From assembly GCA_964036195.1 (NCBI GenBank), contig OZ038452.1, forward strand, positions 13,262,704 through 13,326,703: a stretch of DNA of 64,000 nt. The letters run 5' to 3'. The notes beneath the pieces were generated by a model. The model had not been told where the DNA came from, did not search any database, and saw only the letters and a program-made list of their open reading frames with translations. Shown here one piece after another: positions 1-64,000 of this stretch. The stretch comes from Sphaerolaimus hirsutus (lineage: Eukaryota > Nematoda > Chromadorea > Monhysterida > Sphaerolaimidae). The stretch's first letter is position 1. The number at the start of each line of letters is the position of its first letter. The position numbers and the translations under genes were made by a program.

Positions 1-133
1 ACATCATGTCTGGTGAAAAATGCGCAAAAAAATTTTTACGCTGACGTTGAAAAAGTCGCATTTTCCGGTCACTTTCTAGTCTCGCCCCGGGAGGGGGGGG
101 GGGGGCTGCAGCCCCCCCCCTGGATACGGCCCT
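1..133 (-). mobile_element. End fragment of a G/C-tract MITE, cut by window edge
   Basis: The sequence from about 85 to 133 (CCCGGGAGG, a G-run, CTGCAG, a C-run, TGGATACGGCCCTG) is the inverse of the left end of the element at 6669-7632, and positions 1-84 also resemble that element's inner sequence. This is therefore one end of a second copy, with the remainder outside the window. Confidence 0.55.
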
Positions 134-149
134 GATATGGTCATATATA

Positions 150-293
150 ACATTACAGAGTATTGCCGCTTGTCTGATATACCTATATATGTTGACATAA
201 CGCCACATCTGGGAGCTTTAAAACGTTAAGAGTATTGTCACTTGTCTGATATACCTATATATATTGACCCAGGGCCATATCTGGGAGCTTTTA
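150..293. repeat. Two-copy tandem duplication, 71-bp unit
   Basis: GAGTATTG followed by CTTGTCTGATATACCTATAT occurs at about 159 and again at 230, and each copy ends near ATCTGGGAGCTTT. The copies differ at several bases, so the duplication is not recent. Confidence 0.75.
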
Positions 294-879
294 AAAAAAA
301 ACGTTTTAAATTTAAAAGAAAGTTTTTTTTAAATAAAAAAACATGGAGTGCAAAAAAACGTTTTTTCCAACCCTAGTATTTATACCTAAAAATAACGGTA
401 TACCTATTTTCTGACATAATTTAGCTATTTGCCTTCTTTTCTGGGATCTACACGTTGAAAAATTCGCGAACCCAACCAGAAACTTCAGCAAAAATTAATC
501 AGAGTTGGAGGTATTAAGAATTTAGTTAGGGTTATACAGACACAGGAAATAGTTTGGAGAATATTCCCCATCCTCCATCGAGCGAAATTCTCCATCGTCA
601 GATTATGCAATCACTCCGGAGTTGCAGTGAGGGGAAGCGGCTACCCCCAAAAGCTCCAGCTGTTTATGTGTCCCAGAGAAGCTATCGAGGTATCCAGAGG
701 TGAAATTTTGGGATAATTTCACCCTGAACCTTGGACGGCCCTGTGCCGGTGCTCATCTCGTACTAAAAAAGCTGAAAATAGGCATTTAGACCGTGAACTA
801 GTGATTTTTGAGGCGAAAATATATAAAATCGTATGAAAATTTCCAGCAAAAAATTTGGGTATAATTTCTCAAAAATCGC
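294..879. other. AT-rich sequence without recognised feature
   Basis: A-runs and T-runs up to about 370, then unremarkable sequence. I found no supported ORF, RNA gene or repeat border. Confidence 0.5.
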
Positions 880-1560
880 TCCAGATAGCTAGATAGCTGA
901 CCGATTTGGGGGAGGTGGTTCGGGTGTATAGTATCAAAACAAATTTCCTCCGAGATGGATATATAGAAACAGGGGTCTCCAGGATTTTGGCCCTCGCGGG
1001 GGCTGGATAGATAGCAAATCGCTCCTCCGGAGGGATAGATAGCTGGAAAAATTTTCTGGGGGGGGGGGGCTGGGGGGGGCTTGGGGGGGGGCTGGCGGGG
1101 GCACAATATATAGGCTTTTTCAAGGTTAAGAAGGCAGAAAGGGGAATAAAATGGCTAAAAATAGGTATATAACCATGTATATAGCCGGAAAGCACGATTT
1201 TGAAGGTGAAAAACTATAAAAAGGTGCGAACATTAGTGATTTTGAGCAAAAATTGGGGCAAAATTTCTCAAAAACCACTCCAGATAGATAGATAGCTGAG
1301 CGATTTGGGGGGGGTCTTTTGGGGTAGTAGCCAAAAATTTTGCCTCGGGATAGATAGATAGCTGAGCGGCCTCCGGGATAGATAGATAGCTGGCCGATTT
1401 GGGGGGGGCAGCCCCCCCCCCAGCCCCCCCCCTAGGAGACCCCTGTATAGAAAGCTGAGCGGCCTCCGGGATAGATAGATAGCTAGGCGGTTATGGAGCT
1501 TACCGCCCCCCCCCCCATTTGGAGACCCCTGCGCCTGCACCAAGTATATGAGCATCGGGG
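880..1560. repeat. GATAGATAGCTGAGCGG / poly-G interspersed repeat
   Basis: Several copies of a word close to GATAGATAGCTGAGCGG alternate with G-runs or C-runs of 8-14 bases and CTCCGGGATAGATAG segments. The same words recur near 37850-37975 and 40070-40120, so this is a dispersed family. The apparent minus-strand ORFs here are only translated low-complexity DNA. Confidence 0.55.
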
Positions 1561-2184
1561 CTACCCGCTTGAATAACCCCTGCAGGCTGCAGGGCCTTTA
1601 GATCGCTCAGGGGCTACAACCACTCGAAAGATTGCTCCATGACGAAAATCAACTGGACAAACCATTGCTGCAATCAGCTGTCGCCGCCATCGAACCGAAT
1701 GCGCAAACTGCTAAATTTGCTATTATTTTCGACTACGCGACTGCAGCCGGGCGACCTTCAAACTGCATCGCCGCTGGTATACCGGTAAACAAGAAACCGG
1801 AACGTCTGAAATTGACACCTGGGATAAAAACAAAAACATAGAAAATGTTGATAGCGCTATCAGTCAAAGAAAGAAACAAACCTTGAACCGTTGGCACTTA
1901 GCCAGAATTATCCGAATAATATAAATGGATAAAATGAGAAAACGCAAGGCACGAGATTGACGAGAGGTTCCTCTAGCATGCGCGAATGAGAGTATTACCT
2001 GCACACAGAAAGAATTTCAATCTAACGTCGAAAATAGAGCGACACAACGCCGAATCAAAAAGACAAGCAAAAAATTCTTTTTATTTGAAATATATTATGT
2101 AAGGTACGAATATTCGGGGGGGGGGATCGCTGTACTTATTAAAACTTGGCCCTCGTCCAATTTTCTAGTTACGTATTGTACAAA
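1561..2184. other. Unassigned interval
   Basis: A 69-codon ORF starts with ATG at 1632. It has no recognisable domain and no neighbour supporting it, so I do not call it a gene. A G-run lies at about 2117. Confidence 0.4.
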
Positions 2185-2320
2185 TGGCGCCTGAGTGTAA
2201 CTCAGCGCCCAGAACTGTAGCAAATTTCGCCTGAATGCAGTTAAGCGACGATAACTGTCGCAAACGGCGCCTGAATGCAGTTAAGCGACGATAACTGTCG
2301 CAAACGGCGCCTGAATGAAG
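2185..2320. repeat. Short tandem array, about 40-bp unit, 3-4 copies
   Basis: GGCGCCTGAATGCAG plus AACTGTCGCAAAC repeats with a period near 40 bp. The two central copies are identical and the outer ones diverged. Confidence 0.75.
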
Positions 2321-2565
2321 GAATAAAGTGACCAGATGGTCGCTAATGAATTGAATGGAAAAATTGGGGGGAGGGGGGTTGTGGGGGGTTCGCGAGGGTT
2401 CACATACAGGTTTTTCAAGGTGTAGAATGAAAAAATAGAACACGCCGCGCCTGTTTGCCATCGTCAACGGCTGTGTATTTATGTTTACAGCGATTTCGAA
2501 ATTTTTGCCTACTGCCAACATAAATTTAGCCAAGGTAGTCAAGTGTTAATACGGTATGGTTTCCT

Positions 2566-2850
2566 TCGGGGGACCAACATTATGTGGACTTGGCATCATT
2601 CCAAAACAATTTTTGGATAAACCTGTTTGTATACTGACATTGACGATAGCGAACCGTACCAATATACATGTGCTGGGCCGCCATAAGCAACCATTTCCGG
2701 TCACTTAATTACATTCCGAGGCCGTTTTTGGCGACGCACAGCGAAATTCGGCATCTTTGACTCTCATTTGTACAATATGTAACTGTATCCAGTACGAAAT
2801 TGGAATTATGCCAAGTTCACATTATGTCGGCGATCCGAACATCATTATCC
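2566..2850. mobile_element. Probable small inverted-repeat element
   Basis: CCAACATTATGTGGACTTGGC near 2573 is mirrored by GCCAAGTTCACATTATGTCGG near 2814. Arms of this kind about 240 bp apart suggest a MITE. I could not fix a TSD. Confidence 0.4.
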
Positions 2851-2923
2851 GAACATAAGTTGGCAAATTGTCAAAAAATTGACATCGCTGTAACAAACTA
2901 AAATAGGCTAAAAATAGGTATAT

Positions 2924-2926
<3 letters not shown>

Positions 2927-2988
<62 letters not shown>
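2927..2988. repeat. (TA)n microsatellite
   Basis: An almost pure TA run of about 60 bases with one interruption. Confidence 0.9.
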
Positions 2989-3261
2989 CACGAAAATAGC
3001 GATGAAGGTGAAAATTGGCAAAATTGATAAGCGATTTTGAGCAAAAGTCGCTCGGACTTGGACAAAAAGTGAAGAGTTTCGTTCCATAAGTGCGTAAGCG
3101 CCAAAATCACAAAAATCGAGTTAAGCGTGGATTCGACATCCACATATATGTTTGTACATTTAAAAAAAAAATTAGTGTCATAGTCCATGTCGTTCCGGAG
3201 ATACATTGGTACCGATTTTCAGAAAAAGCATGATTTTCACATTGAAAGTGTGTATCTCCAC

Positions 3262-4267
3262 CAGGGTTGGCAAAATCTCAGAAAAGAATAAAAATAAAAT
3301 AAAAATAAAATGGAAAATTGAAGAATAAAATAAAATAAAATAAAATGGAAAATTTCAAAATAAAAATAAAAATTGTATAAAAATTCAAATTTTTGTAAAA
3401 ATTTTGTAAAATTGTATACAAATTCATATTTTTGTAAAAATTGTATAAAAATTCATATTTTTTGTAAAAAAAATTTCTGTTGTTTATAGTTCAACCTGTT
3501 CATTCGCGGAGCTGGGGCAGTACCAAGCCATGTAAAGTGTCAAAATGTCATATGAAATGGAATGGAAAGTGTCAATTTTCATGAAAATGTAAGGTAAAGT
3601 GTCAATTGTCATGACAAATATAAATTAAAGTGGAAACTGTAAAGCAAATTGTATCCAAATCTTATCTTTTGTATCCAAATCTTGTTGTTTTTGTAACCAA
3701 ATCTTATGTGAACATTTGGATACAAAAACATTAGATTTGGATACCAAAATATAAGGTTTGGATACCAAAACATAGATTCAGATACACAATTTACACTCTG
3801 CACAACATTTGTCATGACAATTATACTTTGCTTGACATTTGAGATGCCAATTGACTCTTTACTACATTTGTCATGACAATTGATACTTTGCATGATGTTT
3901 TACAAATGCGCCCAGCACACTCCAGTAATCCTTCTACTGAAAATGAAAACCATTCTTATCGATAATTGTAACTTAACACTTGCAACTAGCTAACAATACC
4001 TACTGCATGCAACTTTTGCAAAGTAATGGAAAAATTTGTCACACGTTTTTCATGTTAAGGTCTAATTATCACATTTTTCTGACCTTGCATGCAAGATTCT
4101 GATTTTTTGTAAAGTTTCTGTAAAATTTTTGTAAAATGGTCCATTTTATTATTTTATTATTATTTTGGAATAAAATAAAATAAAATAAAATGAAACAAGA
4201 ATAAAATTAAAATAAAATACATTTTTATACAATTTGTATACAAATGATTTTTATAAAACCAACCCTG
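3262..4267. mobile_element. hAT-like MITE, AAAAT-word family, copy 1
   Basis: Terminal inverted repeats CAGGGTTGG and CCAACCCTG are flanked by an exact 8-bp duplication ATCTCCAC (3254-3261 and 4268-4275). An 8-bp TSD and a CAGGGTTGG-type end are typical of hAT transposons. Subterminal zones are arrays of AAAAT. The interior holds WTGTCATGACAATT words and stretches such as GTATCCAAATCTTA. No transposase is encoded, so it is non-autonomous. A second copy lies at 28792-29850. Confidence 0.92.
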
Positions 4268-4429
4268 ATCTCCACCAAGAAAAACGACATTTTCACATCG
4301 AAAGTGCGTTTATCCATCTCGGGCCACCGGAATTACCACGTCGAAAATGCATATCTCCCAAAAAAAGTTTCATTCCAAAAGTGCAAATTGTGCAAAGTGC
4401 ACCAAAGTGCACCAGACCAAAGTGCATTA

Positions 4430-4810
4430 TACTCACACGTGCCCAAAGGGGTCGCTGTATTTGAGGGGGTCGCATTATACTGACACGTGCCCAAAGGGGT
4501 CGCTTTATCGGAGGGGGTCGCATTGTACTCACACGTGCCCAAAGGGGTCGCTTTATCGGAGGGGGTCGCATTGTACTCACACGTGCCCAAAGGGGTCGCT
4601 TTATTTGAGGGGGTCGCATTATACTCACACGTGCCCAAAGGGGTCGCTTTATCGGAGGGGGTCGCATTGTACTCACACGTGCCCAAAGGGGTCGATTTAT
4701 TTGAGGGGGTCGCATTATACTCACACGTGCCCAAAGGGGTCGCTTTATCGGAGGGGGTCGCATTGTACTCACACGTGCCCAAAGGGGTCGCTTTATTGGA
4801 GGGGGTTTTC
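4430..4810. repeat. 48-bp minisatellite, 8 copies
   Basis: GCCCAAAGGGGTCG occurs at 4441, 4489, 4537, 4585, 4633, 4681, 4729 and 4777, exactly 48 bp apart. Units differ mainly at TATTTGAGG versus TATCGGAGG and at ATTATAC versus ATTGTAC. As 48 is a multiple of three, several frames on both strands stay open. Those ORFs are a by-product of the repeat and not genes. Confidence 0.95.
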
Positions 4811-5329
4811 TGTTTCCACTTTTTCTGTTCTATGGCATGAAAGAGCTGATTAAAAAGGTATCTGTCATACATTTTCTGCACTCAGGTACTTTCAGGAAGT
4901 ATACATGTACTTCAGGATGTTCAGGAAGTAATCACCTTGAAATCTCAATTAAATCATACTTTAAGTTGAGAGATTTTATGAGATTTTTTTGAACTACAAG
5001 AGATATTTTCAGATATTTAATTATATTTTCGAAAATGACCCAAGAGATTAAATTATATTTTTTTCTTGGGAGATTTTCTGAGATAATATTTAATTATATT
5101 TTCTCAAAATCGTCATTTTTTCAATGCTAATTGTGATGTACAGCCTTTGAACAACATCAAAAGTACATGCCGCTTGATCGAAATTGACATAAAATTTTTA
5201 TTATCTTTCAGAATGTCTGCATGATTGTAATGTCATTGTTGGCTGAAAATCATTCAAGTACAAGCTTGTGCCGCAGCATTGATTATTGTGATGCACGGTT
5301 AGGGTTGGGAACCCTACCGAACCCATAGC
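4811..5329. other. Unassigned AT-rich interval
   Basis: The words AGATATTTAATTATATTTTC and GAGATTTTNTGAGAT recur in a degenerate way. I see no gene. Confidence 0.4.
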
Positions 5330-5870
5330 ATAAATCGGAGGTGGCATTTTAGGGGGGGGGGGTCCACGTAACTTTCGTGTCACCCCACTCTGTCGTACGT
5401 TGGCCGATTTTTTATGCCCTTCGAGTATGTTGGGGTTTGGGGTCGGGGCTACGACCAAAAATTTTTTTCCTCGAATAATCCCCCAGTCCCGAAATAAGGC
5501 GGGTCTATAAAAACACCGTCATTTTACATGGTCGATCTGGCTGATGGAGTTTGAAGCTTAATAACTCTGCCATTGCTGGGCTGATTTGAACCGTTCAACA
5601 CTTAAAACGATCGGGACAACATGTAGATTTCATTTTTCAGGTCGAATAAGGTTTATAACAGAGTACCAACCGACTGGACAGAGCACATTCAATATTACAT
5701 ATCTCGGTCATTTCTCGACCAATTCTCACCAATAGACACTTAAAATGATCATAACAACCCAAGAGTTTTATTTTTTGATATCAAATCTAACGTTCTGACA
5801 ACTTGTCAAATTGAAGTTTGTTGAAATCACTTATTTGAGCAAACCTAATTAATTCCATTGTTCACTAAAA
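5330..5870. mobile_element. Fragment of the GGTCTATAAAAA interspersed repeat
   Basis: CCCCAGTCC..GA.ATA..G.GGGTCTATAAAAA near 5482 and CACTTAAAATGATC near 5739 match the element at about 34333-36301 in order and spacing. Borders are not resolved. Confidence 0.5.
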
Positions 5871-5977
5871 AGGTGGAGTAGCATACAAGTGAAAAATGTT
5901 TCTTTTTCCTGAGATGTTTTTTATATAATATTTTGTTTTTATTAACGATGGGGTGAAGTCATAGGGTTAGGGTCATT

Positions 5978-6077
5978 CTGTGTTTACTTTACTCGATAAA
6001 TACGTATACCTTTACTCGCTTTTACTTATACTTTTTAAAAGTACTCGAGTACAGAAAACATCTTTTAAATTGTCTTT
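5978..6077. mobile_element. AAACGT-word MITE fragment (left part)
   Basis: AATACGTATAC, TTTACTCG and GTACTCGAGTACAGAAAACA resemble 30136-30235. It is probably continued at 23476-23825, on the far side of the nest inserted at 6080. No terminal repeat or TSD was found on this side. Confidence 0.4.
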
Positions 6078-6668
6078 TACCGTATTTCTTCGATCTTATT
6101 GACGTTCTCATTCACATTGGCTTGCTCGATTACTTTGGCGAGTCTGTGGGGCATCTGAAAAATACATTGCCGTGCTCGAATACATTGATGTCGCATAATC
6201 CGATTTATCTCTTGATGTTTGCTGCCATATGCACTCTGTCTGTTCTGTTATACCGTATTACCTCTAATATAAGGTATACCTTATATTGTTTTCGTCAGAT
6301 TTTCAGAGCCAAAAGTTATACCATATATTAGAGGGTACCTCATATTAGAGGGTACCTTCAATTTTTTTCACCAGATTTTCATCTGGTCAACAATTCGAAG
6401 TTTCTCTTCGAGTGAATAGTAGGGTTGGGGAACCGAACCAAACCGAACCGAACCGAACCGAACCGAACCGAGAACCGAGCACTATTTTGGAACCGAGAAC
6501 CGAGAACCGGAACCGAAAAAAATACCCGAACCGGAACCGAGAACCGACACTTAGACCCGGAACCGAACAAAAGAACCGAAAGAACCGAAATTTTATACAA
6601 TAATCCTATCAAAATGCAACATTTGCACCATTGCGAGTTGGACATTTTCCTCCCACAGATGTACGGGT

Positions 6669-7632
6669 AAGGACGTATCCAGGGGGGGCTGCAGCCCCCC
6701 CCCCTTCCCGGGCGAGACCTAAAAAAGTTGCTGAAAATGCAACTTTTAGTACAACTTTTGAAGGTGTAGTGAAAAAATTTTGCGCGCAAGCGCGCATTGG
6801 TCCATCATATAGGGGTATTTTGAAAGAATCGACCCTGTACTTTTTTAAACAGATGAAATGGCCGGGTTGTCGCTATATATGTATAGGGTGGCCCACGTCA
6901 GGCGCACGGTTACAATTGTTTCCCAACACGTCAATTTTGAATGAAAACTGCTCAAATTTGGTATGGGAATAGATAAATGTACCCCATTTGTTGTGTCAAG
7001 TGCACGGTTCCACATCACAAAAATTCATGTCGGAACGTGAAGCAAAGTTTAATACGTGTTTAAGCGTGGCGCATGTCAGGCAATCGTCTACCAAAGCGCC
7101 AATTATTCATAAAAATAGTCCAAATTTGGCATGACAGTAGATAAATGTACCCTATTTAGTATGTTAAGCACACACATAATTATCACTTAATTTTCACATT
7201 TATCACATCGTATGCAAAACAACGTCACTCCACAGGACCATCTACAATGGGATACATTCAAAAACGTAAATATGAAACTCTTTCACATTCTGACACGAAA
7301 TCTTGTGATTTGAAACCGTGCATTTAACACAACAAATGGGGTACATTTATTTACCCCCATACCAAATTAGAGCGGTTTTCATTCAAAATTGATGTGTTGG
7401 GGGCCAATTAAAACCGTGCGCCTGACGTGGGCCACCCGGTATGTAAATATTTACATACATATAGGCGATTTTTGGCGCCAGCGCCCATGCCAATGGCGTG
7501 GCGTCTTCTAATGGCGTCAGCGCCATGACGTTATTCCGCCACCACATAGGAAAAATTTTAGGGGGGGCTCCCCCCGTTTGCCGGGCTCCGTAAACAAGCA
7601 GCCCCCCGCTCCAAAATCCTGGATACGTCCGT
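6669..7632. mobile_element. MITE with GGACGTATCC ends and G/C tracts
   Basis: GGACGTATCCAGGGGGGG at 6671 is mirrored by CTGGATACGTCC ending at 7630. The flanking 8-bp duplication GTACGGGT (6661-6668 and 7633-7640) is exact, which puts the borders at 6669 and 7632. A related end fragment opens this window at 1-133. It lies inside the AACCG-word MITE. Confidence 0.85.
6884..7439. mobile_element. Innermost inverted-repeat element
   Basis: GGGTGGCCCACGTCAGGCGC at 6886 is mirrored by GCGCCTGACGTGGGCCACCC ending at 7437. The arms go on imperfectly for about 150 bp, including GGGTACATTTAT and its complement. TATGTA flanks both sides (6878-6883 and 7440-7445), probably the TSD. The element would fold into one long hairpin. 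Confidence 0.7.
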
Positions 7633-8240
7633 GTACGGGTGATTGCATGTTACAAAAAAAATAAAAAAACGTCGTTCAAATTCAAATTTTATGCGTTGCC
7701 TTGTCGCGGGCTAGCTGCGGCACAATATCCAGGGCACTTTGAAATGAGATTGAAACAGCTGCTTTGTTTGGATTTGCACATGGTTTCATGTATGATGTTT
7801 GCTACACTACAACTGTATGCCGTTTTTCCTTTATTCAGCTTATTATTGTCCGATACCCGATTTTTTCATCACCCGGTACCCGATTTTTTCATTACCCGGA
7901 ACCGAAATTTGTTTAAATTTGGAACCGAAAGAACCGAACCGGAACCGAACTTAAGAACCGAACCGAGAACCGGAACCGGGAATTTTTTGGAACCGAGAAC
8001 CGAGAACCGAACCGAAATTTTTTAGAACCGAGAACCGAGAACCGGAACCGAAAATTTTGAAATTCCCAACCCTAGTGAATAGTGCCGCCGTATTCTGACA
8101 CATTTTTCAGCGGCGGAAGTCGACGAAGACTTATGGCAGTGACGTTTGGCACCATATTCATCATTTTCCGCCATGTTTAGCAACCGTTCTTATTGTTTTG
8201 CACGTTTTGACACGCAGCCAGCTGTGCCTTATTAGGTATG

Positions 8241-10175
8241 TGTAAGAGCGTTTTTACGATGGGAAAAACACCACCCCACAAAATTTTAGACAAACAAATG
8301 CAATAATAATTCACGGAACGTAAACTACTATGTATTTTGTAAACTAAATTTGGGCAAACTTTCTCAGACATTGCGACGGCTTTTCGACGGCAACGGGGAC
8401 TGCACGGCATGCACAGCCCTGCAGTGGGCTGCGCAGTACCCCGTCAGAGCACTGCATCGCAAGATCGACGCCGCTACATGGGCTGACCGAGTTCGCCATG
8501 TTTTATAGTGGTTGTAGTGCTCTGCACAATTTCGTTCCCTTACCCCCAATCTTAATTACTATTTTTGTGCGCCAAACCTATTTTAGTCGAGTTGGCTAGG
8601 TTATGTCTAGCTTAGGTGTAACTGCATTCCACATGGCATAAGGTGAGAGGGGAATTTCACACTTTTCACTTTGAAATGCCGCGGCGCGGCGTGTGGCCGC
8701 CTTTGGGCACGCCGGCACACTGTTGTGACTCTCTGGGCGGTCTAAAGCACATTCTACCCTTTACTTATCTTTGGGCAGAGGCGGAGACTGACGGCTGATA
8801 GGTAGGTGGCGACCGGAAGCCAGGAACAATGAATTTCACTCAAAAAATACAAAAGCACTGTTCCGCGTTCCTCCCCATGTTGACTAGATTGTCGTGCGTC
8901 ATCTAGTATCGGTGGGTGGTAGGAACAGCTTCTGATAACGCCCCAAGTGACAAGTCGCAGTCCAAAAAAATACTTTTCCGCCGCCCTAGCATAAATATCT
9001 CCTCGCGCTCGGAAGGGTGTGGCCATCGGGCTGAAACCTTTCTCACGGGCGCTAGCTGACCGGATAGTCACAATAGTGGGTCGCGGGGTTGGAGGTGATA
9101 AGCACTTCGCGCCCGCGAGCATTCTCTAGCTACCGTAACTTATGAATACAAAACCCCCAAGCAAAGTTTCCATGTGACATGTAGAAATTGTTGTACCTGT
9201 CGTTTCACGTCAATGCCTTTCATTCCCACGAGCTTAATTAATCGTTCTGTACCTTAATTAATTAACATTAGTTGTAAGCTTGTGTTAGCTGTCTAATTAT
9301 TGGTTAGCTTAAATTGCTGTGTTGGACTATGATGCCGTAATTGCCTTTGTACATACTTTGTTCATTCTGTTTTTGTAAATATGCGTTGCACTGCATTGTT
9401 ATCTGTTTTAAGTCGTTTTATATTAAGTAGGGATTTGTAGGTAATTATGGAAGTGAGTAATTGTCGCACCGAATAAACTTGTAAATTATAGGCTAAGCCC
9501 CATGTCGCATGAAGCTTTTTAATTACTTTTGTTAGCTGATACCAATTAGTACTCTTTTTATAAGCAGCTGCGTTACGTACGATTTTACTAAGTGCTTACA
9601 TCAGAGCTTATGTGATTTGAAAGTGATTTTGTAACCTCGCAATTTGATGTCTTTTTAGCTTTTTATTCAAGTCGATTATGGTAGTCTTGATTGCCTTATA
9701 AGTTGCTGAAATTGTTTTTTCCCCCCAACTTCGTCGACGTGACGTAAGCTGATTTTGCTTCTACTCTGCCGCTACTGTTCTTCCATCGCCCTAAAAAACA
9801 AACTCTCTTCTCAACCCAACTTGGACCCCCCTTTTTTGTATCAGCACTAAGTACTAACTGTTTTCCCTAAGTTAGCTAATTAACAACTGCTCTAATTACC
9901 GTGCTGCTTATGCTGAGTGTAAGTGCTGTGCGTGCTGCGGGAAACGGAACAGCGTGAGCCACCGAGTGGTTCATCGCACGTTCTGAAAAAACCTATCGTC
10001 TTCGGACACGTTTCCTTAAAATTTACAACACGCATTTATAACCTGGACCTCCGGGCCCAGTGCAGTGCACTGCAGCGGCAAGCGGCCGGTGAGGTGGGAA
10101 TAGAGGGAAAAGTGCGGTAAAAAAACCTCGTGAATCGTGTAGTCGAAAAACAGCTGAATACACGGATTCATGACA
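8241..10175 (+). repeat. 5' LTR of the Gypsy element 8241-23154
   Basis: Starts TG and ends CA, with the same length as the 3' copy. A TATA-like TTTTATAAG is at 9557-9564 and AATAAA at 9472-9477; their use as promoter or polyadenylation signal is a guess. The short ORFs inside occur in both LTRs and show no domain. Confidence 0.95.
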
Positions 10176-10178
10176 ACT

Positions 10179-10188
10179 TGGTAGCAGA
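10179..10188 (+). promoter_or_regulatory. Primer binding site for initiator tRNA-Met
   Basis: TGGTAGCAGA begins three bases after the LTR. It is complementary to the 3' end of metazoan initiator tRNA-Met (UCUGCUACCA), used as primer by many retroelements. The match stops after 10 bases. Confidence 0.75.
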
Positions 10189-10260
10189 CGCGAGTGGTTT
10201 GCTTAATTCACTTCAGTGAACGGTGCGGCGCCTGATCAACGCCAAGCCGTTAAGTGATAA

Positions 10261-12153
10261 GTAACAAACGATCTGTTGCGCCGGGTGGAAACGCTGCGGT
10301 CAGGAGGGCCAGCGTCAATCCCAGGGTCAGTTGAGGAAGTGTGGAGAGCTGCAGAACAGCTACAGAAGCGCACGCGCCGAGAAGCGGCTTTGCGCAGGGC
10401 ACAGCAGACTGCGGACGCGCAGGACGCTGAGGTTGAACAGGTAAGAGTTGAAGCAGGTGCGGAAGCGGAAGCCGAGCGCGCACAGGAAGCAGCGACTTGG
10501 ACCAGACGCACAGAGGATAGCACTCCCGTCGTCCGGCCAGTGCTGCAATTTGGAATTGCACGTGCAGGAACAGGCGGCAGCCGTTGGGATACGCCGGCTT
10601 GCGCGCCAGGTGCACTACCGACTGGGGCGGCTCGACGAGCGTCCAGTGGAGGCACAGAAACAGAACGCCCACCAGATAGTCCGCTCCTGCGACCCGACAG
10701 GCCAGTAAGTGCTGAGCCCGGGCGAGAGCAGCGGAAATCAAGTAAGTGGGGTTTATTTCGACGACCGTGGGGAAAAAGCGGCCGTAGCTCCCCGGTGTCG
10801 ACAGGGTCTGGATCACAGGCTGATTCAGCAGGGTACGCTGGTGAAGACGAGCCCGTGAGTTCGTCTGCATACCAGCGTAGAAGTGGTGAGACTTCCGTAA
10901 ATCTAATTGATACCCCAGTAGCGATCCCAGATATAAATATTGAATTTCCCTCGTTAGCCGAAGAGCTCGAAGAGGCGGAAAATTCATTGGGGGAGCTTCA
11001 ATTAAGTGCCCAGCGAAGCTCATCTACACCACGCGAGCTTGCGTCCGCGCAAGGCTCGATTGAAAGCTGTGTCTCTTCGAATAGAGCACGGCGCAGAATC
11101 GTAGGACCGTCTCCCATAAATCAAAGTAGAATGACCAGCACCCCACCCCCAGGTTCGAGTGTGACGACCGCGCCGGGCACGCTCACCACGGTGACGACTA
11201 CCCCGGCGGCGGCCAACCAAGTGACGCCGGGCCAGATCCTGACGGCGGCGACCGCGGCGGACCCGGGCAGGGAAACCACTGGGTACACTAGAGAAGGTTG
11301 GACCTTCCCGGGCATGATACAGCTATTGCACCAGTGGTCTGGGGAACTTAACCGCGCGGGACCAGCGGCGATTTCAGTCAATGCTTCCACAGCAGATAAA
11401 AATAAGCTACAGGCCATTAGGCTAGGTTTAAGTATGTACACCAGCGTAGGTAACCCCAGCGCGCTGGAGCAGGCCACCACTCAATTTTTGGCGTTTTGTT
11501 CTAACAGGGGATTAATTCCACCCATTGCATCGGCAGCTAATGCTACCTTAGGCGCGGGAACGGCCCCTGGGAACACAACCGCGCAGACTGTGCCCCCGCC
11601 GGCAAGTGTAAGCGGATCAGCGGGCGGCAGTGGAGCGGCGCCTGCGCCTGCAAACGCTACGGCTCAACCAGCTACCAGTGTAATCAATTTGGCGGGGCAG
11701 CCGGGTCCCTCCTCCCCAGGATCGTCAGGATCGATTTCACCTGCACCTAATCCTACGGATCCAGACTATCTGGCGCAGCACCAAGTGCCGCACGGCACGG
11801 CTGCTACGTTGACCGCCCTGGCTACGCAGTGCGATGCATTCACAGGAAGGGCTGACAAGAGTTTCAAGGACTGGAGACGTAAGTGGGATATTTTGTGTGA
11901 TGCGCTGGGTGTTTCAATGCGCTCTAGGCAAAAGTTGCTGCCTATCTTTTTACAAAAGAATGCCAATTCTATTTTTGTAGCTAGAAGGCGGGAACTGCGC
12001 GCACTTGATTACAAAGCCATGATGGATCGTTTGGAAGAATTGTTTGCAAATCCAAACGCCCAGCATCATGCACAGCGCGAGTTTATTGAGTCAACTCAAA
12101 GTCCCACTGAATCTGTGCTGGACTGGGCAACTAGATTGGAACGTGCAGTATAG
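10261..12153 (+). CDS. gag: Gag, N-terminal and capsid part; ends at premature TAG
   Basis: The open frame begins after a stop at 10258 and runs to TAG at 12151. It has no ATG until about 11131. Upstream of that it could start from a non-ATG codon (CTG 10273, TTG 10276) or be joined by splicing. The first 280 residues are charged and low in hydrophobics (Ala/Glu/Arg-rich), followed by a Pro/Ala/Thr/Gly-rich linker. Residues from about 520 on, including FTGRADKSFKDWRRKWDIL, look like a retrotransposon capsid domain. The TAG falls inside this domain, and the same frame continues the capsid sense beyond it (RAYPMLHS, FHQGLDKDIRR). I take the TAG as a nonsense mutation, probably from CAG, and not as a functional Gag end. 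Gag would form the particle shell. Confidence 0.75.
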   Translation, partial: VTNDLLRRVETLRSGGPASIPGSVEEVWRAAEQLQKRTRREAALRRAQQTADAQDAEVEQVRVEAGAEAEAERAQEAATWTRRTEDSTPVVRPVLQFGIARAGTGGSRWDTPACAPGALPTGAARRASSGGTETERPPDSPLLRPDRPVSAEPGREQRKSSKWGLFRRPWGKSGRSSPVSTGSGSQADSAGYAGEDEPVSSSAYQRRSGETSVNLIDTPVAIPDINIEFPSLAEELEEAENSLGELQLSAQRSSSTPRELASAQGSIESCVSSNRARRRIVGPSPINQSRMTSTPPPGSSVTTAPGTLTTVTTTPAAANQVTPGQILTAATAADPGRETTGYTREGWTFPGMIQLLHQWSGELNRAGPAAISVNASTADKNKLQAIRLGLSMYTSVGNPSALEQATTQFLAFCSNRGLIPPIASAANATLGAGTAPGNTTAQTVPPPASVSGSAGGSGAAPAPANATAQPATSVINLAGQPGPSSPGSSGSISPAPNPTDPDYLAQHQVPHGTAATLTALATQCDAFTGRADKSFKDWRRKWDILCDALGVSMRSRQKLLPIFLQKNANSIFVARRRELRALDYKAMMDRLEELFANPNAQHHAQREFIESTQSPTESVLDWATRLERAV

Positions 12154-15100
12154 CGCGCATACCCAATGCTGCATTCCGCCCAAAGGGAAGGCATGTGCAT
12201 CACTAAGTTTCACCAGGGGTTGGACAAGGACATTAGGCGCAATCTGGCGGTGCACGCCAATATAAGTTGGAAGGAATTAGTTGATAATGCGCGCATGCAA
12301 GAAAGCTACAAAAATCTTGAAACCGTTCAGAAGGAACATGCGAAGTCGGCCAGCGAGATCGTCGCCGAGACGTCGAACCAGGTCATGGAGCGCATCATGG
12401 CCATGAACCTGCACCCCTCGGTCCAGTCGATGGAGGCAGAGAGTGCCGAGAACGCGAAGCTCAAGGCCAAGGAACGGGCGCTCGACGAACGACAGAAAAA
12501 ACTCGACGCCCAGGAAGCTAAGATGATGGGCGCGCCGCGCCCGAGGCGTGAGCTACCGCCGAAAAGGTTTGAAAATGGATGTTGGGAATGTGGATCTCCT
12601 GATCACTTTCGTTACCAATGTCCAAATAAGCCCCCTCCCGAGCCATCTGCTGGCAATGATAACAATCAGCGTGGCCGCGGAGGTGACTTTCGTGCGCGCG
12701 GTAGAGGTGGCGGCCGAGGGCGAGGCCGTGGACAAGGAGGACAATATCCACAAAACTTTGGGTATCCAGGTGGATGGGTACTGATGCAATTAAGTCAACC
12801 TATGACAGTGCCTTCCTCGCAGATGATGCAGCCTGTGTACGTCCAGAGCCAGCAGCCCGCGGCCATCGGATGGCACCCGCAGCCACAACCGGCGCAACGG
12901 CCGTTGGAATCGCAGCAAGGTCAGAGCAGCAGCGTGCCGCTGTTGAACCCGACGACAGTGACACAGGTGGGTGAATGCACTTACAAGGCCGTGACCGAGT
13001 CACCGCCGTCTTATGCTAGAATTCTCTTCCATCATGATCAACTATTGACATTGCAAGGGCTGGAGCCGGAAGCCCCTGACGAGGAGGAGGAGATGGAGGA
13101 GCAACCTGTAGCTAGCCTTCAGTGTAAAATGCACGCGCTCATGGTAGATCGGGAACAGTGGATTAGCCACTGGGCGTATCAACGCGAAGCCACGTCAATT
13201 CTATTTCGTACCAGTTGGTTAGATTATCTGCGGCGCACTGCAATGCATGATCTGAAGGATGAAGATTGTGTGGTGCTCCCAGACTGTCGCCCGCATGACG
13301 ACCACAATGATACGCTTACTAGAATCGAGTGGAGGGTTTTGCGTGACGCCCCATTAGACCCATTCCTAAATGAGCCCCCTGTGATTTTGTCCCCGCGTAC
13401 GTTTTCGAGCACATGCGTTGATAAAATGGCCGAATTTAGAGACAAAACGTCCGCAGTGCCTCGCCAGCGAGCGTATTCTGAGCCACCGTATAATAATCAA
13501 GTCTTTGGCGCTTTGTTTACAGTGTTCACCATCGCCGCGGTGATGGCGTGCTTGAGCTTGATGCCTTTGGCGGCGGCCACGACGATGCCGGACACGCCAC
13601 TGCTGTGCAGCGACCTGACCGATCATTACGACTTGTACACCTACCCCGACCTGCCTAACTGCACCGCGTTAGTCGATTCTGCTGTGTCGTTGACTAAACC
13701 GGTTCCCCTGAAACTCACTATTTACAAACGCAATATGGTAGAGTATCGTGCCACTGCGTATCGATGTGTAGCGGCTACGCGGTCGGCTCATACATACCAG
13801 AACTTCTGGGGTGACGTCACTTTGGAACATTTTGACTCGCAGCCGCGTGCGGTAGATCCCTCGGAGTGTGAGAGCATGATGAAGTACCATAAGTGCAACG
13901 ACGGCGCGCTTCAGCCAGTGGACGAGCTGAGCAACGCATGGGACACTCAATACCCGACAAACGTAAGTTACTCGGGGCACGGGCTGTACTGTTGCAGCTG
14001 GTTAATTACCAAGACCCCGCAGTGTGGGTTGTTTAAGGGAGATGTACGCATGCGCTACGGCGCCAAGGTCATGCAAAGTACGCTAGGAGAAGTGTCAAAA
14101 TGTAATTACGAGGAGGGCACCTGTACCCTGCCCGACGGTAGCCAATTAGTCTGGAAACCAAATCCAAAGGCTGAATGCCCCTATGAGAAATGGCAAGAAA
14201 TAGCTGGGTTAATTAGACAAGATATTTGGCTCGCGCGTGATCACACTTTGGCATTGTCATTTCGAGCAAAAGAAGAAATCATTTCATGTGGTGAAAAACT
14301 ATGGAAATCAGACCAGGATATTGTTGTGGCACCGTTCAAAATCCCCCCAATTAGGTATGTGCGGGAGAAGCGTCGCGCAGCACGCCCCGGATTTGGCGTA
14401 GTGGACACCGGTCACCTGGCCGCAGCGATGCAAGCGGTGTACGAGACATCTGAGCAAACTATGCGTGCACAGGCCGTGTCTACTTGTAGGCATGTGCAAC
14501 ATTTTCAGGAACTTCTCCGCCTAGCTATGACCGAGCACCCGACGACCACGGCGCGCTGGTACATGCGCGACAATGAGATTTTGGCCAAGGCGGCGCCAGA
14601 CGGATTTCTAGTGCATAAGTGTTTTGCGGTAAAGACTTATCAGTTGGGCACCGAAACAGGTAAAGGCGCGTGCCACGCTACGGTCCCAATACGAATGAAA
14701 TTACATGGACAGAATGTGACCTTACATTTGGATACAATTACAAATGCCCTTCTGTTCCAGCCGGTTATGGGAACGTGCACAAATCGCCACAACCGTGTGT
14801 TGAAATTGCATGGGCAGTGGTATAAGTACTTACCTGAGAAAGGCGCCCTGGAACATATCCCCGTTTACAACACCCACAGTTTCCCACACAGGTGGCAGCT
14901 CGAACGACCGACGGACGTGCACCATCAGATCTTTGCCGCAACGACAATGTACAATTTGTCTGAGCTGCTGCCGACCACCACGCTGAACGACGTGTGGCAC
15001 TCATACGCGATTGTGCGGCGCGTGCATGGAATGCCGACGCATGCAGTTGATGGCAGTTTACAATCGCATCGATTAATGGCCAGGTCAATGGTAAGCGTGG

Positions 15101-16783
15101 GATTTTGGGATTTTGACGCCTTGAGGTCATGGCTGCAGATATGGATTTACCTGGTGTGCGCCATAGTGACTTGCCAGTATTTATTAGCAGCTCTGTTAGC
15201 CGCCGCGCCCCCGGCAGCTACGACGCTAATTGAACGTGCGCGCCGACGACTTCGACGGGAGTCAAGGCCGCTGATTACCCGACACAGAGACGCAGGTAAG
15301 CGTAGCTTTATGAAAAGCTATGACGGCCGACTGACCGTGTTGAATCCGACAACAGGTGCGTCCGAGTGCGCATCAGATGACACGGTAACGGTACAGATGT
15401 TTCCATCAATTGAATATAATCACCAATTAGAAATGGCGGAAATTTCCATGAGCCCATCAGTGGAGAGAATCAGAATGATTATGCTATCAAAAGATGAACA
15501 GGAAAATATAAAGTCTGTCGTCGCGAGGCGGAACGGGCCTGTGCATGTCTACTACAGCCCTGCAGTGCCCGTGTGTATGGACGGCATCATGTACCACAGA
15601 TGTCTGCTGGACACCGGCGCCATGCGCTCGTTATGCAGCAGAGACGTGTTCCAGGAGCATCGACATGGACACGACGCCGTTGAAGAAACTTCTCCCATTT
15701 CCCACATGCGATGCGCTGCGGATTCCAAGCTAATGATAATTGGTCAGTTGGAAATGCCCATTGAAATAGGGGGACACACGTTTCGTGTTGTTTTCCAAGC
15801 CATCGATGGCTTGGTTGACAATTTAATTTTGGGCGCGGATGTGCTGCGGCACATGATAATTGATATGCCCGCGCGCCTCTTAAAAATCCCCTCAGTAGGC
15901 GTCAGCATTCCCTTTGATAACCACAAGCCGGACGTGCAGATTTGTGCAGTGTTTGCATTAGTCACAGCGGCTACCGAAATCAAGGCAAGGCATGAAGCAA
16001 TGGTGCCGGTGCGCCTATCAGCTCCAGTTAGCTATCGTACATTTATGGTCACTGGGCTGGAATCCGTAAACTTGAAGGATGGGGTAGTTGCCGCATCTGC
16101 AGCATATGAAACAAGTGACGAGGTGTTCCTAATGAGGGTCGCAAACGTGCGTGATCAACCGGTTACCTTGCAGATGGAACAAAAAATCGGTTTGGTTGAG
16201 CCCGTCGATTGTGTTCTGAAAGTCAAAGCCGGCGATCCCCCTGAGGAATGGATACGGCAGTGCCGCGCCAACGAAGCGACAGAGCCGGTATCTTCAAGCG
16301 TTCCAGAAAAGGTAATTGAAGACCAATTAGGTGAGCCATTGCATGTGAAATGTCCAGACGGACACGAAATGGAATTTTCTGTGCCCCAAACATTGTCGGA
16401 AAATGAGCGCAAGGAACTTGCAGCCGTACTTTTGAAGCACAAAGGCGCTTTTGCGAGACATAAGTACGACATAGGGTACAGCGAATTAGTTGATTATCGA
16501 CTGCAATTGACCGATCGAAAACCGATTGCGTGCCGCATGTATCGGTTGAGCCTGGATGACCAACAATACTTGGAAAAGCACCTGCGCTGTCTAATTGAAC
16601 ACGACATAATTGAAACAAGCACAAGCCCATACTGCGCTCCCACATTAGTCGTTTCTAAACCTGATGGTTCTAAACGCATGGTCATTGATTACAGGCGATT
16701 AAATTTGGTTTTGCATGCGCCGCAATTCCCATTGCCGAGGCTGGATGACACCGTGGATGCACTCAGCAACTGCAAGTTTTTTT
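12154..16783 (+). CDS. Gag C-terminus, zinc knuckle, env-like domain, protease, RT N-terminus
   Basis: Same frame as Gag, open without a stop to the T-run at 16777. Numbering from the ATG at 12166: capsid end and coiled-coil region 1-130; CCHC knuckle CWECGSPDHFRYQC at 139-152; Arg/Gly-rich nucleic-acid binding stretch 160-190; acidic linker; hydrophobic signal-like segment 446-472; Cys-rich ectodomain about 473-975; second hydrophobic segment 986-1015 followed by a basic tail; aspartic protease with LLDTGA (Asp about 1149) and LGADVL about 1222; then RT start with YDIGYSELVDY and KPDGSKRMVIDYRRLN. The frame breaks at a run of seven T; six would restore the reading into the next segment. An envelope-like domain ahead of the protease is not the retroviral order. 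Confidence 0.85.
13450..15290 (+). other. env-like: Envelope-like glycoprotein domain inside the polyprotein
   Basis: Signs of a membrane fusion glycoprotein: a hydrophobic segment ending in a small-residue patch that could be cut by signal peptidase (13501-13580); at least four N-glycosylation sequons (NCT, NVS, NVT, NLS); many cysteines, including a CC pair; a basic furin-type cluster REKRR at 14362-14376; a C-terminal transmembrane segment (15121-15210); and a tail rich in Arg. Spaced motifs (YRC, FWG, NVSYS, CC, VW, CPYE) appear in the same order as in the envelope of the BEL element at 44259-57335, suggesting common origin. Class III or chuvirus-like folds are a possibility I cannot test here. 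Location would be the cell or particle membrane. Confidence 0.7.
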
Positions 16784-18430
16784 AGCAGTGCCGATATTAA
16801 TCAGGCCTTCTATAACATTGCACTGCATCCCGACGACAGACACATCACTTCATTCCGTAATATTTTTGGTCAATTCCAATTAAAGAGATTACCTATGGGA
16901 TTAAAATGCTCACCAAGTTTGGCACAAAGGTGTTTTGAGCTTGCAATGGCGGGATTGATTCATCGCAATGTGCTATTGTACATTGACGACTTGTTAATTT
17001 ACAGTCAGGATTGGAAAACCCATTTAAGTGACATTGGCCAAATTTTGGATCGATTGATCAAAAATAACTTCAAAATTAGTCCCCGTAAGTGTTTTTTCGC
17101 ACGCATCACTGCGGTAAAATTTCTGGGCTTTATGATCGGCCGTGAGGGCATTTGCATTCCCATGGACAAACGCAATATTATCTCAGAATGGCCCCTCCCG
17201 AAAACTGTCAAGGAAGTCAAAGGGTTTTTGGGAGCAGTGGGATTTTTCAGACGCATGATACACAGGTGCGCCGAAATAGCAGTGCCGCTATCGAATTTGA
17301 CACGCACCGGTCCGCGCGAGAACTACGATGGAAATGCGCCGGTAGATCTCAACGATAACCCTGAGGCTCTGAGAGCCTTCTTCCAATTAAAAGAAATTTT
17401 ATTACACAGCCCCTGTTTGCAATACCCGAACCCAAGTAAAACGTTCATCGTAATTACAGACGCTTCACAAATTGCGGTCGCCGGAGTGCTGGTACAGCGA
17501 GCCGACGAAAAATCTGGACTGCATGCGTGCGCTTTCTACAGCCGGAAGTTGACTGAGGTTCAGAGCAGATGGCCCGCCATCACTCTAGAGGCTTACGCAA
17601 TTTTTGAGAGCGTTCGAAATTGGCATTGCTACCTGGCGGGACGCCCCTTTGAAGTGTGGACTGATGCCAAAAGTATCCCTTGGGTGAAAAACCCCAATTT
17701 GGAAGCTACACCACACGCCGCATTGCATAAGTTTGCGTTGGCCATTGCCCCGTATCAAATTACATTCAAGCACTTGAAAGGAAAGTGCAATGAGCTCGCA
17801 GATGCTCTGTCCCGAAGGCGCGATGCGCCAATAACTTTCGACGAGAAATTGGAACTTGACGAGGCATTTGAGCAATTTGCACTCATTAAAATATCGCACA
17901 ACAAAACTGTCGCGACGCAGACCGCAATTGACCCGTGGGATACGGTAGCTACTGTTTCCAGACGCGCGCCTACCAAGGAACCAATGAGGACACGCGCGCG
18001 TGCGAGGGCGGAGTCTGCGGCGCGTGACCGCAACCCTGGGACAATGGACACGCGACAGCCGGCGAACAATGGGGTGGAGCCAATTACCGGACTCACTACC
18101 GTAGGTCCACAAACAATGGCTGGTGGCCCCGCGGCTGCCGAAGTGCGCGTCAACGGTTTTCACACTGATCACGTTTTGCCCCCGTTTCTCCCCATAATTG
18201 AATTGAAGCGCTTGCAAATGCAAGAAGCGTACATAGTGAATTTGATGGAAGTTTGTAAGGATGCACCTGGACAATGTGTGCCACCGTTTTTCATTGATCA
18301 ATATGGAATCATCCGAAAAAGGGCTGAGGCTTCAATAGTACCGGGGATCAAGTTGTATGATCCTGTGTGTATTCCAGCCTCATTGTGCCCGCTAGTATTC
18401 GAACTAGCGCACAATCACCCTACAGCATGA
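16784..18430 (+). CDS. pol: Reverse transcriptase palm/thumb, RNase H, start of integrase
   Basis: Continues the RT after the +1 break: SSADINQAFYNIAL, LPMGLKCSPSLAQRCF and the catalytic YIDD box (16979-16990) copy RNA to DNA. RT connection motifs FLGFMIG and GFLGAVGFFRRMI follow. RNase H motifs are ITDAS (Asp at about 17460), LEAYAIFE and WTDAKSI, and its end is near LADALSRR at 17800. A low-complexity linker leads to the first histidines of the integrase zinc finger (HNHPTA). The frame stops at TGA (18428-18430) in the middle of that finger. The next ORF is in the same frame, so this is a point nonsense mutation; CGA or GGA to TGA would explain it. The tracked ATG at 16715 is in the overlap and is not a real start. 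Confidence 0.88.
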   Translation, partial: SSADINQAFYNIALHPDDRHITSFRNIFGQFQLKRLPMGLKCSPSLAQRCFELAMAGLIHRNVLLYIDDLLIYSQDWKTHLSDIGQILDRLIKNNFKISPRKCFFARITAVKFLGFMIGREGICIPMDKRNIISEWPLPKTVKEVKGFLGAVGFFRRMIHRCAEIAVPLSNLTRTGPRENYDGNAPVDLNDNPEALRAFFQLKEILLHSPCLQYPNPSKTFIVITDASQIAVAGVLVQRADEKSGLHACAFYSRKLTEVQSRWPAITLEAYAIFESVRNWHCYLAGRPFEVWTDAKSIPWVKNPNLEATPHAALHKFALAIAPYQITFKHLKGKCNELADALSRRRDAPITFDEKLELDEAFEQFALIKISHNKTVATQTAIDPWDTVATVSRRAPTKEPMRTRARARAESAARDRNPGTMDTRQPANNGVEPITGLTTVGPQTMAGGPAAAEVRVNGFHTDHVLPPFLPIIELKRLQMQEAYIVNLMEVCKDAPGQCVPPFFIDQYGIIRKRAEASIVPGIKLYDPVCIPASLCPLVFELAHNHPTA

Positions 18431-19498
18431 CATCTGGGAATAATGAAAACTTTCGAAAGATTACAGGAATTCGCGTGGTTCCCAAATATGCACCCCGAAA
18501 GCGCGCATTGGGTCGCCACGTGCCCTTTGTGTTGTGCGCGAAAAGGACTCAGGCAGTCGATGCAGACTTTGATGGCGTGCCGGAAAATCGCGCGATCTCC
18601 CGGCGATGTCATCGCAGTCGACGCCGTTGGCCCGCTGCCACGCACGCGGCGCGGGCATAAACACGTGTTGGTTTTCGTTGACCAGTGCACGCGATTTGGT
18701 ATCGCTGTGCCGGTACCCGATATCCGGCAGGATACTGTAGCATTTGCATTTTTGCTACACATTCTTCCCATATTTAGCGTACCCGGCGCCATTTTGAGCG
18801 ATAACGCGCCAAGCTTTGTCGAAGGGGCATTCAAAAGATTGTTATTGTATTTCAATACCCTTCAGCATCGCTCATTTGCGTATATGCCAAAAGGCAACGG
18901 AATGGTGGAGCGCCGAAACGGTGTTCTGATGGAAATTGTGTCCCATTACGTGAACCAAACTCATTCCGATTGGGATTACCACCTAGGCGCCGCGGTGCAC
19001 GCGTATAATACTTCGAAACACCCGGCAATGGGCACCACGCCATATGCACTTTTGTTTGGGCGCCCAGCCGCGTCGCTATGGGAAAGAATGTTGACGCCCC
19101 CCGCGCCTGGCGCAATGCTACCCGAGTCGACAGATAAGCACGGCGAACCTACCGAGCTCGCGCAGCGTCTCTCGGCGGCGCGCAATGCGGCGCATACCGC
19201 GCTTAGGAATGCTCAATTGAAAGAGCAATACTACGCCAATCGCCGCGCCCGCCATTTGAATTTGAAGCCGGGCCAAGCGGTCCGTATTTTCACTCCGCGT
19301 TTGACCGATCAGACCGGCCCTTGTAAAAAATTTGCTGCTTTCTTTTTAGGCCCCTACGAATGCATTCGCTATGCTCATCCGCTTGTAACTATTTATAATG
19401 ATACTAATGATAAGATTTACGTAGTGCATGCGGACCGCTGTAAACCAACGCTTGAAAACATTATCCCCACATGTACGCAGAATCTCGGCCCTACTTAG
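18431..19498 (+). CDS. int: Integrase
   Basis: Same frame as the RT segment. It completes the H2C2 zinc finger (HLGIMKTFERL, then CPLCC at about 18520). The DDE catalytic core shows Asp in VIAVDAVGPL, Asp in ILSDNAPSF and Glu in GNGMVERRNG. The C-terminal GPY/F-type module (FFLGPYECIRYA) follows, and the protein ends at TAG 19496. Integrase inserts the cDNA copy into chromosomes; the 4-bp TSD of this element records that event. Length and motif order are normal for Gypsy integrases. No chromodomain is visible. Confidence 0.9.
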   Translation, partial: HLGIMKTFERLQEFAWFPNMHPESAHWVATCPLCCARKGLRQSMQTLMACRKIARSPGDVIAVDAVGPLPRTRRGHKHVLVFVDQCTRFGIAVPVPDIRQDTVAFAFLLHILPIFSVPGAILSDNAPSFVEGAFKRLLLYFNTLQHRSFAYMPKGNGMVERRNGVLMEIVSHYVNQTHSDWDYHLGAAVHAYNTSKHPAMGTTPYALLFGRPAASLWERMLTPPAPGAMLPESTDKHGEPTELAQRLSAARNAAHTALRNAQLKEQYYANRRARHLNLKPGQAVRIFTPRLTDQTGPCKKFAAFFLGPYECIRYAHPLVTIYNDTNDKIYVVHADRCKPTLENIIPTCTQNLGPT

Positions 19499-19589
19499 AC
19501 TCTCATTGCGGTAAAGCCCTTAAGTGGCTATCGACGTAGCCACTGAACAAATTAATTAATTGTGTTCCCGTAATTCGAATAATTCCCCC

Positions 19590-19617
19590 ATCACGTAAGT
19601 TTGATAAACTTGTGATC
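19590..19617 (+). other. Small hairpin upstream of the accessory ORF
   Basis: ATCAC and AAGTTT pair with AAACTT and GTGAT around a GAT loop. It lies between integrase and the accessory ORF. The role is unknown and chance is possible. Confidence 0.3.
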
Positions 19618-19760
19618 CCAAGTGCGTGTGACTGTGCGTTCGCGTGTGTGTGAGTGCGGTTGTAAATTCACTGGTACACTAGTGGGCTCCGAGAGTCCAC
19701 TGCAGTGCCGGTGATTGATTGTGATTAATTGCACTCTTCCTTAAAACTTAAAAACGTAAC

Positions 19761-20625
19761 ATGGCCGGAAGGAGTATGGGCGCCAAACGGCAGCACAACG
19801 GCCGGCGGGCTAGCGCCGCGGGCTCGGGCTTCACGAAAGCCACCACCCAACGTGGCGAACCGGGCGCCACCATACCGCCCCCCAAGGTGGATCACCAGTG
19901 GGGAGAGAACCAGCGGCCCCCGCCGCCCGTCTACGCGAAGCGGATGTTCGCCGGCTGGGTGGACCGTGTCTACTGGAGGCACGACACTGCTGACCGGGAG
20001 TACTACCAAGCCCACGTGCGGCTTCACGATGATGCGCTGGCCGAGCTGGCCGAGAACGACGAATGGAACGACGCCGACAACGTGTACCCATTCTTCACTT
20101 ACTCGACCAACATCGCGCGCAACGCCCGCAACCGCCGCACGTCGGTCGTGGTGGCGCAGTACGCCAACGTCAACAAGAAGTACGGCCCGGAGCTGCACTT
20201 GCCGCTTGTCAGACACGGTATGAAGTTTACGGCCAGGTATGTGCAGCGTTGCACTGCTAAGCCCGACTACTGGGAGTTCTTTGACATTAAATTGGACATG
20301 AACAAAAGCGCTAGCCCCCTATTGGTGGCAGTGCCCGTCGTCGTAACCGTACAGGGATGCGCCCCAGCCGGCGGACGAGCCGCTGCCGTACGACCCTACG
20401 GACGAGGTCGAGGACATCGCCAGCACTTCCGATGGTGATGGCGACGACGCCACATTCTCCGCGCCGGAGGAGGAGGCGCTGCTAGCCCCCGGCGGCGACA
20501 TCGAGCCCGACGAACCCGTGGCGGTCGCTGCGCCCGCGCTGGCGCCGGCAAAAGAGGACGACATGCAGCCCGAGGGCGCTACCGAAGAAGATGTGCCCAT
20601 GGAGGGCACTGACGAGGGAGTTTGA
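19761..20625 (+). CDS. Accessory ORF after integrase, basic body with acidic tail in another frame
   Basis: ATG at 19761 sits in a fair context (AACATGG). The open frame reaches 20438 (225 aa). Residues 1-60 are basic and rich in Gly/Ala. Residues about 65-180 look like a folded domain (FAGWVDRVYWRHD, NVYPFFTYSTN, YWEFFDIKLDMN). From 20345 to the TGA at 20623 the +1 frame gives about 90 residues very rich in Asp/Glu/Pro, which look like real protein, while the tail of the 225-aa frame (Gly/Arg/His) looks like a shadow. A one-base indel near 20300-20345, a splice or a programmed shift could join them. I do not recognise the protein. Its place matches that of env or accessory genes in other retroelements. 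Confidence 0.55.
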
Positions 20626-21219
20626 GTAAACCCAGGACATTTTTGTTTTGAAAGTTTTTGGAAACCGATAACGTAATGGAAACTATAAACAACAGTGAAA
20701 CAAACAAAACAATTAACCAAGTATCTCGAAATCACACACCAAATAGTTTCCAAGACGTTCGCTGCGGCACCGAATGGCCGAGTTTTGTCCCCCCGAGTTG
20801 ACGAACGTAACAGCCGCCCCCAGTTGACCGTCCAAAATTGGCACTTTTCTGAACAAAAAACAAGTTTTTGTAAATTTGAAAAGAGAAAAATAATTTTGAA
20901 AATGGAAATACCTCAAGAACCCAATTGGCAATTCCATTATAAAGTCCCGACTGCAAAAGGCAGGGCAGTTGATTAACTCCCATACCGTTCTCAGCTTATT
21001 ATTGCATTTTTGTAATTGCCAGCCACGCTCCGGAATTTGATTTTCGACTGTGAAATGCACGCAAGCCATTTTTGCATGCAAATAACCACTTTTAAAAAAT
21101 TTCGAAAAGATGAACAACTTTTATATTTAACGAAAAATTTTGTGCATGCGATCGTAAAAATAATCACCGGTCACACCTCAATAGTTTAGCCAGGAGGTAA
21201 ACCGCAATGGCTGGTGGGT
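20626..21219 (+). other. 3' untranslated part of the Gypsy element
   Basis: No convincing ORF. AGGAGGTAAA (21192-21201) and GGTGGGT just before the LTR are the only purine-rich pieces, so the polypurine tract is weak. Confidence 0.5.
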
Positions 21220-23154
21220 TGTAAGAGCGTTTTTACGATGGGAAAAACACCACCCCACAAAATTTTAGACAAACAAATGCAATAATAATTCACGGAACGT
21301 AAACTACTATGTATTTTGTAAACTAAATTTGGGCAAACTTTCTCAGACATTGCGACGGCTTTTCAACGGCAACGGGGACTGCACGGCATGCACAGCCCTG
21401 CAGTGGGCTGCGCAGTACCCCATCAGAGCACTGCATCGCAAGATCGACGCCGCTACATGGGCTGACCGAGTTCGCCATGTTTTATAGTGGTTGTAGTGCT
21501 CTGCACAATTTCGTTCCCTTACCCCCAATCTTAATTACTATTTTTGTGCGCCAAACCTATTTTAGTCGAGTTGGCTAGGTTATGTCTAGCTTAGGTGTAA
21601 CTGCATTCCACATGGCATAAGGTGAGAGGGGAATTTCACACTTTTCACTTTGAAATGCCGCGGCGCGGCGTGTGGCCGCCTTTGGGCACGCCGGCACACT
21701 GTTGTGACTCTCTGGGCGGTCTAAAGCACATTCTACCCTTTACTTATCTTTGGGCAGAGGCGGAGACTGACGGCTGATAGGTAGGTGGCGACCGGAAGCC
21801 AGGAACAATGAATTTCACTCAAAAAATACAAAAGCACTGTTCCGCGTTCCTCCCCATGTTGACTAGATTGTCGTGCGTCATCTAGTATCGGTGGGTGGTA
21901 GGAACAGCTTCTGATAACGCCCCAAGTGACAAGTCGCAGTCCAAAAAAATACTTTTCCGCCGCCCTAGCATAAATATCTCCTCGCGCTCGGAAGGGTGTG
22001 GCCATCGGGCTGAAACCTTTCTCACGGGCGCTAGCTGACCGGATAGTCACAATAGTGGGTCGCGGGGTTGGAGGTGATAAGCACTTCGCGCCCGCGAGCA
22101 TTCTCTAGCTACCGTAACTTATGAATACAAAACCCCCAAGCAAAGTTTCCATGTGACATGTAGAAATTGTTGTACCTGTCGTTTCACGTCAATGCCTTTC
22201 ATTCCCACGAGCTTAATTAATCGTTCTGTACCTTAATTAATTAACATTAGTTGTAAGCTTGTGTTAGCTGTCTAATTATTGGTTAGCTTAAATTGCTGTG
22301 TTGGACTATGATGCCGTAATTGCCTTTGTACATACTTTGTTCATTCTGTTTTTGTAAATATGCGTTGCACTGCATTGTTATCTGTTTTAAGTCGTTTTAT
22401 ATTAAGTAGGGATTTGTAGGTAATTATGGAAGTGAGTAATTGTTGCACCGAATAAACTTGTAAATTATAGGCTAAGCCCCATGTCGCATGAAGCTTTTTA
22501 ATTACTTTTGTTAGCTGATACCAATTAGTACTCTTTTTATAAGCAGCTGCGTTACGTACGATTTTACTAAGTGCTTACATCAGAGCTTATGTGATTTGAA
22601 AGTGATTTTGTAACCTCGCAATTTGATGTCTTTTTAGCTTTTTATTCAAGTCGATTATGGTAGTCTTGATTGCCTTATAAGTTGCTGAAATTGTTTTTTC
22701 CCCCCAACTTCGTCGACGCGACGTAAGCTGATTTTGCTTCTACTCTGCCGCTACTGTTCTTCCATCGCCCTAAAAAATAAACTCTCTTCTCAACCCAACT
22801 TGGACCCCCCTTTTTTGTATCAGCACTAAGTACTAACTGTTTTCCCTAAGTTAGCTAATTAACAACTGCTCTAATTACCGTGCTGCTTATGCTGAGTGTA
22901 AGTGCTGTGCGTGCTGCGGGAAACGGAACAGTGTGAGCCACCGAGTGGTTCATCGCACGTTCTGAAAAAACCTATCGTCTTCGGACACGTTTCCTTAAAA
23001 TTTACAACACGCATTTATAACCTGGACCTCCGGGCCCAGTGCAGTGCACTGCAGCGGCAAGCGGCCGGTGAGGTGGGAATAGAGGGAAAAGTGCGGTAAA
23101 AAAACCTCGTGAATCGTGTAGTCGAAAAACAGCTGAATACACGGATTCATGACA
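21220..23154 (+). repeat. 3' LTR of the Gypsy element 8241-23154
   Basis: Same 1,935 bp as the 5' copy, with about six differences seen by eye, all transitions. One of them creates an AATAAA at 22776-22781 that is AACAAA in the 5' copy. Confidence 0.95.
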
Positions 23155-23475
23155 TATGCCTTATATTAGAGGGTACCTTATATTTATTTCGTCGCGTTCA
23201 AAATAGCCAAAAGTTATACCTTATATTAGAGGGTACCTTATATTAGAGGGATGCCTTATATTGGAGGTAATACGGTATGTATGTTTCGCTTTCGCTATAC
23301 TCATTCAGTATTGTGCGGCGCTGTATCACAAATTGACGATGAGTTACACTTAAATGTCACAAAATGGTCTTACATGATGAATACGATCTGAAAAACCGTG
23401 CTCGTTTACATTGACCCCCCAAAACCGCTTATAAAACAATACATTGGCGGTCAATATGATCGAAGAAATACGGTA

Positions 23476-23825
23476 TAGAGGTTTTTAAAGCATAGAAGGG
23501 AAAAAATGGTGAAAATATGCTTAAAATATGAGAAACTGGTCGAAAATGGGTATAGAACAAAATATATAGTCGAAAATTGCGTAAAATAGGAAAAAGTTAT
23601 GAAAATGAGTGATTTTGAGCAACTTTTCTCAAAAATTTTGGCGACATTTTTAAAAAGTACTGACGTTTACGTTTTCTGCGGGGAAAAGTATGTTTACTCG
23701 CGTTTACTCATGAGTAAAAGTACAAAAATTTTACTTTACGTTTTCTGTACTCAAGGGGTGAGTAAAAAATAAATACTTTACGTTTACGTATACTTTCAAA
23801 AAATTCGGTACTTTTAACAACTCTG
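23476..23825. mobile_element. AAACGT-word MITE, right part
   Basis: GTTTACGTTTTCTGCGGGG, TTTACTCATGAGTAAA and TTTACGTTTACGTATACTTT lead to the end TTTTAACAACTCTG. The same end closes the copy at 30784. The left part probably lies at 5978-6077. No TSD was recovered. Confidence 0.55.
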
Positions 23826-23836
23826 CCCCCCACAAA

Positions 23837-24062
23837 CAGGTGCCGGTTCCGCAAGTGGAAAAGTTAAGAGTTAAAACGTAAGAGTTGAGTAAAATGATAA
23901 ATTATAAGTTAAGAGTAAAGTTAAAAGTTAAGAGTTGAGTAAAATCATTTGTCGTTTTACTCAACCCTTCACTCTTAACTTTACTCATAACTTTTCATTT
24001 GTCATGTTACTCAACTCTTAAATTTTAACTCTTAACTTTTCCACTTGCGGAACTGGCCCCTG
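23837..24062. mobile_element. Small inverted-repeat MITE
   Basis: GGTTCCGCAAGTGGAAAAGT near 23844 is mirrored by ACTTTTCCACTTGCGGAACT near 24037, with CAGG/CCTG at the extremes. The interior is AGTTAAGAGT words and their complements. No clear TSD was found. A related element is at 27595-27867. Confidence 0.65.
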
Positions 24063-24916
24063 GTTTGAAGGTTTAAATTCGAGCAAGCTTTTAATTGGAA
24101 TCGGCACCAGTTGACATTTGGTGTCGTTGTCAACTAGTATGTGCAGGGCCAGTTACAATTTACAGCTACAAACAATACGTATCAGGCATGGAAAGATACA
24201 GACAGACCTTTGCAGCAGTAAAAATCACGGTCACAAAGTCACAAAATTTTATGAGACATATTTTTACGACACACGCGAAATGGAAATTTGATTTTTTTTC
24301 GGAATAATAAAGTTTTGGATATGCAGTAAAGAATGGCGCCGGCAACATCTATAGATTGGATGGATGTAGGGCCGGGTGTGCCCTAGCCCTACATTCTGCC
24401 GTCACACTGCCCCAAGCAATGAGCACCAAAGTTGGAAAAACGTATTTACATTTACCGGAAATACCCGTTATTTGGATATTTATACTTACGTTTACGTTTA
24501 TGTTTTCCAAAAATACCATTACGTTTTGTTACGTTTTCCTGACCAAAATACCCGGGTACTAGGGAAAACGTAAAAATCATATGGAAAATATAAAAACTGC
24601 TATTTATTTGAAATATTTTCAAAACCCTATGCATAAAGTTCGTGCGCGGCGACTTTTGGTGTGTTTATGTATTGCAATTCATTATGACAATGCGCGAGGG
24701 TGCTGATATTGGTGGAAAAAGATAGACAAAACATTTCTCTACCAACATATAAAATGCACCGTAGCTTTATCCTACCCCCATCCCATGTAGAGTCTCCAAA
24801 ATTTCATTCATTTCATTTCACCTACAATACCACGGGTGGCTTCGCGAGTCATGGATATCCTTTTTACAAAAGCGAAACAGACAAAGACTTTTAACATACG
24901 ACAGGTAGATCACGAG
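24063..24916. other. Mostly unassigned; contains an inverted AAACGT-word MITE fragment
   Basis: From about 24432 to 24600 the sequence (AGTTGGAAAAACGTATTTAC, ACCCGTTATTTGG, AATACCATTACGTTTTG) is the inverse of the right half of the MITE at 31462-31965. The remainder shows no gene or repeat border. Confidence 0.5.
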
Positions 24917-25841
24917 TAGTGATGTTAAAGGCACCGGGAAAAATGGCACCGCACCGCACCGGCACCTCTACCATCGCGTGAAAAGGGCACCTGGCACCCT
25001 GGGGCACCGGCCAAAAAATGGCACCGCACCGCACCGGCATCGGTGCCATTCTGAAAAACATGGCACCGGCACCTAAGGGCACCGGAGGGTTGCCGGTGCT
25101 AGCACCGAAAGGCACCGCACCGGGTGAAATTTTGTGTAGTGATATTAAAAGTGCCAGGACCTTGGCGGGAAGTGCCAAAAGTGCCCTGGCACTTTTCCAG
25201 CCCCCAGCACCAAAATCTACGGCGCCAGGGCAGTATGGCGCCAACTGCCATGGGGCTGAGCACCAATAGCGCCACAGCAAAATGGCACCGGATACCAAGA
25301 GTCATGGCGCTTTTTGTGTTGGTGCCAGCACCAACGCCATGCGCGTTTGCAGGCGCCAGTAGTACTCGGTGCCAGGACCAGGATATTTGTTTGATTTTAA
25401 CAACATGCTCCGATCTGACACGTCGGAATTATTTTTATCCGACTCAGAATCAATCATTGGATTGTTTAAAATCACTAGTTTTTATGTTTGTCATAAGAAA
25501 ATCAATAAAAAAGTGGCTGTGGGCACATGTTCAACGTGAATTTGATTGGGTCACTTTTTAAATGAACACACATGTCCTGCAATAAAAACCGCAGTTCACG
25601 CCCTTGAAACCCTGCCGGTGCCTTTCCTGGTGCCCCACTTTTTCTGGCCGGTGCTAGCACCTAAAGGCACCCTCGAAAAAGGGCACCGCACCGCACCGGC
25701 ACCGGTGCTATTTTGAAAAAAATGGCACCGGCACCGGCAGGGCACCTCTGAAAATTGCGAGGGCACCGCACCAGCACCGGTGCTGGTGCCCTTCGGTGCC
25801 CAGCACCGGGGCACCGGTGCCCCGGTGCCTTTACATCACTA
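24917..25841. mobile_element. hAT-like MITE, GGCACC-word family, copy 1
   Basis: Ends TAGTGATGTTAAAGGCACC and GGTGCCTTTACATCACTA with an exact 8-bp TSD ATCACGAG (24909-24916, 25842-25849). Inner flanks are arrays of GGCACC and GGTGCC. At about 25136 a second TAGTGATATTAAAAGTGCC end appears, so a related element may be nested inside. No transposase is encoded. Confidence 0.92.
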
Positions 25842-25849
25842 ATCACGAG

Positions 25850-26352
25850 ACGTTATAATATACGGACGAAAAGATGGGCAACATTTCAAAGTTTATAACA
25901 AGAGCACCATGTATTGTAATGTAATAGTAGCAGGCGATAACGATACCAAGGCCTAGGAATTTTAATTACTAATAATACAGACGAAGACGACCTAGTGAAC
26001 AATAAATGAGGTTATATAAATGTTTAAATGGTGAGCGTGATGAAAAAAAATGAAATTGGCGTAGACAAAAGTTCATGCGCCAGGAACAGAAGTTCACTTC
26101 TACGATAACGCTAGGGGGGTACGATAAAGTTGGGGGGGGCTGGAATTTCATACTTTGTAATGAAATTATCTGGCTAATTTTTGATACAAAAATCAACCCC
26201 CCCCCCCAGCACATCGTCATCACAAATGGCAATTATAAACACACAAAAGTTCATCGGCCGCGGCAACGCAGACCACAGCGTCGAGGCGATCCACGAGTAC
26301 GAACATGAGTTTTTCGCCCAGCCGCAGTTGTTTCAGTGAGTTGCGTCATACT
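25850..26352. other. Unassigned interval
   Basis: No gene found. A G-run (26133) and a C-run (26198) about 60 bp apart may be inverted arms of a small element. Confidence 0.35.
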
Positions 26353-27293
26353 TAGTGATGTCAAAGGCACCGGGAAAAATGGCACCGCACCGCACCCGCA
26401 CCTTCGCCAACGCTTGAAAAGGGCACCTGGCACCCTGGGGCACCGGCCAGAAAATGGCACCGCACCGCACCGGCACCGGTGCCATTCGGAAAAAATGGCA
26501 CCAGCACCGAAGAGCACCGGCGGGTTGCCGGTGCTAGCACCGAAAGGCACCGCACCGGGCTGGAATTTCCGAAGTAAATATCGGGCAGTTTCTCAGTGGA
26601 GACACCTTCGGAAGTGCGTATTTCCATGAATTTTCGACCGATTTTGATGGTTGAGCACTTAAAATGATCAGAATGATGTGGCGATCACTTTTATGAAGCA
26701 ATTACAGTGATTACAAATGAAAGATGAAATATTTTATACACTACATTGCCCATAGCCACTATTGTCTACTGATCGGAGTCTTTGCTGTACAGAGAACGGA
26801 ACTATCTCTATCATCAACTGACAACACATTTTGAACAAAAAAGTAAAACAAATATAAAATATAAAAATGATTGAAAATTCACCAAAATTTTAGATTCACT
26901 CATCAGATCACGTGTCGGGTATAATGGATTTCACAGTAGGTATATTTATTTGATGGGATATTTACAAAATAAGCCAAAAAACGGTTGGGTAAATATATCG
27001 CTGTTTTTTGAAATATGATTAAGCACATATTTACTATAGACAAATTGCACAGCACATGAAGCCTTCGCCGGTGCTTTTCCCGGTGCCTTTTACTTTGGCC
27101 CTGGTGCTAGCACCTTTGGCACCAGCAAAAAAATGGCACCGCACCGCACCGGCACCGGTGCTATTCTGAAAAAATGGCACTGGCACCGGCAGGGCACCCT
27201 TGAAGATTGCAATGGCACCGCACCAGCACCGATGCCGGTGCCCTTCGGTGCCCAGCACCGGGGCACCGGTGCCCCGGTGCCTTTACATCACTA
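26353..27293. mobile_element. hAT-like MITE, GGCACC-word family, copy 2
   Basis: Ends TAGTGATGTCAAAGGCACC and GGTGCCTTTACATCACTA with an exact 8-bp TSD GTCATACT (26345-26352, 27294-27301). GGCACC arrays lie at both ends. The middle (26600-27050) is AT-rich and includes an ACTTAAAATGATCAGAAT fragment also found at 34840. Confidence 0.93.
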
Positions 27294-27328
27294 GTCATAC
27301 TTAGTTCTCCTTGGGTTAGATTTACCAG

Positions 27329-27550
27329 TGTGGCTGCACACACTAGTTTACTAACACAAGTAAACTCAATTTGGGTGCCCATAAATCAGCTTTGAACGTA
27401 TTTGAGTTTACCAGAATACGTTTTTTTACATCCTCGTCAACTGTAGTTTACAGATACCTCATTTTGGTAAACTCAAATGCGTTCAAAGCTGATTTATGGG
27501 CACCCAAAATGAGTTAACTTCTGTTAGTAAACTAGTGTGTGCAGCGCCAT
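27329..27550. mobile_element. Long-arm palindromic MITE
   Basis: GGCTGCACACACTAGTTTAC near 27332 is mirrored by GTAAACTAGTGTGTGCAGC near 27527, and GGGTGCCCATAAATCAGC by its complement. The arms cover nearly all of the element. TTACC on both outer sides may be the TSD. Confidence 0.7.
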
Positions 27551-27594
27551 TACCTAAATACCAATCGTTTTATTTCCTGAGCGAGCGAAAAATC

Positions 27595-27867
27595 AACCGG
27601 GGGCCAATTCCGCAAAAAGTAAAGTGAAAAGCGAAATGAAATGAGAAGTGAAAAATGAATAGAAATAAAAATAGAAATAAACGTGAAGAATGATTTCTGA
27701 CTTAGGAAGCACTGTTTCTGATGACAGTAATCATGATTCGTGGGGAACGTGCCGATTTTTCGTTTGCGTCGGAACATTGGAATTAAAAATGTTACCCTAT
27801 TCAAAAACTATTTCACGTGACCTTTCACTTGTCATTTCACTTGACTTCATGCGGAATTGGCACCGGT
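27595..27867. mobile_element. Small inverted-repeat MITE
   Basis: ACCGGGGGCCAATTCCGCA is mirrored by TGCGGAATTGGCACCGGT. GAAATGA/TTTCACTT words fill the inside. It ends about 25 bp before the OPA1-like exon, so it sits in what was an intron. Confidence 0.65.
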
Positions 27868-28436
27868 CCAACGCGCACCCACACTCGCAGCTTAGGCAAC
27901 TGTCCACGCGCAACATGTCTTCAGCGGTGGCCAAGCGCTTCTGGTCCATGGTCCGCTGAGCTGTCGAGCAGCAGGCGGACGCTCTTCGCGTCACTCGATT
28001 CAATTTGGAAACTGAGTGGAAAAATAATTATCCGAAAGTGAGGGAATTGGATGGGGTGAGTCAGGCGATTAGTGCTTTTGGGCTTAGTTTTTTGATGGGT
28101 GTTCCATATGTTCTTGGGAAAGGATAAATTTGACCAATCTCCCACCATGTTGAATTTGAATGTCAATATCAGATATCAGACAAATTTCCAATTCTTAATA
28201 AAGTTATTCAACTGCCCTGCCCTGCCGGAAGGCGAGTATTTTTCATGTGAATAGTTTACATTCCCTGCAAATCCAGAAGTATTTATTTATCAAAAATGTG
28301 CTGTTGATTCAACTTTCAGTCATAATATTTTGAAATTCTTTGTCAATGTAAATATAAGTAATGTCCTGATTTGGTATGTGACAAATTTATGATGCTTGTT
28401 AATATTTATGTCCGGTGCCCTGTCAAGTTTCATGTA

Positions 28437-28623
28437 TACTCGGCGGACATCATACTTAGTATGAAAACCTACCATAACCCATCTGAATCATGAACTAAAA
28501 TTATACAATTTTTCATTATAATATTTCGTTTTTACTATGGAATATTTAATTACGAAATTTATGACAACATTTTATTCATTAAAATATCTATGTTTTCTTA
28601 CTAGGTGTGCTGTCCGCCGAGTA
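28437..28623. mobile_element. 187-bp MITE in the OPA1-like intron
   Basis: TACTCGGCGGACA is mirrored by TGTCCGCCGAGTA, with TA outside both ends, as in Tc1/mariner-type insertions. The interior is AT-rich. Confidence 0.75.
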
Positions 28624-28791
28624 TATGAGCAGCACACACGTTACCGTGAATTTAAAATTTAGCTTGAACGCGAAACAGTGTTCACGATTCTTCTATTTTT
28701 GTTTATTTTCATGGCAAATAACAATTTCAGAACGAGTTGTTTGATAAAGGTCGTGGTGAGACATTGGACGAAATGGTGAATTTGTCACGGC

Positions 28792-29850
28792 CAGGGTTGG
28801 CAAAATCTCAGAAAAGAATAAAAATAAAATTAAAATAAAATGGAAAATTGAAGAATAAAATAAAATAAAATAAAATGGAAAATTTCAGAATAAAAATAAA
28901 AATTGTATAAAAATTCAAATTTTTGTAAAATTTTTGTAAAATTGTATACAAATTCATATTTTTGTAAAAATTGTATAAAAATTCATATTTTTTTGTAAAT
29001 TTTTTTCGGTTGTTTTTAGTTCAACCTGTTCATTCGCGGAGCTGGGGCAGTCCCAAGCCATGTAAAGTGTCAAAATGTCATATGAAATGGAATGGAAAGT
29101 GTCAATTTTCATGAAAATGTTAAGTAAAGTGTCAATTGTCATGAAAATGTTAAGTAAAGTGTCAATTGTCATGACAAATATAAATTAAAGTGGAAACTGT
29201 AAAGCAAATTGTATCCAAATCTTATCTTTTGTATCCAAATCTTGTTGTTTTTGTAACCAAATCTTATGTGAACATTTGGATACAAAAACATAAGATTTGA
29301 ATACCAAAATATAAGGTTTGGATACCAAAACATAAGATTCAGATACACAATTTACACTCTGCACGACATTTGTCATGACAATTATACTTTGCTTGACATT
29401 TGAGATGCCAATTGACTCTTTACTACATTTGTCATGACAATTGACACTTTGCATGGTGTTTTACAAATGCGCCCAGCACACTCCAGTAATCCTTCTACTG
29501 AAAATGCAAACCATTCTTATCGATAATTGTAACTTAACACTTGCAACTAGCTAACAATACCTACTGCATGCAATTTTTGCAAAGTAATTGAAAAATTTGT
29601 CACATGTTTTTCATGTTTAGGTCTAATTATCACATTTTTCTGACCTTGCATGCAAGATTCTTATTTTTTGTAAAATTTCTGTAAAATTTTTGTAAATTTT
29701 TTGTAAAATGGTCCATTTTGTTATTTTATTATTATTTTGGAATAAAATAAAATAAAATAAAATGAAACAAGAATAAAATAAAGATAAAATACATTTTTAT
29801 ACAATTTTTATACAATTTGTATACAAATGATTTTTATAAAACCAACCCTG
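28792..29850. mobile_element. hAT-like MITE, AAAAT-word family, copy 2
   Basis: Near-identical in layout to 3262-4267, with the same CAGGGTTGG/CCAACCCTG ends. The exact 8-bp TSD GTCACGGC (28784-28791, 29851-29858) lies in coding sequence of OPA1-like exon B. A tandem duplication of about 33 bp near 29100-29165 makes it longer than copy 1. Confidence 0.95.
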
Positions 29851-29890
29851 GTCACGGCGCAGTGCCGAGGAAGACACATTGTTGCAGCAG

Positions 29891-30135
29891 GTTAATTTCT
29901 CTCGAAATCCGTGCATTCTTGTGTAAATATCAACACCGTAAGTTTAAGTAGCGTTTTTGTGACGATGGTGAAGAAGTTGCACGAGCATTACCACACATTG
30001 GCGCTGCTGACCATCGAAATTTTACAAACAAGAATCTGTTGTTGGCGCATTTTTAGTTTACTAGGATCAGATGTCTGTCGAGTACTTAATCACTGTGATC
30101 GAAAATGCACTCTGGTCAATCTCTAGCTCAGTGCA
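29891..30135 (+). other. Intronic or unassigned sequence after OPA1-like exon B
   Basis: A 71-codon ORF at 29911 has no recognisable domain. No further exon of the OPA1 family could be read. Confidence 0.35.
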
Positions 30136-30784
30136 CATCCGTATTTACTTTTACTTGAAAAATACGTATACTCGAGTAGCGAGTAAATACATTAACGTTT
30201 CCTTCCAAAAATTACCTGTACTCGCTTTTACATATATTATTGACTGCATTTTTTTACACAAAAACGACGTATTTTGGAAGGCTGAATCACTGTTTTGGGG
30301 GAAAAAATCCTGTTGTACTTTCTGGAATATTTAGTGGACTTATTGAAAAGTGTTCAAGTGTTGCATAAAGTAAAGATAATGCGTTGAGCAAAGCTTTTAT
30401 AATTTTTTTAGCATAACAATTACTAAATTCTTTCAGTAAAAAATGTGGGAAAACTCAAATTAAAAATAATAACGCGAAAAATAGGATAAAATTAACACAT
30501 GAACTAGTGTGTTTAAAGGTAAAAATGGTCCAAATGGTACGAAAATTAGTGACTTTTAGTTAAAATTGGAGAAAAATTCCTAAAAATACTCACTTTTACG
30601 TTTTCTGGGGGAAAGTATTTTACTCACGTTTACTCATGAGAAAAAGTTTGAAAAAATTATATCACGTTTTCTGTACTCAGGGCATCACGGCGCTTTTCAC
30701 ATCACTACTCATCTGGTCTGAGTAAAAAAAAATTATTTACGTTTACGTATACTTTGAAAAATTTCAGTACTTTTAACAACTCTG
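30136..30784. mobile_element. AAACGT-word MITE, long form
   Basis: AATACGTATACTCGAGTAG at the left and TTTACGTTTACGTATACTTT plus TTTTAACAACTCTG at the right match the pieces at 5978-6077 and 23476-23825. The left end lacks a clear terminal repeat and I found no TSD. Confidence 0.5.
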
Positions 30785-30860
30785 CTTCTCACTTCTCAAA
30801 TGATTTTGGTGTCAAATGACATTTGGCGCGTTGTCAACTCTCTAGTCTGTGTAGGCCAAC

Positions 30861-31021
30861 TAGAGTTCAAACAGGACCAGTTTTTCGGACCGGGACCGGG
30901 ACCAGACATTTTCTAATGTCAGGACCAGGACCGGGACTGGGACTGGCCTTTTTCAATTGTCGGGACTGAGACTGGGATTTGCCGAACCATGTGCCGGGAC
31001 CGCGGTCTCGTTTGAACCCTA
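30861..31021. mobile_element. Short MITE of GGGACC/GGGACT words
   Basis: TAGAGTTCAAACAGGACC and GGTCTCGTTTGAACCCTA form imperfect inverted ends. The inside is mainly GGGACC, GGGACT and AGGACC. The TSD was not found. Confidence 0.6.
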
Positions 31022-31277
31022 TTGGTATTTACGTAATATCTAGCCAATGTTGTTCCACATGCTTCCGCTGTGTGAAGGACCACTCAATGTATTAGCTTTT
31101 TCTTATAACATTATTCAAGGACTATTCCATGCCCAGCTTCATTTGATATCAAGAACATTTGATGAAAAGCAACATACCTATTTATTTATGTAACGAGTTG
31201 ACATAAAAATATTTTTTGGGGGGCCGAAATCACCACTTATAATACTATCACATGGCTCCACAGCAATTATATCCATA

Positions 31278-32175
31278 CCGTATATCCTCGAATAAGTCCC
31301 CAGGGGAGTTATTTTTTGTCAGAGTTTTTGAGGGGGCAGTATTTCAAGGGGGGAGATATTTTTTCCTCAGAAAACTTGACTTGATTCATTGTATGAATGC
31401 ATTCTGTTAACTCATGTAATCCAGGTATTTAACAGTAAAACAACAACAAAACAGTGTGTATCAGAGTTGTACAAATACTGGTATTTTCGGAAAACGTAAA
31501 CGTAAACGTAAATACCTTCTCTAACATGTGAGTATTAATACTGAAAACGTATAATACTTTTAAAATACACAGGTAAACGTAAAAAAAAGGTAAACGTAAA
31601 AATTTCTTAAAAGTGCACAACCCGTGATCAGATGCATTGAAAAACACCTTTGTTTTACCTATTTCAAGCATTTCTCTGCTAATACGATCACATTTTTGCT
31701 TACCTATGTTATTTATCAAACAATTAAGCAGCTAATTGGCCAAAAATATAAATTGTACTTATTGTATCAGAAAAAAGTTCAAAAATGCACTGTTTTTGTA
31801 CATTTTCCATACGATTTTTACGTTTTCTCTGGTACCCGGGTAATTGTGCCAGGAAAACGTAACAAAACGTAATGGTATTTTTGGAAAACGTAAACGTAAA
31901 CGTAAATATAAATACCCAAATAACCGGGTATTTCGGGTAAACGTAAATACGTTTTTCCAACTCTGGTGTGTATACACTGCGTAGACGTTATGTATCTGCT
32001 ACGTGAACATTACAAAAATGATCGATGAAAATACAAAATAAATTTTGTAGGATATTTTTCTCCCAGAGGGGGGGTTATTCAAGAGCGGGACTTATTCGAG
32101 GGGGGAGTTATTTTTTTCGTCAGACTTTTTGATGGGAGTTATTCGAGGGAGGGGGTCTTATTCAAGGATATATAA
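31278..32175. mobile_element. TA-flanked MITE of the CCGTATATCCTCGAATAAG type, interrupted
   Basis: CCGTATATCCTCGAATAAGT at 31278 follows TA. The mirrored right end (CTTATTCAAGGATATATA) near 32160-32175 is degraded. It contains the MITE at 31462-31965. GGGGAGTTATT words occur near both ends. Confidence 0.5.
31462..31965. mobile_element. hAT-like MITE, AAACGT-word family, short form
   Basis: Ends CAGAGTTGTACAAATAC and CGTTTTTCCAACTCTG with an exact 8-bp TSD GTGTGTAT (31454-31461, 31966-31973). Inner flanks repeat GTAAACGTAAACGT in both halves. No coding capacity. Confidence 0.92.
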
Positions 32176-32936
32176 ATAATAAATAACGTCCTAAAGTACT
32201 GTTATTTGTCTGGCATATTGACGTGTATATGTTGACAACATTGTAGCTAAAGTCGGCAGACGTATCGCCCTACAAACATTTGCGTCAGTCTCTCCAGTGG
32301 AGAGTGCATGTCGTCATTATTGTGACGCAATATTTTAATGATTGGAATGGATCGGGTCACGTATGAAAACTTGGCTCTTATCCCAGTTTCCAGTTGCGTG
32401 TTATACAAATGCGAGTGAAAAGTCAAAGTAAGCTAAAAATCGTTAAAAGTTGCTCCACTTTGCCAATTTCCACCTTTATTATCGCTATTTTTTTATATAC
32501 ATGGTTTTATAGTTAGTGTTAGCCTTTTTTATTCACATTTACAGCGGATTTCGCAATTTTGGCTTGCTGCCAAGTTCTCATATGGGGACTCTTCCATTGG
32601 AACGGAGCCAACGAATGAAAAATTAACAAAAACGGTAAAATGGCCATTTAAACTGTCAAATTTTTTCGCTTCCAACGGACAACGTTGAAACGAAACGTTG
32701 AAACGGGCGGCGTGCACGCACGGACACGGTGAAGCGTTCATTTCTCTTTTAATATTTTTTCTTTTTCAATTCCGAGCGTCCGGGTGGGACCCAAGTTTTG
32801 TGTTCGCTCTATTCGCGAGCGAATTCTAACTCTCCGATTTTGTAGGGTGAAATGTCCGCTGACTTTATATTTGGGAACCTTTGAAAAACAAACATTTTTT
32901 TTAAACCAGAGTTGTTAAAAGGACAGTGTAGCATTC
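32176..32936. other. Unassigned interval
   Basis: No gene. CAGAGTTGTTAAAA at 32907 is the end of another AAACGT-word MITE, whose partner I could not locate. It may pair with 33620-33740. Confidence 0.35.
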
Positions 32937-33178
32937 CGCACCTAAACCCATTCCGCATGTGTGCCCATCTCGCATTTTATGTTACCCATCCCGCGTGTAG
33001 CTGATGCTGAATGGAACCAAATGCGTGATGTAGCATCAGCTACACGCGGGATGGGCCATGATGCGGAATGGGCCCAAATGCGTGATGGGTATACATGCGG
33101 GATGGGCTGGGGATTAGCAGTATTAGCGACACGCAGTGTGGAGTGGGAGGCGTACATGCGGAATGGGCTACAGATTTT
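32937..33178. repeat. Palindromic array of GCGGGATGGGC-type words
   Basis: CCCATCCCGCGTGTAGCTGA (32987) is mirrored by TCAGCTACACGCGGGATGGG (33035). Variants of ATGCGGGATGGGC and AAATGCGTGATG repeat on both sides. It is probably the subterminal zone of a foldback MITE. Confidence 0.6.
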
Positions 33179-33992
33179 CATGAACGGTGCGGTGCGGCAA
33201 TTTCAAAGGGCATACAACAATAGAAGTGACACGTATACAATGTGTCGCCCTCTGTTTTGTTGTCAACTCAGCACACTTAAATATTATAATCCAACCCCCC
33301 CCTCCCAACAGACTGCAGCCACATGCTGTGTGTTGGTGTTGCGCGTGACACCAAGTGAGAGTGTGTTCCACTTTTGATCCGTAACGGTTTACATGCTCAC
33401 GGTTTTCACCTATAATGCACCATTTTACTGGCTAAAACATACAGTTTTCAAGCCACAGACATGTTTTTACATGACAAATTTATGTGACACTTCATCCCAG
33501 AGTATAACAGTTTACACACCAAAGTATTACAGTTTACAAGCCACAGACATGCCAAATAGATACTGTATTTCTTCTAATAGACGAGTGTCCTTCTATTGTA
33601 AAGTGTCTGTAAACGTAATAGACGAGTGTCTGTAAACGTAAAGTACTTATTTTTTACTCATCACAAAGTATAGAAAACGTAAAATACTTTTTTTTACTTG
33701 TACGCACGCGTAAATGTGAGTACAACATTTTTTTCGAGTAAAATGCAAAAGCGAGCACTTTTCTTCATAGAATATGTAGAACTGGGTACGTTATGAAATA
33801 CCCCACTCAAAATGGCCACTATGAATTACCTAAAGCGGGAATTAGAGCTCACGTCGAATCGACGCTGAGCTCTAATTCCGGCCTAATAGCCCCCATCGAA
33901 CCCTCCCCCCGCCTCAAATTGAGTGTAAAGAGAACGTAAATATCAAAAACTTCAGTTTGTGTACTGTGAAATGCAGAACACACGTTAAAACG
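33179..33992. other. Unassigned interval with AAACGT-word fragment
   Basis: Positions 33600-33740 hold AACGTAAAGTACTTATTTTTTA and AAAACGTAAAATAC-type words. TTTACAAGCCACAGACATG occurs twice (33445, 33534). GAGCTCTAATTCC and its near complement near 33840 form a small palindrome. No gene found. Confidence 0.35.
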
Positions 33993-34160
33993 GCTCCGCA
34001 CCTGTACGCACAAACGCCCGGCACGCACAAACGCCTGTCATGCACAAAATGAAAGTCCGGTACGCACAAACGCCCGGTATGCACAAAACGGTAGCTGTGT
34101 GCGTGCCGCACAATGTGCGTGCCAGTCGTTTGTGCGCGCCGGTCATATGTGCGGGCGGGG
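33993..34160. repeat. Inverted minisatellite, GCACAAACGCCCGG unit, array 1
   Basis: Units of about 17-18 bp (CACAAACGCCCGGTACG with variants) run in one direction to about 34090 and then in the opposite direction (GTTTGTGCGCGCCGG). It is the same family as 34963-35125. Confidence 0.65.
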
Positions 34161-34962
34161 CTTGTATCCTGGCTGGCTGGCTTGGCTCATTACCGAGGGA
34201 AACCCATTATTTAACCACAGCGACTTGTAACCATAGCTGAAATCGAGGGTAGCATTTCGAGGGGGGGGGGGTCGGCCTGCCGGCACGTGTTTTTTATCTC
34301 GGGCACCGCTCAGTGAAAATTGTTGATTTTTAATATAATATGGTTTCAGGTCGGGGTTAATTACAAGTCCGAGGAAATTTCGCTACGATGCCCCAGTCCG
34401 GAGATAGAGTGGGTCTATAAAAAGATGGTCATTTGGGAAATTTTTGGGTGACGCCCAGAACATGCAACTTTTGAACATCAATATCTCGGCTCTTTGTGAA
34501 CCGATTTTAGTCATTAAACTTTTGAAACAATCACAAATGTTTGGAGAGTTCATTTCTGTGGTCAAATCGGTGATATACAATTGAGCATCTACCGATTTGG
34601 CCCAATTTCCGCTTGCAAAATTTCGGGCACAATTTTTTTTTGGACATGCTATCATATACACTTGATCGCGAGAAACACTATACCGAAAGAATGAAATCGA
34701 TATCTCTCTCCGATCAAAAGTTATAGCGCTTTTAACCTCCGCCTACCATTCCTATAAATGACCACTTGAAGAAAAATGCATGGAACTTTAACACGCCATT
34801 TCTCGGCCATTTGTCAGCCGATTTTGATTAACTAACACTTAAAATGATCAGAATAACAAGACACGCAGGTGTACTCTTGCCCATATATATGTGTACTCTT
34901 GTAATCCAGGTGCTCATGTATGGGGGGCAAACACAAAGTGGGGGGGGGCGTGTGAAAATCCC

Positions 34963-35125
34963 CTGCCCGGTACGCACAAATGACTGGTACGCACAAATGA
35001 CCGGTACGCACAAATGCCCGGTACGCACAGAGCATCAGATTTGTGCGTACCGGGCATTTGTGCGTGGCGGGCTCAATTTTGTGCGTGCCGGGCGTTTGTG
35101 CGCGCCGGGCGTTTGTGCGTAGGAG
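34963..35125. repeat. Inverted minisatellite, GCACAAATGCCCGG unit, array 2
   Basis: Four units of GGTACGCACAAATG(A/C)C(C/T) up to 35028 are followed by at least four reversed units (TTTGTGCGTACCGGGC, GTGCGTGCCGGGCG). The two halves would pair. Confidence 0.7.
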
Positions 35126-35430
35126 GCCTGGCCCGTTAAAACAATGGCCGAGTCACGTTAGAACAGGGTTTATACCATCAATTTACATAGGTATTTACTT
35201 AAATATAAATATAAGTCTATAAATATAATCTTATACATGGTGGTAATTTTTGCGTTTTTCTACCTCAGCGTGCTTTACAAACAACAAATTAGCACTGAAG
35301 GTTCCAAAAAATTCTGGCGAAAATACCCCCCCCCCCCCCGAAATACCCGCCCTTGGTCAACCCACCCCCTCAAAAATTACACTATTTAGGGGTATTTCGA
35401 GGAAATACAGTACATTGCAGTGTAGTCACC

Positions 35431-35630
35431 NNNNNNNNNNNNNNNNNNNNNNNNNNNNNNNNNNNNNNNNNNNNNNNNNNNNNNNNNNNNNNNNNNNNNN
35501 NNNNNNNNNNNNNNNNNNNNNNNNNNNNNNNNNNNNNNNNNNNNNNNNNNNNNNNNNNNNNNNNNNNNNNNNNNNNNNNNNNNNNNNNNNNNNNNNNNNN
35601 NNNNNNNNNNNNNNNNNNNNNNNNNNNNNN
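35431..35630. other. Assembly gap, 200 N
   Basis: Exactly 200 N, a usual placeholder length, so the true distance is unknown. ORFs reading through it are meaningless. Confidence 0.98.
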
Positions 35631-36301
35631 CAGTGCTTCAAACTTTTCCCTCCCATCCACATAAATAACCGCATGAAGAACAAAAGCATGCAACTTCAAA
35701 ACTCCATACCTGTTCCATTTCTCAGCCGATTTTCACCAATGAACACTTAAAATTATCAGAATAACATGGAGATACCGTTTTTATTCCCAGTTTATTTGTA
35801 TGCATTTTCATTATGTTAATTTCAGTCAAGCGTTTGCGTTATTTTCTAGTATGGCAAATCTGATAAAATATATGGATAATCTGGGAACAACAATGATCCT
35901 GTCATGTCATGTCCTCCATGTCATTGATTTTGATTGGAAAGAGCTATTGAACTCATTTTAGTTTTATACGAATTCTCGTCGTCTAAAGTCTATGAGCATA
36001 CTCAGAAAAATGTATTTTTCATGTAAAAACTGGGTCAAATCGGCATACGGAATTTTGACATCACTAACACGACGACAAAAACGGAATCTGCAGGTTGTGT
36101 CGATCATTTTAAGTGTTGAACGATCAAAATCGGCCCAGAAATGGCCGAGTAATTGATGTGCAAATTTTGAATTTTCTGAGCGACACCCAAAATTTTCGAA
36201 AATGACCACCTTTCATAGACCCACCCTATCTCCGTTCAGGGGGGTCGTAGAAAAATTTCGTCGAATTTGGTCACAGCCCCCGACCTGTAACTATATTATA
36301 T

Positions 36302-36593
36302 TCAAATATCAACATTTTTCGCCCAGTGGTTCCCAAGATACAAACAAGTGAAAAATGGCGAACCCCCCCCCCCCAAAAAAAAAAAAATGCTAACCCCAAA
36401 ATCCACTGTGGTCGGGTTCCCTATTCCCTATTTGGCACATTTACAGTTGCGCTGTTCAGAAGGGCGTTGGGCTTTCGTACTCACCTTTGTTGTCGGTTGT
36501 GATGTGACGGCACTGGGCCATAAAATGGGGGGTCCCTCAACGAATCTCAGTTAATCTACACTCAGTCAGAAGTTAGTGAATTTGAACCCCACC
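36302..36593. other. Unassigned interval
   Basis: A C-run/A-run block at 36362-36386 and otherwise plain sequence. No gene. Confidence 0.35.
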
Positions 36594-36817
36594 TAGTGAT
36601 GTGAAAAGCGCCAAATCGCCATGACGCTTTTTCGACCCCCATCGCCAAGCGCCAATGGCGCCAGAGAAAAATGGCACCAAAAGCCCCATGGCGCTTTTCA
36701 TTGGCATGGCGCCAAGCGCCAATAGCGCCACAGCAAAATAGCGCCAAGCGGAAAAAGCGCCATGGCGTTTTTTGCGCTAGCGCCAGGCGTCAGCGCCATG
36801 GCGCTTTTACATCACTC
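36594..36817. mobile_element. hAT-like MITE, GGCGCC-word family, short copy
   Basis: Ends TAGTGATGTGAAAAGCGCC and GGCGCTTTTACATCACTC with an exact 8-bp TSD ACCCCACC (36586-36593, 36818-36825). Almost the whole 224 bp is AGCGCCA, TGGCGC and GGCGCC words, so it can fold on itself. The terminal repeat is the same as in the GGCACC family. Confidence 0.92.
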
Positions 36818-36899
36818 ACCCCACCCCTAGTAAATCGCACCTCCGCAGGTAAAGCCAGCTGAAAAATTTGTTTGGGGGCATTTGCGGGGGTTCAATATA

Positions 36900-37348
36900 C
36901 CGTATTACCTCGAATTATCCCCCCCCTTGAATTAACCCCCCCCTCGAATTAACCCCCCCTCAAAATGGGCTGGGGAAATAATAAACCCCCCCCTCGAAAT
37001 ACCCCCCCCCTTCGGAATGATGTACGTCATGTACATAATAAATACGTCATGTACACAATGTACATGATGTATATTACTGTTAATTTGCATTGTATACACA
37101 AGTTGCAGCTACACATAGAGTAGTTTGTGTAGTTATCTACGTTTTTATGTCCAAATATATCCTTTTTGGACACATTTATTACCTATTTTGGGTACGCAAA
37201 TGCCTACTATGTACTACGATCCTTACAAAAATTTCTGACGAAATAATAAACCCCCCCCTCGAATAAACCCCCCCCTCGAATTAACCCCCCCCTCAAATTT
37301 TGCTGGCGAAATAATAAACCCCCATGGGGGTATTTCGAGGTAATACGG
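36900..37348. mobile_element. TA-flanked CCGTATTACC MITE, intact
   Basis: CCGTATTACCTCGAATTATC at 36900 is mirrored by GAGGTAATACGG ending at 37348, with TA on both sides. Subterminal zones are CCCCCCCTCGAATTAA repeats. The length of 449 bp matches the reconstructed size of the MITE at 6253-23275. Confidence 0.8.
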
Positions 37349-37603
37349 TATAAATAAAATTTTGAAGGTGTAGAAAGAAAAAGGGAGTAAAATCGCTAAG
37401 AGTAGGTGATAAATGATTAAAAATGGGTGTATAAGCACATGTATAGCCAAATATAGTTGAAAATAGGCAAAAATTAACATGAAAGACAATAATTTTGAGG
37501 TTTGTAAAATCCCAATACTGATTTGAAGGTGAGAAACGATAAAAAGGTATGAAAATGAGCGACTGATAATTGGGACAAAATTGCTCAAAAATCAAGATAG
37601 ATA

Positions 37604-37849
37604 CCGTATTTCCTCGAAATACCCCCCCCCTCTCAAAATGGGCACTATGAATTTGTGGTCCGGGAAATGCATAACAGACGTTCAAAACACTTACTGTGTT
37701 TCGTTAGAACATCGTTTATACCATCTACATCTTTATATAAGGCTGTAAAAACTTGTAAATGGTGGTTATTGTTGCATTTTTCACGTTTTTCTCTCAAAAT
37801 TTTCACTCTGACAAAATAAACCCCTGGGGGGTAATTCGAGGAAATATGG
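37604..37849. mobile_element. TA-flanked CCGTATTTCC MITE, copy 1
   Basis: CCGTATTTCCTCGAAATACC is mirrored by GTAATTCGAGGAAATATGG, with TA on both sides. The interior matches 38501-38734 in the opposite direction (ATGGTGGTTATTGTTGCA, TGGTCCGGGAAATGCAT). Confidence 0.8.
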
Positions 37850-37975
37850 TAGATAGCTGGTTGCTTTTTTTGGTGAAGGGGGGGGGGGGTCGAGGAATAG
37901 TGGCCAAAAAAATGCCTCAGGGTAGATCGATAGCTGAGCTGTCCCAGGGGTTAGATAGATAGCGGGAGCGTTGAA
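37850..37975. repeat. GATAGATAGCTGAGC / poly-G repeat fragment
   Basis: GATAGCTGG, a 12-base G-run, GGTCGAGGAATAGTGGCC and ATCGATAGCTGAGCTG match the family at 880-1560. Confidence 0.5.
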
Positions 37976-38032
37976 GAGTTGATTACTTGCGTTGAGAGCT
38001 TACTTGCGCTGGAAGTTTCCACCCGTAAAATA

Positions 38033-38100
38033 CCGTAAATTCTCAATTAAGTCCGCCTCGAATAACTCTCCCTGTTAGGGACTTATTCGAGGATATACGG
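38033..38100. mobile_element. 68-bp TA-flanked palindromic mini-MITE
   Basis: CCGTAAATTCTCAATTAAGT and ACTTATTCGAGGATATACGG lie between TA sites, with TCCGCCTCGAATAACTCTCC between. It is the shortest member of the CCGTAT series here. Confidence 0.65.
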
Positions 38101-38307
38101 TATCATGAAAAGAGTAAAGTGTAAAGAGTCATTTAACTTTACGCTTCAACGTAAGTGTCAAACTTTCTACTATCTTTGGATTTTTATCTATCCATCACAT
38201 TTTAAACGACTTTTTACACTTTGCATGACATTTTGCTTTTGACATGACATTTAACATGGTGCGGGACTGGCCCCAGATGCCAATCCTAGAACCTTTAAAG
38301 TGTAAAG

Positions 38308-39004
38308 CAGAGTTGCTAAAACTACTGAACTTTTTCCATAGTAAACGTAAACGTAAAGTATTTTATTTTACTCACAGCTGAGTACAGAAAACGTAAGGTA
38401 AAACTTTTTTACTTTTACAGTTAGTAAGATACTTTTTCGTGGGAAAACGTAAAAGTCGCTATTTTTTCTCACAGTAAACGTAAAATTGTGTATCTAACTA
38501 CCGTATTTCCTCGAATTACCCCCCGGGGGTTTATTTTTTCAGAGTGAAAATTTTGAGAGAAAAACGTGAAAAATGCAACAATAACCACCATTTATTAGTT
38601 TTTACAGTCTTATATGAGGATGTAGATGGTATAAACGATGTTCTAACGTAACACAGTAAGTGTTTTGAACGTGCATTTCCCGGACCACAAATTCATAGTG
38701 CCAATTTTGAGGGGGGTATTTCGAGGAAATACGGTATTTCTACTCAGAAAAAATGTGAAACTGAGTATTTTCTCTCACAGAAAACGTAACAGTCAGTATT
38801 TTTTTCCAATTTTGACTCTGGAATACATCAAACATGTGGGATTTCTTCTCCTGATACGTATTTCTTGGCAAAATGTCCAATGTTTGTCACTTTCTGCCTG
38901 TGAAAATGACTTTCTATGTCCCCTTAAAATACGTTTTCGGTACTCGCTTACTTATCGGGAGGACTTACTTATCGGGTAAACGTAAATACGTTTTGACAAC
39001 TATG
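38308..39004. mobile_element. hAT-like MITE, AAACGT-word family, with nested MITE
   Basis: Ends CAGAGTTGCTAAAAC and GTTTTGACAACTATG with an exact 8-bp TSD GTGTAAAG (38300-38307, 39005-39012). AAACGTAAACGTAAAG words occur inside the left end and GGTAAACGTAAATACG inside the right. The TA MITE at 38501-38734 is inserted in it. Confidence 0.9.
38501..38734. mobile_element. TA-flanked CCGTATTTCC MITE, copy 2
   Basis: CCGTATTTCCTCGAATTACC is mirrored by GTATTTCGAGGAAATACGG, with TA on both sides. It is the same family as 37604-37849, inverted. Confidence 0.85.
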
Positions 39005-39097
39005 GTGTAAAGTAAAGTGTCAAATGTCATGTAAAATGTCATGCACAGTGTCAATTGTCATGATAAATGTAAAGTAAAGTGTCAATTGTCATGCATA

Positions 39098-39487
39098 CCG
39101 TATTTCCTCGAAATACAACCCCCCTCGAAATACCCCCTCGAAATACGCCCGATCAAAATGGGCACCGGGAAATGCATAACACATAAATAATAAAAACAAT
39201 GACTGTGTTACGTTAGAACATGGTTTATACGATCTACCTACATGCTTATTCTAGCTATAGACTTCTTATACATGGCGGTTTTTGTTGCATTTTTCTACAT
39301 ATGCATACATTACAAACAACAAATTAGTACTGGGAGTTCAAAAAATTTCTGGCGAAATAATAACCCCCCTCGAATTACCCCCCTCGAATTAGCCCCCACC
39401 TTCGAATTACCTTGCCTCGAAATACCCCCCTCAAAATTCTCAGTCTAAAAAAATAAACCCGAAGGTATTTCGAGGAAATATTTACGG
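39098..39487. mobile_element. TA-flanked CCGTATTTCC MITE, copy 3
   Basis: CCGTATTTCCTCGAAATAC is mirrored by GTATTTCGAGGAAATATTTACGG, with TA on both sides. It is inserted into an older repeat rich in TGTCATGTAAA and GTCAATTGTCATG (39005-39095 and 39513-39560). Confidence 0.75.
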
Positions 39488-40336
39488 TAGTTTAGGAATA
39501 ATTTTTTGTTTTTATTGACATTTTACATGACAATTGGAACTTTACTTTACACTTTCAGTATCTGGGACTGCCCCCAGGCGACACTCGACTAGTGATGGAA
39601 AAGCGCCATGGCGCTGGCGCCTGGCGCTAGCGCCAAAGCAAAAAGCGCCATGGCGCTTTTGGCGCTTGGCGCTAAAACGCTCTGGCGCCATTGGCGCTTG
39701 GCGCTGGGGTCTGCGAAAGCGCCATGGCGCTTTTGGCGCTTGGCGCCATTTGCCGGTGGCGCTATTGGCGCCTGGCACCGGCATTTTAAATGGCGCCAAA
39801 AAAGCGCCAACCATGATAATATGAAATTGTTAAAATACGGTGAAATCGCCACTCGAGATGATCAATTTTGAGGACAAATGAATAAATATAAGTGAATTTT
39901 AGGGCAGCCTTTATATAGGTACCTACATCGAATAAAAGCAAAGGTGTTAAAATGTGCTGGCGATAAATCCCCTTTTATGCTTTGCTCCCAATTCTTTCTT
40001 GCTGTCTAAATCAGGGGTTCAGTCTGGCGGGGGTTGGAGAGGGGACGGTGGAGTTACCCTTAAATGCTGCAGTTATCTATCCACCCCCAGGGCCGCTCAG
40101 CTATCTATCTAACTTGAAACATAATTTTAGGCTACTATCCCTCGAGCCCCCCAATCAACCTGCAACCAGATACGGACCGATTATTAGAGAAATTTTGCCC
40201 CACTTTTCACAAAAAATGCTGATTTTCATACTTTTTATAGTATTCACCTTAAAAATCACTATCGTGATTTTTCAGATTTCAAAATCATCATCTTTAACGT
40301 GTATTATCACCTATTTTCAACTGTTTATGGCTATAT

Positions 40337-40880
40337 TGTTGCCCCGATAGGCAAGTGTAGCCGTCGCGTGCGCGGCTACAGCGGCGCGGCGCTCGGCCGC
40401 CGTTGGTGCGGCCGAGCGACGTGTCGTTGTCGCGGCACACGCGCGGGCAGTTTTGCGCTTCCGGCAAGCGCAGGCGCACGCGGGTGGCGCCCCAGTCGCC
40501 CGTAGCACTGCGCGCCCAGGGCGCGCCGTGCGGCGGGCGGCCGTGGCTCCACCCGCACAGCGCGTGCGCCGGCCGGCATATATAAGGCGCCCCGTTTTCA
40601 GTCCAGTTAGTTCAGTTGTATTTTCAGTTCCCTACTCCCATTTCCCTGCTCCGAGACTCGCACATGAAATGGTGATTTAACGTGTGGAAACGTGTCGCGA
40701 GGCGACGTTGAGAACAGAAACTCAATCACATTTGCAACTCGAACGCTCCTCTCATTTTCCTCGGTCGCCAGCGCTCGGGCACGGACCCTTTGCTCACCAA
40801 GGTGCCCTAGCTGGTCTTCTTTGCACGGAAAATCGTTGAGTTTTGTGCGCCGGGAATTCGTGTCACCCGTGCTCACAACA
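40337..40880 (+). repeat. 5' LTR of the Gypsy element 40337-62109
   Basis: GC-rich and CpG-rich (about 40360-40575), then a promoter-like zone. Identical by eye to 61566-62109 except one base. The ORFs on both strands are shadows of GC-rich DNA. Confidence 0.95.
40579..40617 (+). promoter_or_regulatory. Probable LTR core promoter: TATA box and TCAGT initiator
   Basis: TATATAAG at 40579-40586 is followed 25-35 bp later by TTCAGTTG (40611-40618), with another TCAGT at 40598. The TCAGT initiator is best known from arthropods. The same sites recur at about 61808 in the 3' LTR. Confidence 0.65.
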
Positions 40881-40895
40881 TGGTGATCGTACTTA
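40881..40895 (+). promoter_or_regulatory. Putative primer binding site
   Basis: TGGTGATCGTACTTA directly abuts the LTR, and TGG is the expected start. I could not match it to a known tRNA. Confidence 0.5.
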
Positions 40896-41022
40896 ATAAA
40901 TCCCAGTAAAATCGCACACGTTTGCGGTAGCGCCGTAGCACAAGCAGCCCCCGCACAACCACTGCCCAGAGCAAGCGGCTGGTGGAGCGCCACATGAGCG
41001 CAAACTATAAAATCGACAAGAA

Positions 41023-43785
41023 ATGTCGTCCGAAAATCTCGCTGGCCAGCAGGCTGCGAACTCGGCACCGCGGGTGCCAATCACGTACAATGAACGAGAA
41101 TTCACCCAAAAAGCAAACGAGTGGACATTGGGCCGCAAAAGAGCGACATTAATCAGCGCAATTGAGTCGGTTAACAGCCAGCGCAAGTCAGGCTGGCCGA
41201 AAGGCACAGTGGCCAGCAAAGACAGTAATTCAACCCTGGGGCGCCGACTAATAAATTTAGCAGAGGCGTATTTTAAAAGCACACAATCCACCACGATCAC
41301 GATCCCAGACCCGGAATACACAGGCGAACACAGTAGTGGGGAAGATAGTGACAGCGGTAACATGACCGCGGCGCAGGCGCCTCTGCTCCAATTGGCCACG
41401 TCGCCAAGAAGTTCAGCGTCCCCAACCCCGTTTGCTGACATAAAAATTCAAGCATCGGACCTGGCCGCGATGGCCGCGCAATTTAACCAGCGATTCGACC
41501 AGCAAGAAAAGCAACAGCAGCACCAGCTGGTGGAGCAAAACAAACGGATTGAGCAGCTGATGCGGTTAATGGCCAACAATTCACTGGCGGGCACATCCCG
41601 AAGCCCAGCGCCGCAACCAAGCGACCCATGGAAATGGTCCACGGAAGACCGCCTGTCAACACTGGCACAAAACCCGTTGCTCCAACAAATGGTAGAGTAC
41701 ATGGAGCGGTTCGTGATAGCGCCAGAAGATGGCCTGCAACCACTAAGCACCATCCGCCTACCCAAAGACAAAATCGGCGTGGGACACGTCGCATCGACCG
41801 CGAGTAAACAGATTAAATTTGACGGGGACGAAAACAGCCAAACAGGGCCGTTCCGATTCTGGCTACACATGGTGATGCAACAGGCCATGGGAGTACCAGA
41901 ATGCCAACAGCAATTCTTCTGGAACACGGTATTTATACAGTGCCTGACAGGAGACGCCCAAAACAAGTACCGAGCTATCCGCATAAACAAAAGACACGAC
42001 ATACTATATGTCATAGACAACCTGGTCGAGGCGTACCATTCAGACCACACAGTCCGGTCAGTGGCCGACTGGTACAATATGAAACCGGAAACGGGAGAAT
42101 CGGCGTCCGCGTTCCACACACGCCTGTGCGCAAATTTCCACCATGTAAGCGAAACCATGGCAGACCACGACCGACAACAGATGATCGGAGATAAATTTTT
42201 TACCGAGGCACCAAAACTAGCCCCGGTAAGCTGCTGGTACCTGTGGCGTGAGCGGTGGCAAGACGGCGGTTGCACACTCGGCAGAGCTATCACCAAAATT
42301 GATGCAGCCCGCAAGGAAGCGGAACGGGCCAGGGCACAACGCCGGGAGGATCAAAAACCGCAGCGGGCCCGCCCACGCTACAATTGGCAGCCGGAGCAAA
42401 AATGGCGTAACCCCACAACAGACAGCGTGCAAAGCGCATTTGACCCTGCCACACACAAGGGCCCCTGGTGCACATTCCACATGCACCGCACCCCAATGCC
42501 CCACGACCCAGACAAATGCTATATTAACCCAGCATCCTCAGAGTTCCAGACAGACAGAGCGGACCGGATTAAACAAGCACTGGCAAGGCGCGGGAAGTCG
42601 GATGAAGATGCAAGGGAAAACATGCGACAAAAATGCAAAGAACTTGGCATCCCAATACAGGAAGCCCCGGCCACTCGTTACACAAATGAACAGTATGAGG
42701 AAGACAACGAATGGGACGCGTCGGATGAAGAAGAGCAAGAGGACTCAGGAAAGTTGGAGGACTGGTTCCCCACAGTGGCAAGCACACGAGAAGAGACATG
42801 CCTAAAAACTGCACAAGCACCCGACCCAATGGCCACAATCCAATTCAATGGCATAAACATCACTGGTCATATTGACACGGGATGTAACATTGGGTTGTTC
42901 ATTGAGGATTCCACACTGGAACGAGTGTGGGCGCAAGCACACATGGACCGAGAAATAGAACGGAACAAATTTAGACCCTACATGGGCAGCCACATTCGGA
43001 CGTTGGGAAATGTCATTCAGGGCGAGTGGCTCAGGATCTATGACATGACGGTCACACACAAGACCCCAGATGGAGCAACACACACGGACACACTACCAGC
43101 AGTGGTAAAACTAATGGAATTCTTGCCCCAAGCCGATCAACTCCTAATCGGGCGAGCAGCAATTTGGGGACCATTGCAAATAGTCCAAACAGCCCACAAG
43201 GAGTTAGAACGACTCTCACGAGAGTACAGTGGGGCGGAAAGCATTTTCAAAACAGACAGCGACGAAATGACACTCCGCACGGCGGGAGTACACACCTTGC
43301 ACGACGCAACGGTGTTCGCGGGACAGCAGCACCACCTACAAGTAACGGTAGACAAAAATCACAAACTACCCACAAGCACAAAGGCAGGTTTGCCAATCGC
43401 ATACGCATTGGACCCGTACACGAGAGACGCGGAAGGAAAACTGGGCGAGTTAGTACCAGGCATAGCATGCACAGCGGCTTTCCAAACAAACAGGGAGTGG
43501 CTAGAAATGACGGAATTTCCGATGTGTGTCACAAACACGACCGGGGCAGATTGCCACATCCCCGCCCACACAAAAGTGGCAGAAATATTCGCCACGGGCC
43601 ATGCTCTCACCCTTGAAGAGCCCATCGCCGAAATTGTTCAAGGAGTGAAAGAACTACCTCAACCACCCCCCCTACGAACACGATGCAAAAAGAGCGGGAA
43701 CTCACAGAAGAGGAACAAGCGCGAATCGACGAAATTTGGCCACGACTGCCAAAAGAAAGCCAAGACGCATTGCCACATAACCTGA
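41023..43785 (+). CDS. gag-pro: Gag-protease polyprotein (920 aa)
   Basis: ATG at 41023 is in good context (CAAGAAATGT). Residues 1-130 are polar. A Gln-rich coiled coil (QQEKQQQHQLVEQNKRIEQL) lies at about 160-185. A capsid-like region at about 265-400 includes FRFWLHMVMQQAM and SVADWYNMKPETG. Then come a basic stretch and a CHHC finger-like motif, CTFHMHRTPMPHDPDKC, at about 483-499, instead of the classic CCHC knuckle. An acidic patch precedes the aspartic protease with HIDTGCN (Asp 618) and QLLIGRAAIW. The last 35 codons overlap pol in the -1 frame (43683-43785), typical of frameshift expression. No internal stop was seen, so this part looks intact. Confidence 0.85.
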   Translation: MSSENLAGQQAANSAPRVPITYNEREFTQKANEWTLGRKRATLISAIESVNSQRKSGWPKGTVASKDSNSTLGRRLINLAEAYFKSTQSTTITIPDPEYTGEHSSGEDSDSGNMTAAQAPLLQLATSPRSSASPTPFADIKIQASDLAAMAAQFNQRFDQQEKQQQHQLVEQNKRIEQLMRLMANNSLAGTSRSPAPQPSDPWKWSTEDRLSTLAQNPLLQQMVEYMERFVIAPEDGLQPLSTIRLPKDKIGVGHVASTASKQIKFDGDENSQTGPFRFWLHMVMQQAMGVPECQQQFFWNTVFIQCLTGDAQNKYRAIRINKRHDILYVIDNLVEAYHSDHTVRSVADWYNMKPETGESASAFHTRLCANFHHVSETMADHDRQQMIGDKFFTEAPKLAPVSCWYLWRERWQDGGCTLGRAITKIDAARKEAERARAQRREDQKPQRARPRYNWQPEQKWRNPTTDSVQSAFDPATHKGPWCTFHMHRTPMPHDPDKCYINPASSEFQTDRADRIKQALARRGKSDEDARENMRQKCKELGIPIQEAPATRYTNEQYEEDNEWDASDEEEQEDSGKLEDWFPTVASTREETCLKTAQAPDPMATIQFNGINITGHIDTGCNIGLFIEDSTLERVWAQAHMDREIERNKFRPYMGSHIRTLGNVIQGEWLRIYDMTVTHKTPDGATHTDTLPAVVKLMEFLPQADQLLIGRAAIWGPLQIVQTAHKELERLSREYSGAESIFKTDSDEMTLRTAGVHTLHDATVFAGQQHHLQVTVDKNHKLPTSTKAGLPIAYALDPYTRDAEGKLGELVPGIACTAAFQTNREWLEMTEFPMCVTNTTGADCHIPAHTKVAEIFATGHALTLEEPIAEIVQGVKELPQPPPLRTRCKKSGNSQKRNKRESTKFGHDCQKKAKTHCHIT

Positions 43786-44258
43786 AAGCTCAGTTCAAAA
43801 ACATGCTAGCCCGCCAGGAGGGCCTATTCAGCATGAATGAATACGACATAGGAGAAACTCATGTTACAGAGCACAAAATTGAACTGATTCCGGGGGCGAA
43901 ACCCGTAAAATGTGCAGCGCGATTTGAAACACCCCCAAAACGCGCATTTGTGTGGCGAACTATCGAGGAAATGCTGAAGAAGAAGCTGATAGTGCCATCA
44001 TCCTCACCATGGGCGTTCCCACTGGTAATTGTCCCCAAAGGAAAGACAGACTACTGTCTGTGCCTGGATTTCAGGAAGCTAAATGACGTCACAGTACGCG
44101 ACGCCTACCTGCTCCCACGGATATCAGACATGTTTCAACAAATGAGCGGGAGAGCCATTTTTTCCACAATGGATGCCAGTTTTGGCTATTACAACGTCAC
44201 AATCTCGGATCCAGAAACACGAGACATGGTGTCGTTTGTATGCAGTCGCGGGCAATAC
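43683..44258 (+). CDS. pol: Pol 5' part: reverse transcriptase N-terminus, cut by BEL insertion
   Basis: This frame is -1 to Gag and opens at or before ATG 43683. It encodes the region before RT (NEYDIGETHVTEHKIEL) and RT motifs with SSSPWAFPLVIVPK, LCLDFRKLND, LLPRISDMFQQM and FSTMDASFGYYNV, up to CSRGQY, where the BEL LTR begins at 44259. AAAAAG at 43686 is a possible slip site but not a perfect heptamer. The rest of pol resumes at 57336. With BEL removed, the two halves are out of frame: about seven bases are missing between GQY and RMPLGL. Confidence 0.85.
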
Positions 44259-46072
44259 TGTGATGAAGCCACCGAAGTCAGCGTCTTCTACCACCGAATC
44301 CGGCTGCTTCAAGACCGTAGTGAGAAACGGCCTTTAGAGTGGTTGATTTCCCGTTGTAGCCGAACGTCCACTTGTCGACAGCCAAGTTGAGTTTATTTCG
44401 TAGTTGTGTGTTAAAAAGGGGGTTTCGAATTGTTTCAGGTACTTTATTTCGATCAGATACAGCGTGTTGCAAAAGCGCTAAGCCTAGCGAGCTTCCTAGT
44501 CGAAGTTTCTATCGCTAGCTTATTTTTGTTCAGAAGCTTGGGGTCCGCAGACTGAAGTAAAAACTCTCAAAGTAGCTAAGACACGGAAATCACGTATAGA
44601 AAAACAGCTACAGTAATTTCCTAATACAAATGCACAAATAAGACATAAATGCAGCAAATCAACACATTTAGCCGAAACAGTTGCCTTATACTGCGCGTGC
44701 GTACATTCAAATAATTATGGTAAAGAAATACCAGGTACAAATTGGGCTAATGGAAAAACTATTAATCTTGAGGCGCGAAGTCGGCAAACTCGGCCGATTT
44801 ACTAATTTGCTTCAATTTGTCAGAAAACATTGACGCACATTGGAACTAATATGATAGGGTTGGGAAATCTAAATAGCAGTGCAAATGTTCCTAATGACGT
44901 AAATAGAACAGGGTATATTCAACATAATAATAATAATCACTTCCTGGAAACGTATGTTGAATAAACAGTAAACTGGGACTTATTCGGGGTAAATGGGTGT
45001 TGTAATTGAGCAGAGTCTTTAATATATTTGATTGAGCGGGGTATTATAATTATTAAGTAAATATAAATAGTTGTGAGCGAGGTTATGACAATTATGCCTA
45101 TGCGAAGGGCTTTATACAGTAAATGCTAGTTACACACAGGGCACCATTTCTCTATTAGGACGCTAGCCTAGATAATTACGCAGCACGTAAATATTTACAA
45201 GTTTTGACTTTTGTAAATTGCAAGTAAACTATGCAAATGTATATATAATCATGATCAGAAAATTACGGCGAGTTGACTGAGCCTAATTTCATGTTAATAC
45301 ACCTAATAATAACTTATTTGACTTTTTAACCTAAATATTTCACATAAACATATCTATTAATCATAAAACACTTTCCTAATTAAATATTCTCCATGGATAA
45401 ATAATATAGTGCAGGAAATATAATTTGATATTTTGCGTGGTAAATAAATATAGTGCATGAAAAGTAAATTAGTGCAAATAAGTAAATGTGCGAATATGAG
45501 CCTAATTATCAATTCTCTGTATTTCTTTATCCATCCATTTTGCCACGGTCAGCACACTCCGGGCGGAAGAGTTGCTGCACCCCGTTGTTGCAGCAACGTC
45601 ACATGCTGGTGGTGGTGGGCGCCAAAGTGATGAGTGGCGTTTCCACAGTCGCCTCGGTGGTGAACGTGGTCGTGCGCGAAGTCGTGGGCGTGCGTGAAGT
45701 TGCAGGTCCGGTTGCTGGCGATGCCAACGCCGACCTAGCCTGATGATGAAGCAGGTAGTTGCCCGTGTCGCTTCCTGCGCGTTCGCGTGAGGTGAATTTG
45801 CGGATATCGGGCATGTGAACACTGTCTCTGTTCCTGGCTCTGACTTGTCCCTCATCAGCTGAACTTTCATCTGGCTGAACGTATGCTGATAGTGACTTTG
45901 CCATTCTGTCCTCTGTTTCTGCTCTCCTGGCAAATCTGACGGACTGTGTTGAGTTGGATCTGGCTCTCCTCTTGATTGCTGGTCTCAACTCTGTTTTGCG
46001 TACTTTTCTCTGTGGGTAATTGGTCTCTTTTTGAGTTGACTTCTTGATAGTGTATCTGACGGCTCTGAAGCA
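44259..46072 (-). repeat. 3' LTR of the BEL element
   Basis: Contains the last 157 codons and stop of the polyprotein (45599-46072). From 44259 to 45598 it is non-coding and AT-rich. Identical in length to 55522-57335. Confidence 0.93.
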
Positions 46073-49000
46073 TAGCCATATGCACTTGAATGGACACACT
46101 ATGCATTTCCATATGCATGTGTATACGCATGGTGGAATCACTGGTTTCCCTGTGGCAATTCTCCAATTGTACCACAGGTATCCTGCAGCAACAATTCCAG
46201 CTACCAGGATTGTGATTCCCAGCAGCATTGCGATTGTGTTGATGATCACTTGAAAGGGTCCTTTCAGCATTCCTCCCATAAAGTTGGTATACCCCTTTGA
46301 CACTCCAGATATATAGTGACCATATGCTTTGCCGATTCCTGCTGCTGTCTGTCCAATTCCAGCTCCAATGCCTTCTATTGAATTTCTGATCACTCTGGGA
46401 TCCAATGACATGTCTGCTGTATAATCGATCAACTGGTTCTGCACATGCTCCAAATTCTGTAGTCTCTGAATCTGGCCTCTGACATCCATGAAATTGGTCG
46501 CTCTGTTGACAATGTTGGTGAATAGGTGAGGCGCATCAAACGTGAAAGCCTGCCACTGTCCCTTCCATGTCATTTCAATTGGCGTCTCTGTGACATGCAC
46601 CATTCCATGTGCGGACTTCCATTGTCCATGCTCATTTCTGTACAGGTGCGGTGTAGTGTGGCTGCAGTCCTCTTCTGGTGATTTCTCCACCAAGTCTCTG
46701 CTGCCTGGGCTCTTGAACCACAAGGGCCCGTCTTTATCCAATCTCATTGGTGTGTATTTGTAGCATGTCTCTCCCACTTTTCCCGTCTGATAAACTATGT
46801 ACGGCTGTACTTCCTTGCATTCCCAAAACATAATTGCTTCTCCAGCCCATTCTGCATGAACATCCTGTCTTCCCAGCATGGCTCGAATCCCTAATGTTGG
46901 ATCGATGCGGAAAAGCTGAGTCAACATGTCCAGCTGGTTCTTGCGAAGTTGACATAGCTGATGCCATACAATCGCAAATTGTGCCTGAGTCATCTCTCTG
47001 ACCACATGTTGCAGGAACTGAAACTTGGAGTTTCTGTCGTCCAATCTGGCATACAATGTTCCACTGATTGTTGACTCTCTCGCCTCCACTATCTTTCCCG
47101 GCATTGCCCATTCCACAGGCACATCTTCTCTTCTGTCAAACTGGATGAATACACCTCCTTGATCGGTGTAGTATGTGTCTCCTGGAACACATTCTGAGCC
47201 AATTGGCCTCTTTGTCTTGTTGCTGTGGGAGTATGCTGCTTGCAATTTTGATACAATAATTGTCTGGCCAGATATCTCTGATTTGAATCTGCCAATTCTC
47301 TCATATGCACATTGATGCTTGAAGTTCTCTGTATCCCACACTGTAATTCCATAATTGTGGTCTCTGCAATGTCCCATCATGGCTCTGCACTGGCTGAAAT
47401 CTTGCAAGTCGCTGATTACAGTCTTTCCATCGAGTGAAGCCACAGTTCCTTCCTCCATGTAGAAGTTACTGACGACATTCTCTTTGTCATGGCAACACCA
47501 TGAATATTCCACATTCAAGGTTTGATTGGTTGTCCACACTCTGGGTTCCATTTCTACCAAAGGTGTTCCTCTGAACATCTTATGAATTCTTGCATAGTTA
47601 CAGGCTACCACGCCAACTTGCTGGTATTTCTCAAAATTGCCTGTAATGCCTTTCGCTCCCCAGAAACTGGTGTGTGTGATGATTTCTTTGATTCTGATGT
47701 AGCATCTGTATGCTTTCTCTTTCTGTGGAATCTGTCTCTGTGCGTAAAGTGTAACTTTCATTGCCTTGACAAAATTCCTTGGTGGGATATGGCACTGCAC
47801 TTCTTCAGGAACTGTAAGCGCATGTCCATGCCTTCCACTGGTGCAAATCTGATACTTCTGGCTTTGTGAATTGATCACCTGTTCCACAGGATGATCCTTG
47901 ATTGCATCTTTGAATCTCTCATAAGTCTGCATTTCTCTGACAGATTTTGGTGGCCATTCTGAAGGCAAAGGCGGCAATCCATGATGCGCTGCCAATGATG
48001 GTGGCCTTACTGTCGAGGTTTCCAGAACGTATGTTCTGGAAAATACTTCGCTGTAAGCTTTGCCAGCTTTTCTCAGCGTTGCTGACTCTGACATGCCTGT
48101 CAGCATCAACACCATGCACAACATTCCAATCACCAGACTGCTGGTGGTTGCTGTGGTTTTCCCTGTTGCACTTCTCAGGACTCTATCCGATGCTGAGTTC
48201 CTCTGAGCAGGGTTTTGTACAGAGTCTCTGTTCAAGCTCTGATTTCTGACATGTTTCTGGACAATTGCTGGGTCCAGTAAATCCACTTTGACTGTCACTG
48301 CTGTCTCTGGGATATCCATTGTCTTTGAATTGATTTCCAGCGGATACAATTGATTGAGTGGTCTGCTGACCACATTTCTGTTGGCAGTTCTGACTTTTGC
48401 TGAGCGAATCTGTCCATCTTTGCTGGGCTCTAACTGCTCGATGCGACCCATCCTCCATGCACCTCTGGGCATGTTCTCTTCATAAATCAGCACAACTTCA
48501 TTCACTTTGGGTTCTTGAGTCGCTGTCAATCTGCCATGTTTGTGCGTCACCTGAGTTCTTTCCCTCAAGCTCGGAATGTACTCTTGATGCCACAAGTCCC
48601 AGAACTTATTCAAAGTTTGCTGGGTTGTCTCCCAATATTTCTGCAGTTTCGCTGCGTTATCCATTCTGGGCACAAATTCTCCATCTTTGTCTGCGTCAAA
48701 CTGTGGTGCTCCAATTTGACCTTCCCCTGTCAGGAAGTCTTTTGGCGTCAGCACTCTGAGGCTCTTTACATCACCATAGATGTAAGAGATTGGCCTGCTG
48801 TTGATCACTGCTTCGACTTCTGGCAAAAGTGTCAACAATTCTTGCAGGGTTAACATTCTGTGCCCCACAGCTGCCTTGAAATGTTTCTTGGTGATGCCCA
48901 CCATTCTTTCATAGACTCCTCCCTGCCATGGTGCCATAGGAGTAGTCATGTTCCACTGGATTTGTTGCTGTGAGCAGTATGTCTGTACTGCTCCATTTTT

Positions 49001-52000
49001 GACCATTTCTGACCATTCCTTTCCAGTATTGATGGCCTTGTCAGTGCTTGTGCTGAGTACTTTCTCTGTCAATTTGAATTGCGTCGCATTGTCTGAAATC
49101 ACTGCCTCAGGCTTTCCGCGCCTGGCGATGAATCTCCTGACTGCATTCAGGAATTCTTGTGCTGTCATGTCCAGCACACTTTCCAGGTGAACTGCACGTG
49201 TCACCATGCATGTGAACAAACAAATCCACATTTTCCTGTGATCTTTGTCCACTTTGTACCAAACTGGTCCCAAATAATCCAAACCCGTGTACTGGAACGG
49301 TCTGGCTCTCTGAACTCTGGTTTCTGGCAAATCTGGCATTGGTGGAAGCTGGTACGGCTTCGCTCCCAATTTCTTACAGGTTGGGCAGGTTCTCGTCACA
49401 TTGTAGATCACCCGTCTGCCCTGTGTAATCCAGTACTTTTGTCTGATCGCTGCCAATGTATGTTGCACTCCTGCGTGCATCAACTTCTCATGCTGGTCTC
49501 TGACGATCAGCTGAGTCACTGTAGCCGTTGCTGGCAACAGTATGAGTGGCACTGTGACCTCCTGTGGGTCTGTATGCTCCATTCTGCCGTGGCACTTCAG
49601 GATTCCGTCCTGATGCATTTGCACATTGAGCCATTTGATCAACTGCTGGTCTGCAGCTGTTTTCTTGCCATCCTGGCTGCCTTTGCTGTAGCCTGTTGCC
49701 AGAATCTCTGCCACTCTTTTGTAATGATTCTGTTGTGTCACTTTGATCCAATATTTCAACGCAATCTCTCTTTCTTCAATACTGATAATTCCCTGTGGTT
49801 TTATTGTACCACAGATACTTTTCATGATTTCTGACAATCCATTCTGACTGTCATTTTTGCTGCGCTTTTTGTGCATCTGTCGCACAAATCTCATCACGTA
49901 TACTGTTGCATCCAGTAACTTTGTCAGTGATGAGAATCTCTGAATCTCAATTCCCAATGGGTTGCTTTGCTTGCTTTCATCAGCTTGCACATTGCTGGCA
50001 TCTGGGTCACTGACCACTTGCTGTGTGGCGCCCAGGCAAATTGGACTGGCTTTTGGGAACTTGAGCTCTTCTTTCTTGATTTCTGCCATTACTTCTGGCG
50101 TAACTGGCTCCACTTTTGGCTCTGGCCACTCTCCAGTCATTAGCCATTCTGGCCCCTTCCACCACAGGTTACTGCCTTCCAATTCTGACATATTCATGCC
50201 TCTTGTGGCCATGTCAGCTGGGTTCTCCAGTCCTGCGATGTGTCTGATGTGCATGTTCTCTGTCTCACTCTGAATTTTCCTGATTTCATCCAATCTGTTC
50301 TTGACAAAACATGCCAGTGGCTTCGCTGTTGTCAGCCACTTCAGACAACAGGTTGAATCTGACCATACAACTGTTTGACTGAATTTGACGTCCTTGAGCT
50401 CTTTGTGAATAAACTTTGACATTCTGCTGCCGATCAACATTGCTAACAATTCCAGCCGTGGAATTGTCACTTCTGGTTTCTTTGGAGCGAGTCTCAATCT
50501 GGAGTACAGCAGGCTTGACGTGCCGCTGTCATTTTCTGTTTTCTGGCATATGTATGCCGCTGCGCTGTATGCCATTGCTGAGGCATCGACGAAAATGTGC
50601 AGTTGTGCATCTGCACCACTCTGATAATTCAAATTTCTGTTGAACTTGATCTGTCCAACTTTGAGCAACTCTGTCTCTAATTGCTGCCAAATTGCTGTCT
50701 GTTCCTCAGACAGGGGATTATCCCACTCTTTGGCACTTGGTCCTGAATGCCATAACGTTTGCAAAAATCTCTTCGCTGGCAGTAGGACAGGACTGACGAG
50801 TCCCATTGGATCAAAACATCCCGCAGTCACCTTTGCAACTGTCCTTTTCGTGGGAAGTTTGATTTTCTGGTCAGTTTCTGATAATTGTGATTGCTGAACT
50901 GTCTTTGGCGTTTTCAGCCACATCTGGTCGCTCTCTGTGTCCCATTTCATTCCTAGGACTGTTGTGACAATTTCCTTGGCCACATCTGACTCTGCCAATT
51001 GCCAAGTAAAGCTCTTATTGTTGCTGTTCCATTCTCTCAGATTCATCTGTGCCTCTGTGAACAGCACTTTGGATTCCTGGTACAATTCAATTGCTTTCTG
51101 CTCTGTGTCCACACTGAGGATCAAATTATCCACATACAGATTTTCATCGATCAACTTTGCATTCTCTGTGCCAGCTTGATTCAGGTGGTATCTGACTGTT
51201 AGCGCCAGCAGCGCTGGGCTGCAGATTATTCCAAATGGCACTCTGGCAAATCTGTAAATCTGAATGTTGTCCTCCATAGATGGTTTCGTGGGATCCTTGT
51301 ACCACAGAAATCTTGTCACATCTCTGTCACTGTCCTGCAGACTAATCTGCAGAAACGCTTTCTCTATGTCTGCGACCAGGGCGATTCCATGCAACCGGAA
51401 TCGCATCAGCATCCCTACCAGCTGTGGTAGTATCACTGGACCGCGGTACATGCACTCATTCAAGCTTGGCATGCCTGGTGGTTTCGCTGAGGCATCATAT
51501 ACCTCTCTGACCTTTGTGGTAGTTTTCTCTGGCGTTATCACTGGTTGATGAGGCAAAATATGGAACTTTCTGCCATCCATAATATCCTCTTGGACCTTCT
51601 CAATCACTCCTTGCTCCTCCTGTGCTTTCATGATTGCCTGAATTTTCTCTAGTAATTCTGGGTCTCTCTTGAGCCTGTTGGTGAGGTACCTGAACCTCTT
51701 GAACGCCATTGCTTTGTTATCTGGGAGTTCATGCAAATTCGGTTTGTACATGAACTTTACAGAGTACCGTCCATCTGGGTTTCTCTGTACATTCTCATTG
51801 AATTGCTTGATGGCCTCATCGTCCTCGACGAGGTCTGGCTGGTCCATTATGCCAATGGTATCCAGTCTATCCATGTCTTTGACATTTGGTACAGGAGCAA
51901 TTGACAACGGTGCTTCCTCGTACCACTTTTCTCTCTGAATTTGATGCACAATTGTGTTGACCACCACCGGATATGCGCCATCCGTGGTCCATTGATTTCT

Positions 52001-54301
52001 GTTGCTCGTCAGCTGCCCACCTCCCATCAGCAATCCCAATTCTGATGGAATGACATACAATCCTGACGGAAGTCTGGTGGTGCTGGTGTTTCTGGACATC
52101 AAGTCCCAGAAATAATTCAAACCCACAATAATGTCTGGCTTGAACTTGCATTCTGTCCCTTTTTCCTTGGGAATTCTGTCTGCAAAGTAACTCTCATCCG
52201 GGAAGTACTTCTGCAGGTACTTTTCGTCCTGTTCTGACACAGGCACTTTGACTTGTTCTGTGGTCAACGTCGGGACCACATCAGCCACCATATCAACTTT
52301 CTGGCCATTTCTGAGTCGCATTCTGAATTCCACTTGCTGTACTACTTTATAGTGTGGCTTTTCATTTCCGAATGTGTACACCTGGATGTGGTGTTCACCT
52401 GTACTCTTCAAATTGAGTTTCTTGGCCACTTTCTCTGACATGTATGTTCCCTGGGATCCTGTGTCCAGGAATGCTTGAATCTGTAGTGGTGGCTGTTCAG
52501 GCTCCATCTCTGTATCCATTTCTGAAGCCTCAATCACGGTTCTGGCTGTCATCAGCATTGACATATTTCTGTTTACTGACAGGTTCACTGACGTATTCTG
52601 TTGCTTTGTATTTGGTTCTGTAACCACTGTGCTGGATATGGTTTCTGTCTCTACCATTTCTGGTCCAGCTTCTTCCACAGTGACACAATTCACTGTGGCC
52701 TTTCTCTGTTGGCTCTGTGCTGGTCGACCTGCCATCGGCACAGACTTTCTTCCATTGTTTGCTGATTGCTGGCCACTCTGTTGACCATTTGCTTTGAATG
52801 CTGGAATTTGCCGTCCAGCGTTTCCATTGCCATTGTCACCAAATTTCTCTGGGCACACTGCCGTGTGGTGCCTATTGGACTTGCAATAGAAGCAACTTCT
52901 CGTAAATTGACATTGATTCATGTAATGCCCTTTCTGCAGGCATCTCAGGCATCGCTCTGCCTTTGACAAAATCACTCTCCTTTCTCTGGCAGTTTTGAAC
53001 TTTGGACACTTATCATTAAAGTGTAATTGCTGTGTGTCATTGCAGAACACACACGGCCTCCCAGGATTCATGAATCCAGCCTGTGGTGCACTCTGTCCAT
53101 TCTGGATCACAGACATGCTCCCTGTGCTGGTCCTTGGGTTCTCTGGCCCTCTGAATCGATTCCCATTGCCTTGGAATCGATTATTGAATTGCTGTGCGTG
53201 TGGATTATTCCCGAATCCCTGGCGCGATTGCTGAACTGGTGCCTCAGTTTGCTGTGCGTGCTGTACAGCCTCACTGAGCGCTAGCTGCTGGCCAAACAGC
53301 TTTCTGAATTTTTCCACCGTCAAGGCTTCCTCAGTTCCCTGTTCCTTCTGGATTTCTCTGAGAACCTCGGGTGGCACTTTCTGTTGCAGCTGGCTCAACA
53401 GCATTGGATGTTCCACTGATTCACCCAGTGACTCCAACTGCTGGAGCAGCCTTTCAATTGCATCAAACAAAATTCTCATATCCTGACAGGTATTCCTGGC
53501 CTGTCGCAGCTTCATGATATTACTCATCAGCGTGTTTCTGACCACAACTGGCTGGTCATATCTCTTTTTGAGCATTGCAATTGCGGGTGCATAATTCTCT
53601 GCGGTCACACTCAATCCACTGATCATGCCAAATGCTGAGCCTTTCAGCAAGCTCCTCAAGTATGAGAACTTGGAAATGTCCTCCAAATCTGTTCGATTGT
53701 GAATGTGGGATTCGAACATTTGCCACCATGATCGAAATTTGACAATTTCCCCAGTAAACTGTTCCACTTCCAGTTTTTGTAATTTGACGCTCTTTGCAGT
53801 GGTTGCATTGGTTGAACTGGCCCCCGGAGCAGCTCCCTGAGCTGTCAGAGCCATCTGGGCAGCCATCTGCTGTATGAATGCTGTATTGACTTCATACATG
53901 GTATTTCCGCTCTGTTGCTGGATCATGTCTTGCAACTCTTCGATGTATACATTCATGGCTGCCATTTTCTGTGTCACCAAGTCTGACATATTTGCATATT
54001 CCTCATATGAGTCTTGGTATATCTTCTGTTCTTGTTCCAACTGGTCGGGTTCGTCAATGTCCTTGACGATGTCCCTCCATGCGTCAAATTGAGTTCTCAC
54101 TGCAGTCATTGCACTTTCCAATTTTGCACCCTCCTGTTTGATAGTTGCAATCACTCTTCTCATCTCTGTTCTCTTATCTTCCTTTGATGCTTCCGCAAAT
54201 AGCTCCAGGTCATATTTGGCAAATTCTCTTGCCAATCTGCTTTCCACCCTGTGCTTTGCTGGCCCCAGGGTCTTTCTGATGTGACCTGTTGGCGAAACCA
54301 T
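45599..54301 (-). CDS. gag-pol-env: BEL Gag-Pol-Env polyprotein (2,900 aa from first ATG)
   Basis: The open frame extends to 54424 without ATG; the first ATG is at 54301. Numbering from 54424: Gag with BEL-type DUF1759 region (LEVEQFTGEIVKFRSWWQMF) 210-400; zinc knuckles CLRCLQKGHYMNQC and CFYCKSNRHHTAVC about 490-525; protease FLDTGSQGTY (Asp 654); RT with LVADIEKAFLQI and YVDN near 1096, where most RTs have YVDD; RNase H with IFVDASA and VVWSDST; integrase zinc finger ending CPTCKKLG near 1680, DDE core in GLDYLGPV, VISDNATQF and GGVYERMVG (1717, 1778, 1837); DUF5641-like end 1935-1985. The envelope begins with a signal-like segment at 2092-2116, has many Cys and a transmembrane segment at 2726-2755, then a Cys-rich, basic tail. 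No stop or frameshift was seen, so it may be functional. Confidence 0.92.
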   Translation of the reverse strand: MVSPTGHIRKTLGPAKHRVESRLAREFAKYDLELFAEASKEDKRTEMRRVIATIKQEGAKLESAMTAVRTQFDAWRDIVKDIDEPDQLEQEQKIYQDSYEEYANMSDLVTQKMAAMNVYIEELQDMIQQQSGNTMYEVNTAFIQQMAAQMALTAQGAAPGASSTNATTAKSVKLQKLEVEQFTGEIVKFRSWWQMFESHIHNRTDLEDISKFSYLRSLLKGSAFGMISGLSVTAENYAPAIAMLKKRYDQPVVVRNTLMSNIMKLRQARNTCQDMRILFDAIERLLQQLESLGESVEHPMLLSQLQQKVPPEVLREIQKEQGTEEALTVEKFRKLFGQQLALSEAVQHAQQTEAPVQQSRQGFGNNPHAQQFNNRFQGNGNRFRGPENPRTSTGSMSVIQNGQSAPQAGFMNPGRPCVFCNDTQQLHFNDKCPKFKTARERRVILSKAERCLRCLQKGHYMNQCQFTRSCFYCKSNRHHTAVCPEKFGDNGNGNAGRQIPAFKANGQQSGQQSANNGRKSVPMAGRPAQSQQRKATVNCVTVEEAGPEMVETETISSTVVTEPNTKQQNTSVNLSVNRNMSMLMTARTVIEASEMDTEMEPEQPPLQIQAFLDTGSQGTYMSEKVAKKLNLKSTGEHHIQVYTFGNEKPHYKVVQQVEFRMRLRNGQKVDMVADVVPTLTTEQVKVPVSEQDEKYLQKYFPDESYFADRIPKEKGTECKFKPDIIVGLNYFWDLMSRNTSTTRLPSGLYVIPSELGLLMGGGQLTSNRNQWTTDGAYPVVVNTIVHQIQREKWYEEAPLSIAPVPNVKDMDRLDTIGIMDQPDLVEDDEAIKQFNENVQRNPDGRYSVKFMYKPNLHELPDNKAMAFKRFRYLTNRLKRDPELLEKIQAIMKAQEEQGVIEKVQEDIMDGRKFHILPHQPVITPEKTTTKVREVYDASAKPPGMPSLNECMYRGPVILPQLVGMLMRFRLHGIALVADIEKAFLQISLQDSDRDVTRFLWYKDPTKPSMEDNIQIYRFARVPFGIICSPALLALTVRYHLNQAGTENAKLIDENLYVDNLILSVDTEQKAIELYQESKVLFTEAQMNLREWNSNNKSFTWQLAESDVAKEIVTTVLGMKWDTESDQMWLKTPKTVQQSQLSETDQKIKLPTKRTVAKVTAGCFDPMGLVSPVLLPAKRFLQTLWHSGPSAKEWDNPLSEEQTAIWQQLETELLKVGQIKFNRNLNYQSGADAQLHIFVDASAMAYSAAAYICQKTENDSGTSSLLYSRLRLAPKKPEVTIPRLELLAMLIGSRMSKFIHKELKDVKFSQTVVWSDSTCCLKWLTTAKPLACFVKNRLDEIRKIQSETENMHIRHIAGLENPADMATRGMNMSELEGSNLWWKGPEWLMTGEWPEPKVEPVTPEVMAEIKKEELKFPKASPICLGATQQVVSDPDASNVQADESKQSNPLGIEIQRFSSLTKLLDATVYVMRFVRQMHKKRSKNDSQNGLSEIMKSICGTIKPQGIISIEEREIALKYWIKVTQQNHYKRVAEILATGYSKGSQDGKKTAADQQLIKWLNVQMHQDGILKCHGRMEHTDPQEVTVPLILLPATATVTQLIVRDQHEKLMHAGVQHTLAAIRQKYWITQGRRVIYNVTRTCPTCKKLGAKPYQLPPMPDLPETRVQRARPFQYTGLDYLGPVWYKVDKDHRKMWICLFTCMVTRAVHLESVLDMTAQEFLNAVRRFIARRGKPEAVISDNATQFKLTEKVLSTSTDKAINTGKEWSEMVKNGAVQTYCSQQQIQWNMTTPMAPWQGGVYERMVGITKKHFKAAVGHRMLTLQELLTLLPEVEAVINSRPISYIYGDVKSLRVLTPKDFLTGEGQIGAPQFDADKDGEFVPRMDNAAKLQKYWETTQQTLNKFWDLWHQEYIPSLRERTQVTHKHGRLTATQEPKVNEVVLIYEENMPRGAWRMGRIEQLEPSKDGQIRSAKVRTANRNVVSRPLNQLYPLEINSKTMDIPETAVTVKVDLLDPAIVQKHVRNQSLNRDSVQNPAQRNSASDRVLRSATGKTTATTSSLVIGMLCMVLMLTGMSESATLRKAGKAYSEVFSRTYVLETSTVRPPSLAAHHGLPPLPSEWPPKSVREMQTYERFKDAIKDHPVEQVINSQSQKYQICTSGRHGHALTVPEEVQCHIPPRNFVKAMKVTLYAQRQIPQKEKAYRCYIRIKEIITHTSFWGAKGITGNFEKYQQVGVVACNYARIHKMFRGTPLVEMEPRVWTTNQTLNVEYSWCCHDKENVVSNFYMEEGTVASLDGKTVISDLQDFSQCRAMMGHCRDHNYGITVWDTENFKHQCAYERIGRFKSEISGQTIIVSKLQAAYSHSNKTKRPIGSECVPGDTYYTDQGGVFIQFDRREDVPVEWAMPGKIVEARESTISGTLYARLDDRNSKFQFLQHVVREMTQAQFAIVWHQLCQLRKNQLDMLTQLFRIDPTLGIRAMLGRQDVHAEWAGEAIMFWECKEVQPYIVYQTGKVGETCYKYTPMRLDKDGPLWFKSPGSRDLVEKSPEEDCSHTTPHLYRNEHGQWKSAHGMVHVTETPIEMTWKGQWQAFTFDAPHLFTNIVNRATNFMDVRGQIQRLQNLEHVQNQLIDYTADMSLDPRVIRNSIEGIGAGIGQTAAGIGKAYGHYISGVSKGYTNFMGGMLKGPFQVIINTIAMLLGITILVAGIVAAGYLWYNWRIATGKPVIPPCVYTCIWKCIVCPFKCIWLCFRAVRYTIKKSTQKETNYPQRKVRKTELRPAIKRRARSNSTQSVRFARRAETEDRMAKSLSAYVQPDESSADEGQVRARNRDSVHMPDIRKFTSRERAGSDTGNYLLHHQARSALASPATGPATSRTPTTSRTTTFTTEATVETPLITLAPTTTSM

Positions 54302-55504
54302 TTTTGCTGATGAATTTTCCTTCACTGTTTCAGTGCGTCGCCTGTGACGCTTGTGACGCTTCTCTGCGTCTTTCTGTGCAGTGCTCTGTGCACTACGGAT
54401 TTGTTGTGCCACGCACAATACCAATGCAGTCCTACAGGCCCCTGACGTGTTCTCACGCGTTGACCTTTACTGCACTGGCACCAGGTGTGTTCCTAAAGCC
54501 CCTGACGTGATTGTTTACACGCGTTGACTTCAACACACCGGTCAAATCCACTTGGACAATAAACAAGTTCTTTGCCCAGCAGTGTGCGCCCAAGGAGGGT
54601 CTGTACACACTCTTTCTGAGCGCTCTGGCGCTCTTTCTGGCACGCCTGTGTGCCTTGTGACCACGCCGGCCACTTGCTTTCCTGAGCGGCTCCTGTGCCG
54701 CTGTGCGCAGTGCTGCGCTTGCCGTGTCGCCCGTGACACGTTTCTGTGCACTCTGGTGCACTTTCTGATTCTGGGCAGTGTTTCTGTACACTGCTCTGCA
54801 ATTGCGCCTGTGCAATGCAGTATTCTGGCACTTTTGTGCTGTCTGATCTGATGGTACCGAGCAGGCACAGCGTGTATATTTGATGGGAGCTCCGCAAAGC
54901 CCCTACACGCTACCAAGTATCCTAATACTTGGTTTTCAAATCCACTCTCTGTCAGCTACAGCCCTCTATCAGCTACAGCCCTTTGTACACTGATACCCCT
55001 ACTTTTGCACTTCCGAGGTATGAGTCCACTCTTACCCAGTGGAGCGAGGGACCTCCGCGAATGCCCAAAAACAGCCCTTTGACTAGCGTGGCTCTGTGGC
55101 GATCCTGTCCCCGTCAGGTCACCCTCCCTTGGCATAGGAAGGACGTGCGAGCGGTCACTGGTGTCCAGATATCCAGGAGCGTCCAGCGAAAGTTTGACCA
55201 CCGTCCGACAATGACTCCTTGTCAAATGCCGGTGCCGCCCAGCGTCTAGCACCTTGCCAGAACACTGGTGAAAGCTGCCTGAAATCCTGACAGGCTTGTC
55301 AGAACTCCAGTGTCCTCCGCGCGTGAGCGTAGAACCGCTCCCAGGATGTAGACAGGAGTGCCGTGACTTTGGCACAATGCTGTCTGCAAATCAACAGCCA
55401 ACGCTCAGCCAAGGCCAATTGATGTTCAGCAGGACTTTTGAAGTTCTGCCAACTGCCGCACAATGTTCGTTCCGGCTTGGTGATAGCACAATGTCATGCA
55501 ATCA
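54302..55504 (-). other. BEL 5' leader
   Basis: Non-coding leader between the primer site and the first ATG. In-frame codons from 54424 to 54302 are open but start with TTG. GTTGACTTCAACACACC and CCCCTGACGTG words repeat near 54440-54530. The other ORFs here have no domain. Confidence 0.6.
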
Positions 55505-55521
55505 CCCTGCTCGCTGCGCCA
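55505..55521 (-). promoter_or_regulatory. BEL primer binding site, probably serine tRNA
   Basis: On the minus strand TGGCGCAGCGAGCAGGG directly follows the 5' LTR. Its complement ends CGCUGCGCCA, with a G discriminator base as in serine tRNAs. The exact tRNA was not checked. Confidence 0.6.
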
Positions 55522-57335
55522 TGTGATGAAGCCACCGAAGTCAGCGTCTTCTACCACCGAATCCGGCTGCTTCAAGACCGTAGTGAGAAACGGCCTTTAG
55601 AGTGGTTGATTTCCCCTTGTAGCCGAACGTCCACTTGTCGACAGCCAAGTTGAGTTTATTTCGTAGTTGTGTGTTAAAAAGGGGGTTTCGAATTGTTTCA
55701 GGTACTTTATTTCGATCAGATACAGCGTGTTGCAAAAGCGCTAAGCCTAGCGAGCTTCCTAGTCGAAGTTTCTATCGCTAGCTTATTTTCGTTCAGAAGC
55801 TTGGGGTCCGCAGACTGAAGTAAAAACTCTCAAAGTAGCTAAGACACGGAAATCACGTATAGAAAAACAGCTACAGTAATTTCCTAATACAAATGCACAA
55901 ATAAGACATAAATGCAGCAAATCAACACATTTAGCCGAAACAGTTGCCTTATACTGCGCGTGCGTACATTCAAATAATTATGGTAAAGAAATACCAGGTA
56001 CAAATTGGGCTAATGGAAAAACTATTAATCTTGAGGCGCGAAGTCGGCAAACTCGGCCGATTTACTAATTTGCTTCAATTTGTCAGAAAACATTGACGCA
56101 CATTGGAACTAATATGATAGGGTTGGGAAATCTAAATAGCAGTGCAAATGTTCCTAATGACGTAAATAGAACAGGGTATATTCAACATAATAATAATAAT
56201 CACTTCCTGGAAACGTATGTTGAATAAACAGTAAACTGGGACTTATTCGGGGTAAATGGGTGTTGTAATTGAGCAGAGTCTTTAATATATTTGATTGAGC
56301 GGGGTATTATAATTATTAAGTAAATATAAATAGTTGTGAGCGAGGTTATGACAATTATGCCTATGCGAAGGGCTTTATACAGTAAATGCTAGTTACACAC
56401 AGGGCACCATTTCTCTATTAGGACGCTAGCCTAGATAATTACGCAGCACGTAAATATTTACAAGTTTTGACTTTTGTAAATTGCAAGTAAACTATGCAAA
56501 TGTATATATAATCATGATCAGAAAATTACGGCGAGTTGACTGAGCCTAATTTCATGTTAATACACCTAATAATAACTTATTTGACTTTTTAACCTAAATA
56601 TTTCACATAAACATATCTATTAATCATAAAACACTTTCCTAATTAAATATTCTCCATGGATAAATAATATAGTGCAGGAAATATAATTTGATATTTTGCG
56701 TGGTAAATAAATATAGTGCATGAAAAGTAAATTAGTGCAAATAAGTAAATGTGCGAATATGAGCCTAATTATCAATTCTCTGTATTTCTTTATCCATCCA
56801 TTTTGCCACGGTCAGCACACTCCGGGCGGAAGAGTTGCTGCACCCCGTTGTTGCAGCAACGTCACATGCTGGTGGTGGTGGGCGCCAAAGTGATGAGTGG
56901 CGTTTCCACAGTCGCCTCGGTGGTGAACGTGGTCGTGCGCGAAGTCGTGGGCGTGCGTGAAGTTGCAGGTCCGGTTGCTGGCGATGCCAACGCCGACCTA
57001 GCCTGATGATGAAGCAGGTAGTTGCCCGTGTCGCTTCCTGCGCGTTCGCGTGAGGTGAATTTGCGGATATCGGGCATGTGAACACTGTCTCTGTTCCTGG
57101 CTCTGACTTGTCCCTCATCAGCTGAACTTTCATCTGGCTGAACGTATGCTGATAGTGACTTTGCCATTCTGTCCTCTGTTTCTGCTCTCCTGGCAAATCT
57201 GACGGACTGTGTTGAGTTGGATCTGGCTCTCCTCTTGATTGCTGGTCTCAACTCTGTTTTGCGTACTTTTCTCTGTGGGTAATTGGTCTCTTTTTGAGTT
57301 GACTTCTTGATAGTGTATCTGACGGCTCTGAAGCA
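55522..57335 (-). repeat. 5' LTR of the BEL element
   Basis: Includes a second copy of the polyprotein's C-terminal codons (56862-57335 region), here without any upstream coding part, so these are LTR sequence and not a gene. Confidence 0.93.
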
Positions 57336-60118
57336 CGCGAATGCCCCTAGGATTAAAAAACGCGGGAGCGTCTTTCCAGAGATTAATGGACTGCGTGTTG
57401 ACAGGCCTCAACCAAGAACCAGAACGACCAGCGTTTTTCGCATACATTGACGACTGCCTAGTGGCAAGCAATAAACCCGCAGAGCACATGCAACATCTGA
57501 CCCAGCTATTTGACCGCCTGAAATGGGCAGGAATCCGCCTAAAACCCGAGAAATGCCACTTTTTTTGTGCAAAAGTAAAATTCCTGGGGTTCGAACTAAG
57601 TGAAAAAGGCATCGCCCCAAAACGCAGCAACATCTCCGCAATATTGGATATGCCAACCCCGACCACAAAACAAGCAATAAAAACATTCTTGGGAAAAGCG
57701 GGCTATTTCAGCCAGCACATCCCGGGGTTTCACCGATTGGCCGCGCCACTAAATGAGATGGCAAAAGGAAAATACAGAGTGAACGGAAATGACCCAATTC
57801 CCCCATACGACCAATGGACATCGGACGCGACGTGCGGATACGAGATACTGAAATTGAAGCTAAGCACAGCCCCAGTCCTGGCACACCCAGACCGCTCCAA
57901 GGATTACTACTTGTACACGGACGCGTGCGATTTAGGGTTAGGGGCCGTGTTAATGCAGAAATACGGGGAAAACCCAGAAAGATTGCGACCAGTAGCGTTT
58001 GTATCAAAAAAACTACCAACAACACACAAAAACTGGTCAGTCATTGAAAAAGAAGCGCTAGCGTGCACATGGGCGCTGGACAGACTGGGGGACTACATCG
58101 ATGGGCAGAAGGTCATCCTCCGGACGGACCACAAAGCGCTAGTAAATGCACTGATCAAACCGGCACACGGGAAAATTGAAAGATGGACGCACCGGTGGGC
58201 AATGAGACTATCCCTGAAAGACCTCACCATCGAATACTGTCCCGGGGAACACAACGTCATTGCAGACACACTGAGCAGAAATCCCATCAAAGACACGGAC
58301 ACACTGGCATTCCAACGAGCCAGTGAGAGCATCCGAATACCGTTAGACAAATTGTGCCCGCACATGTCCCAGTACACGCAAACCACGGCGCATTGGGAAC
58401 AGGAGCAAGCCAAAGACCCCGAATACGCAGTCCTCAAAAAACAATTATCTGAGGGAACCATGGGCCAAGCACAGTATAAGCTAACCGGAGGCGTAATTCA
58501 GTACAAAGGACCGCAGGATTTCCAACCCTGGGCACCCCAGCACATGAGAGAAGGACTCCTACAAAGAGCACACGCAGGACAGCTGGGCGCTCATGGAGGA
58601 GCAGAACGCACAACACAGCAATTGTGTCTGGTGGCGGCATGGCCAAGAATGCGCCAAGACGCAGCAAACTTTGTCAAAAAATGTCACATTTGCAAAATCA
58701 CGAAAGACGGGCAGCGCAAAGGATTTAGCCCACTGTTCCCGGTCGAACCAGGAACCAGACCATGGCAAAAAGTAGCCATGGACACAACACCGATGCCAGA
58801 GTTCAAAGGGCACAAACACCTGCTGGTAGCGGTCGACTACCTGACCAGAGCAGTAGCATTAGCCCCGTTACGACAACTGACAGGAGAAGCAATAGTGAGA
58901 GCCCTGGAGAAACATGTTATCCATCTATTTGGGCCACCTACAGAACTAATAAGTGACAACGGAACAGAATTCGTGAACAAAAACATGACCGAACTGGCAC
59001 GCAAATGGGGCATATCCCTGCGCAACACAACCCTGTATCATTCACAGTCAAACGGTTTGGCAGAACGAGCGATTCGCAGCGTAGAGCAACTGACACGCCA
59101 GTGGGCGCAGAACAATTCGAATTCACGTGATTGGCCATCAGCACTGCCAGAAATAGCACTGCGCCTAAACGTGGCATATAACAGAGATATTGCTCACGCA
59201 CCGTTTGAGCTACTGTACGGATATATGCCATCGCTACTAGCGGGCGACACAGAAACAAGCGTCACCAAACCAAGCGACCAAAATCCCGACACCCCGCCCA
59301 GCAAGAACACAAGATTACAGAAGACACTCAAATCGCTAGCCACACACGTTCCCATTGCAGCTAAAAGACCGGACAGCCTACAAAATTTATGGCAGCAAGC
59401 CAAAACCCACCTGAAACACGCCCAAGCACGGTACAAGTGTGCCCACGACAAGAAATCAGGGCAAAACATAAAACCCGGGGACGCAGTGTACATAGAGACG
59501 AAGTGGGGCCTAGCCGTGGAACAAAAAATGCGCCCCCTGCGCACCGGTCCCTACGAAGTAGTAGGAACTGACAAATCGGTCGCGCTAGTTGACACGGGAA
59601 CGCAAATACAACGAGTCCCGATGACCTCACTAACGCTGGGAAACGAAGTGGACAACAACCTAGAAAAAAATAAAAAAACAGAAATTTCGGTCTCAAGGAC
59701 CGACGCGTGGAATCCCAACAATAAACACACCCCCCCACCCTGCAGTCACCCAGCGGCTAACATTCACAGCAGAATGGCATCATGCGGCGGCGACGGCAGC
59801 GGTAAGCGACGCGCGGCGGGCCGCGGACGCCAGCAAGGGGCGGGCAACGCGCAGGATCGGTCCCGGAGCCGCCATTTCACCCCGCCACGCGAGCCGGCAC
59901 CCAAAAGGGCGCACACTGAAGGGGTCAGTTCAGTGTGGCATGCGGAGGAAATTTTTTTTCGGGCACACAACCTAGAAAACCACCCGCAGGCGCCGCAGGC
60001 CGAGCAGCAACGCCAAGAAGCACCGTTGGTGAGCATCGTGGCCACGCAAACGCGACGAACCGGGCGCCGAACGACGCGGCCCCCACCCCGCTCAACACTA
60101 TCAATCCCCGCCGAGTGA
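57336..60118 (+). CDS. pol: Pol 3' part: RT, RNase H, integrase of the interrupted Gypsy
   Basis: Resumes the RT at RMPLGLKNAGASFQRLM. Catalytic YIDD is at 57443-57454, and the RT thumb follows with FLGFELSEKG and FLGKAGYFSQHI. RNase H shows YLYTDACDLGLGAVL, IEKEALACTWAL and RTDHKALVNAL. The integrase has a zinc finger (HAGQLGAHGG to CHICKITK), a DDE core (VAMDTTPMPEF, LISDNGTEF, NGLAERAIRS) and a GPYEVV module near 59550. After about residue 770 the protein goes on as a Gly/Arg/Pro-rich, basic tail to 60118, longer than usual. Donor-like GTAAGC at 59802 lies in this tail, so the tail may be shared with a spliced product. The reading is open throughout. Confidence 0.9.
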
Positions 60119-61264
60119 TTCACGCTAATGGTGAGTCGGGAACCCAACAAAGCACGGAATCATACAATTGGGCAACGTGCCAAATTGTCAAAAACGTTGT
60201 AGACGCGAGCGCCGAGGGCCCGCGGCACCAGCCGACGGTCGCGAACGACAGGGCCAACCGCATGGCGGCGGCCGCGGCGACGGGCACCGACTCGCGTGAG
60301 TTATTTTGCACGCGAGTCTTTTGGCGGAGGCGGGACTCCGTTAACGTACAATACCGCGCAGACACGACGCCGCGCGGCAACGGCCCACACTCTCTACTCC
60401 CGACCCCGGCGACTGGGAAAATACCGGCACCGGAAGGTGAGCCCCGCGGTGAATGTTTTCCTACCTACCGTTCCCCAGTCCGTCATGGCGGCACCAAAGT
60501 AGAACGTATTTTTTCCAGCCGCCGGTTTTCATTTCCCCACCGCGGCACCGAAATAAAATGCATTGCCCCCCCCACCGGTTTTTTGGCGTCGCAAAACAAC
60601 ACTAAAATAATGCACACAAAGAGCGCAAACCCCCCCCCCCCCCGCAGTCCCCGACAGCGTGGCCGGTTTACGCGCCACCAACGACATGCTTTCAGCGGCG
60701 ATCCAGCGTTTGTCGCTGAACCCGCAAGAGGCGGTGCCCATGCTCCGCTGGAGCCTCAATGCCGAAGGCCGCCTGCGCGACGAGCGCAACCAACTGCAGC
60801 AGCAGGTCGCGCAGCAGCAGGAGGAAGTCCGGGCGGCCGTCGACGGCATGGGAAAAGCGAAGGCGGAGGCGGCGGCGACCCGGCAGCGCAGCACGAAACT
60901 GGCCGCTCAAGTAAAGAAAGCGCGCGCACCCAGCCCCAAGAAAACCACCGCCCGCACCACGCAGACGCCCCCCATGCCCAGCCCACAACCCCCCCGCAGC
61001 CCGGTGCTCAGCGATACGGACGACGATCTGCTGCCACGCGATTCCCCCCAGGTACGACGGGTCGGACTTCCCCCGTACTTCATTTTCTCCCGCCTCCCCA
61101 CCCTCCTATCCCCGCTGCAGCCACAGCCCGGCCCCGGCCCCAGCAGAATTCCCCGTGCAGCGACGCCGCTTGGCGCCAGCAGCAGCGAAACCACGCCGCC
61201 GCGCAAAATTCCCACAACGGATCTGCGCTCATGGCTAACCAAGGGAGGAAAGAAGAAGCGTTGA
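59774..61264 (+). CDS. Candidate spliced accessory gene of the Gypsy element
   Basis: A possible first exon starts with ATG at 59774 (AGAATGGC) and can end at GTAAGC (59802); other good donors are at 60131, 60296 and 60437. A C-run followed by GCAG (60631-60647) or GACAG (60657) looks like a 3' splice site. The main open frame then runs from 60659 (its first ATG at 60686) to TGA at 61262: a Leu/Gln/Ala-rich helix likely to form a coiled coil (ERNQLQQQVAQQQEEVRAA), a Pro-rich middle and a basic end (SWLTKGGKKKR). The function is not recognised. The exact exon pairing is a guess. Confidence 0.45.
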
Positions 61265-61552
61265 AAAGGGCAGTTTATTTTAGAGAAAGTCGTTTGGTGG
61301 AGAAAATTTTTGTAAATTAGCGGAAGTAGTTTATTTTATTTATTTGTGTCGAATACGGGTTGATATTTATTTGATGGCCTTTTGCCAGATGAGTTTTTCA
61401 CACGGGTTTTTTTTCTTTCGAAATTTTACGGGTACAAAATTTCGGATATTACCGGTATATTATTTTTTGTTCATTTTGCCTCACGTGACTAACTTTGGTA
61501 CGCAGCTTGGATTTGTATTTATTTTGTTTTTTTTTACCCCTGCCCCGGGCTT
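61265..61552 (+). other. 3' untranslated part of the Gypsy element
   Basis: T-rich and without a supported ORF; leads to the polypurine tract. Confidence 0.5.
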
Positions 61553-61565
61553 GGGGGGGGGGGGG
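61553..61565 (+). promoter_or_regulatory. Polypurine tract (13 G)
   Basis: An uninterrupted run of 13 G abuts the 3' LTR, where the plus-strand primer is expected. An all-G tract is unusual; mixed A/G is the norm. Confidence 0.75.
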
Positions 61566-62109
61566 TGTTGCCCCGATAGGCAAGTGTAGACGTCGCGTGC
61601 GCGGCTACAGCGGCGCGGCGCTCGGCCGCCGTTGGTGCGGCCGAGCGACGTGTCGTTGTCGCGGCACACGCGCGGGCAGTTTTGCGCTTCCGGCAAGCGC
61701 AGGCGCACGCGGGTGGCGCCCCAGTCGCCCGTAGCACTGCGCGCCCAGGGCGCGCCGTGCGGCGGGCGGCCGTGGCTCCACCCGCACAGCGCGTGCGCCG
61801 GCCGGCATATATAAGGCGCCCCGTTTTCAGTCCAGTTAGTTCAGTTGTATTTTCAGTTCCCTACTCCCATTTCCCTGCTCCGAGACTCGCACATGAAATG
61901 GTGATTTAACGTGTGGAAACGTGTCGCGAGGCGACGTTGAGAACAGAAACTCAATCACATTTGCAACTCGAACGCTCCTCTCATTTTCCTCGGTCGCCAG
62001 CGCTCGGGCACGGACCCTTTGCTCACCAAGGTGCCCTAGCTGGTCTTCTTTGCACGGAAAATCGTTGAGTTTTGTGCGCCGGGAATTCGTGTCACCCGTG
62101 CTCACAACA
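61566..62109 (+). repeat. 3' LTR of the Gypsy element 40337-62109
   Basis: One base differs by eye from the 5' copy (GTGTAGAC here, GTGTAGCC there). Followed by the TSD ATAT. Confidence 0.95.
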
Positions 62110-62525
62110 ATATACGCCCCTTAAATCACTCCAGCTCTTAGCTGGGAGAAACAAGGATCTCCCCATTGAAAGTTCCCCAGTCATGATGTTTGACTGAAAA
62201 ATATATCTCTGGGCATTTAAACAATTTTTAACATTGTAGTGGTTGTTTGAATGGGCAAAAGTTCACACAGTTATGCACTCATTTTTCTACCATCAAATTG
62301 CAGAAAAATTTTTTTGGCGCTGGCGCTATTGGCGCTTGGCGCCATCACCCTCTGGCGCCATTGGCGCTTGGCGCTGAGGTCCAGAAAAGCGCCATGGCGC
62401 TTTTGGCGCTTAGCGCCATTTTGCTCTGGCGCCATTGGCGCTTGGCGCCGGGATCAGAAAAGCGCCATGGCGCTTTTGGCGCTTGGCGCCGAAAGCGTGG
62501 CGCTTTTTCCATCACTACACTCGAC

Positions 62526-63060
62526 GTTTAAGCGCCGTTTGAGTAATGCACAATATTATTCCAACGTCCACTTGAACAATTACACCGTCGTCACATGAAT
62601 AATGAATGTGACAAAAATAGCTGAGGCGTTGCTCATTTTACTTACACAGTGCAACTGCATTTTTGCAACAATTTACCATTATTTCGAAATATCCCCGAAA
62701 TGTGTTCATAATCACATGCATAGAGCATTCAATCGATAATCAAAAAAGGAAAAACACGTGCAATTTTTGGTTTCGTGCCGGTGGAACTTTCGGCCGCGAT
62801 CCATTTAGCCGCCTCATTTGAAAATTGCGCGCTAGCAGAGCAGCAACACGAGCGCGTCGAATTCTGGCAATCGCTCAACACTAAACCTATTGCAATCTGC
62901 CGACGCGCTGGTCGAGGAGTCCGTCGACGCTGCGCAGCCTCCGAAATGGAGAAACTGGTCCGGCTGCTGCAGCGCAGGTGCGACTTTCGGTTTTCCGACT
63001 TTCGGTCCCATTCTCCGCAGCATGATGACGGGTGGGCCGCCCCCGGCCTTCTTGTGCAAT
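62526..63060 (+). other. Unassigned sequence with a GC-rich ORF
   Basis: From about 62770 to 63060 the GC content and codon-like composition rise. Two plus-strand frames are open (from 62775, up to 108 aa, and from 62890, 60 aa). Pieces such as AEQQHERVEFWQSLNTKP and SADALVEESVDAAQPP look protein-like, but I recognise no family. It may be a host exon remnant or an old element. Confidence 0.3.
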
Positions 63061-63204
63061 ACACAGTTGTAAAAGTACTGAATTTTTCAAAGTATACGTA
63101 AAGTATTTTTTTGCTCACCTGCTGAGTACAGAAAACGTAAAGTAAGACTTTTTTACGTTTACTCATGAGTAAACGTAGTTTCCCCCAGAAAACGTAAAAG
63201 TGAG
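63061..63204. mobile_element. AAACGT-word MITE fragment
   Basis: CAGTTGTAAAAGTACTGAAT, GAGTACAGAAAACGTAAAGT and TTTACTCATGAGTAAACGT match other copies. No opposite end was found. Confidence 0.5.
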
Positions 63205-63627
63205 TATCGTATTTATTCTAATGGAAGGGCGCCCTTTTATTTTTTCATCAACTTTTTTACCTGCCCTTCTATTGGAAACGCCCTTCTATTAGAGACCGCC
63301 CTTTTATTTTTTTCTCAACTTTTCAGCCAATCTTTTCCAAGTTCTGCCACGGATTTTCAAAGCGTTACGTCACAGACAGTTCATAGAATGACGATACATA
63401 GAGTTCATTCAACATTTGATGTTAAAATAGCTTAAATTTAATGGACCAAAACCACTAAATAACAGCTATTTTTTGCTATTTTTTTGTGTTTGGCACAATT
63501 CCAGCACTTTATGTACCTTCTATTTGAGACTTTTGATTTCGTGGCCCAAATTAAGTCAAAAAGTGTACCTCCTATTTAAGACGCAATTCTTTTGGAGACC
63601 TGCCCTTCCATTAGAAGAGATACCGTA
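63205..63627. mobile_element. MITE with TTCTAATGGAAGGGC ends
   Basis: TATCGTATTTATTCTAATGG is mirrored by CCATTAGAAGAGATACCGTA. Words such as GCCCTTCTATTGGA and CCCTTTTATTTTTT repeat near the left side. The borders carry TA. It shares its last bases with the next MITE. Confidence 0.6.
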
Positions 63628-63783
63628 TTTCCCAGTGTGTTTATTTTTTTCAGAGGTGAAATTTTGAGGGAGGGGAGGGGTAATTTCGACGGGGGCTTAT
63701 TCGAGAGGGGTTTATTATTTTGTCAGAAATTGACTGGGAATTCATGGTAAGGAACACGTTTTTTTTAATTCGAGGAAATACAG
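63623..63783. mobile_element. TA-flanked CCGTATTTCC MITE, short copy
   Basis: CCGTATTTCCCAGTGTGTTT at the left and AATTCGAGGAAATACAG at the right, with TA outside both. GGGGCTTATTCGAGAGGGG lies inside. Confidence 0.6.
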
Positions 63784-63881
63784 TACGTTATTTTTACGAA
63801 GTTTTGGCTTTTTAGATCCAAATCACTAATTTTCATAACTTATTGCCTGTTTTCAACAATTTTTGGCTATATATGTGTATA

Positions 63882-64000
63882 CCGTGTTTCCTCGAAATAC
63901 CCCCCCCCCCTTGAAGGAACCCACACTCCTTCGAAATACCCCCAGGTGTTTTCGAGCTGAGGAAAAACGAACCCTCCTCGAAATAGCCCGTCTGGAATGA
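63882..64000. mobile_element. Left part of a CCGTGTTTCC MITE, cut by window end
   Basis: After TA, CCGTGTTTCCTCGAAATACC and a C-run begin another copy. The right end lies beyond the window. Confidence 0.6.

What the first reader, a model, noticed from the sequence alone, without database searches (positions are those of the whole stretch)
12154..16783. Gypsy element with the order Gag-Env-Pol in one frame
Seen: one uninterrupted frame holds a CCHC knuckle, a signal-like segment, a Cys-rich ectodomain with N-glycosylation sites and a furin-like REKRR, a transmembrane segment, and only then the DTGA protease and RT. Known: retroviruses and env-carrying LTR elements place env after pol. Inference: a glycoprotein was captured between gag and protease, so that every Gag-Pol molecule would carry a membrane-anchored segment, or it is made by cleavage or splicing. 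I know of no described element with this order.
Basis: partly seen in the sequence, partly recalled or inferred. Interest (0 to 1): 0.88.

Follow-up and report, generated by a model that had tools for sequence, protein, structure and literature searches.

The report
Retroelement with envelope between gag and pol
A family of virus-like jumping genes carries a virus-type surface protein in the middle of its main protein, between the shell part and the enzymes, where no described relative we could find has it, and the copies compared show that natural selection keeps it there.

Summary
The window copy is an LTR element at 8241-23154 (LTRs 1935 bp, 6 differences). Its main frame reads Gag, CCHC knuckle, linker, signal-like segment, ectodomain with REKRR, transmembrane helix, aspartic protease, Ty3-like RT/RNase H, integrase. 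The glycoprotein matches Pfam Monjiviricetes_fusion (PF24664, E 5e-8, above cut-off) and is related (E 8e-9) to that of a BEL/Pao element in the same window, which has it after integrase. All 32 copies scored (window included, of 563 candidates) span Gag-Env-PR-RT; 29 of the 31 others have no stop across it. pN/pS of the env segment is 0.046, as in gag (0.043) and PR-RT (0.050). The window copy is damaged. Ten other copies examined have no stop in the gag frame and carry a second long frame, in the one tested a UPF1-like helicase, mostly deleted here. Best mechanism: one polyprotein inserted into the ER membrane by an internal, cleavable signal, so that Gag and Pol both stay cytosolic. A spliced env mRNA is not excluded, and the fold could not be modelled. 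I found no published element with this order.

The parts
8241..10175 (+). 5' LTR, 1935 bp, TG...CA
   Evidence: 1929 of 1935 identical to 21220-23154, no gaps
8237..8240 (.). target-site duplication TATG, left copy (right copy 23155-23158)
   Evidence: flanks
10179..10188 (+). putative primer-binding site, 3 bases after the LTR (match to initiator Met tRNA is recalled, not tested)
   Evidence: sequence
10261..12621 (+). gag (N-terminal part, capsid, nucleocapsid); in this copy interrupted by one in-frame TAG at 12151; no ATG in the frame before 11131
   Evidence: 0 stops in 10 of 10 other copies examined; PNMA-like capsid match, E 2e-4, below Pfam cut-off
12580..12621 (+). CCHC zinc knuckle CX2CX4HX4C
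   Evidence: the four residues invariant in 31 of 31 copies; Pfam zf-CCHC E 0.023, below cut-off
12631..13449 (+). linker between nucleocapsid and env; contains PPSY (late-domain-like, a recalled motif) at ORF residue 280
   Evidence: pN/pS 0.048
13501..13578 (+). signal peptide / first membrane segment, with an AxA cleavage-like end (judged by eye, no signal predictor was run)
   Evidence: the -3 and -1 Ala are invariant in 31 of 31 copies, the middle residue varies (A3, V17, G10, E1)
13579..15129 (+). glycoprotein ectodomain, 16 Cys, 4 N-glycosylation motifs; PF24664 match at 14080-14916
14362..14376 (+). furin-like site REKRR
   Evidence: invariant in 31 of 31 copies
15130..15207 (+). C-terminal transmembrane segment, followed by a basic cytoplasmic tail
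15565..15852 (+). aspartic protease, DTGA at 15610
   Evidence: PF13975 E 0.006 and PF13650 E 0.011, both below cut-off
16500..18430 (+). reverse transcriptase (start approximate, by eye) and RNase H; frame change in this copy between 16703 and 16783; stop TGA at 18428
   Evidence: Pfam RVT_1 and RNase H in the frame 16715-18430; Ty3 nearest solved relative, E 1e-40
18443..19498 (+). integrase (H2C2 and core)
   Evidence: rve E 3.6e-8, above cut-off; H2C2 E 3.6e-5, just below
19761..20625 (+). remnant of ORF2, about 1,330 codons where followed to its end in another copy; about 3.1 kb is missing here at 20359-20370
21220..23154 (+). 3' LTR
45602..48307 (-). comparison: the related glycoprotein at the C-terminal end of a BEL/Pao element's single 2941-aa frame, after integrase

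Best explanation
This is a Ty3/Gypsy-type LTR element whose main gene encodes Gag-Env-protease-RT-RNaseH-integrase in one frame, followed in other copies by a second gene, a UPF1-like helicase in the copy tested. Env is a fusion glycoprotein of the chuvirus/Monjiviricetes type, presumably captured. SHOWN: the order; its presence in all 32 scored copies; strong purifying selection on the env segment in that frame; conserved signal-cleavage-like, furin-like, Cys and glycosylation residues. INFERRED: the genomic RNA is translated as one polyprotein. The internal signal inserts the growing chain into the ER, and signal peptidase cuts after AxA and frees Gag. The ectodomain is lumenal and is cut at REKRR. 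The second helix returns the chain to the cytosol, so Pol ends on the same side as Gag, and the element's protease later frees Pol from the Env tail. The ER signal would then do the Gag/Pol separation that other elements leave to a stop codon, frameshift or protease, and would anchor Pol at the budding membrane.
For: Order and motifs. Family of the glycoprotein; weak profile link to herpesvirus gB. Ty3-like RT. Copies: 32 of 32 scored cover 1-4630; 29 of 31 others without a stop, 30 of 31 with exactly the same length. Selection. Ten other copies, of the 31, have no stop in the gag frame up to the junction. Eight of those ten have 904 further open codons of pol in the continuing frame, so Gag, Env and Pol share one frame. 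Signal-peptidase-like pattern invariant at -3/-1 with a free middle residue, 31 of 31. Net charge in 20 residues before and after the first helix is +1 and -2, before and after the second +1 and +5. Recent activity: LTR difference 6/1935 in the window copy and 0/1930 in one other, the only other copy whose 3' LTR was read.
Against: No RNA or protein data. The AlphaFold model is uninformative (pLDDT 30.6). The env sequence alone matches no solved structure of this kind (none; three unrelated hits at E above 1), and the gB link may be driven by the BEL row of the profile. No homologue among the 7,993 to 7,996 candidates scored in each of three protein-database searches, nor in four viral-contig scans. 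The protease, capsid and zinc-knuckle matches fall below Pfam cut-offs. Many motifs are invariant only because so young a family varies little.
Confidence: 0.62

Rival explanations
1. Same architecture, but Env is made from a spliced mRNA (gag removed in front, pol removed behind), and Gag-Pol perhaps from an RNA that skips the env segment. The open frame is then mainly what genomic RNA needs, and little full Gag-Env-Pol is made.
For: Splicing in one-frame retroelements is known: Cer1 makes CERV this way (PMC10309623, passages). A donor-like CAG|GTAAGC lies at 15296, just after the Env tail, unchanged in 30 of 31 copies, and the strongest acceptor-like site is at 19350 near the end of pol.
Against: Donor- and acceptor-like sites are not clearly above shuffles (15 against 10 donors, 2 against 1.35 acceptors). 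At that threshold the only acceptor-like site in front of env is at 11508, about 2 kb upstream. With so little variation, site conservation says little. The score tables used were generic and the host is unknown.
Confidence: 0.3
2. A secondary or nested insertion in a dead copy, or an assembly artefact, that happens to keep the frame.
For: This copy is broken in gag, RT, integrase and ORF2.
Against: The same segment is in all 31 other scored copies, on 16 contigs counting the window's, at 97-98% identity, with pN/pS 0.046. No direct or inverted repeats of 14 bases or more in 12600-15800.
Confidence: 0.02
3. The segment is a membrane protein that is not an entry glycoprotein, for example a Gag-processing membrane anchor that has lost fusion function.
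For: Only part of PF24664 is matched (positions 193-472 of 653). No fold could be modelled.
Against: Furin-like site, Cys and glycosylation motifs are invariant in 31 of 31 copies. Related by sequence to the BEL element's glycoprotein.
Confidence: 0.1

Closest known systems
Anakin, a BEL/Pao element of mosquitoes with a chuvirus glycoprotein (PMC7642597, passages)
   Same: LTR retroelement that captured a chuvirus-type glycoprotein
   Different: BEL/Pao polymerase, not Ty3/Gypsy. The passages I saw do not say where its glycoprotein lies. The BEL element in this window has it after integrase.
Errantivirus / gypsy-type insect retroviruses (recalled; a PMC12440569 passage, says env likely from baculovirus)
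   Same: Metaviridae with an envelope gene
   Different: Env comes after pol and is of another family (recalled); here it comes before protease and matches PF24664.
Ty3/Gypsy elements without env, such as the second Gypsy element in this window (40337-62109)
   Same: Gag, protease, RT, RNase H, integrase
   Different: No hydrophobic segment in its Gag-protease frame; DTG at residue 618 of that frame.
Cer1 of C. elegans (PMC10309623, passages)
   Same: Gypsy/Ty3 element with no stop between gag and pol and with an extra protein
   Different: The extra protein CERV is nuclear, its own frame lies after pol, and it is made by splicing; it is no glycoprotein.
Glycoproteins of Monjiviricetes/chuviruses (Pfam PF24664; that chuviruses belong here is recalled)
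   Same: Sequence match above the curated cut-off
   Different: Carried inside a retroelement polyprotein.

Membership tests
Ty3/Gypsy (Metaviridae) | RT/RNase H closest to Ty3 | tested here: met
   best matches are Ty3 RT 4ol8 (E 1e-40) and Ty3 Gag-Pol 7q5b (E 1.7e-40); the next entries (RT/RNase H p80, retroviral by recall) at E 3.4e-24 or weaker
Ty3/Gypsy (Metaviridae) | Order protease-RT-RNaseH-integrase | tested here: met
   the protease by DTGA and below-cut-off Pfam matches
Ty3/Gypsy (Metaviridae) | LTRs TG..CA with short target duplication | tested here: met
Ty3/Gypsy (Metaviridae) | RT phylogeny inside the family | not tested
   no tree was built
Errantivirus / retrovirus-like order | env downstream of pol | tested here: not met
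   the downstream frame matches a helicase (one copy)
Monjiviricetes/chuvirus-type fusion glycoprotein | Match to PF24664 at the curated cut-off | tested here: met
   31.7 bits, cut-off 27; partial, positions 193-472 of 653. The longer frame gave 28.2 bits
Class III fusion proteins (gB, VSV G) | Class III fold | tested here: inconclusive
   model pLDDT 30.6; two-row profile: five matches, all named gB, GP110 or BALF4 (taken as gB by recall), best E 0.0069
BEL/Pao (Anakin-like) | BEL/Pao domains (Peptidase_A17, DUF1758, DUF1759) | tested here: not met
   one search finds none in this element; they are present in the window's BEL element

The most novel reading that the evidence does not exclude
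The element uses ER targeting as its Gag/Pol switch. One polyprotein is cut by the host's signal peptidase into Gag and a membrane-anchored Env-Pol, so that the entry protein and the polymerase reach the particle as one molecule and entry and replication functions are packaged together. No described retroelement known to me does this.
Probability: 0.4. Interest if true: 0.92.

Novelty: new variant of a known kind. Interest (0 to 1): 0.82.

Why it matters
Retroviruses and env-carrying retrotransposons are described with env after pol (recalled; also a passage of PMC10309623, for simple retroviruses). A recently active family that holds its glycoprotein between Gag and Pol under strong selection shows that this order is not obligatory. 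It makes a definite question testable: can a retroelement regulate Gag:Pol and package Pol by way of the membrane? It also adds a Ty3/Gypsy element to the captors of a chuvirus-type glycoprotein; a 2023 survey of arthropod genomes found no clear Gypsy case (PMC10084718, passages).

Tried and rejected
Protein database searches with the env segment, the longer env piece and the two-sequence alignment: no hits at E 0.01, 0.1 and 0.1 among the 7,993-7,996 candidates scored. Viral-contig scans with env, RT, BEL env and the alignment: no relatives. Structure prediction from two sequences: unusable, so no fold search was made and the second structure job was not used. Splice-site scan: not above chance. 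Rfam and tRNA scans of the window: nothing. PHROGs on two pieces: nothing useful. Synonymous-variation scan: lowest window 12394-12513 in gag, also low around 14914-15243; not pursued. The conservation check of DTGA was made at wrong residues and is not used. Nested-insertion and artefact readings were rejected. Host identity was not established.

Limits: only 32 of 563 candidates were scored, chosen for similarity to a query that contains env, so env-less copies could be missed. Two follow-up genome searches, for distant env relatives and for protease-RT without env, did not complete.
Full report
WHAT IS THERE. The window holds an LTR element at 8241-23154. Its LTRs are 1935 bp, differ at 6 positions and are flanked by the repeat TATG. 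Frame 1 is open from about 10261 to 16783 except for one TAG at 12151; pol then continues in another frame, 16703-19496, with one TGA at 18428. Within it come, in order, the later part of Gag, a CCHC knuckle, a linker of about 270 residues, a signal-like segment, the ectodomain, REKRR, a transmembrane segment, DTGA and the start of RT. Pfam finds RVT_1, RNase H and integrase downstream. Among solved structures Ty3 RT is by far the closest (E 1e-40; the entries after the two Ty3 ones at 3.4e-24 or weaker). Several single motifs are weak evidence by themselves: the frame has four matches to a loose furin pattern and six NxS/T motifs, its Cys content is like that of pol, and the hydropathy scan also flags a segment in integrase and two in the BEL Gag-Pol.

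WHAT THE EXTRA SEGMENT IS. The segment 13450-15290 matches PF24664, Monjiviricetes fusion glycoprotein, at 31.7 bits (cut-off 27, E 5.4e-8), over profile positions 193-472 of 653. A BEL/Pao element in the same window (frame 45599-54424, minus strand, 2941 aa) ends in a glycoprotein that matches the same family (60.9 bits) and, below the cut-off, herpesvirus gB (E 7e-4). The two glycoproteins are related (BLASTP E 8e-9, 43 of 163 identical). A profile of the two finds five solved sequences at E up to 10, named gB, GP110 or BALF4 (all gB by recall), best E 0.0069. The Gypsy env alone finds none of them, so the gB link may rest on the BEL row. AlphaFold with these two rows gave pLDDT 30.6 and is not used.

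OTHER COPIES. The host assembly has 348,482,957 bases in 762 contigs. The search scored 32 of 563 first-look candidates, the window copy among them; all 32 cover the whole query 1-4630, the 31 others at 97-98%. All 32 were read. 30 of the 31 others are exactly 4630 bases long, one is 4585. 29 of the 31 have no stop in the frame and two have two stops each. The shorter copy was left out of the selection counts, which use 31 sequences. Pooled pN/pS over all pairs: gag part (12154-12630) 0.043, linker 0.048, env 0.046, tail-protease 0.063, PR-RT 0.050. Window against the 30 others: gag 0.015, linker 0.070, env 0.044, tail-protease 0.113, PR-RT 0.038. Variants of env seen in at least two copies: 72 synonymous, 6 replacing; singletons: 86 and 36. 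As a control, the same segment read in the two other frames gives 1.38 and 3.68, and differences fall at codon positions 1, 2, 3 as 2786, 639, 9938. So the env segment is under the same strong purifying selection as gag and PR-RT, in this frame and at this place.

DETAIL OF SELECTION. In 31 of 31 copies the four CCHC residues, REKRR, 16 ectodomain Cys and four glycosylation Asn are invariant. In so young a family most residues are, so this alone is weak. More telling, the presumed signal-peptidase site keeps Ala at -3 and -1 in 31 of 31 while the residue between is A, V, G or E (3, 17, 10, 1). The 20 residues after the second helix carry +5 net charge, those after the first -2, as expected for a cytosolic and a lumenal side.

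STATE OF THE WINDOW COPY. It is damaged: a stop in gag, a frame change in RT, a stop in integrase, and a deletion of about 3.1 kb in a second gene, with 12 bases shared by the deletion ends. Flanks of ten other copies were read, 10 of the 31. All ten have a 5' LTR and none has a stop in the gag frame. Eight of ten have 904 further open codons of pol; one has a stop and one an insertion. Less damaged copies therefore exist; none is singled out.

THE SECOND GENE. Nine of these ten copies carry at least 1161 codons, and the tenth at least 938, of a frame at the place of the window's ORF at 19761, up to the end of the stretch read. It was tested in one copy: it matches AAA_12 (73.6 bits, cut-off 27, E 2e-20), its nearest solved relative is UPF1 (E 0.0026), and it weakly matches the IGHMBP2 family far below that family's cut-off (E 7e-5). 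In the one copy followed further it ends 176 codons later, about 1,330 codons in all, and that copy's LTRs are identical over 1930 bp. Among nine copies pN/pS is 0.086 over 36 pairs; for pol 0.065 over 28 of 36 pairs, since 8 pairs below 93% ungapped identity were dropped. A UPF1-like helicase might shield a two-gene RNA from nonsense-mediated decay; that is speculation.

HOW IT PROBABLY WORKS. Gag, Env and Pol share one frame. With a signal peptide and one further helix, the ectodomain would be lumenal and both Gag and Pol cytosolic, the simplest topology in which such a protein makes sense. Host signal peptidase would release Gag, furin would cut Env, and the element's protease would free Pol. 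None of these steps was tested. Splicing is the main rival; the sites found are not clearly above chance.

WHAT IS KNOWN. Searches of the open-access library for this order, for chuvirus glycoproteins in Gypsy elements or for a helicase in such elements (one search failed on input) listed no title or abstract describing it; most papers were seen only as listings. 'gag-env-pol' with 'retrotransposon' gave 0 papers. Subscription papers, preprints and Repbase were not searched. A 2023 survey reports no clear capture of such glycoproteins by Gypsy elements (PMC10084718, passages). Anakin is a BEL/Pao case (PMC7642597, passages). Other accessory domains do vary in place: dUTPase lies between protease and RT in bdelloid rotifer elements (PMC5408684, passages).

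VERDICT. The order is real, kept in every copy scored, and selected (about 0.95). The polyprotein mechanism is the best reading but untested. It is a new variant of env-carrying LTR elements, not a new kind.

Noticed in passing
window 19761-20625, and the same place in other copies: A second gene of about 1,330 codons in other copies matches a UPF1-like SF1 helicase (AAA_12 E 2e-20, one copy tested) and is under purifying selection (pN/pS 0.086, nine copies); the window copy has lost about 3.1 kb of it.
   Followed up: partly
window 44259-57335: A BEL/Pao element with 1814-bp LTRs 99.9% identical and one open 2941-aa Gag-Pol-Env frame, ending in a Monjiviricetes/gB-like glycoprotein.
   Followed up: partly
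window 40337-62109: A second Gypsy element (LTRs 544 bp, 99.8%; flanking repeat ATAT) split inside RT by the BEL element; no hydrophobic segment in its Gag-protease frame.
   Followed up: partly
window 10261-11131: The gag frame of the window copy has no ATG for its first 290 codons, though the frame is open in all ten other copies examined; a non-ATG start or a spliced leader may be used.
   Followed up: no
window 12394-12513: Fewest synonymous variants of the overlapping 40-codon windows across the 4.6-kb frame (2 seen, 9.3 expected; many windows tested); possibly an RNA signal.
   Followed up: no
window 4293-4853: Tandem array with copies about 48 bases apart, open in several frames.
   Followed up: no
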